Origin: Rhodospirillales bacterium
Lineage (GTDB): Bacteria; Pseudomonadota; Alphaproteobacteria; Kiloniellales; JAKSDN01
Reading direction: 5' to 3'
NCBI GenBank assembly: GCA_029859805.1
Contig: JAOUCL010000016.1
Location: 1-33,074 of the forward strand
Length of the DNA stretch: 33,074 bases
The notes beneath the pieces are model-generated. The model saw nothing but the letters and a program-made list of their open reading frames with translations, made no database searches and was not told the DNA's origin. Position 1 is the first letter of the stretch. Each line of letters begins with the position of its first letter. A program made the translations under genes and the position numbers. This document shows positions 1 to 33,074 of the stretch, piece by piece.

Positions 1-65
1 TGGCGCCGGGCTCCCCCGGTCACCGCTTCGTTGTCCGATGGGGTGACCGGGGGAGCCCGGCGCCA
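1..65. repeat. Perfect 24-bp inverted repeat, 17-nt loop
   Basis: Positions 1-24 and 42-65 are exact reverse complements, and both arms are very GC-rich. As RNA this would be a very stable hairpin. No T-run follows the right arm (the next bases are taggac), so it is not a typical rho-independent terminator. It may be the end of an upstream transcription unit or a dispersed palindromic element. The window begins at the first base of the arm, so the repeat may extend further left. Confidence 0.85.
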
Positions 66-250
66 TAGGACACCGAGACCGGCCGAAGCGAAGTCAGCCT
101 GGCGTCGAAGTGCGGCAAAGGGCGGCGAAGGGATTGTGCGTGCTTGGGGTCGCCACGGTTCTAGCCAGTGCGTCTCCGGCATTCCCCCATCATCGTGGTT
201 ATCGAACCTGGCTCGAATGAAGAACGGGCTTAAACGGAAGAGGACAAGTC
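66..250. other. Non-coding leader before the VCBS-repeat gene
   Basis: I see no convincing gene and no clear promoter in this stretch. Its only readable signal is the purine-rich ribosome binding site (ggaagagg) about 7 nt before the ATG at 251. A short frame running through it into the next gene has no recognisable protein features. Confidence 0.5.
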
Positions 251-2197
251 ATGCGGAGATCAATCCAAAGGACGCTTGCGGGACTGCTGCTTTTGACCGG
301 CGCGCACGCTGCGAATGCCGGCGAAGTAAGGGAAGATTTTGAGGCCTACGCCGTCCAGCTCGACACCACCGGCGTATTCGACGCCGTAGAGGGGGCGACC
401 TATTTCTTCGTCACGTCGGACGGAAGCACGCCCGCAGACGTCGACGATACTGCCAAAGTGGTGGCGGCGGCCTCCGAAGCGCTGGCAGGGGGCGCGGGCA
501 TCGCCGACGATTCGGGCAACCGGCTTTGGGTGCTGAATTCCTCGGCAGGATCCACGGGCTTCATTTCGGGTCAGAACGGTCATGTGTTGGTGGCGGACAT
601 CGGGGCCGATCAGCCAGCCGGCCCCCTCGGCGCGTTTTTTGCCGGTGGCGCCAAAGACCTGACTGGCGCCACCTTGAGTTACGACATCCGCGAGACGACG
701 GGGAACGCATCCACGACGTTCCGGTTTCTGCTCATTGATGCCGCCGATAACGAGATCTGGACCGCGCCCTTCGCTCTGACGACGGGATTTCAGACGATTA
801 CCGTGTCGATGAACGACTTCACCACCATACTCGATGGCGGCGTGTCGTTCGACTTTACGCAGATCATCGGCGTCGGCCTGGATGTCTTCACCACGCCGGG
901 CAGCGCACCGGCCCTGACCTTCCACGTCGACAACGTGGTGCTCGAGCTTCCGGTCGTCGAGGATTTTCAGGCCTATCCGCTGCAGCTCGACAACACCGGC
1001 CTGGTCGTGGAGGACGATCCCGGCGTCTTCGAGACATACTTTACAGTGACCACCGACGGGCTCCAGATCCCCGGCCCGGACGACACCTCGACCCTGGTCG
1101 CCGCCATGGCTCAAGAGGTGCTCGGCGCATCGGCCGGGATCGTCGACAATGCCGGGGAGAAGGCTTGGCAGATCAGTTCGAGCTCCGGCGCCACCGGCTC
1201 CATCTCCGGTCAGAACGGCCACGTGATGGCCGCGGCCATTGGAGCCTTCGCCGGTAGCGGCCCCATCGCCACGCTCTTCGATGGCCGGGTCCTGGACATG
1301 ACCGACGGCACCGTGTCCTTCGACATCCGCGAAACAACCGGCGCGGCCGCGACTTCTTTCCGCTTCTGGATGCTAAGCGGCAATGAAGAGGAAATCTGGT
1401 TCGATCCGATCGCACTATCGACCGCGTTCCAGACTTTCACCGTCACGGATGACGACTTCACGACAATACTCGACGGTGGCGTCTCGTTCGACTTCACCCG
1501 AGTCGAGGAAATCGGCCTGGATATCTTCACGACACCAAGCGCCACCGCGCCCGCCTTGAGCTTCGAGATCGACACCTTCCGCGTCCTGGCGGAGTCGAGG
1601 TTGGCCGTAGCCAGTGACTTGGACGGTGATGCGATGTCCGACATCCTGTGGCGCAACAGCGGGACGGGCGCGACGATCGCCTGGCAGATGGACGGGTTTA
1701 CGAAGCTGGCCGCGGGTGGCCTCGGTACGGTGGGGCTGGTCTGGCAGGTGGTCGACCTGGGCGATTTCACCGGCGACGGCAAGGCCGACATCCTGTGGCG
1801 CAACACCAGCACCGGCAACGTGCTTGCCTGGGAGATGGACGGGTTCACCAAGGTGTCCACGGCCACGATCGGCTCGGCGGTCTCGGCCTGGCAGATCGCC
1901 GGCCTCGGCGACTTTACGGGCGACGGCAAGGCGGACATCCTGTGGCGCAACACGGCCACGGGCAGTGCGCTCGCCTGGGAGATGGACGGCTTCACCAAGA
2001 TGGCCTCGGCCACGATCGGCACGGCGAGCTTGGACTGGCAGATCGTCCGCCTCGGCGACTACGACGGCGACGGCCAGGCCGACGTCCTTTGGCGCAACAC
2101 GGTCACCGGCCAGGACATCATCTGGCTGATGAATGGGCTGGTCAAGGACACCACGGGCTCGATCGGGGCCGTGGCCACCGCTTGGCAGGTGCAGTAG
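251..2197 (+). CDS. Secreted VCBS/FG-GAP repeat protein with duplicated N-terminal domain
   Basis: A 648-residue exported protein. Residues 1-23 form a signal peptide (Arg-Arg start, Leu-rich core, Ala-x-Ala before Gly24). Two homologous domains of about 210 residues follow (about 25-234 and 235-447), sharing EDF.AY..QLD, SGQNGHV, DIRETTG and DFTTILDGGVSFDFT. The C-terminal part (about 455-648) holds four calcium-binding-type repeats with exactly 49-residue spacing, each with a D-x-D/T-GD-x-x-x-D loop followed by I/VLWRN and W.M.G. Repeats of this kind form integrin-like beta-propeller blades. I see no sortase or PEP-CTERM anchor, so release or an outer-membrane or matrix location is inferred. 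The substrate is unknown; the paired N-terminal domains might bind carbohydrate, but I do not recognise the family. The gene stands alone with its own ribosome binding site and terminator. Confidence 0.9.
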   Translation: MRRSIQRTLAGLLLLTGAHAANAGEVREDFEAYAVQLDTTGVFDAVEGATYFFVTSDGSTPADVDDTAKVVAAASEALAGGAGIADDSGNRLWVLNSSAGSTGFISGQNGHVLVADIGADQPAGPLGAFFAGGAKDLTGATLSYDIRETTGNASTTFRFLLIDAADNEIWTAPFALTTGFQTITVSMNDFTTILDGGVSFDFTQIIGVGLDVFTTPGSAPALTFHVDNVVLELPVVEDFQAYPLQLDNTGLVVEDDPGVFETYFTVTTDGLQIPGPDDTSTLVAAMAQEVLGASAGIVDNAGEKAWQISSSSGATGSISGQNGHVMAAAIGAFAGSGPIATLFDGRVLDMTDGTVSFDIRETTGAAATSFRFWMLSGNEEEIWFDPIALSTAFQTFTVTDDDFTTILDGGVSFDFTRVEEIGLDIFTTPSATAPALSFEIDTFRVLAESRLAVASDLDGDAMSDILWRNSGTGATIAWQMDGFTKLAAGGLGTVGLVWQVVDLGDFTGDGKADILWRNTSTGNVLAWEMDGFTKVSTATIGSAVSAWQIAGLGDFTGDGKADILWRNTATGSALAWEMDGFTKMASATIGTASLDWQIVRLGDYDGDGQADVLWRNTVTGQDIIWLMNGLVKDTTGSIGAVATAWQVQ

Positions 2198-2222
2198 AGA
2201 TCTCCTGCCTCGGAAGACCAAG

Positions 2223-2257
2223 CGGGGCCTGCCGGGCCGAAAACCCGGCAGGCCCCG
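2223..2257 (+). terminator. Stable hairpin after the VCBS-repeat gene
   Basis: The 14-nt arms at 2223-2236 and 2244-2257 are perfectly complementary around a 7-nt A-rich loop, and the hairpin starts 25 nt after the stop codon. Only a short tt follows, so termination may be imperfect, but the position and stability fit a transcript end. Confidence 0.7.
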
Positions 2258-2452
2258 TTCGCTTGGGCGATGTTGGTTGGGGTCCTCTCGGTGCGGGACC
2301 ATCTGAGCCGGACGAGGTGATCGACTCGCCGCCGCAATCGACCCTTGCATGCCGGACTCGGATTTGGCACGCTATATATTGTAGGTGAAACGTCGCGTGC
2401 TCCTAGATATCGGAGAGGACTCGGCGTGCCGGCCTCACGGGAGGGCTGCAGG

Positions 2453-2950
2453 GTGTCGCTCCAAACGAGCCACGAAAGCCACGGGAACCCCCTCGATCTC
2501 CTGGAGGAACTGGTCAGCGCAAACGATTGGCCGTTCGACCGCGCTTCCGATTGCGAGCTCATGTTCGAGGTCGGCGGGCGCTGGTGCGTCTGCCACATGT
2601 TCTTCGTCTGGCAGGAGGAGCTGAGCGCGATCTTCTTCTCCTGCCAGTTCGAGCAGAAGGTGCCCCAGACCAAGCGCCGCGAGGTCTGCGAGTTGCTCGC
2701 CGCCTTCAACGCGGGCCTGTGGCTCGGACACTTCGAGCTGGCTTCCGAGGACTCCCTGCTGCTGTTCCGCCACACCATCCCCTTGCGCGGCGCGCCGGGG
2801 GCCAGCGTCGAACAGCTGGAGGACCTGGTGGACACGGCCGTCACCGAATGCGAGCGCTTCTATCCGGCGCTGCAGATGGTCGTCTGGGGCGGCCAGACGG
2901 TCGGCACGGCGATGGCTGCCGCCTTGATGGACACCGTCGGCGAGGCCTGA
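2453..2950 (+). CDS. YbjN-domain protein
   Basis: Probably 165 residues from the GTG at 2453, which is preceded by a GGGAGG site 8 nt upstream. An in-frame TTG at 2345 would add 36 residues that look non-conserved. The protein has the YbjN pattern: an N-terminal helix (LDLLEELVSANDWPFDR), beta strands (CELMFEVGGRWCVCHMFF, ELSAIFFSCQFE), then a helix with N-x-G-L-W-x-G and a strand (LLLFRHTIPLRG). YbjN proteins resemble type III secretion chaperones in fold, and their molecular role is poorly known. The gene stops 2 nt before proC, so the two are surely co-transcribed. This YbjN-proC pairing is familiar from alphaproteobacteria, but the reason for it is unknown. Confidence 0.88.
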   Translation: MSLQTSHESHGNPLDLLEELVSANDWPFDRASDCELMFEVGGRWCVCHMFFVWQEELSAIFFSCQFEQKVPQTKRREVCELLAAFNAGLWLGHFELASEDSLLLFRHTIPLRGAPGASVEQLEDLVDTAVTECERFYPALQMVVWGGQTVGTAMAAALMDTVGEA

Positions 2951-2952
2951 AC

Positions 2953-3774
2953 ATGCTCGAGGTTGGTGGACCCTTGCTCCTGGTCGGGGGCGGCAAGATG
3001 GGCGGCGCCCTGCTCGCCGGCTGGATCGAGCAGGGCGTGAAGCCCTCCGAGGTCAGCGTGGTGGAGCCGAACCGGGACGCCGCCGAGGCGGTCGCCGCCA
3101 CGGGTGCGCGGGTGCTCGGCGCGGCCGGAATGCTCGATGCGGACTTCGCGCCGGCCGTGGTCCTTCTGGCGGTCAAGCCGCAGCAGATGGACGCCGTGCT
3201 GCCGGAGATCCGGCGCTTCGCCGGGGCGAAGACGGTCTTTCTGTCGATCGCCGCCGGCAAGCCGATCGTCTATTTCGAGGCCGGCCTGGGGCCGTCGGCC
3301 GCGGTCGTGCGCGCCATGCCGAACACGCCGGCCGCCGTGGGCCGCGGCATGAGCGTGCTGAGCGCCAACGACAAGGCGGGCGCGACCCAGCGCAGGGTCT
3401 GCGAGCAGCTGCTCTCGGCCGTCGGCGAGGTCGCCTGGGTCGAGGACGAGGGCCTGCTGGACGCGGTCACGGCCGTGTCCGGAGGCGGGCCGGCCTATGT
3501 CTTTCTGCTCATCGAGGCCCTGGCCGAGGCCGGCGTCGAGGCCGGCCTGCCCGAGGACCTGGCCATGCGCCTGGCGCGGGTCACGGTGGCCGGTGCCGGC
3601 GAGCTGGTGCACCTGGCGGCCGAGCCGGCCGGCAAGCTGCGCGAGAACGTCACCAGCCCGGGCGGCACGACCCTGGAGGCCCTCAAGATCCTCATGGCGC
3701 CGGACGGCCTGCAGCCGCTCATGACCCGGGCCATCGCGGCGGCCACCCGGCGCAGCCGCGAGCTGGCCACGTGA
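2953..3774 (+). CDS. proC: Pyrroline-5-carboxylate reductase
   Basis: A 273-residue protein, the usual size for ProC, which reduces 1-pyrroline-5-carboxylate to L-proline with NAD(P)H as the last step of proline synthesis in the cytosol. The Rossmann nucleotide-binding loop is seen at about residues 10-17 (LVGGGKMG). Other family blocks are VRAMPNTPAAVGRG, SGGGPAY (about 176-182) and the signature VTSPGGTT (about 233-240). I chose the ATG at 2953, since a longer frame reading back to 2527 is only the out-of-frame shadow of the preceding gene. Its stop overlaps the GTG start of the next gene, which suggests translational coupling. Confidence 0.97.
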   Translation: MLEVGGPLLLVGGGKMGGALLAGWIEQGVKPSEVSVVEPNRDAAEAVAATGARVLGAAGMLDADFAPAVVLLAVKPQQMDAVLPEIRRFAGAKTVFLSIAAGKPIVYFEAGLGPSAAVVRAMPNTPAAVGRGMSVLSANDKAGATQRRVCEQLLSAVGEVAWVEDEGLLDAVTAVSGGGPAYVFLLIEALAEAGVEAGLPEDLAMRLARVTVAGAGELVHLAAEPAGKLRENVTSPGGTTLEALKILMAPDGLQPLMTRAIAAATRRSRELAT

Positions 3775-4259
3775 CCGCGAACCCGCTGAAGGCCAGCGCC
3801 CGGCGCGTCCAAACGGCTCTGGCGGCGCTCGGCTTCGGCTTCGAGGTGCGGGAGTTCCCGGACAGCACGCGCACCTCCGCCGAGGCGGCCGCGGCGATCG
3901 GCTGCGCGGTCGGGCAGATCGCCAAGTCCCTGGTGTTCCGCGCGCGCCAGTCCGGCCGGCCGGTCCTGGTCATCGCCAGCGGCGCCAACCGCGTCGACGA
4001 GAAGAAGGTCGGCCGGCTGATCGGCGAGAAGATTGGGCGGGCCGACGCGGACTTCGTGCGCGATAAGACCGGCTTTGCAATCGGCGGCGTGCCGCCGGTC
4101 GGCCACGCCGAGCCGCCGGTCACCTTGATCGACCGGGACCTCCTGGATTTCGAAGAGATCTGGGCCGCTGCCGGAACGCCCAACGCGGTATTCCGCCTGG
4201 CCCCCGGCGAGCTGGCGGAGATGACCGGCGGTCGAACCGCCGACGTCAAGACGGACTAG
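3771..4259 (+). CDS. ybaK: YbaK/EbsC-family aminoacyl-tRNA deacylase
   Basis: A 162-residue single-domain protein of the YbaK/ProX editing superfamily, which hydrolyses mischarged tRNA in trans (YbaK acts on Cys-tRNA-Pro in other bacteria). The signs are the block around the conserved lysine (GQIAKSLVFRA, about residues 44-54), VDEKKVGRLIG, and the family motif TGFAIGGVPPVGH (about 101-113). The GTG start overlaps the proC stop (GTGA), so translation is probably coupled. Proline biosynthesis and a possible Pro-tRNA proofreading factor therefore sit together. The exact substrate (Cys, Ala or another) cannot be told from sequence. Confidence 0.92.
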   Translation: MTANPLKASARRVQTALAALGFGFEVREFPDSTRTSAEAAAAIGCAVGQIAKSLVFRARQSGRPVLVIASGANRVDEKKVGRLIGEKIGRADADFVRDKTGFAIGGVPPVGHAEPPVTLIDRDLLDFEEIWAAAGTPNAVFRLAPGELAEMTGGRTADVKTD

Positions 4260-4358
4260 CCCTCGCCTTCTGCTTTCGTGCGACCGATGCGCTGCCCATT
4301 GGCCGCGGCCGCCCGAGCCCTTACATTGGAAGCCGGACCGAGAGACGGCGGGTGTCCC

Positions 4359-4973
4359 ATGGTGAAGAAGGCCGATCATCCCAAGCACCTCATCGAAACG
4401 GCACTGAAGCTTGCCGCCGAGACGGGCTGGCGCGACCTATCGCTGGCCGAGATCGCCGAGGCCGCCGAGCTGCCGCTCGGCAAGGCCTACCAGGTGTTCT
4501 CATCGAAACAGGCGATCCTCGAGGCCTTCGCGCGCGGCATCGACGCCGAGGTGCTTGCCGACGAGACCATGGAGCAGGACTGGGACCAGGACGGAAGCAG
4601 CGCCCGCGACCGGCTGTTCGACGTGATGATGCGCCGCTTCGACGCGCTGCAGCCCTACAAGGGGGGGCTCGGCAATATCCTCTACGACCAGGCGCGCGAT
4701 CCCTTCGGGGCGCTCTGCGGCCTGCGGCAACTTCTGCGCTCCATGGCCGCGATGCTCGAGGCCGCCGGGATCTCCTCGAGCGGGGTGAAGGGCCTGGTCC
4801 GGACCAAGGGTCTCGCCGCCATCTACCTGGCGACGGTCAGGATCTGGCTCAGGGACGACAGCGCCGACATGGCCAAGACCATGGCCAGCCTCGACGGCCA
4901 TCTGCGCCGTGTCGAGGCGCTGGCCGGCCGCCTCGGGGGGCGCCGCGGCCCCATCGGCGAATCCACCGTGTGA
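4359..4973 (+). CDS. TetR-family transcriptional regulator
   Basis: A 204-residue protein with an N-terminal TetR-type helix-turn-helix at about residues 8-55 (ALKLAAETGWRDLSLAEIAEAAELPLGK, AYQVFSSKQAILEAF). The helical C-terminal ligand domain is not recognisable by ligand. I took the ATG at 4359, because the in-frame extension to 4278 would add 27 residues that do not look like TetR. The ribosome binding site is weak. It lies 122 nt upstream of the phasin and in the same direction, but the phasin has its own promoter, so control of the phasin by this protein is only a possibility. Regulator identity is sure at family level only. Confidence 0.88.
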   Translation: MVKKADHPKHLIETALKLAAETGWRDLSLAEIAEAAELPLGKAYQVFSSKQAILEAFARGIDAEVLADETMEQDWDQDGSSARDRLFDVMMRRFDALQPYKGGLGNILYDQARDPFGALCGLRQLLRSMAAMLEAAGISSSGVKGLVRTKGLAAIYLATVRIWLRDDSADMAKTMASLDGHLRRVEALAGRLGGRRGPIGESTV

Positions 4974-4991
4974 GCGCACGCAAAAGATTTA

Positions 4992-5007
4992 TTGCTGCGC
5001 TGCACAA
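4992..5007 (-). promoter_or_regulatory. Operator-like box 1 of the phasin promoter
   Basis: Read on the minus strand this is TTGTGCAGCGCAGCAA, which has the TTGTGC-N3-GCA architecture. It lies just upstream of the phasin -35 element and is a near copy, in opposite orientation, of the box at 5051-5066 (13 of 16 positions equal). The TGC-N3-GCA core resembles the sites bound by PhaR, the repressor of PHB-granule genes in Paracoccus and Rhodobacter. Assignment to PhaR is inference. Confidence 0.55.
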
Positions 5008-5014
5008 AAAACGC

Positions 5015-5043
5015 TTGACGCCTAATCCCCATGGTCTCATATA
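5015..5043 (+). promoter_or_regulatory. Phasin promoter, sigma-70 type
   Basis: A TTGACG -35 hexamer (5015-5020) is followed after 17 nt by CATATA (5038-5043), or after 19 nt by TATATC. Transcription would start near 5050. The promoter sits between two copies of an operator-like box, a layout suited to repression. Confidence 0.6.
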
Positions 5044-5050
5044 TCGATCG

Positions 5051-5066
5051 TTGTGCAGTGCAACAT
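5051..5066 (+). promoter_or_regulatory. Operator-like box 2 of the phasin promoter
   Basis: The sequence is TTGTGCAGTGCAACAT, with a 9-nt palindromic core TGCA-G-TGCA. It would overlap the expected transcription start. Together with the inverted copy at 4992-5007 it brackets the promoter. It is 14 of 16 identical to the box at 30941-30956. Confidence 0.6.
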
Positions 5067-5095
5067 GTGCTGCCGGGATCAAGGAGTGGAAGAAA

Positions 5096-5590
5096 ATGGC
5101 CAGGACGTCGAGCAACACCTTCATGGGCATGGATGTGCCCAACTACATGGACTTCTCCAAGTTCGCCGATTTCACCAAGTTCGCCGATTTCACCAAGTTC
5201 GCCGAGCAGTTCAAGGTGCCGGCGGTCGATACCGAGGCGCTGCTCGACAGTCAGCGCAAGAACATCGAAGCCGTCAGCGCGGCCAACCGGATCGCCTTCG
5301 AGGGCGCGCAGGCCCTGACCCAGCGTCAGGTCGAGCTCATGCGCCAGCTCATGGAGGGGTCCGCGGCCGTCGTCCAGCAGCTCACCGCGGCCGGCAAGCC
5401 CGAGGACAAGCTGGCCGAGCAGGCCGACCTTCTGAAGCAGACCTACGCGCAGTCGGTTGCCAATATCCGCGAGCTGACCGAGATGGGTGCCAAGTCCAAC
5501 GGCGAGGCGGTCGAGGTCCTCAACCGCCGGGTGACCGAAGGTCTCGAAGAGCTCAAGGCCGCGGTGACGAAGGCCGTTGCCGCCAAGTGA
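5096..5590 (+). CDS. Phasin (polyhydroxyalkanoate granule protein)
   Basis: A 164-residue, helical, Ala/Glu/Lys-rich protein of the Phasin_2 type. Phasins coat polyhydroxybutyrate granules and set their size and number. The core at about residues 45-150 shows SQRKNIEAVSAANRIAFEGAQ and RQVELMRQLMEGS, as in alphaproteobacterial phasins. The ATG at 5096 has an AAGGAG site 9 nt upstream; the long frame that begins at 4352 is a shadow of the TetR gene. Near the N terminus (about residues 22-36) the peptide KFADFT is repeated in tandem, encoded by an 18-bp direct repeat. The gene is monocistronic, with its own promoter, two operator-like boxes and a strong terminator. High expression during carbon storage is inferred. 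Confidence 0.92.
   Translation: MARTSSNTFMGMDVPNYMDFSKFADFTKFADFTKFAEQFKVPAVDTEALLDSQRKNIEAVSAANRIAFEGAQALTQRQVELMRQLMEGSAAVVQQLTAAGKPEDKLAEQADLLKQTYAQSVANIRELTEMGAKSNGEAVEVLNRRVTEGLEELKAAVTKAVAAK
5160..5195 (+). repeat. 18-bp tandem repeat inside the phasin gene
   Basis: Two adjacent identical 18-bp units encode KFADFT twice, and a partial third unit (KFAEQF) follows. The unit is in frame, so gain or loss by slippage would change the N-terminal helix length by six residues. Confidence 0.85.
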
Positions 5591-5633
5591 CCGCTTGAGA
5601 CAAGCGACAGCCCAACAGCTTTCCTAAGCCTCT

Positions 5634-5666
5634 GGGGCCGCCTTTCGGCGGCCCCTTGTTTTTTTT
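5634..5666 (+). terminator. Rho-independent terminator of the phasin gene
   Basis: A 9-bp GC stem (5634-5642 with 5647-5655) with a tttc loop is followed by ttgtttttttt. This is a textbook intrinsic terminator, 43 nt after the phasin stop codon. Confidence 0.95.
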
Positions 5667-5752
5667 GGCGGATCTTCCCGACGCTTGCCGCGGCTTCCGG
5701 CGTGATGCTAGCGTCCGCCGCGCGAAGCGGGAAACAGGGGAGGCCGGGCGTT

Positions 5753-6103
5753 ATGGTGGGCGACGAGGGCCGGATCACCTTCGGCGACTTCATGAAGGTC
5801 GAGATTCGCGTCGGCACGATTGTCCGCGCCGAGCCCTTTCCGGAGGCGCGGCAACCGGCGTTCAAGCTCTGGGTCGACTTCGGCGAGGCGCTCGGCGTCA
5901 AGAAGACCTCGGCCCAGATCACCAGGCATTACGCCCTTGAGGACGTGGTCGGCCGGCAGGTCGCGGCGGTCGTCAATTTCCCGCCCAAACAGATCGGCAG
6001 GTTCATGTCCGAGATCCTGGTGCTCGGCTTCCCCGACGAGGACGGCGAGGTGGTGATGATCCGGCCGGACCAGGCAGTGCCCGACGGCGGGCGCCTGTAT
6101 TGA
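5753..6103 (+). CDS. csaA: CsaA-type tRNA-binding protein
   Basis: A 116-residue stand-alone EMAP/tRNA-binding OB-fold protein. It matches CsaA along its length: FGDFMKVEIRVGTIVRAEPFPEARQPAFKL, ITRHY, and NFPPKQIGRFMSEILVLGF, where the Lys-Gln-Ile-Gly stretch is typical. CsaA binds tRNA and has been reported to act like a chaperone in protein export; its true cellular role is not settled. The ATG at 5753 follows a GGGGAGG site by about 9 nt; an upstream in-frame start at 5702 would precede the site and is less likely. It faces the kinase gene ending at 6131, with only 27 nt between them. Confidence 0.93.
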   Translation: MVGDEGRITFGDFMKVEIRVGTIVRAEPFPEARQPAFKLWVDFGEALGVKKTSAQITRHYALEDVVGRQVAAVVNFPPKQIGRFMSEILVLGFPDEDGEVVMIRPDQAVPDGGRLY

Positions 6104-6130
6104 CGGGATAGCGTCGGGCCGGACGCCGAG

Positions 6131-7396
6131 TCAGGCCGCGTCCGTATTCTTGAACGTGCGCTCCGCCGGGATCCGGAGGGTCACCGTCGTCCCCGTCCCG
6201 ACCTCGCTTTCGACGGCCAGCGTGCCGTCGTGCAGCTCGATCATGACGACCGACAGGGAAAGTCCCAGTCCGGTCCCCGGATAGCCGCGGCTCAATTCGC
6301 TGTCGACCTGCGAGAACGGCGCCAGGGCCTTGGGAATGTCCTCGGGCGCCATGCCGATGCCGGTGTCCCGCACGGAGATGATGATCTGCCCGTCCTGGTC
6401 CTGCTCGGCCGTGATCCTGACCTTGCCGTTGTCGGGCGTGAACTTGACGGCATTGGACAAGAGGTTGAGGAGGATCTGTTTCAGCTTCTGCTCGTCGCCG
6501 TAAAACGCGGGCAGCTCCGGCGCGATCGCCTTCTCGACCTCCAGCTTGGCGGCATCGGCCTGCGGCTTGATCAGCCGCAGCGTCGCGTTGACGGCGTCGG
6601 CGATGTCGACGAGGCCCTCGCGCAGTTCGAGCTTGCCGGCCTCGGCCTTGGCGATCTCGAGGATGTCGTTGATGACGTCCAGGAGATGCATGCCGCTTTC
6701 CCGAATGTTCCCGGCATAGTCCACGTACTTCTCGTTGCCGAGCTGCCCGAAGGCCTGGCTCATCAGGACCTCCGCGAAGCCGATGATCGAGTGGAGCGGG
6801 GTGCGCAGCTCGTGGCTCATGGCGGCCAGGAACTCGGTCTTGGTCCGGTCGGCCATTTCCGCGGTTTCCTTTGCCGCACGAATCGCCTCGAAGGCCGCTC
6901 TGGCCTTCTGTTCGAGCCGGATTTTCTCGAAGCTGCGGTCCAGGACCGCGAATACTTCGCTCGGATGGAGCGGCTTTCGCAAATAGTCGTAGGCGCCGAG
7001 GCGGAGGGCCTCGACCGCCGTGTCGGTCTCGGCATAGCCCGTGGCCATGACGCAGATCACGTCAGGCTTCTGCCGCTTCAGGATCTGGATGACGTCGAGG
7101 CCGCTGTCGCGGCCGAGCCGGATATCGAGCAGCGCCACCTGTACATCGAAGCTCTGGCTGATGTCCTTGGCCTGGTGGGCCGAGGCCGCGATTTCGACAC
7201 GGTAGCCGCGCGCGAGCAGGAGGTCGGCCAGCGATTCGGCCAGGTCCTCGTCGTCGTCGACGATCAACACGCGGCGATGGTCGTTCATATCGGGCTGCGG
7301 CTGCGGAAGTTCAGGCACGTCGTCCGCGCGCACCGGACTGTCGTTCGAGCGGTCCGAAAGGGCCCTGGGATCATCGGATTTCGGCGGTGTCGTCAT
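6131..7396 (-). CDS. Hybrid response regulator-histidine kinase (receiver first)
   Basis: A 421-residue soluble protein. An N-terminal receiver (about residues 42-160) has the acidic pocket DDDED, phosphoacceptor Asp91 and KP; a coiled linker follows, then HisKA with phospho-His195 (MSHELRTPLHSIIGF) and an HATPase domain (N box NLLSNAVKF, G boxes DTGIGM and GTGLGL). The HisKA sequence, including FGQLGNEKYVDYAGNI..SG.HLLD.INDILEIAKAEAGK, resembles the PleC/DivJ family. The ATG at 7396 overlaps the stop of the preceding receiver gene (ATGA); an in-frame upstream codon at 7426 is less likely. It is the last gene of a three-gene coupled unit. Receiver control of the kinase is inferred, and the partner is unknown. 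Its layout is shared with the gene at 23025. Confidence 0.92.
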   Translation of the reverse strand: MTTPPKSDDPRALSDRSNDSPVRADDVPELPQPQPDMNDHRRVLIVDDDEDLAESLADLLLARGYRVEIAASAHQAKDISQSFDVQVALLDIRLGRDSGLDVIQILKRQKPDVICVMATGYAETDTAVEALRLGAYDYLRKPLHPSEVFAVLDRSFEKIRLEQKARAAFEAIRAAKETAEMADRTKTEFLAAMSHELRTPLHSIIGFAEVLMSQAFGQLGNEKYVDYAGNIRESGMHLLDVINDILEIAKAEAGKLELREGLVDIADAVNATLRLIKPQADAAKLEVEKAIAPELPAFYGDEQKLKQILLNLLSNAVKFTPDNGKVRITAEQDQDGQIIISVRDTGIGMAPEDIPKALAPFSQVDSELSRGYPGTGLGLSLSVVMIELHDGTLAVESEVGTGTTVTLRIPAERTFKNTDAA

Positions 7397-7770
7397 GACG
7401 TGTCCGCCCCTTTGCCATTCCCGCACAGCGCCAGGAATTCAGCCATCTCGAAGGGCTTGTACAGCACGCCGGCGGCACCGTTGTTCAGCGCGGTACGCAG
7501 CAGCTGCTCGACGCTGTAGGCGGTCATCATCACCACCTTGGCATCGGGCTTGAGCTTGAGGATCTCCAGCAGGCATTCGACGCCGTTCATTCCCGGCATG
7601 CGCACGTCCATGAAGGCGATGTCGTAGTTGCGCTCCTGGAACTTGGCGATCGCCTCGGACCCCGAAGACGCGAGGTCGGCCTCGTAGCCCCGTATCTCCA
7701 CGAGGTCGGCAATGCTCTCGGCCATGTCGTGGTCGTCGTCGACGATCAGCATTTTCTTTGGATCGGTCAT
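7393..7770 (-). CDS. Single-domain response regulator (receiver only)
   Basis: A 125-residue receiver protein without an output domain. The acidic residues are at Asp11-13 and the phosphoacceptor is Asp55 (FMDVRMPGMNG); the conserved Thr (MMTAYS) and Lys (LYKPF) are present. Such proteins shuttle phosphate or act by protein contact, as CheY and DivK do. Its start overlaps the stop of the upstream kinase and its stop overlaps the start of the downstream hybrid, both as ATGA. This argues for a fixed ratio and a shared pathway: membrane kinase, receiver, receiver-kinase. Confidence 0.94.
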   Translation of the reverse strand: MTDPKKMLIVDDDHDMAESIADLVEIRGYEADLASSGSEAIAKFQERNYDIAFMDVRMPGMNGVECLLEILKLKPDAKVVMMTAYSVEQLLRTALNNGAAGVLYKPFEMAEFLALCGNGKGADTS

Positions 7771-9314
7771 GCCGCCTCCTCCTCAGCCTGATGACGGGGC
7801 AGCTGCAGGGTAATGCGGGCGCCGCCCCCGCCGTTTCGGCCAATGTCGATTTCGCCGCCGTGCTGTTCGACGATCTGCTTGACCATGGGCAAGCCCAGGC
7901 CGACGCCGTCGGGCTTGGTGGTGAAGAGAGGCTCGAAGATCTTCGACATAAGGTCGGGCGGGATTCCGGTGCCGGTATCGTCGAACGAGATTTCCACCCG
8001 CTCTCCCAGGATTCGCGTCGTAACCGTCAGGCGATGCGCCGAATCGCCGCCCGGGGCGTCCTGGTTCCCGGCCATGGCCTGACAGGCATTGTCGAAGAGA
8101 TTGACGACGACCCGGCGGAAGCGGTCGGCGTCCAGAGGCACCGCCATGCCGTCGGCCGACAGATCACAGCGGAGCGTAATTCCCTCGGGCAGCGTCAATT
8201 CGTCGAGAACCGCCTTGAGCCAGGAGTCGATGGCCGTGGGTGCCAATTGGAGGTCCCGCACGCGCGTGTGGTCCAGCAGGTCGTCGATGATGCTCTCGCA
8301 GCGCCGAAGGCTGCGGTCGATCCGCTCCAAGGGGCGCTTGAGGTTCAGCTCCGCCTGCTCGGCCAGCACGGCAACTGCCGCGAGCGAATTCCGGATCGTT
8401 CCCAAGGGGTTCCTCAGGTCGTGGCCGACGGAGCCGATCAGCTGTCCCAGGGTCGCCAGGCGCTGTTTGCGGCTCAGGTCCTCCCGCGTTTCGCGCAGCT
8501 GGACCGAGCCGTCGGCGACCCGCTGCTCCAAGTCGTCGTTCAGGTCGCGCAGGGCCTCCTCGGCCCGCACGCGCTCCCGGATTTCCTCTCCGAGCTCTCG
8601 GTTCTTCTCCGCCATCGCCGCCTGGCTTTCCAGGATCTGGCGGTGCTGCTGGCTTATGGTCCTGCTGGCGCGCAAGACGATCAGAAGCAGGAACAGGTAT
8701 ATGAGCCCGAACAGTCCGAAGATCGCGAATCCGGCTCCGATAAACGACCTGCCCAAGTGGTGCGTGAGGGCGGTCACGTTGTCGTAGATTTCGACGATTG
8801 CCTCGACGTCGCCGCCTTCTCCGAAGATGGGTACGTAGCTCGAGAGGATGTCGGCGTCCGACACCGGATGACCAAGGGCGCCGATGTCGTCTCGGCGGGT
8901 CAGCTCGGAAGCCGTCCTGCCCGACAAGGCCGAGATCACTCCGGCCGAGCGGCTGTAGTCGGTTCCGATCTGGCTCTCCTGGGTCGAGAACAACACCATA
9001 CCTTCCTGGTTTATGATCTTGACCTTGAACACCGTACGGCCATCGATCCGCTCCCCGACGATCTGCCGAAGCCGAGCGATCATGGAGCCGAACGCCGGCC
9101 CCTCGCCGCTCGAAGTCCCGGTCGAGCTCAGATAGGGTCCGAGAACGGGCCGAACGTCCGTCCACAGCGACTGTGCCATCGCGACGTTGGAAACCTCGCC
9201 GTGTTCCACCACGTGCTCGAGAACCGTGTGGCGATAGAGCATGACGATCAGGACGGTTGCCCCCAGCAGCGCGACGGCGCTGGCAATCGAGAAGTATCTG
9301 AGCAGCGGAAACAC
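7767..9314 (-). CDS. Membrane sensor histidine kinase with extracytoplasmic domain
   Basis: A protein of about 515 residues. TM1 (about 6-28) and TM2 (about 190-215) enclose a periplasmic sensor of about 160 residues, probably of the CACHE type (KVKIINQEGMVLFST, IFGEGGDVEAIVEIYDNV). A coiled coil follows, then HisKA with His298 (GHDLRNPLG) and HATPase (VVNLFDNACQAM, DDTGTGIP, GVGLGLPMV). I chose the GTG at 9314, which has GAGG 6 nt upstream and lies 25 nt after the previous stop; a start at 9389 would overlap the preceding gene and add a basic tail. The kinase core is clearly related to those of the genes at 9340 and 18147. The ligand is unknown. Confidence 0.9.
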   Translation of the reverse strand: MFPLLRYFSIASAVALLGATVLIVMLYRHTVLEHVVEHGEVSNVAMAQSLWTDVRPVLGPYLSSTGTSSGEGPAFGSMIARLRQIVGERIDGRTVFKVKIINQEGMVLFSTQESQIGTDYSRSAGVISALSGRTASELTRRDDIGALGHPVSDADILSSYVPIFGEGGDVEAIVEIYDNVTALTHHLGRSFIGAGFAIFGLFGLIYLFLLLIVLRASRTISQQHRQILESQAAMAEKNRELGEEIRERVRAEEALRDLNDDLEQRVADGSVQLRETREDLSRKQRLATLGQLIGSVGHDLRNPLGTIRNSLAAVAVLAEQAELNLKRPLERIDRSLRRCESIIDDLLDHTRVRDLQLAPTAIDSWLKAVLDELTLPEGITLRCDLSADGMAVPLDADRFRRVVVNLFDNACQAMAGNQDAPGGDSAHRLTVTTRILGERVEISFDDTGTGIPPDLMSKIFEPLFTTKPDGVGLGLPMVKQIVEQHGGEIDIGRNGGGGARITLQLPRHQAEEEAA

Positions 9315-9339
9315 GTTTGGCCTCGATCCGCCTTCGGCC

Positions 9340-11085
9340 TTACGCCGCGGCCTGTTGCGTGCCGCAGAGCGGCAGCCAGAGGAGCACACGCGTGCCCTGC
9401 CCCGGCTCGCTCGTGATCTCGATGCCCCCGCCGTGCAGCTCCATGATCCGCTTTGCCGTCGGCAGGCCGACGCCCACGCCGAAGCCCCTGGTGCTGAACA
9501 GCGGCTCGAAGATCTTGGGCAGCACCTCCGGCGGGATGCCGGGGCCCTCGTCGCTCACCGAGATCTCCAGCCGGCCCCCGGCCAACCGGGTTTCGATCCG
9601 GACCGCCTTGGCGACATCCTCGTCGCCCGAGGCCTCGGCCTCGGTGATCGCTTGGCAGGCGTTATCGACCAGCTTGTCGATCACACACTTGATCTGCTCG
9701 GTGTCCACGAGCGCCTCCGCGCCGGGCGCATCCAGAGTACGGAAAATGGCGATCCCCTCGGGTGCGTCCTGCTCGTCGAGCCTTTTCGCGATCCAGTCGT
9801 CGATGGCGATGGCCGCCGTGTCCAGCTCGCGCTGCGCGGCGAAGTCCAGCAGGTCGCGGATGATACCGTCGCAGCGCTGGATGTTGCGGTCGACCCGCTC
9901 CAGCGCCCGCTCGACGTCCAAGCCCTTGCCGCGGGTGCTTTCGGCGACGGCGAAGACCGAGTTGCGCATCGCGCCCAGCGGGTTGCGCAGCTCGTGGCTC
10001 ACCGTCGCGGTGATCTTACCGAGGACCGCCAGTCCCTCCGTCTCGAGCAGCTCGTCGAGCATGCCGTCGAACTCCTTTGCCAGAACGCCGATCTCGTCGC
10101 TGCGGTCCAGGGCCAGGCGCCGGCTGCGGTCTTTCGTCTTTGCGATGGAAAGCACCTTCTGCGTGAGGTTGGACAGGGGACCGATGACCACGCCCCGCAG
10201 CAGCAGCCACATGGCGATCATGTCGACCAGCCCCACCATGACCATGAAGAGCAGGGCGTAGTTGATGGTCTCCCACCCGATCGCGGTGATCTTCCTGGGC
10301 GTGTCCGCCCTGAGCAACAGGGCCGGGGCGCCAGCGGGGTCGCGTAGCAGCGTGTAACCCGAACGTATATTATCGTCCAATCCGCTGACGAGCGCGTCTC
10401 CTCCGGCCTCCAGCGAGACGACCGCCTCCTGCTCCATCGACGGGAGCGGGCTGCCGTCCAGCGGCCAGGCCTGGAAGTCCACGTGGGTCTGCTCGCGCAG
10501 CCGCGCTAACTCCGCGTCGTTGAAGAACCGGCCCATGATGAAGGTGCCCCGGCTCGGTCCTTCCACGTCACTGGTCAGGATGGCCCTCGAAGCGAAGTAG
10601 ATCGGCCCCAGAGTGGTGTTCATAAAGCCCGTATGCAGGCTTTCCGTGTCCGCATGCTGAAGCACGGTATGTGTCGGAGAAAGGTTGTTGAGCGGAAAGT
10701 CGTCGGCTGGCAGCGAATTGCCCGTTTCCAGGTCGAAGAGCCCATACCAGAGGATCGCGCCGGCCGAATCGAAGATGTACAGGAAGTTCAGATTGATGGT
10801 TGCAAGAGAATCGAAATAGAGGTTGTCCTCCTCATAGGCCGGTTTCTCGCCGCCGGCGTATTCGTAGGTGTCGTCCCAATGCCCCCAGTCGGCGGTAAAC
10901 GCCGCGAGAGATCGAAACTCGCCCTGAAAGGCATCCGTGACGCGATTGAGATTCTGCTCGGCGGCTTCCTCCTCCAACGATACGAAGCTGGGGAAGACGA
11001 GGTTCTGCAGGACCCCGAAATTCAAGGCCACGGAAAAGGTCAGGACACCGGCCAGCACCAACAAGGTCTTGCTTCCAAGTTTCAT
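9340..11085 (-). CDS. CHASE4-domain sensor histidine kinase
   Basis: A protein of about 581 residues. TM1 is at about 5-27. A CHASE4-like extracytoplasmic domain (about 40-230) has its hallmark tryptophan/aspartate block (TADWGHWDDTYEY); TM2 lies at about 273-298, followed by a HAMP-like linker. HisKA carries His364 (SHELRNPLGAMRNS) and HATPase ends the protein (DKLVDNACQAI, DEGPGIP, GVGVGLPTAKR). The ATG at 11085 has GGGA at a 9-nt distance; the ATG at 11094 sits too close to it. CHASE4 ligands are largely unknown. The gene heads the minus-strand signalling cluster, 25 nt before the next kinase, after a long leader. Confidence 0.92.
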   Translation of the reverse strand: MKLGSKTLLVLAGVLTFSVALNFGVLQNLVFPSFVSLEEEAAEQNLNRVTDAFQGEFRSLAAFTADWGHWDDTYEYAGGEKPAYEEDNLYFDSLATINLNFLYIFDSAGAILWYGLFDLETGNSLPADDFPLNNLSPTHTVLQHADTESLHTGFMNTTLGPIYFASRAILTSDVEGPSRGTFIMGRFFNDAELARLREQTHVDFQAWPLDGSPLPSMEQEAVVSLEAGGDALVSGLDDNIRSGYTLLRDPAGAPALLLRADTPRKITAIGWETINYALLFMVMVGLVDMIAMWLLLRGVVIGPLSNLTQKVLSIAKTKDRSRRLALDRSDEIGVLAKEFDGMLDELLETEGLAVLGKITATVSHELRNPLGAMRNSVFAVAESTRGKGLDVERALERVDRNIQRCDGIIRDLLDFAAQRELDTAAIAIDDWIAKRLDEQDAPEGIAIFRTLDAPGAEALVDTEQIKCVIDKLVDNACQAITEAEASGDEDVAKAVRIETRLAGGRLEISVSDEGPGIPPEVLPKIFEPLFSTRGFGVGVGLPTAKRIMELHGGGIEITSEPGQGTRVLLWLPLCGTQQAAA

Positions 11086-11169
11086 GCTCTGCATTCCCTA
11101 AACAAATCCGCACACAAGCCGAACAGGATTCCGGTCACGGCCGTGCGCCATGGACGACACGATTGATGG

Positions 11170-11190
11170 AAAAAGCCCTCGACCTGGGCT
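11170..11190 (-). terminator. Weak terminator-like hairpin in the CHASE4 kinase leader
   Basis: On the minus strand AGCCC, a 7-nt loop and GGGCT are followed directly by TTTT. The stem is only 5 bp, so this is weak. It lies between the AT-rich promoter candidate and the start codon about 85 nt further on, where it could act as an attenuator; that is inference. Confidence 0.25.
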
Positions 11191-11345
11191 CTCTCCCAAC
11201 GGTTTGCTCGCGCAGGCGCCACGGCCGGGCACCGGCAGCGTTCGCCGCTGGGGTCCAATTATCCCGTGATGTAGTTAATAAGATGTAAGAGAAAAATACT
11301 AGTTCATAAACAAAGTGCTAAGATATTGCGCTGGGCTGAACGGCC

Positions 11346-11361
11346 CGATTCAGTTGAATCG
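11346..11361. repeat. 16-bp palindrome CGATTCA-GT-TGAATCG
   Basis: Two perfect 7-nt arms flank a 2-nt centre. An outer CGGC/GCCG pair at 11341-11344 and 11361-11364 can extend it as a bulged RNA hairpin. It lies 54 nt after the EnvZ-like kinase stop, next to the AT-rich region. It could be a protein-binding site or part of a transcript end; no T-run follows on the minus strand. Confidence 0.6.
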
Positions 11362-11414
11362 CCGCTGTGGCGTTCACGATCGGCAGGTGGCGCCGGCGAA
11401 TTTCCCGGGTCCGG

Positions 11415-12785
11415 CTAGACCGGCAGCCACAACCGGGCGCGCAGGCCGCCGCCGGGGGCGTCCTCGAGGGCGATGTCGCCGCCGTGGCCGCGCACGATAT
11501 CGCGGGCGATGGCCAGGCCCAGCCCGGTGCCGCCGGTGTCCGGGCTGCGCGAGCGGTCGAGCCGGTGGAACGGCTTGAACGCGTCCTCGCGCTCCGCTTC
11601 GGGAATGCCGGGCCCGTCGTCGTCGATCATGACCTCGACGATGTTCTTGCGCCGGCCGGCGCTGACCATGACGTGCTCGGCGTGGCCTTGGGCATTGCCG
11701 ACCAGGTTGGCCAGGCAGCGGCGCATGGCCTCGGGCCTGAGCGGCAGGATCAACGTCTGCTCCACGTGCAGGTCGACGCTGCCGCCCTTCTCGCGGGTCA
11801 TCTGGGCCACGATGTCGCGCAGCAGCTCCCCCAGGTTCGCCCGCAGCGGCTGTTCGGCCCCCTCGCCCCGGGCAAAGGCCAGGTAGCCCTCGACCATTTT
11901 CTCCATCTCCGCGACGTCCGAGGCCAGGTTGCCGACCTCCGGGCTTTCGCCCAGCAGGGCCAGCTGTAGCTTCATGCGGGTCAGCGGCGTGCGCAGGTCG
12001 TGACTGACCCCGGCCAGCATCTCGGTGCGTTGTCCGATCTGCCGCTTGATGCGCGAGCGCATCTGCAGGAAGGCCGCGGCGGCCAGGCGCACCTCGGTTG
12101 CCCCCTCGGGCCTGAAGTCCGGCACGTCGCGCCCCTTGCCGAAGCTGTCGGCGGCCCGGGCCAGGCGCCGGATTGGCCGCACCTGGTTGCGCATGAAGAT
12201 CGTCGCCACGCCGAACAAGACGATAGAGCTGCCGACCATCCACATGATGAAGATGTAGGTGGTTGAGCTGAACAATCGCTGGCGCGGAACCCGGACCGCG
12301 AGGACGCCGACCGGCAGCTGGACATCGATCCGGACCATCTCGTCCGGCGCATCGGTGTCGATCACGAAGGGGTAGGGCAGGCGTTCCCGCAGGGCCTTGG
12401 TCAGCTTTCGATCCAGCACGCCCCAGCCGGGGGGCGCCGGATCGGCCTGCAGCCTGGCATCGTCGCGAACGGCGATGTCGAGCCACAGGCTGCGCCTGGC
12501 CAGGTCCAGCGCCGCCGCGCGGCTCTTGGCATCCGGTTCCGGCCCCATGATCCGGATCACCGCGGACACGTCTCCGGCGATGCCCTGGGCCAGCCGCTTG
12601 GTGATGGTGTCGTAGTGGCGGTCGTAGAAGACCCAGGTGGCGATCACCTGGACCAGGACCAGAGGGGAAACGATGATCAGCAGCGAGCGTCCCAGGAGGG
12701 TTCTCGGCAGGAACCGATTCATGGTCCGCTTGACCCGCTTGATCCGCGGACGCTTGCGCGGCGTCTGGGCCGTGGTCACCGCCAT
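11415..12785 (-). CDS. EnvZ-like sensor histidine kinase
   Basis: A 456-residue membrane kinase. A very basic N-tail precedes TM1 (about 32-54). The periplasmic loop is about 120 residues, TM2 is at about 175-198, then come HAMP, HisKA with His262 (SHDLRTPLTRMKLQL) and HATPase (NLVGNAQGHA, DDDGPGIP, GTGLGLAI). DLRTPLTRMK is typical of the EnvZ/RstB branch. It starts 13 nt after the OmpR-type regulator, which is surely its partner. The same MarR / OmpR-type / EnvZ-type series occurs beside ilvE in other Rhodospirillales as I recall it; the signal is not known from sequence. An alternative start at Met22 is possible. Confidence 0.93.
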   Translation of the reverse strand: MAVTTAQTPRKRPRIKRVKRTMNRFLPRTLLGRSLLIIVSPLVLVQVIATWVFYDRHYDTITKRLAQGIAGDVSAVIRIMGPEPDAKSRAAALDLARRSLWLDIAVRDDARLQADPAPPGWGVLDRKLTKALRERLPYPFVIDTDAPDEMVRIDVQLPVGVLAVRVPRQRLFSSTTYIFIMWMVGSSIVLFGVATIFMRNQVRPIRRLARAADSFGKGRDVPDFRPEGATEVRLAAAAFLQMRSRIKRQIGQRTEMLAGVSHDLRTPLTRMKLQLALLGESPEVGNLASDVAEMEKMVEGYLAFARGEGAEQPLRANLGELLRDIVAQMTREKGGSVDLHVEQTLILPLRPEAMRRCLANLVGNAQGHAEHVMVSAGRRKNIVEVMIDDDGPGIPEAEREDAFKPFHRLDRSRSPDTGGTGLGLAIARDIVRGHGGDIALEDAPGGGLRARLWLPV

Positions 12786-12798
12786 TCGCGTTTATCCC

Positions 12799-13485
12799 TC
12801 AATCGGGCATGAGAACATAACCGGTGCCGCGCACCGTTTGCAGATAACGCGGGAACTTCGGGTTGGCCTCTATCTTACGGCGCAAGCGGGTCATTTGCAC
12901 GTCGATGGTTCGCGCGTTGCCGATGATCGGATTCTCGGCGGCCAGGTCGTCGCGCGACACGGGAACGCCGGGTTGTCGCGCCAGGGCTTTCAACAAGGAG
13001 ACCTCGGCGGTGGTCAGGCGTATGAACTCCTCGCCCCGGCGCAACTCGTCGCGCGACAGGTCGAAGTGGTAGCCGCCGAAAAAAATCTCGCTCAGCTGCG
13101 GCGGCACGGGCTGGCGCATGCGGCGCAGGATCGCGTCGATACGCAGGATCAGCTCGCGCGGCTCGAAGGGCTTGGTCAGATAATCGTCGGCGCCGCTCGA
13201 CAGGCCGGCGATGCGGTCGTTGGTCTCGCCCATGGCGCTCAGCAACAGGACCGGCACGTCGCTGGATTCGCGCAGCCACTGGGTCAGGTCCAGTCCGGTC
13301 TCGCCCGGCATCATGATGTCGAGCACCAGAAGATCGAAGTGGAAGGCCGCCAGCTGTTCGCGGGCGGCGCCCGCGTTCCGGGCGGTCGTGACCCGAAACC
13401 CCTGTTCGACCAGGTACCGGCGGAGTAGGTCGCGCAGGCGCGAATCGTCGTCGACCACCAGGATATGCGGCGCTTCGTCGGTCAT
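12799..13485 (-). CDS. OmpR-family response regulator (PetR-like)
   Basis: A 228-residue two-domain regulator. The receiver has Asp12-14, phosphoacceptor Asp56 (LVLDIMMPGETG), LLLSA and KPF. The C-terminal winged helix (about 135-226) shows LTTAEVSLLKALARQPG, SRDDL, RTIDVQMTRLRRKIE and the wing VRGTGYVL. It is expected to bind DNA as a dimer when phosphorylated by the kinase encoded just downstream. With the MarR-type gene upstream it matches petP-petR of Rhodobacter capsulatus, where petR is needed for normal cytochrome bc1 formation. Whether that role holds here is inference. Confidence 0.94.
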   Translation of the reverse strand: MTDEAPHILVVDDDSRLRDLLRRYLVEQGFRVTTARNAGAAREQLAAFHFDLLVLDIMMPGETGLDLTQWLRESSDVPVLLLSAMGETNDRIAGLSSGADDYLTKPFEPRELILRIDAILRRMRQPVPPQLSEIFFGGYHFDLSRDELRRGEEFIRLTTAEVSLLKALARQPGVPVSRDDLAAENPIIGNARTIDVQMTRLRRKIEANPKFPRYLQTVRGTGYVLMPD

Positions 13486-13533
13486 GGTCGCGCACGATGA
13501 CTGCGGTTGCTTGGCATAACAGGCCCTCGGGAA

Positions 13534-14046
13534 CTAACGGCGCTGGGCAAGTTTCGGTTGCGCGTCGCGCGGCTCGAACCGCTTCCGGTCCTGCTCGTCG
13601 ATCAGGCTCCGCAGCACCGTACGGAAGCCAGCGACCGATTCGGCGCCGGCGTTCCGGTAGGCGCGGGCCATGCGCCGCCGTTGGTTCTCGGTCAGCTGGC
13701 GTTCCAGGTCGTAGCCCCGGTCGGTCAGTTCGAGCAGGCGCCGCCGCCGGTCGCGCCGGTCGGACCGCTGGACGATGAAGCCTTCGCGGACCAGCTGGCC
13801 CAGCACGCGCGACAGGCTCTGCTTGGTAATCCCCAGGATGTCCAGCAAGTCGCTGACCGTGATCCCGGGATGACGGCCCACGAAGTAGATCACCCGATGG
13901 TGGGCCCGGCCGAAATTATACCGGGCCAGCATCTGGTCCGGCTCGGCCGTGAAATCACGATAGGCGAAGAACAGAAGCTCCATGCCCTGGCGCAATTCCT
14001 CCTCGCGCAGGAACAGAGGGTTCGCACCGCTTTTTAAGTCAGCCAT
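13534..14046 (-). CDS. MarR-family transcriptional regulator (PetP-like)
   Basis: A 170-residue winged-helix regulator. The helix-turn-helix is HPGITVSDLLDILGITKQSLSRVLGQLVREGFI (about residues 58-90), and the wing RSDRRDRRRRLLELTDRG is typical of MarR. An N-terminal helical arm and basic C-tail complete it. The 48 nt gap to the OmpR-type gene suggests one operon. The ATG at 14046 has no visible ribosome binding site, and the divergent ilvE promoter begins 2 nt upstream of it. The transcript may therefore be leaderless or nearly so, and the regulator could control both itself and ilvE. Confidence 0.92.
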   Translation of the reverse strand: MADLKSGANPLFLREEELRQGMELLFFAYRDFTAEPDQMLARYNFGRAHHRVIYFVGRHPGITVSDLLDILGITKQSLSRVLGQLVREGFIVQRSDRRDRRRRLLELTDRGYDLERQLTENQRRRMARAYRNAGAESVAGFRTVLRSLIDEQDRKRFEPRDAQPKLAQRR

Positions 14047-14047
14047 G

Positions 14048-14076
14048 TTGACATATATGGCCCAAGAATGTTACAT
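14048..14076 (+). promoter_or_regulatory. ilvE promoter, sigma-70 type
   Basis: A consensus TTGACA -35 (14048-14053) is followed after exactly 17 nt by TTACAT (14071-14076). The start would be near 14083, giving a leader of about 125 nt before ilvE. The -35 is next to the start codon of the divergent MarR-type gene and overlaps the 8-bp palindrome catatatg (14052-14059), so a regulator bound here could affect both genes. Confidence 0.6.
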
Positions 14077-14208
14077 CGCGCAACCCGTATTCGACCGAAA
14101 ATCGGTCATGCGGGGCGCGCGGGAAACCGCCGCCGGGGCAACCGGCTCGGGGGGCCGTAGCCGGCAAGGGCGTAACCCGACAGAGGCACTGAAGGGGTGG
14201 GAGAGGTC

Positions 14209-15108
14209 ATGTCCATGCTTCCGTTCGACGACCGCGAGGGGCGGATCTGGTTCGACGGCGAACTGTTGCCGTGGCGCGAGGCAAAGGTCCACGTGCTGAC
14301 CCACGCGTTGCACTACGCGAGCTGCGTTTTCGAGGGCGAGCGGGCCTACGGCGGGCGGATCTTCAAGATGACCGAGCATCACGAGCGGCTGCACAAGTCC
14401 GCCCGCGTGCTCGGCTTCGAGATCCCCTACAGCGTGGCCGAAATCGACGCGGCCTCCGAGCAGGTCATGGCGGACAACGGCATCGTGGACGGTTACGTGC
14501 GCCCGGTCGCCTGGCGCGGCAGCGAAATGATGGGGGTCTCGGCCCAAAACACCACGATCCACCTGGCCATCGCCACCTGGGAGTGGCCGGCCTATTTCTC
14601 GCCGGAGGCCCGCCTCAAGGGCATCCGCATGACGGTCTCCCAGTGGAAGCGGCCGGCCCCGGACACCGCGCCGACGGACTCCAAGGCGGCCGGGCTCTAT
14701 ATGATCTGCACCCTGTCCAAGCATGCCGCCGAGGCCAAGGGCTACAGCGACGCGCTGATGCTCGACTACCGCGGCCGGATCGCCGAGGCGACCGGGGCCA
14801 ACATCTTCCTGGTGCAGGACGGTGTGCTCCATACCCCGGTGCCGGACTGCTTCCTCGACGGCATCACCCGGCGGACGGTGATCGCGCTCGCCAAGGAGCG
14901 CGGCTACGAGGTGGTCGAGCGGCCCATCATGCCCGAGGAGCTGGCCAGGACCAAGGAGGTCTTCCTCACGGGCACCGCGGTCGAGGTCACGCCGGTCAGC
15001 GAGATCGACGACTACCGCTTCACACCGGGGGAGATCACCAAGGATCTCATGACCGCCTACGACGCCGCGGTCAAACAGTCGCAGGACAAGGCCGCCAGCG
15101 CGGCGTAA
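14209..15108 (+). CDS. ilvE: Branched-chain amino acid aminotransferase
   Basis: A 299-residue fold-type IV PLP enzyme of the usual IlvE length. It transfers the amino group between glutamate and the 2-oxo acids of Leu, Ile and Val. The PLP lysine is Lys159 (TDSKAAGLYM). Other blocks are THALHYASCVFEGERAY (N-terminal), GYVRPVAWRG, and the class IV signature EATGANIF with FLDGITRRTV. I chose the ATG at 14209; a second ATG at 14215 is also possible given the GGGAGAGG site. The gene has a consensus promoter and is divergent from the MarR-type gene. D-amino acid or aminodeoxychorismate activity is less likely from these motifs. Confidence 0.95.
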   Translation: MSMLPFDDREGRIWFDGELLPWREAKVHVLTHALHYASCVFEGERAYGGRIFKMTEHHERLHKSARVLGFEIPYSVAEIDAASEQVMADNGIVDGYVRPVAWRGSEMMGVSAQNTTIHLAIATWEWPAYFSPEARLKGIRMTVSQWKRPAPDTAPTDSKAAGLYMICTLSKHAAEAKGYSDALMLDYRGRIAEATGANIFLVQDGVLHTPVPDCFLDGITRRTVIALAKERGYEVVERPIMPEELARTKEVFLTGTAVEVTPVSEIDDYRFTPGEITKDLMTAYDAAVKQSQDKAASAA

Positions 15109-15134
15109 ACTCCAGGCAAATCCTTCGGAAGAGC

Positions 15135-15163
15135 CGGGCGGCGTCTTCCGGGCGCGCCGCCCG
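15135..15163 (+). terminator. GC-rich hairpin between ilvE and the Gre-like gene
   Basis: A 9-bp stem (15135-15143 with 15155-15163) has an 11-nt loop and is followed by aaag instead of a T-run. It could slow or partly stop transcription from ilvE or stabilise the ilvE 3' end. Confidence 0.45.
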
Positions 15164-15185
15164 AAAGCATTCGAGGAACAGGCCC

Positions 15186-15692
15186 ATGAGCCGAGCCTTC
15201 GTGAAGGAGCCGGACGGCGACGAGAGCGCCGGCGAGCTTCAGGACTTGCCGCTGAGCCCGCACGCCAACTATGTGACGCCGACCGGACTGGCGCAGCTCG
15301 AGGCCCGCCTGGCGGCCTTGGAGGCCGAGCGAAAGGCGCTTACCGTAAAGTCCGGCGACCTGGCGTCCAGACCGGCGCTCGCCCGCCTCGCGCGCGAGAT
15401 CCGCTATTTCGAGGCGCGCATCGCCTCGGCCATCCTGGTGGACCTGGCGGGACAGCCCGCCGGGCGGGCCGCCTTCGGGGCCGTCGTCCGCGTGGCGGAC
15501 GAAGAGGACAGGCGACGCGAGTTTCAGATCGTCGGCGAGGACGAGGCCGAGCCGGAGCACGGCAAGGTCAGCTGGGTTTCGCCCCTGGCCCGGGCACTGC
15601 AGGACGCCGAAGTCGGCGATATCGTCACCTGGCGGCGGCCGAGCGGCGACGTGGAGCTTGAGATCCTGGAAGTCCGCCGCCCGGAGGGCTGA
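15186..15692 (+). CDS. GreA/GreB-family transcription factor-like protein
   Basis: A 168-residue protein. It has an N-terminal coiled-coil hairpin (about 34-88, beginning YVTPTGLAQLEARLAALEAERK) and a C-terminal FKBP-like Gre domain (about 95-165: FGAVVRVADEEDRRREFQIVGEDEAE, WVSPLARALQDAEVGDIV, LEILEVRRP). Gre factors enter the RNA polymerase secondary channel and stimulate cleavage of backtracked RNA using an acidic tip. Here the tip reads GDLASRPAL against GDLKENAEY in E. coli GreA, so one acidic residue stays and the second is Ser. Cleavage may be weak or lost; a Rnk-like or regulatory role is possible. The ATG at 15186 has GAGGA 9 nt upstream. Confidence 0.85.
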   Translation: MSRAFVKEPDGDESAGELQDLPLSPHANYVTPTGLAQLEARLAALEAERKALTVKSGDLASRPALARLAREIRYFEARIASAILVDLAGQPAGRAAFGAVVRVADEEDRRREFQIVGEDEAEPEHGKVSWVSPLARALQDAEVGDIVTWRRPSGDVELEILEVRRPEG

Positions 15693-15705
15693 GTCACGAG
15701 GGTCG

Positions 15706-16176
15706 CTATTCGGCGGCGTCCGGCTCCTCCGGCGCCCAGCGCGCCGCGGCCTCGTCGTCGCTCTCGCGGGCCTCGACCCACTTGGCGCCCGCCGGGCCCT
15801 CCTCCAGCTTCCAGAACGGCGCCTTGGTCTTCAGCCAGTCGATCAGGAAGCCGCAGGCCTCGAAGGCCGCCTGGCGGTGGGCGCTGGCGCAGGCCACCAG
15901 GACGATCCGCTCGCCCGGTTCGAGCCGCCCGGTGCGGTGGATCACCAGGCAGGCCTCGAGCGGCCAGCGCGCCCGGGCCTCGGCTTCGATGCGTTCGAGC
16001 ATCTTCTCGGTCATGCCCGGATAGTGCTCGAGGGTCATGGCGCCGACCGTCTCGTCGCCGGCCATATCGCGCACCAGGCCGACGAAGACCGCCAGGCCGC
16101 CGACCTTGTGGTTGCCAGCGGTGAGCGCGGCCAGCTCTCGGCCCGGGTCGAAATCCTCCCGCTGGACGCGGATCAT
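15706..16176 (-). CDS. moaE: Molybdopterin synthase catalytic subunit
   Basis: A 156-residue MoaE. It converts precursor Z (cPMP) to molybdopterin using sulfur carried on MoaD. Visible blocks are GGLAVFVGLVRD, MTLEHYPGM, HRTGRLEPGE, ACASAHRQAAF and the active-site segment LKTKAPFWKLEE with the conserved lysines. The C-terminal about 20 residues are an acidic, Ala-rich tail. It starts 6 nt after moaD, within the moeA-moaD-moaE operon, and ends 13 nt from the convergent Gre-like gene. Confidence 0.97.
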   Translation of the reverse strand: MIRVQREDFDPGRELAALTAGNHKVGGLAVFVGLVRDMAGDETVGAMTLEHYPGMTEKMLERIEAEARARWPLEACLVIHRTGRLEPGERIVLVACASAHRQAAFEACGFLIDWLKTKAPFWKLEEGPAGAKWVEARESDDEAAARWAPEEPDAAE

Positions 16177-16182
16177 CTCGCG

Positions 16183-16434
16183 TCAGCCTCCGGTCACGGG
16201 CGGGAACAGGGCGACCTCGTCGTCCGGGCCGACCGGGTGGTTCGGCTCTGCGTATTCCTGATTCACCGCGACGCGCACCACCTGAAGGTCGGCCAGCGCC
16301 TCGGCGTAGCCCGGCCCCCGGCCTTTCAGCCAGGCCAGCAGGTCGCCCACGGTGGCGACCTCGCCGGGCGGGGTGACCTCTTCCACGGCGACGCCGGTCT
16401 TGGCCCGGAGCCAAGCGAAATAGAGCAGTTTCAT
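16183..16434 (-). CDS. moaD: Molybdopterin synthase sulfur carrier subunit
   Basis: An 83-residue ubiquitin-like protein that ends in the obligatory Gly-Gly (PPVTGG), where the thiocarboxylate forms. N-terminal strand MKLLYFAWLRAKTG and the VAVNQEY / DEVALFPPVTGG segments match MoaD. The start codon overlaps the moeA stop (ATGA), and moaE follows 6 nt later, so the two synthase subunits are made together. It is partner to MoaE and is expected to be activated by a MoeB-type enzyme not in this window. Confidence 0.96.
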   Translation of the reverse strand: MKLLYFAWLRAKTGVAVEEVTPPGEVATVGDLLAWLKGRGPGYAEALADLQVVRVAVNQEYAEPNHPVGPDDEVALFPPVTGG

Positions 16435-17687
16435 GACGAGACCTCGCTGAATGGCAAAAAGTCGACCAAGGTGCCGGCCTCCAGATGGGTCAGCCCCTCC
16501 GGCAGCTCGACCAGGCCGTCGGATTCGACCAGCGACGACAGGATGCCGGCGCCCTCGCGCGGGAACTTGACGGCCTGCCAGCCGCCCTTGCCGTCGCGCT
16601 CCAGGCGCGCGCGCAGCCATTCGCGCCGGTCCTTCTTCTTCCTGTGGTCGAAGGCGGCGGCGACCTGGAAGTGATGGGGCGTCAGGTCCGTGCCGCCCAT
16701 CAGGCGGAGGATCATGGGCCGCACGATGTTGAGGAAGGTGACCACGACGGCGACCGGGTTGCCTGGCAGGCCGACGAAGGGCACGCGGCCGACCTGGCCG
16801 AGCGCGATCGGGCGGCCGGGCTTGACCGCCAGGCGCCAGAGGTGCAGGTGGCCCAGCGTCTCAACCACCTGCCGGACATGGTCCTCCTCGCCGACCGAGA
16901 CACCGCCGGAGGTGACGATCAGGTCGTGGTCGCGCGCCGCCGCGGCCAGGGCCTCTTCGACCGCCGCCCGCCGGTCGGGCAAGATGCCCAGGTCGCTCAC
17001 CGCGCAGCCCAGGCCGCGCAGCAGCCCGCCCACGGTGTAGCGGTTCGAATCGTAGATGAAGCCCGGCTCGAGCGCCGCGCCCGGCTCGCGCAGCTCGTCG
17101 CCGGTCGAAAACAGGGCGGCGCGCAGCGGCAGCGACACCAGGAGCTCCCCGCGGCCGATCGCCGCCGCCTGGCCGAGGTCCTGGGGGCGCAGCCGCAGGC
17201 CGCGCTCCAGGACCACGCTGCCGGCCCGGATGTCCTCGCCGCTTCGGCGCCGGTTTGCGCCCTGCTTGATGCCCGGCCGGATGATCACCGTTTCGCCCTC
17301 GAGGCTGCAGTCCTCCTGCATCATGACCGTGTCCGGCCCCTCGGGCATGAGCGCGCCGGTGAAGATGCGGATCGCCTCGCCTCGCCGCGCCGGCCGGCCG
17401 AGCGGATGGCCGGCGGCCGCCCGGCCGGTCACGGGCAGCCGGGTCTCGTTTTTGGGATCCAGTTCGCCGAAATGGACCGCATAGCCGTCGACCGCCGAAT
17501 TGTCGTGCGCCGGCACGTCGGCCGGCGCGGTGACCGTCTCGGCCAGGATGCGGCCGAGGCCGTCGTGCAGGGCGACCCGCTCACTGCCGGCGACCGGCGC
17601 CACCTTCTCGGCCAGCAGCGCCAGCGCCTCGGCCGTGGTCATCAGGCGGCTGCCCTGGGCGAAACAGTCGTCGGTCAATTGCGCCAC
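16431..17687 (-). CDS. moeA: Molybdopterin molybdenumtransferase
   Basis: A 418-residue MoeA, which inserts molybdate into adenylylated molybdopterin. The family blocks are VPAHDNSAVDGYA (near residue 60), RIFTGALMPEGPDTVMMQED, RRSGEDI, FSTGDEL, TSGGVSVGEEDHV (about 257-270) and GLPGNPVAV (about 306). The GTG start at 17687 has AAGGA about 6 nt upstream. Its stop overlaps the moaD start. It is the first gene of the operon; the leader upstream (to 17780) contains a hairpin. Confidence 0.96.
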   Translation of the reverse strand: MAQLTDDCFAQGSRLMTTAEALALLAEKVAPVAGSERVALHDGLGRILAETVTAPADVPAHDNSAVDGYAVHFGELDPKNETRLPVTGRAAAGHPLGRPARRGEAIRIFTGALMPEGPDTVMMQEDCSLEGETVIIRPGIKQGANRRRSGEDIRAGSVVLERGLRLRPQDLGQAAAIGRGELLVSLPLRAALFSTGDELREPGAALEPGFIYDSNRYTVGGLLRGLGCAVSDLGILPDRRAAVEEALAAAARDHDLIVTSGGVSVGEEDHVRQVVETLGHLHLWRLAVKPGRPIALGQVGRVPFVGLPGNPVAVVVTFLNIVRPMILRLMGGTDLTPHHFQVAAAFDHRKKKDRREWLRARLERDGKGGWQAVKFPREGAGILSSLVESDGLVELPEGLTHLEAGTLVDFLPFSEVSS

Positions 17688-18146
17688 TGGGTATCCTTTG
17701 TGCTCATGGGAGAAAGCCCGGGGTCCCGCGCCCTCTGCCTGCCCGGGACCGTCTCTGTCGTTCTCCGGACCATAGTATAGGTCGAAGCGGCTCCGTTAAG
17801 AAGAGCGAGCGATCCATCCCGGCAGGTCCTGCAAATAGGCGGTGACAGCGGCCGGTCCAAGACCCTGCAGGGCGGCTTTCCCCTGAGTTGCGGACCCAGA
17901 GATGTCCTGGGGATCTGTGTATGGTCGTTTTTCCGGCCCAGGGTGATCTTTTCATCTTTCGTTTACCAGTGTTAATAAACTACAAAGCGTAATAGAAGTG
18001 AGTTAGATTATTGGTATAGTGCTCGTGCGAAAGTGCGAAGGGCCTGTGGCCGGGCCGGTCTGCCGGCGGGTGGCCGATAGCGAAGCGGTTCCATCCCGAA
18101 CAGGGCTCGAGGGCACCGTATCAGGATCGGACAGAGAGCCATAAGT
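17688..18146. other. Divergent control region between moeA and the PAS-repeat kinase
   Basis: There is no believable gene. For moeA (minus) a possible promoter is TTCTTA (17802-17797) with 17 nt to TATACT (17779-17774), and the leader holds a 7-bp hairpin (17722-17728 with 17744-17750). For the kinase (plus) an AT-rich stretch at about 17945-18020 contains a TATAGT hexamer near 18015 without a clear -35. A GC-rich leader with possible hairpins runs from there to the kinase start. Confidence 0.45.
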
Positions 18147-21100
18147 TTGAACACTGCGAAACGGATATTCGGGCGCCTCGGGATACTGGACAGCCCCTCG
18201 TCCGCCCTCAAGCGCGCCGTCGGGGCCGTACTCTTGATGCTTGGGACGGTAGTGCCCGCCTTGGCTCAGAACGCGGTCAATCCCAAGGTCGACGAGCTGG
18301 TCGCCGCCATTCCTGGCCATTTCCCGCCCCAGTACGTGCTCGACGATGACGGAGAGCTGACCGGCTTTGCTCTGGATGTCGCCGAGCAGGTCGGGGCGTT
18401 GGCCGACTTGAGGTTCCGGTATCTTGTCGAAGAGGACTGGGTGGCGGCCTTCGACGCCGTGCAATCCGGCCGGGCCGACATCCTGATCAACAACGGAATC
18501 ACCGAGGAACGCAAGCTCCTCTTCGATTTCACCGAACCCGTGGAAACGTTCCGTGTTTCCCTTTTCGTCCGCGAGGATACCCAGACGATCGAGGGCTGGG
18601 ACGACTTGACCGGGCGAAAGGTGGCCGTGGGCAAGCTCCATGTCGGCGCCTACATGCTGGCGGACATGGGTGGCATCGATCTGGTGCTGACCGACGACGT
18701 TCCCGAAACCCTGTTCGCACTGCTTTCCGGGCAGGCCGACGCGATGGTCTATGCCGAGCCCGTGGCCTGGAAGGTGGCGCGGGAGATGGGGGTAGACCAT
18801 CGACTGAGGGTCGTCGACACGCCGCTCGTCGAGATCAAGCGGGCCATGTCGATACCCAAGGGCAACCCGGAACTTCTGGCCCGCCTCGACCGTGCGATCG
18901 AGGCCTTCGTCGGCAGCCCGAAATACCGCGAGGTCTATGCGAAGTGGTACGGCCGCCCCGAGCCGTTCTGGAGCGCCGCCCGGGTAATGTGGATTATGGG
19001 CGCGGTCTTTGCCGTGTCTCTCGCGACGATGGTCGGCTGGCGCCAGTACTCGGTGCTCAAACTCAACCGCGACCTGCGGCAAAGCGAGGCGGGGCTGGCC
19101 GAGGCGCAGCGCCTCGCCCATGTCGGCAACTGGCGCTGGTCGATCGAACGCAACGAGCTCGTTTCCTGCTCGGAGGAATATGCCCGTATTTATGGGGTGG
19201 CACCCGACGAGATCCACGCCCTCATGAAGCAGCAGATGGAACGGGTGGTCCATCCGGAGGACCGGGATCGCGTCGTCGAGGCCTACAGAGGCGCTGACGA
19301 AGAGGGGCTCGGCTTCGAGATCGACTACCGAATCGTGCGCCCGGACGGCCAGGTGCGCCATGTCCTGGAAATCGGCGAAGCGGTTTCGAATACCCTCGGC
19401 CAAGCGGTCGAACAGGTCGGGACGATCCAGGACATCACCGAGCGCAAGCGGGCGGAAGAGGCGCTGCGGGAAAGCCTGGCCCACCTTCGCCATGCCCAGA
19501 AGATCGCCAAGCTGGACTACTGGGTCTGGGACACGAAGGAAAACAGGATCACCGTGCCCGGCGGACAGTCGAGCGTCATCGGTGCTTCGTCCGACGAGCT
19601 CCGCGGCCTGTCGGACGAGGTCTGTGTCGAGCGCTACGTCCACGCGGACGACCGCCAGCGGGTGCTGGAAGCCTATGGCCCGCCCTCGGCGAGAAACCCG
19701 GCCATAGATGTCGAATACAGGCTTGTCCGGCCCGATGGCGAGGTTCGCATCGTCCACGAAGTCGGCGAATCGGTGCTCGGCGAGAACGGCGAGATCGTCT
19801 CGCAGTTCGGCACTTTCCAGGACGTCACGGAACAGAGAGCGGCGGACGAGCGGTTCCGCCAGTATTTCGATCTTCCGCTTGTCGGTTCGGCGATCTATGC
19901 GCCGGACAAGAAATGGATCCGGGTCAACGACAGGCTCTGTGAGCTCTTCGGCTACAGTCGTGAAGAGCTACTTGAGCAAACTTGGGTCGACCTCACGCAC
20001 CCGGACGATTTCGCCGAGAATATCCGGCTGTTCGACGAGGCGACCGCGCGCGCGCGCGATGGCTATACCATGGACAAGCGGTTTCTCCGGAAGGACGGCG
20101 AGGTCCTGTATGGCAGCATTTCCGTGCAGTGTGTGCGTCGGCCGAACGGTGATCCCAACTATTTCATCTTGTTGGTTCAAGACATCACCGAACGCAAGCG
20201 GGCGGAGGAGGCGCTGAGGGAGAGCCTGACCTATCTTCGGCACGCCCAGAGGATCGCCAAGCTCGACCACTGGATTTGGGACGCGAAGGCGAACGCGCTG
20301 GCCACTCCGGCCGGCACCCCGTCGGTGATCAGCGACAAGACAGAAGATTTCTTCGGCCTGTCCGACGAGGAATATGTCGAGCGGTTCGTTCATCCCGAAG
20401 ACCGGGAGCGGGTCCTGGAGGCCTATGGTCCGGTCTCGGCAAAGAACACGGCAGTGGATGTCGAATACAGAATCGTCCGACCCGATGGTGAGGTTCGTTT
20501 CGTTCACGAGGTCGGCGAACCGGTTTTCGATCATGACGGCGAGTTGGCCAGGCAATTTGGTACTTTGCAGGACATCACAGACCGCAAGCGGATTGAAGAG
20601 ACGCTACAGGAGCAATTGTCCTACCTTCGGCAAGCGCAGAAGGCCGCCAAGCTGGACAATTGGGTTTGGGACGCGAGAGACAACAAGATCACCTTGCCTG
20701 CCGGGGGTGGGGCGGTTCTGGGCACTTCACCTGAAGAGGTGTTTGGCCTCTCGGATGAGGAATATGTCGAGCGTTTCGTTCATCCGGAAGACCGGGAGCG
20801 TGTGCTGGAAGCCTATGGCCCGCCCTCGGCGAAGGCACCGGCCGTGGATGTCGAATACCGGATCGTCACTCCGGAAGGCGAGGTTCGTACCGTTTGGGAG
20901 ATGGGCGAGCCGGTTTTCGACGAGACTGGCGAGTTGATCTGCCAAGTCGGAACATTGCAGGACATCACCGATCGCAAGCGGGCGCAGGAGGCGCTGCGCA
21001 AGAGCGAAGCGAGCCTGGCCAACGCGCAGCGCATTGCGCATCTGGGCAACTGGGAATGGGACGCGAAGAGCGACGATCTGTTCTGGTCGGCCGAGACCTA

Positions 21101-22943
21101 CCGCATCTTCGGCCTCGAGCCGCGGGAGTTCAAGAAGCCCGTGGTGGGCTTCCTGGACTTGGTGCATTCCGGCGACCGTGAACGGGTTCGCCAAGCCTGG
21201 CGCCGCGCGTTGGAAGAGCGAATCCCCTACGACATCGTTCACCGGGTGGTCCGTGCGGACGGGGCCGTGCGATTCGTCCATCAGCAGTCCGAGGCCACCT
21301 ACGATGATGACGGCGGGCCGGTCAGCGTGGCCGGCACGTTCCAGGACATCACCGAGAGCAAACGGGCCGAGGAGGCGCTCCGGGACAGCGAAGAGCGCTT
21401 CCGCGATTTTGCGGAGACGGCGTCCGACTGGTTCTGGGAGATGGACGAGAGCCTGCGCTTCACCTACCTTTCGGAGCGCTCCGAGGAGGTCATGGGCGTG
21501 CCGATCAAGGAGGTGATCGGCCTGACGCGCAAGGAACTCTACGACCGCCATGTGACCGCGTCCGAGAAAAATGATCGCGAGAAATGGCGAGCCCACTACG
21601 ATCTAATCAATGATCGACAGGCCTACCGCAATCTCGAGGTGACCTGGTGCTATCCGGACGGATCGGAACGGACCTTCGCCCACAGCGGTAAGCCGGTCTT
21701 CGACGAGGCGGGCGCATTCCAGGGCTACCGGGGAACCGGGGTCGAAATAACGGACCGGAAGAAAGCCGAAGCCGCGCTGCGCCACAGCGAGGAACGCTTG
21801 CGGGGGCTGTTCGAGCAGGGCGCGGTCGGCATGGCCAACGCGGCGCCCGACGGCCGAATCCTCCGGGTCAATAATGCCTACTGCGATTTCACGGGCTACG
21901 CCGAATCCAAGTTGATCGGCAAGCGCTTGGACTTGGTCATCCATCCGGACGATCTGCGAGAGGCTATCGCACATCGGCAGTCGGTGCTTGACGGTAAGTC
22001 GGTGGACGCGATGCACGAGCGGCGCTACCGACACAAGTCCGGCGAGGAGCGCTGGGGCCTCGCCGGGGTGGCTCCATTGCGCGATCCGGATGGCGCGGTG
22101 GAGGGCTATATCGTTCAGGTGCAGGACATTACCGAGCGCAAGCGGATTGAAGGTCAAATCCGCAAGTTGAACGAGGAACTCGAGCAGCGGGTCGAGGCGC
22201 GCACGGCCGAGCTGAGCGCGGCCCAGGAGGAGCTCGTGCGCAAGGAGCGGCTCGCCGCCCTCGGGCAGTTGACCGGGACGGTGAGCCACGAGCTGCGCAA
22301 CCCCCTGGGGGCGATGCGCACCTCGCTCGCGGCGATCAGGAAACTGGCGCGCGACGGCGACCCAATGCTCAAGCGGTCTGTCGAGATCGTCGATCGCAGC
22401 GTCACCCGCTGCGACAACATCATCGGCGACCTGCTCGACTACTCACGGATCCGGAACCTGGCGCTGGAGCCCACGGCCTTGGACGGCTGGCTCGAGCGGC
22501 TGCTCGACGAGTACCAGCCGCCGCTGGGCATCAGGCTGCACTCGGACCTCGATGCGGGGGCGGAACTCGCCCTGGACCGGGATCGCTTGCGCCAGGTGGT
22601 GATCAACCTGCTCGACAACGCCTGCCAGGCCATGACGCCGGAGGAGGGGCGCGCGGCCGGGAACGGAGAACGCCTCCTGACCGTCGCGACGCGTGTAGCC
22701 GACGCGCGCGTGGAGCTGTCGGTGAGCGACACCGGACCGGGCATCTCGCCGGAGGAGGTCGACAAGGTATTCGAGCCGCTCTACAGCACCAAGGCCTTCG
22801 GTGTTGGGCTCGGGCTGCCGCTCGTCCGGCAGATCATTGAGCAGCACGACGGCGGGATCGAGGTCGACCGCACGGCGGCGCGCGGTACGCGCATGGTTCT
22901 GTGGCTGCCGCTGGAGGTCGAGGCCCGGAGGGCCGCTTTATGA
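18147..22943 (+). CDS. Giant sensor kinase: solute-binding domain, membrane span, eight PAS, HisKA-HATPase
   Basis: A 1598-residue protein. A signal/anchor (about 22-41, ending ALAQ) precedes a family-3 solute-binding domain (about 45-270) outside the membrane, with a single span at about 279-300. Eight PAS units with PAC ends (QDITERKR and variants) start near residues 321, 451, 569, 701, 831, 961, 1083 and 1214. A coiled coil follows (about 1340-1370), then HisKA with His1381 (SHELRNPLGAMR) and HATPase (INLLDNACQAM, DTGPGISP, GVGLGLPLV). PAS 2, 4 and 5 are near-duplicates. The start is TTG at 18147 with GAGAG about 9 nt upstream, so it is somewhat unsure. The ligand is unknown; SBP-3 domains usually bind amino acids. 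No receiver is in the protein; the next gene supplies one. Confidence 0.92.
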   Translation: MNTAKRIFGRLGILDSPSSALKRAVGAVLLMLGTVVPALAQNAVNPKVDELVAAIPGHFPPQYVLDDDGELTGFALDVAEQVGALADLRFRYLVEEDWVAAFDAVQSGRADILINNGITEERKLLFDFTEPVETFRVSLFVREDTQTIEGWDDLTGRKVAVGKLHVGAYMLADMGGIDLVLTDDVPETLFALLSGQADAMVYAEPVAWKVAREMGVDHRLRVVDTPLVEIKRAMSIPKGNPELLARLDRAIEAFVGSPKYREVYAKWYGRPEPFWSAARVMWIMGAVFAVSLATMVGWRQYSVLKLNRDLRQSEAGLAEAQRLAHVGNWRWSIERNELVSCSEEYARIYGVAPDEIHALMKQQMERVVHPEDRDRVVEAYRGADEEGLGFEIDYRIVRPDGQVRHVLEIGEAVSNTLGQAVEQVGTIQDITERKRAEEALRESLAHLRHAQKIAKLDYWVWDTKENRITVPGGQSSVIGASSDELRGLSDEVCVERYVHADDRQRVLEAYGPPSARNPAIDVEYRLVRPDGEVRIVHEVGESVLGENGEIVSQFGTFQDVTEQRAADERFRQYFDLPLVGSAIYAPDKKWIRVNDRLCELFGYSREELLEQTWVDLTHPDDFAENIRLFDEATARARDGYTMDKRFLRKDGEVLYGSISVQCVRRPNGDPNYFILLVQDITERKRAEEALRESLTYLRHAQRIAKLDHWIWDAKANALATPAGTPSVISDKTEDFFGLSDEEYVERFVHPEDRERVLEAYGPVSAKNTAVDVEYRIVRPDGEVRFVHEVGEPVFDHDGELARQFGTLQDITDRKRIEETLQEQLSYLRQAQKAAKLDNWVWDARDNKITLPAGGGAVLGTSPEEVFGLSDEEYVERFVHPEDRERVLEAYGPPSAKAPAVDVEYRIVTPEGEVRTVWEMGEPVFDETGELICQVGTLQDITDRKRAQEALRKSEASLANAQRIAHLGNWEWDAKSDDLFWSAETYRIFGLEPREFKKPVVGFLDLVHSGDRERVRQAWRRALEERIPYDIVHRVVRADGAVRFVHQQSEATYDDDGGPVSVAGTFQDITESKRAEEALRDSEERFRDFAETASDWFWEMDESLRFTYLSERSEEVMGVPIKEVIGLTRKELYDRHVTASEKNDREKWRAHYDLINDRQAYRNLEVTWCYPDGSERTFAHSGKPVFDEAGAFQGYRGTGVEITDRKKAEAALRHSEERLRGLFEQGAVGMANAAPDGRILRVNNAYCDFTGYAESKLIGKRLDLVIHPDDLREAIAHRQSVLDGKSVDAMHERRYRHKSGEERWGLAGVAPLRDPDGAVEGYIVQVQDITERKRIEGQIRKLNEELEQRVEARTAELSAAQEELVRKERLAALGQLTGTVSHELRNPLGAMRTSLAAIRKLARDGDPMLKRSVEIVDRSVTRCDNIIGDLLDYSRIRNLALEPTALDGWLERLLDEYQPPLGIRLHSDLDAGAELALDRDRLRQVVINLLDNACQAMTPEEGRAAGNGERLLTVATRVADARVELSVSDTGPGISPEEVDKVFEPLYSTKAFGVGLGLPLVRQIIEQHDGGIEVDRTAARGTRMVLWLPLEVEARRAAL
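19612..19700 (+). repeat. Intragenic PAS repeat, copy in PAS 2
   Basis: The stretch tcggacgagg...gccctcggc in PAS 2 aligns with stretches in PAS 4 (from 20361) and PAS 5 (from 20751). Protein shared: VERxVHxxDRxRVLEAYGPxSA. It is the most divergent of the three. Confidence 0.7.
20251..21030 (+). repeat. Tandem duplication of a 390-bp PAS unit (PAS 4 and 5)
   Basis: Units start near 20251 and 20641, an exact 130-codon period. The segment at 20369-20430 is almost the same as that at 20759-20820; encoded SDEEYVERFVHPEDRERV is identical in both. Differences are mostly in third codon positions, which points to a fairly recent duplication or to gene conversion. Confidence 0.85.
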
Positions 22944-23024
22944 GATTGCTCGAGGGCAGCTCGGCGACCTACGCCGTAGGCGAACTGATGCCTGGTTTGA
23001 CGACAGCGCGAATGGAGGTGCCAA

Positions 23025-24224
23025 GTGGGAACTGCCGTGATAGCCGATGAGGTGAGCCGGGCGGAGGCCGGCGCCAAGCGTCGCGTCCTGATCGTCGATG
23101 ACGACCGGGACTTCGCCGAGAGCCTGCACAATTATCTGCTGCTCGAGGGCTATGACGTCCGAATGGCGTTCAGCGCGGAGCAGGCCCGGCGGGCCGTCGA
23201 GGATTTCGACGCGCAGGTTGCGATCCTGGATTACCGGCTCGGTCCCACCGTCGGCGTGGACCTTGTTGCCCCCCTCAAACGGCGGCGGCCGGGGATCGTC
23301 TGCATACTGGCAACGGCCTTTGGCGACATGGATTCGGTCGTCAATGCGCTGCGCAACGGCATCTACGACTATTTCGGCAAGCCGTTGCACACGGAAGAGC
23401 TGTTGCTGACCCTGGATCGCTGCTTCGACTTGCTGCGGCTCGAGCAGGAAAAGCGGTCGGCGGAAGAGGCTCTGCGCGAGGCGGGGAAAATGGCCGCCGT
23501 GGCGCAGATCGCCGGCGGCGTCGCGCACCATCTCAACAACCTGCTGATGATCATGCTGGGCAACGTAGAGCGGCTGAAGGTGCGGATGGAGGATGCGCCG
23601 GATCAGGTGAAGCTGGCCGACGGCCTGATGCGTGCGATCGAGTGCGCCGCGGACATCAACCACAGTCTGGTGACCTTCACCCGCCGCCAGGTGCTGCGTG
23701 CCAAGACGGTCGACGTGAACGACGTGCTGACGGGACTGCAGGACGACCTACGGCAAGCCCTGGGCGAGCCGGTGCAGACCCAGGTGGTGACGTCGCGCGA
23801 CCTGTGGCAGGTTTCGGTGGACGCCGCGCAGCTCGAATTGGCGCTCCTAAACATTGCGCGCAACGCCGGCGACGCCATGCCGGAGGGCGGAAGCCTGATC
23901 ATCACGGCCGCCAACGTCGACGTGCCCGGCGCCGCGGGAAATCTGGAGCGCGACCTGTCGCCCGGCCAATATGTCGTGCTGACGCTCAGCGATACCGGTA
24001 CCGGCATGGCGCCGGAGGTGGCGGAGCGGGCCTTCGAGCCGTTCTTTTCGGGACAGAGCCTGGCCGAGAAGACCGGGCTCGGGCTCAGCGTCGTCTACGG
24101 CTTCGCCAAGCAGTCGGGCGGCACCGTCACCCTCGAGAGCCTGGAGGGCTGCGGCGCCACGGTACGGCTCTATCTGCCCCGGGCGCAAACGGCCGATCCC
24201 GCGGCCGAGGTGCCCACGGCGTAA
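23025..24224 (+). CDS. Hybrid response regulator-histidine kinase (receiver first), NtrB-like core
   Basis: A 399-residue soluble protein. Its N-terminal receiver (about 20-140) has DDDRDF, phosphoacceptor Asp69 (AILDYRL), ATAFGD and KPL. The kinase part carries the motif GGVAHHLNNLL with phospho-His168, and an HATPase (LNIARNAGDAM, DTGTGMAPE, GLGLSVVYG). The usual form is GGVAHDFNNLL; here Asp-Phe is His-Leu. The GTG at 23025 has GGAGG 6 nt before it, 81 nt after the giant kinase stop, so the two are probably one operon. Its receiver is likely the target of the giant kinase. It shares layout and receiver sequence (AESL, YDY..KPLH) with the minus-strand hybrid at 6131-7396. No DNA-binding output is present. 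Confidence 0.92.
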   Translation: MGTAVIADEVSRAEAGAKRRVLIVDDDRDFAESLHNYLLLEGYDVRMAFSAEQARRAVEDFDAQVAILDYRLGPTVGVDLVAPLKRRRPGIVCILATAFGDMDSVVNALRNGIYDYFGKPLHTEELLLTLDRCFDLLRLEQEKRSAEEALREAGKMAAVAQIAGGVAHHLNNLLMIMLGNVERLKVRMEDAPDQVKLADGLMRAIECAADINHSLVTFTRRQVLRAKTVDVNDVLTGLQDDLRQALGEPVQTQVVTSRDLWQVSVDAAQLELALLNIARNAGDAMPEGGSLIITAANVDVPGAAGNLERDLSPGQYVVLTLSDTGTGMAPEVAERAFEPFFSGQSLAEKTGLGLSVVYGFAKQSGGTVTLESLEGCGATVRLYLPRAQTADPAAEVPTA

Positions 24225-24253
24225 CGGCCGGGGGACAAGGACCGCGGCAGCGC

Positions 24254-24772
24254 TCAGGCGGCCCCGTTCGCCGCGGCCTCGAGCCCGCAGTGGGCGATGA
24301 TGAACGCGGCGATCGCCTCGGCGTCGTTGAGATCGAGCTGCGGCAGATCGAGCCCGGGCAGGGGCGCGTCGCTCGCCACGGCGACGATCCTGGGGTCGTT
24401 ATGGCACAGCAGAGGCTTGCCCCGGGCGGGCCGGTGGACCTCCAGCTTCTCGTAGTTCTCGCGCTTGAAGCCCTCGACCAGCAGGAGGTCGACCGGCGCC
24501 ATTTGCCGCATCAGGTCCGCCACGGTGGGTTCCGGCTCGCCGCGCAGGTCGCGCATGAGGGCCCAGCGCCGGGCCGAGGCGACCATGACCTCGGTGGCGC
24601 CGGCCGCGCGGTGCTCGTAGGAGTCCTTGCCCGGCGTGTCGACCTCGAAGCCGTGGTGGGCGTGCTTGAGGGTCGATACGGACAGGCCATAACGCACCAG
24701 CGCCGGAATCAGCTTGGTGACCAGGGTCGTCTTGCCGCTGCCGCTCCAACCGGCCAGTCCGAAGACCCTCAT
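24254..24772 (-). CDS. mobB: Molybdopterin-guanine dinucleotide biosynthesis adaptor protein
   Basis: A 172-residue P-loop GTPase of the MobB family, an accessory protein for the formation of the guanine dinucleotide form of molybdenum cofactor. The Walker A loop is GWSGSGKTTL (about residues 8-17); TLKHAHHGFEVDTPGKDSYEHRAAGA and DLLLVEGFK are typical MobB segments. It begins 30 nt after pgsA, in the same direction. No mobA is in the window. The gene lies 6.6 kb from moeA-moaD-moaE on the same strand. Confidence 0.95.
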   Translation of the reverse strand: MRVFGLAGWSGSGKTTLVTKLIPALVRYGLSVSTLKHAHHGFEVDTPGKDSYEHRAAGATEVMVASARRWALMRDLRGEPEPTVADLMRQMAPVDLLLVEGFKRENYEKLEVHRPARGKPLLCHNDPRIVAVASDAPLPGLDLPQLDLNDAEAIAAFIIAHCGLEAAANGAA

Positions 24773-24802
24773 GATCGCCTCCCCGCCCCGCCTGACGCCC
24801 GG

Positions 24803-25360
24803 CTAGTCGGCCATCATATGCTTGAGGCCGCGGCGCAGGTAGTCGTAGCCGGTGATGAACGTGAGCAGCGCGGCGATCCACAAGCCGACCTCGCCGATCG
24901 TCTGGACCGGCAGGACGGCGGGTCCGGTATCGCCGACGATGAGAAAGCCGAGGGCGAACATCTGGATAACGGTCTTCCACTTGGCCAGGCTGCTGACCGG
25001 CATGGGAACGCGGATCTCCGCCAGGTATTCGCGCAGGCCCGAGACCAGGATCTCGCGGCACAGGATGACCAGCGCCGGCAGGATCACAACGCCCTGGATG
25101 CTGTCCATGCCGACAAGCATGAGGATCACCGCGGCGACCAGCAGCTTGTCCGCGATCGGATCGAGGAACCGGCCCAGGGGCGAGACCTCGTTGAGGTGCC
25201 TGGCGAGGTAGCCGTCGAAGTAGTCCGTGATGGCGGCCAATCCGAAGAGGCCGCAGGCCAGCCAGCGGGGATAGGCGCCGTCGAGATAGAACAACGGCAC
25301 CAGAATCGGAATGATGACGATGCGAAGAAGCGTCAGCAGGTTCGGCAGGCTGGTCAGCAT
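24803..25360 (-). CDS. pgsA: CDP-diacylglycerol-glycerol-3-phosphate 3-phosphatidyltransferase
   Basis: A 185-residue integral membrane CDP-alcohol phosphatidyltransferase. It makes phosphatidylglycerol phosphate, the committed step to phosphatidylglycerol and cardiolipin. The catalytic signature D-x2-D-G-x2-A-R...G-x3-D-x3-D is present (DYFDGYLAR, GRFLDPIAD, about residues 42-68), and several hydrophobic spans follow. It starts at the ATG at 25360, preceded by AAGGGG. Three copies of an 8-mer lie just upstream. Neighbour order uvrC-pgsA is common in alphaproteobacteria. Confidence 0.95.
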   Translation of the reverse strand: MLTSLPNLLTLLRIVIIPILVPLFYLDGAYPRWLACGLFGLAAITDYFDGYLARHLNEVSPLGRFLDPIADKLLVAAVILMLVGMDSIQGVVILPALVILCREILVSGLREYLAEIRVPMPVSSLAKWKTVIQMFALGFLIVGDTGPAVLPVQTIGEVGLWIAALLTFITGYDYLRRGLKHMMAD

Positions 25361-25481
25361 GGCCCCTTGTATCCGATGTCTCTATGTAACCGAATGTATC
25401 CGACGGGTCTTCGCGCAACAACGGGACCCTTGTATCACACGCATGGCCGAGGGTTAGCTAATTTCGGTTATGCCGGCCGCG
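25361..25481. promoter_or_regulatory. pgsA leader with three direct repeats
   Basis: On the plus strand TGTATCCG occurs at 25368-25375 and 25395-25402, and TGTAACCG at 25385-25392; on the coding strand these are CGGATACA or CGGTTACA. A possible minus-strand promoter is TTGTTG with 17 nt to TACATT, whose -10 overlaps the repeat at 25395. The repeats could be operator sites, or part of a structured leader. Confidence 0.35.
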
Positions 25482-27479
25482 TTACGCGGCGCCGTGGAAG
25501 TGGTCGTAGATCCGGCGCGCGACCGCCTTGCTGATGCCCTCGACCGCTTCCAGGTCGGCCAGGCCGGCGCGGCCGACGGTCTGGGCCGAGCCGAAGTGAT
25601 GCAGCAGCGCCTTCTTGCGCTTGGCCCCGATGCCGGCGATATCGTCCAGGGCCGAGCGCAGGCGGGCCTTGCTCCGCCCGCTGCGGTGCGTGCCGATGGC
25701 GAACCTGTGCGCCTCGTCGCGCAGGCGCTGCAGGAAGTAGAGCACCGGATCGCGCGGCGGGAGCAGCAGCGGGTCGCGCCCCGGCAGGAAGATGCGCTCG
25801 CGCCCGGCGTCGCGCTCCGGCCCCTTGGCGATGGCGCCGACGGCCAAGTCCTCCAGGCCGAGGTCGGCCAGCACCTCGCGGGCGACGTTCAGCTGGCCGC
25901 GGCCGCCGTCGAGCAGCACCAAGTCGGGCCAGTGCTCGGTCTCGCGCTCCGGATCCTCCTTGAGGGCCCGCGAAAAGCGGCGCAGCAGAACCTCGTGCAT
26001 CATGGCAGTGTCGTCGCCCGGCGCGAAGCCCTCGCCGGGCACCGGCCGCCGGGCCCCGGGCTTTCGAGCGCCCTTGATGCGGAACTTGCGGTAGGCGGCC
26101 TTCACGAAGCCGTCCGGCCCGGCGACGATCATGGCGCCGTAGGCGTTTTCGCCCTGGATGTGGCTGTTGTCATAGACCTCGATGCGCCGCGGCGTGGCCT
26201 CGAGGCCGAGGCGCAGGGCGAGCTCCTCGAGCAGCCGGCGCTGGGTGCTGCTCTCGGCGAGGCGTCGGGCGAGCGCTTCGCGGGCGTTGGCGAGCGCGCC
26301 TTCGATCAGCTTGCGTTTGCCGCCGCGCTTGGGCTGCAGCAGGGTCACCTTGTACCCGGCGCGCTGGCCCAGCGCCTCGGCGAGCAGGGCCCCTTCCTCG
26401 AGGCCGTGGCTGAGCAGTACCAGACGCGGCGTCGGCTTGTCGTCGTAGAACTGGGCGACGAAGGCGGACAGCACGGTGGCCGCGTCCAGGTTCCTGTCGT
26501 GCGAGGGAAAGTAGGCGCGGTTGCCGTAGTTGCGGCCGGCCCGATAGAAGAACACCTGGATGCAGGTCTGGCCGGCGTCCTGGTGGGCGGCGATCGCGTC
26601 GGCGTCGTCGATGCCCTCGACATTGATGTCCTGGTGCGACTGGATGTGGGCCAGCGCGCGGATGCGGTCGCGGTAGACCGCCGCGGTCTCGAAGTCGAGC
26701 CGGTCCGAGGACTCCTGCATCGCGCCGCCGAGCCTCTGCTGGACCGCCTTGGAGTGGCCGCTCAGGAAGTCCCTGGCCTGCTCGACCAGCGCGCCGTAGT
26801 CGGCCCGCGCTATGCGCCCGACGCAGGGCGCCGAGCAACGCTTGATCTGGTACATCAGGCAGGGTCGCGTGCGGCTGGCGAAGACCGCGTCCGAACAGGA
26901 ACGCAGCAGGAACGCCTTCTCCAGCGCGGTGATGGTCCGGTTGACCGCGCCGGCCGAGGCGAAGGGGCCGAAGTAGTCGCCCTCGCGGCTGTGCTGGCCA
27001 CGGTGCTTGGTGATCTGCGGGTGGTCGTGGCCGCCGGCGATCAGGATGTAGGGAAACGATTTGTCGTCGCGCAGCAGCACGTTGTAGCGCGGCATAAGCC
27101 GCTTGATCAGGTTGCTCTCGAGCAGCAGGGCCTCGGTCTCAGTGTGGGTCGTGACCACCTCGAGGCGGGCGGTTTCGGCCACCATGCGCTGCAGGCGCCG
27201 GGGCAGCTTGGCGAGTTGGACGTAGCTGGCGACCCGCTTGCGCAGGTTCTGCGCCTTGCCGACGTAGAGCGCGTCGCCCCGCCGGTTGAGCATCCGGTAG
27301 ACCCCCGGCGCGGCCGGTAACGTCTTCAGGGCATCGCCGATTGCGGCCAGACCGCGGGCCAGCGAGGCCGAAGCCGCTTCGCGCGGGCCGGGCGGCGGCT
27401 CCGCCTCCGGCGCCATGGCCGAACGCTTGCCGCCCGCCGAGGGATCTTCTGTCCGGCGGCGTCCTCGTGTTCTCACCAT
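25482..27479 (-). CDS. uvrC: UvrABC system excinuclease subunit C
   Basis: A 665-residue UvrC, which cuts DNA on both sides of a lesion in nucleotide excision repair. In order: a GIY-YIG nuclease (about 55-135, [27 protein letters not shown]), a cysteine-containing segment ([17 protein letters not shown]), a UVR helix for UvrB contact, the RNase H-like nuclease with [16 protein letters not shown] and [11 protein letters not shown], and helix-hairpin-helix motifs at the end ([31 protein letters not shown]). The ATG at 27479 has no clear ribosome binding site; Met22 is an alternative, since the first about 40 residues are low-complexity. No alphaproteobacterial LexA box was seen upstream. Confidence 0.96.
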
Positions 27480-27863
27480 GGAGGCAATCTCGCCATCTGG
27501 GCGCCGCTGGTCAATCTTCGCAGCGGGGCTGTGTCAAAAAACGGACATGATCTGTCCACGGTTTCTGTGGGTAACATTGTGTATATCCCACGGTCGAGGG
27601 TCCGTCTCCCTAGCAGAATCAAGGTTTTCTTAATCTTGCCCATTTTTTAGGCACTTATTATAACCATTTGAAATAACAAAAGAATTTTATAGTCAATAGC
27701 CAAACCGCTTGCGTTAACGATATTTCCAGCTTGACTCCCGTGACCGAATTCGGCCCGGCGTGTCGCTGTGTACAACTTTCTCGCGTCGGTTCCTAGAAAC
27801 GCCGCAATGGCAAGGTTTTAGGTCCCGTTCGTGCCGGTCGGCATGAAGCCGAGGGCGCGCACG
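27480..27863. other. AT-rich intergenic region between folB and uvrC
   Basis: There is no gene in these 384 bases. The centre (about 27610-27730) is strongly AT-rich against the surrounding sequence. On the minus strand it contains a consensus TATAAT (27662-27657), probably the uvrC promoter, with an unclear -35. A TTGACT further upstream is too far away to pair with it. The leader to uvrC would be about 170 nt and holds a short GTGGG/CCCAC inverted repeat near 27570-27598. Confidence 0.45.
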
Positions 27864-28283
27864 CTACGGCTCTCTGAGATACTCCACCGCGACGCCGACG
27901 CCGCCGACGTCGGAATAGCGGTCGAGCTTCTCGATCCGAACCTTTACCGCGCGGACCCGCGCATCGAAGAAACAGGCCCGGGCGATCTCTCCGGCCAGGG
28001 TCTCGAGCAGCCGGGCGGTGGTGCCGGTGCAGGCTTCGCGCACCTTGCCGACCAGCTGGCCGTAGTTGACCACCTCGGCGATCTTGTCCTCCTCCGGGGC
28101 ACTGGGCTCGACCTCGACCTCCAGCGTGACCCGGATCCGCTGCGGCCGGGCGCGTTCGTCCGCGGACACGCCGATACTGGACTGCACCGTCAGGTCGCGC
28201 AGGACGATGCTCTGCGCCGCAGGCACGAGGCCGCCGCCGCCCGGCGGGGCGTTCTTCGGTTTCCGGGGCGCTGGCCCGGTCAT
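27864..28283 (-). CDS. folB: Dihydroneopterin aldolase family protein
   Basis: A 139-residue FolB-type protein. FolB cleaves or epimerises 7,8-dihydroneopterin in folate synthesis. The segments IVLRDLTVQSSIGVSADERARPQRIRVTLEVEV, VVNYGQLVGKVRE, LLETLAGEIARACF and the catalytic-lysine block VKVRIEKLDR are all present. The first about 20 residues are a Pro/Gly-rich extension. It follows the pteridine-reductase-like SDR by 43 nt, so the two pterin enzymes are likely co-transcribed. Confidence 0.93.
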   Translation of the reverse strand: MTGPAPRKPKNAPPGGGGLVPAAQSIVLRDLTVQSSIGVSADERARPQRIRVTLEVEVEPSAPEEDKIAEVVNYGQLVGKVREACTGTTARLLETLAGEIARACFFDARVRAVKVRIEKLDRYSDVGGVGVAVEYLREP

Positions 28284-28326
28284 GGAGCGCCCGCGCCGCG
28301 GTGGTCCGGTCGACTGCGCATGACGG

Positions 28327-29124
28327 TCACTCCTCGGGTGCGGAACTCTGGCCGCCTTGGGCCCAGCCGAGGTGCTGGCCGCCGTCCAGGGCGATCATCT
28401 GTCCGGTCATGGATCTGGCTGCGAGCAGGAAGCGCACGCCGTCGGCGACCTCCTCGGGCGTCGGCCCGCGGCCGAGCGGGACGGCGGCGCACTGCGCCTC
28501 GAACTGGGCCCGGCTCTGGCGTTCGCTCGGCAGGGTCGGCCCGGGGCCGATCGCATTGACCCGGATGCGCGGCGCCAGAGCCAGCGCCAGGGTGCGGGTC
28601 AGCGTCCAGAGCGCGGACTTCGATACGGTGTAGCTGAGGAAATGGGGAGTCAGGTTCCAGACCCGCTGGTCCAGCAGGTTGACCACGGCGCCGCCCTGCG
28701 GCTCGGGCAGGGCCCGCGCGAAAGCCTGGGTCAGCACCAGGGGCGCGCGCAGGTTGGCCTCGATGTGCCAGTCCCAGGTCTCGCGGCTGGCGGACCCGAC
28801 ATGGTCGTGGCCGAAAACCGCGGCGTTGTTGACCAGGCAGCCCAGCGGTCCCAGCGCCTCGACAGCGCGGGGCACCAGCCGGGCGCTGTCGCTCTCGCGC
28901 GCCAAGTCGGCCTGGAGCGCCACGGCGCGCCCGCCGGCCGCCTCGATCTCGCGGGCGAGCGCCTGGGTCTCCCCGGCGGAGCGGTTGAAGTGCAGGGCGA
29001 TGGCCCAGCCGTCGCGCGCCAGGGCGCCCGCGATCGCCCGGCCGATCCGCCGGCCCGCGCCGGTCACCAGCGCGGCCCGCGGATAGGCCTCCGGGTGGGC
29101 GCCTTTGGGTCCGGTTCCGGTCAT
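28327..29124 (-). CDS. SDR-family pteridine reductase-like enzyme (FolM/PTR1 type)
   Basis: A 265-residue Rossmann-fold SDR. The cofactor loop TGAGRRIGR (about 21-29) has the TGxxxRIG form of NADPH-using pteridine reductases; NNAAVFG is the second nucleotide block. The catalytic Tyr165 and Lys169 (SYTVSK) are present, but the usual catalytic Ser at Tyr minus 13 is Asp152, as in PTR1 (Asp-Tyr-Lys). It should reduce a dihydropterin or dihydrofolate. Neighbouring folB supports this. I took the ATG at 29124; the 50 residues before it in frame are not SDR-like and overlap the divergent gene's promoter region. Ribosome binding site is not evident. Confidence 0.9.
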   Translation of the reverse strand: MTGTGPKGAHPEAYPRAALVTGAGRRIGRAIAGALARDGWAIALHFNRSAGETQALAREIEAAGGRAVALQADLARESDSARLVPRAVEALGPLGCLVNNAAVFGHDHVGSASRETWDWHIEANLRAPLVLTQAFARALPEPQGGAVVNLLDQRVWNLTPHFLSYTVSKSALWTLTRTLALALAPRIRVNAIGPGPTLPSERQSRAQFEAQCAAVPLGRGPTPEEVADGVRFLLAARSMTGQMIALDGGQHLGWAQGGQSSAPEE

Positions 29125-29257
29125 GGCCCGCAGGATGCAGAAGCCCGGCCTCCGGCACAAGGGGCAGAACGGAGCCCGCGCGGGCGGCGGGATCGACCGG
29201 GGCCGGCTTTTGTGGAAAGATCCGGTCCCTTCGCCGCGGCGCCGCCGAGGAGACGAA

Positions 29258-30304
29258 ATGCCGATCCCACGCATCGATCTTTACAGCGACACCCAGACCC
29301 GGCCGTCGCCCGCGATGCGCCGGGCGATCGCCGCGGCCGAGGTCGGCGACGAGCAGCGCGGTGAGGATCCGACGGTCAACCGCCTGCAGGAGATGGTTGC
29401 CGAGCTGCTGGGCAAGGAGCGCGCGCTTTTCCTGCCGTCCGGAACCATGTGCAACGAGATCGCCTACCGGGTCTGGGGCCGTCCCGGCGAGGAGATCATT
29501 CTCGACCGGACGGCGCACGCGCTGCACTACGAGACCGGCGCGCCGGCCGCGTTGTCGGGCCTCATGACGCGGCCGCTGGAGGGCCTGCGCGGCGTGTTCG
29601 ACGCCGAGATGGTTGAGGCCGCGGTGCGGCCGCGGGACAGCCGGCACGCACCCCGCTCCGCCTTGGTCTCGATCGAGCAGACCAGCAATCTGGGTGGCGG
29701 CCGGGTCTGGCCCGTGACGCGGATCGAAGAGGTGGCTGAAGCGGCACGGCGTCACGGCCTGCCGGTCCATATGGACGGCGCCCGCCTGCTGAACGCCGTG
29801 GTGGCGAGCGGTGTTCCGGCGCGTGATCACGCGGCGTCCTGCGACAGCGTCTGGATCGACCTCTCCAAGGGGCTCGGCTGTCCGGTCGGGGCCGTGCTGG
29901 CCGGCGGCTCGGACTTCGTCGAGGAGGCCTTTCGCTGCAAGCACCTGTTCGGCGGCGCCATGCGCCAGGCGGGGATCATCGCCGCGGCCGGCGTCTATGC
30001 GCTGGACAATAACGTCGAACGGCTGGCCGAGGACCATGCCCATGCCAGGCAGCTCGGCGAGGGGCTGGCGGAGATTTCCGGCCTTCGGATTGACCCGGCG
30101 GAGATCGAGACCAACATGGTCTACTTCGAGGTCGACCCGGCGCGCATGACGGCGCCGGATTTCTCCGCGAGGCTGCTGGCGCAGCATGGAGTTAGAATCG
30201 GTGCCGTCGGCCCGCGGCAGATGCGCGCCGTCACCCACTTGGACGTGGCCGCCCCGGACATCCCCGCGGCGCTCCGCGCCATGGCGGCCGTTCTGGCGGC
30301 GTAA
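29258..30304 (+). CDS. ltaE: Low-specificity L-threonine aldolase
   Basis: A 348-residue fold-type I PLP enzyme. It cleaves L-threonine or allo-threonine to glycine and acetaldehyde. The start IDLYSDTQTRPSPAMRRA and GDEQRGEDPTVNRLQE match the family, as do LPSGTMCNEIA, HMDGARLLNA and the PLP lysine Lys204 (DLSKGLGCPVGAVL). The C-terminal part ends TNMVYFEVD and VTHLDV. The ATG at 29258 has AGGAG 5 nt upstream, and the longer frame from 29105 is discarded. It is divergent from the pteridine-reductase-like gene over a 133-nt gap and seems monocistronic. Confidence 0.94.
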   Translation: MPIPRIDLYSDTQTRPSPAMRRAIAAAEVGDEQRGEDPTVNRLQEMVAELLGKERALFLPSGTMCNEIAYRVWGRPGEEIILDRTAHALHYETGAPAALSGLMTRPLEGLRGVFDAEMVEAAVRPRDSRHAPRSALVSIEQTSNLGGGRVWPVTRIEEVAEAARRHGLPVHMDGARLLNAVVASGVPARDHAASCDSVWIDLSKGLGCPVGAVLAGGSDFVEEAFRCKHLFGGAMRQAGIIAAAGVYALDNNVERLAEDHAHARQLGEGLAEISGLRIDPAEIETNMVYFEVDPARMTAPDFSARLLAQHGVRIGAVGPRQMRAVTHLDVAAPDIPAALRAMAAVLAA

Positions 30305-30352
30305 CACCAAAGGTCACTGATAATTCCGAGGGGCGTGTCGGACTGCGCCCCT

Positions 30353-30655
30353 TCAAACCGGATCGGCTTCTGCCGGGCAGTTGAATTCGGATCGCTCGAC
30401 CATCCGCGAGACCATCCGATCGAGGCGCTTGCCTTCGGCGATCACCGCTTCGAGAAACCGGGCGCGTTCCACCTCCGGCATGTCTGGATAGTCGCGCAGG
30501 ATCTCGGAGCTGGCGAGGATCGACGTGAGCGCGGACTGCAGTTCGAGAACAGCGTCCGGAACCGGGGGATCGGCCGCCGCTCCGCCCGGGGTCCGTCCGG
30601 CCTCGGTCTTGCCCTGGGAAGGCCGGTCGTAGCTTCCGTCGACGCTAATCGGCAT
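30353..30655 (-). CDS. Small protein resembling a histidine-kinase dimerisation domain without its histidine
   Basis: A 100-residue protein. The ATG at 30655 has a strong GGAGG 6 nt upstream; a longer frame to 30727 lacks support. After a polar, Pro/Gly-rich N-tail (about 1-35), the rest reads like a HisKA helical hairpin: LELQSALTSILASSEILRDY and ERARFLEAVIAEGKRLDRMV. It aligns with the kinase consensus HELRTPLTSI..SEIL....RFL..I..E..RL, but Leu replaces the phospho-His and Ala the Pro. No ATPase domain follows and none is encoded nearby. It might dimerise with kinases as a decoy or adaptor, or only resemble one. It converges with ltaE, 48 nt away. A dyad and a TATACT hexamer lie upstream. 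Confidence 0.75.
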   Translation of the reverse strand: MPISVDGSYDRPSQGKTEAGRTPGGAAADPPVPDAVLELQSALTSILASSEILRDYPDMPEVERARFLEAVIAEGKRLDRMVSRMVERSEFNCPAEADPV

Positions 30656-30744
30656 GGTAAACCTCCGTCGGTACGCACGTCTCCCTTCCCCCTCGAGCCG
30701 CAGCGCGCGCCCTGGTGAGGCACCCAACGGTCTTCTAAAAACCT

Positions 30745-30750
30745 AGTATA
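30745..30750 (-). promoter_or_regulatory. -10-like TATACT upstream of the histidine-less protein
   Basis: On the minus strand TATACT is 90 nt upstream of the start codon. There is no good -35 hexamer at 17 nt. The dyad at 30774-30788 would be centred about 43 nt upstream of the transcription start, a usual position for an activator site. Confidence 0.4.
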
Positions 30751-30773
30751 TCCGGTGCAGGAATCAAGGATTG

Positions 30774-30788
30774 TTGTGCGATGCACAA
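30774..30788. promoter_or_regulatory. Perfect dyad TTGTGC-GAT-GCACAA
   Basis: The 6-nt arms are exact reverse complements with a 3-nt centre. Its TTGTGC-N3-GCA plan is shared with the two boxes of the phasin promoter, so the same regulator may bind. It lies in the AT-rich region upstream of the minus-strand histidine-less protein. Confidence 0.6.
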
Positions 30789-30940
30789 AGATAGAGCGAC
30801 AGGATTGCAGCAAGGTGTTACCAGCAATGCGATATCACATTCATCAAAATATTACAAATACTTACACAACAGAAAGCAGAGACGCCAGAGATCGCCCGAG
30901 CACATCTACCTTGGAGAAGATCCGATGAAGAGGCTTGCGA

Positions 30941-30956
30941 TTGTGCATTGCAATAT
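30941..30956 (+). promoter_or_regulatory. Operator-like box TTGTGCATTGCAATAT
   Basis: It matches phasin box 2 (5051-5066) at 14 of 16 positions. Overlapping its right part is the 10-bp palindrome gcaatattgc (30950-30959). No clear promoter is next to it, so its target is not known. Confidence 0.45.
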
Positions 30957-31041
30957 TGCCTCGTCTTGCACGTTCCAGTGGGAATGTGACTCAGCTAGAG
31001 CTTCGCGACGACGGCCTACGACTACCCCTGTCCCTTGCCGG

Positions 31042-32010
31042 TCAGGCGCCGGGAATATGACCGTTCTTGAACAGCAGGCCGATGTATAGCGCGTAGGCGA
31101 CGAGGAAGGCCGCGGCCTCGCCGCGGCCGATGCGCCAGCCGGTCACCATGGCGGCGAAGGCGACCACCGTGACCCCGGCCATGAACCAGACGTCGAAGTC
31201 GAGCAGTTCGGGGGTGACCGTGAACGGCGTGGTCAGCGCCAGGGCGGGAATGATCGCCATAATGTTGAAGAGATTGGAGCCCAGGACGTTGCCCAGCGCG
31301 ACCTCGGGGTGGCGCCGGAAGCTGGCGACCACCGCGGTGGCCAATTCGGGCAGCGAGGTGCCGACGGCGACCAGGGTCAAACCGATGACCGCCTCCGACA
31401 CGCCCGCGGCGCGCGCCAGATCGACCGCGCCGTCGACCAGCAGCTTCGAGCCGACGACGAGCACGCCGACGCCGCCGACGACGAAGAGCAGCGACACCGG
31501 CATCGAGGCGCAGAGCCGAATGCCCTCGGGCGCCGGCGCGGCTTCGGCCTTGTTGTTCAGCTTGCGGTCGCGCCGGTAGCTGTAGGCGAGGTAGGCGATG
31601 AGCAGGGCCAACATCAGGGTGGCGTCGACCCGGTCGAGGGTGCCGCTCACCGCGAAAACGATGAAAAGCGCGGTGCTGGCGATCATCGCCAGGCCGTCGC
31701 GCAGTACGTTGTGCGGTCGGGTCTCCATCGGATAGAGCAGCGCCGCGACCCCCAGGATCAGCAGGATATTGGCGATGTTGGAGCCGATCACGTTGCCGAC
31801 GCCGATGTCCGGCGCCCCGCGCAGGCCGCTGGCCACCGCGACCACCATCTCCGGCATCGAGGTGGCGGCCGCCACCACGGTCATGCCGATCAGCAGGGAC
31901 GACAGGCCCAGACAGCGCGCCAGGGAGACGGCGCCGCGCAAGAGGATTTCTCCGCCGAACAGCAGCAGCAGCAGGCCGCCGACCACCATGCAAAGGGCCA
32001 GGAAGGTCAC
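31042..32010 (-). CDS. yrbG: Calcium/sodium antiporter (CaCA family, YrbG-like)
   Basis: About 322 residues with ten or so hydrophobic spans. The two inverted alpha-repeats that form the ion path are plain: LLIGMTVVAAATSMPEMVVA with GNVIGSNIANILLILG, and AVIGLTLVAVGTSLPELATA with GNVLGSNLFNIMAII, each with the acidic residue in S-M/L-PE. A loop of about 30 residues rich in charged residues (YRRDRKLNNKAEAAP) divides the halves. I take the GTG at 32010; an upstream in-frame extension to 32235 is low-complexity and not membrane-like, and the ATG at 31989 would cut the first helix. The ion pair (Na/Ca or H/Ca) is inferred from the family. Confidence 0.92.
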   Translation of the reverse strand: MTFLALCMVVGGLLLLLFGGEILLRGAVSLARCLGLSSLLIGMTVVAAATSMPEMVVAVASGLRGAPDIGVGNVIGSNIANILLILGVAALLYPMETRPHNVLRDGLAMIASTALFIVFAVSGTLDRVDATLMLALLIAYLAYSYRRDRKLNNKAEAAPAPEGIRLCASMPVSLLFVVGGVGVLVVGSKLLVDGAVDLARAAGVSEAVIGLTLVAVGTSLPELATAVVASFRRHPEVALGNVLGSNLFNIMAIIPALALTTPFTVTPELLDFDVWFMAGVTVVAFAAMVTGWRIGRGEAAAFLVAYALYIGLLFKNGHIPGA

Positions 32011-32335
32011 GCCGGATGTCTTTCCACCGGGACGTTCGTCCCGGGCGGGGGCACCCCTGACGCGCGTCGCGGCGGTGCGCGTAGGCCCTCCACGGGCATG
32101 CGGCAGCCCGGCGCTGGTTTCTGGTTTCCGTCTTGCTTCACGCCGGCTTGTCCCGCTGCCGTCAACTTCGCTCTGTCCGGCCCCGGACGCCCCGGATTCC
32201 GTGCCGGTTCGCGGCCGCGCAAGGGCGTCCGCCACTCGGCACTAGATGCGGCCTCGGCGCCGCTACTTCAATGGGTCCGGCCGATTTTGCGGCAGAGTCC
32301 CGCCGTGAGTATTCCGGCCGGGCCGGGCCTGGGGC
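32011..32335. other. Intergenic region between msrB and the exchanger
   Basis: I see no supported gene in these 325 bases. A 7-bp hairpin (32027-32033 with 32038-32044, loop gttc) lies 17 nt upstream of the exchanger GTG start on its coding strand, and could affect translation. No promoter hexamers or T-run terminator were recognised. Confidence 0.4.
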
Positions 32336-32743
32336 TCATGTGTCGCTCTTGTCGGGCCGGAGCTTGAGCGCGGCGGAGTTCATGCAGTACCGCTGGCCGG
32401 TGGGCTCGGGCCCGTCGTCGAAGACGTGCCCCAGGTGCGCGTCGCAGCGCGCGCAGAGCACCTCGGTGCGCTCCATCGACAGGCTGCGGTCGGTCTCGGT
32501 TTCGACCGCCTCGGGGCCGATCGGCTGCCAGAACGACGGCCAGCCGCTGCGCGAATCGTACTTGGCCGCCGAGCTGAACAGCGGCGTGCCGCAGCATACG
32601 CAGGCATAGGTCCCCGGGGTCTTGCAGGCGTTGTACGCGCCGGTGAAGGCCCTCTCGGTGCCCGCCTGGCGCGTCACGTGGTATTGCTCCGGGGTGAGCA
32701 GCCGGCGCCATTCGGCATCGGTCTTGCTGATCTTGTCGGTCAT
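32336..32743 (-). CDS. msrB: Peptide-methionine (R)-S-oxide reductase
   Basis: A 135-residue MsrB. It reduces the R-form of methionine sulfoxide in proteins. Two CxxC pairs for zinc are present (Cys48/Cys51 and Cys97/Cys100), with SGWPSFWQP and [24 protein letters not shown] around the catalytic Cys120. Family length is normal. It begins 111 nt after the partial gene at the window edge. It is not fused to msrA, and no msrA is in the window. Confidence 0.97.
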
Positions 32744-32854
32744 GATGTGGTGCTCCGCTCCCCCAAGGCTTCCTCGAACACGCTACGGCGTGACGATACT
32801 AGCCCGGATCGGGACGGGGAGACAAAGCCGCAAGAAAGAGATCGGCGGGTCGGC

Positions 32855-33074
32855 CTACTGCGGGGCCCGGACCGAGACCAGGGGGTTGTCGAGGTAGTGG
32901 CCGGCGGTTCGCGGGTCGATCCGCCAGAGCAGGTCCTCGATCTCCCGCGCCTTGGCCTCGCAGGAGTCGAGCGCCCCATAGGCCTGCAGCTTGAGCACCG
33001 GGTCGACCGGTTCCTTGGTCAGCTTGCGATAGGCGGCTTCCTGCAGCGGCTTGCACGCCACGTTCAGCGGTTTC
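32855..33074 (-). CDS. Hypothetical protein, 5' end outside the window
   Basis: The frame is open to the right edge of the window, so this is the C-terminal 72 or so residues of a longer protein (a GTG at 33059-33061 is an internal candidate start). It is rich in Leu, Ala and Lys and has two cysteines (VACKPLQ, ALDSCEAK); it reads as helical. It shows no motif I know. It has the same direction as msrB. Confidence 0.55.
   Translation of the reverse strand, partial: KPLNVACKPLQEAAYRKLTKEPVDPVLKLQAYGALDSCEAKAREIEDLLWRIDPRTAGHYLDNPLVSVRAPQ

Follow-up and report, generated by a model that had tools for sequence, protein, structure and literature searches.

The DHp (HisKA) hairpin is known as a part of kinases, and in DivL of Caulobacter the HisKA domain carries Tyr in place of His. 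That one kinase can block another through this domain is known from RetS of Pseudomonas aeruginosa, which inhibits GacS by forming a DHp-DHp heterodimer that replaces the GacS DHp homodimer (PMC12148439), and HrrS, with which ChrS heterodimerises, mediates the action of a ChrS variant whose CA domain carries a frameshift (PMC9491836). Small proteins, Sda and KipI, are in turn known to repress the autophosphorylation of sporulation kinases (PMC12189002).

Here, we analysed a 33,074-nucleotide stretch of DNA (hereafter the window) that encodes a 100-residue protein with a DHp hairpin and no catalytic domain, which we call the lone hairpin. Set against the systems above, RetS and ChrS are membrane kinases (RetS a large hybrid one), unlike the small soluble lone hairpin, and the likeness to RetS lies in the mixed DHp bundle proposed below, which by analogy would block autophosphorylation. 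DivL also has a non-His residue in a DHp fold, and its structure 4q20 is among the Foldseek matches of the lone hairpin, but DivL is a multi-domain protein and the solved construct extends well past the DHp. Sda and KipI are small too and, as accessory proteins, repress the autophosphorylation of kinases, whereas the lone hairpin is itself a DHp homologue. Finally, SLC5/STAC sensor kinases (CrbS, RpuS, and CbrA type) resemble it in DHp hairpin sequence, in loop length, and in a TSI..SEIL.D.PD motif, but the lone hairpin comes without their transporter, STAC, ATPase domain, His, and H-box Pro. Within a limited set of open-access literature we found no description of a stand-alone DHp or HisKA-only protein; the domain and the proposed mode of action thus have precedents, while a free-standing, His-less DHp under selection is undescribed in the open-access literature searched.

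A His-less hairpin and its predicted fold

The HisKA/DHp hairpin occupies residues 32-91 of the protein. Pfam HisKA (PF00512) matches residues 38-89 with 26.8 bits (E=5e-6) against a curated cut-off of 26.9, the six-frame genome search scored the same domain at 26.9 bits and flagged it above the cut-off, and no other Pfam family matches the protein with an E-value of 10 or below. In an alignment of 58 relatives, Leu37 fills the phospho-histidine position (also Leu in the orthologue described below), Ala42 replaces the conserved H-box Pro, and Leu47 the near-invariant Arg at H+10; Leu43, Thr44, Glu51, Ile52, Leu53, Asp55, Phe67, Arg77, and Leu78 match the consensus. The protein contains no His at all, and so has no phosphorylatable residue of the HPt or Spo0B phosphotransferase type; nor does it carry the HATPase_c domain of a sensor histidine kinase, or the SLC5 transporter and kinase core of a CrbS-type protein. 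No HATPase match was found downstream of the gene, where the stop of the neighboring LtaE gene, only 48 bp away, leaves no space for an ATPase domain. The original prediction, made from the letters of the window, of a stand-alone protein that follows the HisKA consensus with Leu for His and without an ATPase domain is thus borne out.

AlphaFold2, run with the 58-relative alignment, returned the DHp-type two-helix hairpin that had been anticipated, with pLDDT of 97-98 across most of it, while 30 residues at the N-terminus and 10 at the C-terminus were of low confidence and, going by this model, are probably disordered. The first 27 PDB matches of the predicted structure in Foldseek were all kinase DHp structures (HK853, YycG, SrrB, DivL, and EnvZ; probability 0.99-1.00), with weak E-values (from 0.04 upwards), which a fold of two helices would lead one to expect.

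Gene, flanks, and selection

The gene (Table 1) starts with ATG, and the strong ribosome binding site claimed for it was found as GGAGG-TTTACC-ATG. Its only orthologue in a scan of named genomes, which places the gene in two genomes among those searched, belongs to an uncultured Kiloniellales MAG of the same genus (G001); the two proteins are 89% identical, the flanks are colinear, and the GGAGG is kept. Between the two genomes, residues 41-93 differ by six bases, all third-position and synonymous (dN=0, dS=0.17), whereas residues 1-32 are drifting (dN=0.14, dS=0.23), and the codons of residues 41-93 are 96% identical versus 78% for the 386 bases upstream. This substitution pattern marks the frame as a genuine gene that selection conserves, and purifying selection is seen to act on the hairpin only. 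An antisense frame at 30335-30718 was ruled out, 19 of its 23 changed codons being nonsynonymous.

Table 1 Coordinates in the window of the lone-hairpin gene and associated features
Feature	Position	Strand	Basis or remark
Threonine-aldolase-like flank LtaE (Beta_elim_lyase)	29252..30304	(+)	convergent with the lone-hairpin gene
Segment of ~696 bp, in own genome (G000) and G001, absent from G002	30342..31037		flanked by the stops of LtaE and CaxA, which converge
Coding sequence of the lone hairpin (100 aa, DHp only)	30353..30655	(-)	HisKA match; orthologue dN=0 over residues 41-93
Helix 2, residues 61-91	30383..30475	(-)	AlphaFold2; pLDDT 97-98 for residues 61-80, 83 for residues 81-90
Helix 1, residues 32-55	30491..30562	(-)	AlphaFold2; pLDDT ~98 for residues 41-60, 82 for residues 31-40
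Leu37 codon CTC, phospho-histidine position	30545..30547	(-)	alignment; codon read from sequence
Ribosome binding site GGAGG	30662..30666	(-)	6 nt 5' of ATG
Perfect dyad TTGTGC-GAT-GCACAA, 15 bp	30774..30788	(.)	candidate operator, 118 bp ahead of the ATG
CaxA-like Na/Ca exchanger flank	31042..32235	(-)	upstream of the lone-hairpin gene, same strand

The segment that holds the gene is missing from a close relative (G002), in which 50 bp separate the stops of LtaE and CaxA between flanks 94-95% identical to ours at the DNA level (CaxA 98% identical). We favor a gain of the segment over its loss in that relative, since the gene is absent from all other members of the family. A degraded kinase was ruled out, because the site is empty in the close relative and offers neither space nor sequence for a catalytic domain; the concern that homologues might prove to be frameshifted remnants of full-length kinases did not hold, the gene being a discrete one within the segment. 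Upstream of the gene, positions 30720-30960 are AT-rich (43-46% GC versus ~68% in the surroundings), which fits acquired DNA. A phage or plasmid origin was rejected: the protein had no PHROG match and no phage record match, and its plasmid matches all stayed below 50% identity and covered no more than 59% of its length.

The upstream dyad that had been pointed out is present and conserved in the orthologue; the 5.36-Mb genome holds a single copy (0 copies for a reversed-pattern control), G001 likewise has one in the corresponding position, and G002 has none. The dyad may make expression of the lone hairpin conditional. An imperfect second copy lies at 30941-30955, in the AT-rich stretch. A sigma-70 promoter was looked for upstream and none was found; a conserved upstream block is present, to which no promoter class could be assigned.

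Kin of the hairpin within the genome and across the class

Among the 67 HisKA matches of the genome, four have no HATPase close downstream: the lone hairpin, a protein on contig C28, a ScfR regulator on contig C429, and an 825-aa protein on contig C443. When the lone hairpin was compared by phmmer with the HisKA loci of its own genome, the C28 protein ranked first (46.5 bits), followed by an SLC5/STAC kinase on C429 (31.8) and the ScfR regulator (18.1), with all other kinases at 14.3 bits or less. Window positions 6131-13485 and 18252-24224 form a dense two-component cluster with six HisKA matches, receivers, and a 1563-aa ORF with a kinase core at its end. The original prediction had stressed the many kinases close by; these six matches do stand on the same contig, but none resembles the lone hairpin (at most 0.6 bits), and they were rejected as its sequence kin. 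As implied partners they fare no better, given 32 bits for the SLC5/STAC-type kinase elsewhere.

The C28 protein is a second lone hairpin (162 aa, 52% identical) with Ser in the His position and an N-terminal stretch that is RSP_7527-like by a weak match below the cut-off; it occurs in our genome and G001, with a counterpart in G002. The C429 kinase, unlinked to the lone-hairpin gene, is the only SLC5/STAC-type kinase of the genome, and its DHp is 41% identical to the lone hairpin over 54 residues with the same helix-loop-helix length. Pfam did not detect the transporter part in this kinase but did so in its homologue in genome G007 (E=5e-7), and we take the kinase to be CrbS/RpuS-like on that match and on what is generally known about such kinases. 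At the HK853 helix-1 specificity positions (A268, A271, and T275, taken from PDB titles and mapped by alignment), the lone hairpin reads S, A, I and the CrbS-like kinase S, S, I, while the helix-2 specificity positions read A, A versus I, K. The loop-proximal half is slightly better conserved between the two (13/30 versus 9/29 elsewhere). A domain tree of 66 columns does not resolve the order of origin of lone hairpins and their relatives, and we therefore claim no orthology between lone hairpins. The ScfR gene and two genes for single-domain receivers adjoin the C429 kinase; the same cluster encodes a PAS and DnaQ-type exonuclease protein (L122:1594-3654(-)) with a degenerate DHp-like stretch, TEEWRAPIANL, in which His is changed to Glu.

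Beyond this genome, another alphaproteobacterial family (f105) has ~10 genomes with DHp-only proteins of roughly 64-92 aa, reading like LEHELRTPLTAIRAIAEIL, which contain little besides the hairpin and are 35-50% identical to the lone hairpin from His+1 on. Differing from it, they all keep the His, as well as the Pro, and several adjoin ymdB instead of standing between LtaE and CaxA: the gene is convergent with ymdB in five genomes checked (ymdB Pfam-confirmed in one). At this conserved locus, found in at least five genomes and in several f105 genera (L168, L170, L172, L173, and L175; 80-92 aa), a gene resembling 5-formyltetrahydrofolate cyclo-ligase lies nearby. C28-like proteins with His and without a catalytic domain occur in G005 and G058. 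Two lone DHp proteins (L123:11740-12228(+) and L124:16449-16850(+)) have an N-terminus that weakly matches the NCBIfam family RSP_7527; in Rhodobacter, the sRNA UdsC derives from the 3' end of the mRNA for this small protein. Genomes G005, G045, and G049 encode HisKA-like proteins, again without a catalytic domain, with Glu for His and a further C-terminal part (L038:4468-5445(+), L039:4074-4925(-), and L040:3-563(-)), which matches no Pfam family and is STAS-like by eye only. In ScfR regulators (L122:9174-10736(-), L003, L012, L008, L011, L040, and L121), several of them near SLC5/STAC kinases, a HisKA-like hairpin lies between HTH and M78; the His of this hairpin does not vary among seven sequences, and AlphaFold2 places helices there at 130-155 and 161-189 with moderate confidence. 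These features point to a transcription factor that may be phosphorylated or may pair with a kinase.

Short stand-alone DHp frames were found in only a handful of 387 surveyed genomes of the class, so that such proteins are rare but recurrent. The His is not always absent from homologues, as had been asked; most stand-alone relatives keep it, and by this sequence comparison its loss is derived and not a rule of the family.

Possible modes of action

Lacking both the His and an ATPase domain, the lone hairpin cannot phosphorylate or be phosphorylated in the usual way. Selection keeps the hairpin, a structure known to serve in pairing and in the docking of receivers. We put forward, tentatively and at somewhat less than an even chance, that it serves the CrbS-like, acetate-type kinase as a dimerisation partner without catalytic activity. 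Its origin would lie in the SLC5/STAC (CrbS-like) lineage of kinases, directly or by way of the small DHp-only family; two lone hairpins, or one together with the CrbS-like DHp, would form a four-helix bundle. As one side of a mixed bundle would lack both the His and the ATPase domain, trans-autophosphorylation would be blocked and output to the partner receivers lowered. The earlier suggestion of mixed four-helix bundles or kinase blocking is in this sense plausible; that heterodimers form, which protein is the partner, that the effect is inhibitory, and what the physiological role would be are points we infer from pLDDT of 97-98 over residues 41-80, the DHp fold matches, selection confined to the hairpin, the kinship ranking, the equal helix-loop-helix length, the nearly matching helix-1 specificity residues, and the precedents of RetS with GacS and ChrS with HrrS. 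Counting against it are the membrane-kinase nature of those precedents, a gene unlinked to the CrbS-like kinase and present in two genomes only, a loop-proximal half only slightly better conserved, and the lack of resolution in the domain tree; 41% identity over 54 residues is possibly too low for heterodimers with the CrbS-like DHp.

The loss of both His and H-box Pro from a conserved hairpin would also suit a homodimeric four-helix bundle complete in itself, which has become a scaffold or adaptor for some other partner and no longer contacts any kinase, and ScfR regulators of the order do carry related hairpins within a transcription factor; yet kinship to one particular kinase lineage is still visible and exposed helix-1 positions remain similar, and we regard this as unlikely. 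Those helix-1 positions, together with the two single-domain receivers encoded next to the CrbS-like kinase, would also fit a receiver-binding decoy, which mimics the docking surface of that kinase and sequesters its receivers unphosphorylated. We think this improbable, as the two proteins disagree at the helix-2 specificity positions, Leu47 stands in place of the near-invariant Arg at H+10, and docking requires a dimer, here a putative state. Slightly more improbable still is that the lone hairpin mainly partners the C28 protein in a kinase-free two-hairpin module: the two share the lack of His, the C28 protein is the best match in the genome, and both occur in G000 and G001, but G002 has the C28 counterpart without a lone hairpin, so that the C28 protein does not need it. 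A decaying fragment or spurious frame, for which the occurrence in two genomes, a low codon-usage score (17 for 100 aa), and a Pfam score at the cut-off might speak, is highly improbable given the hairpin's dN of 0 against a dS of 0.17, the conserved GGAGG and dyad, the rejected antisense frame, and a locus with neither a catalytic remnant nor space for one.

For the catalytically dead partner of the CrbS-like kinase, a wider and rather doubtful reading is that free-standing DHp hairpins ("micro-partners") were repeatedly spun off SLC5/STAC kinases in Alphaproteobacteria and regulate them, or exchange phosphate with them, through mixed four-helix bundles, the lone hairpin being a dead, His-less member; such a class would take in lone hairpins, both those that keep the His and those that lack it, as well as ScfR regulators and fusions to other domains. 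If the proposal is true, a hairpin-only gene kept after the loss of its His would be a natural minimal kinase inhibitor, and the surface through which kinases pair would be a regulatory target in its own right, for which the lone hairpin would offer a 100-residue reagent for testing regulation at that surface.
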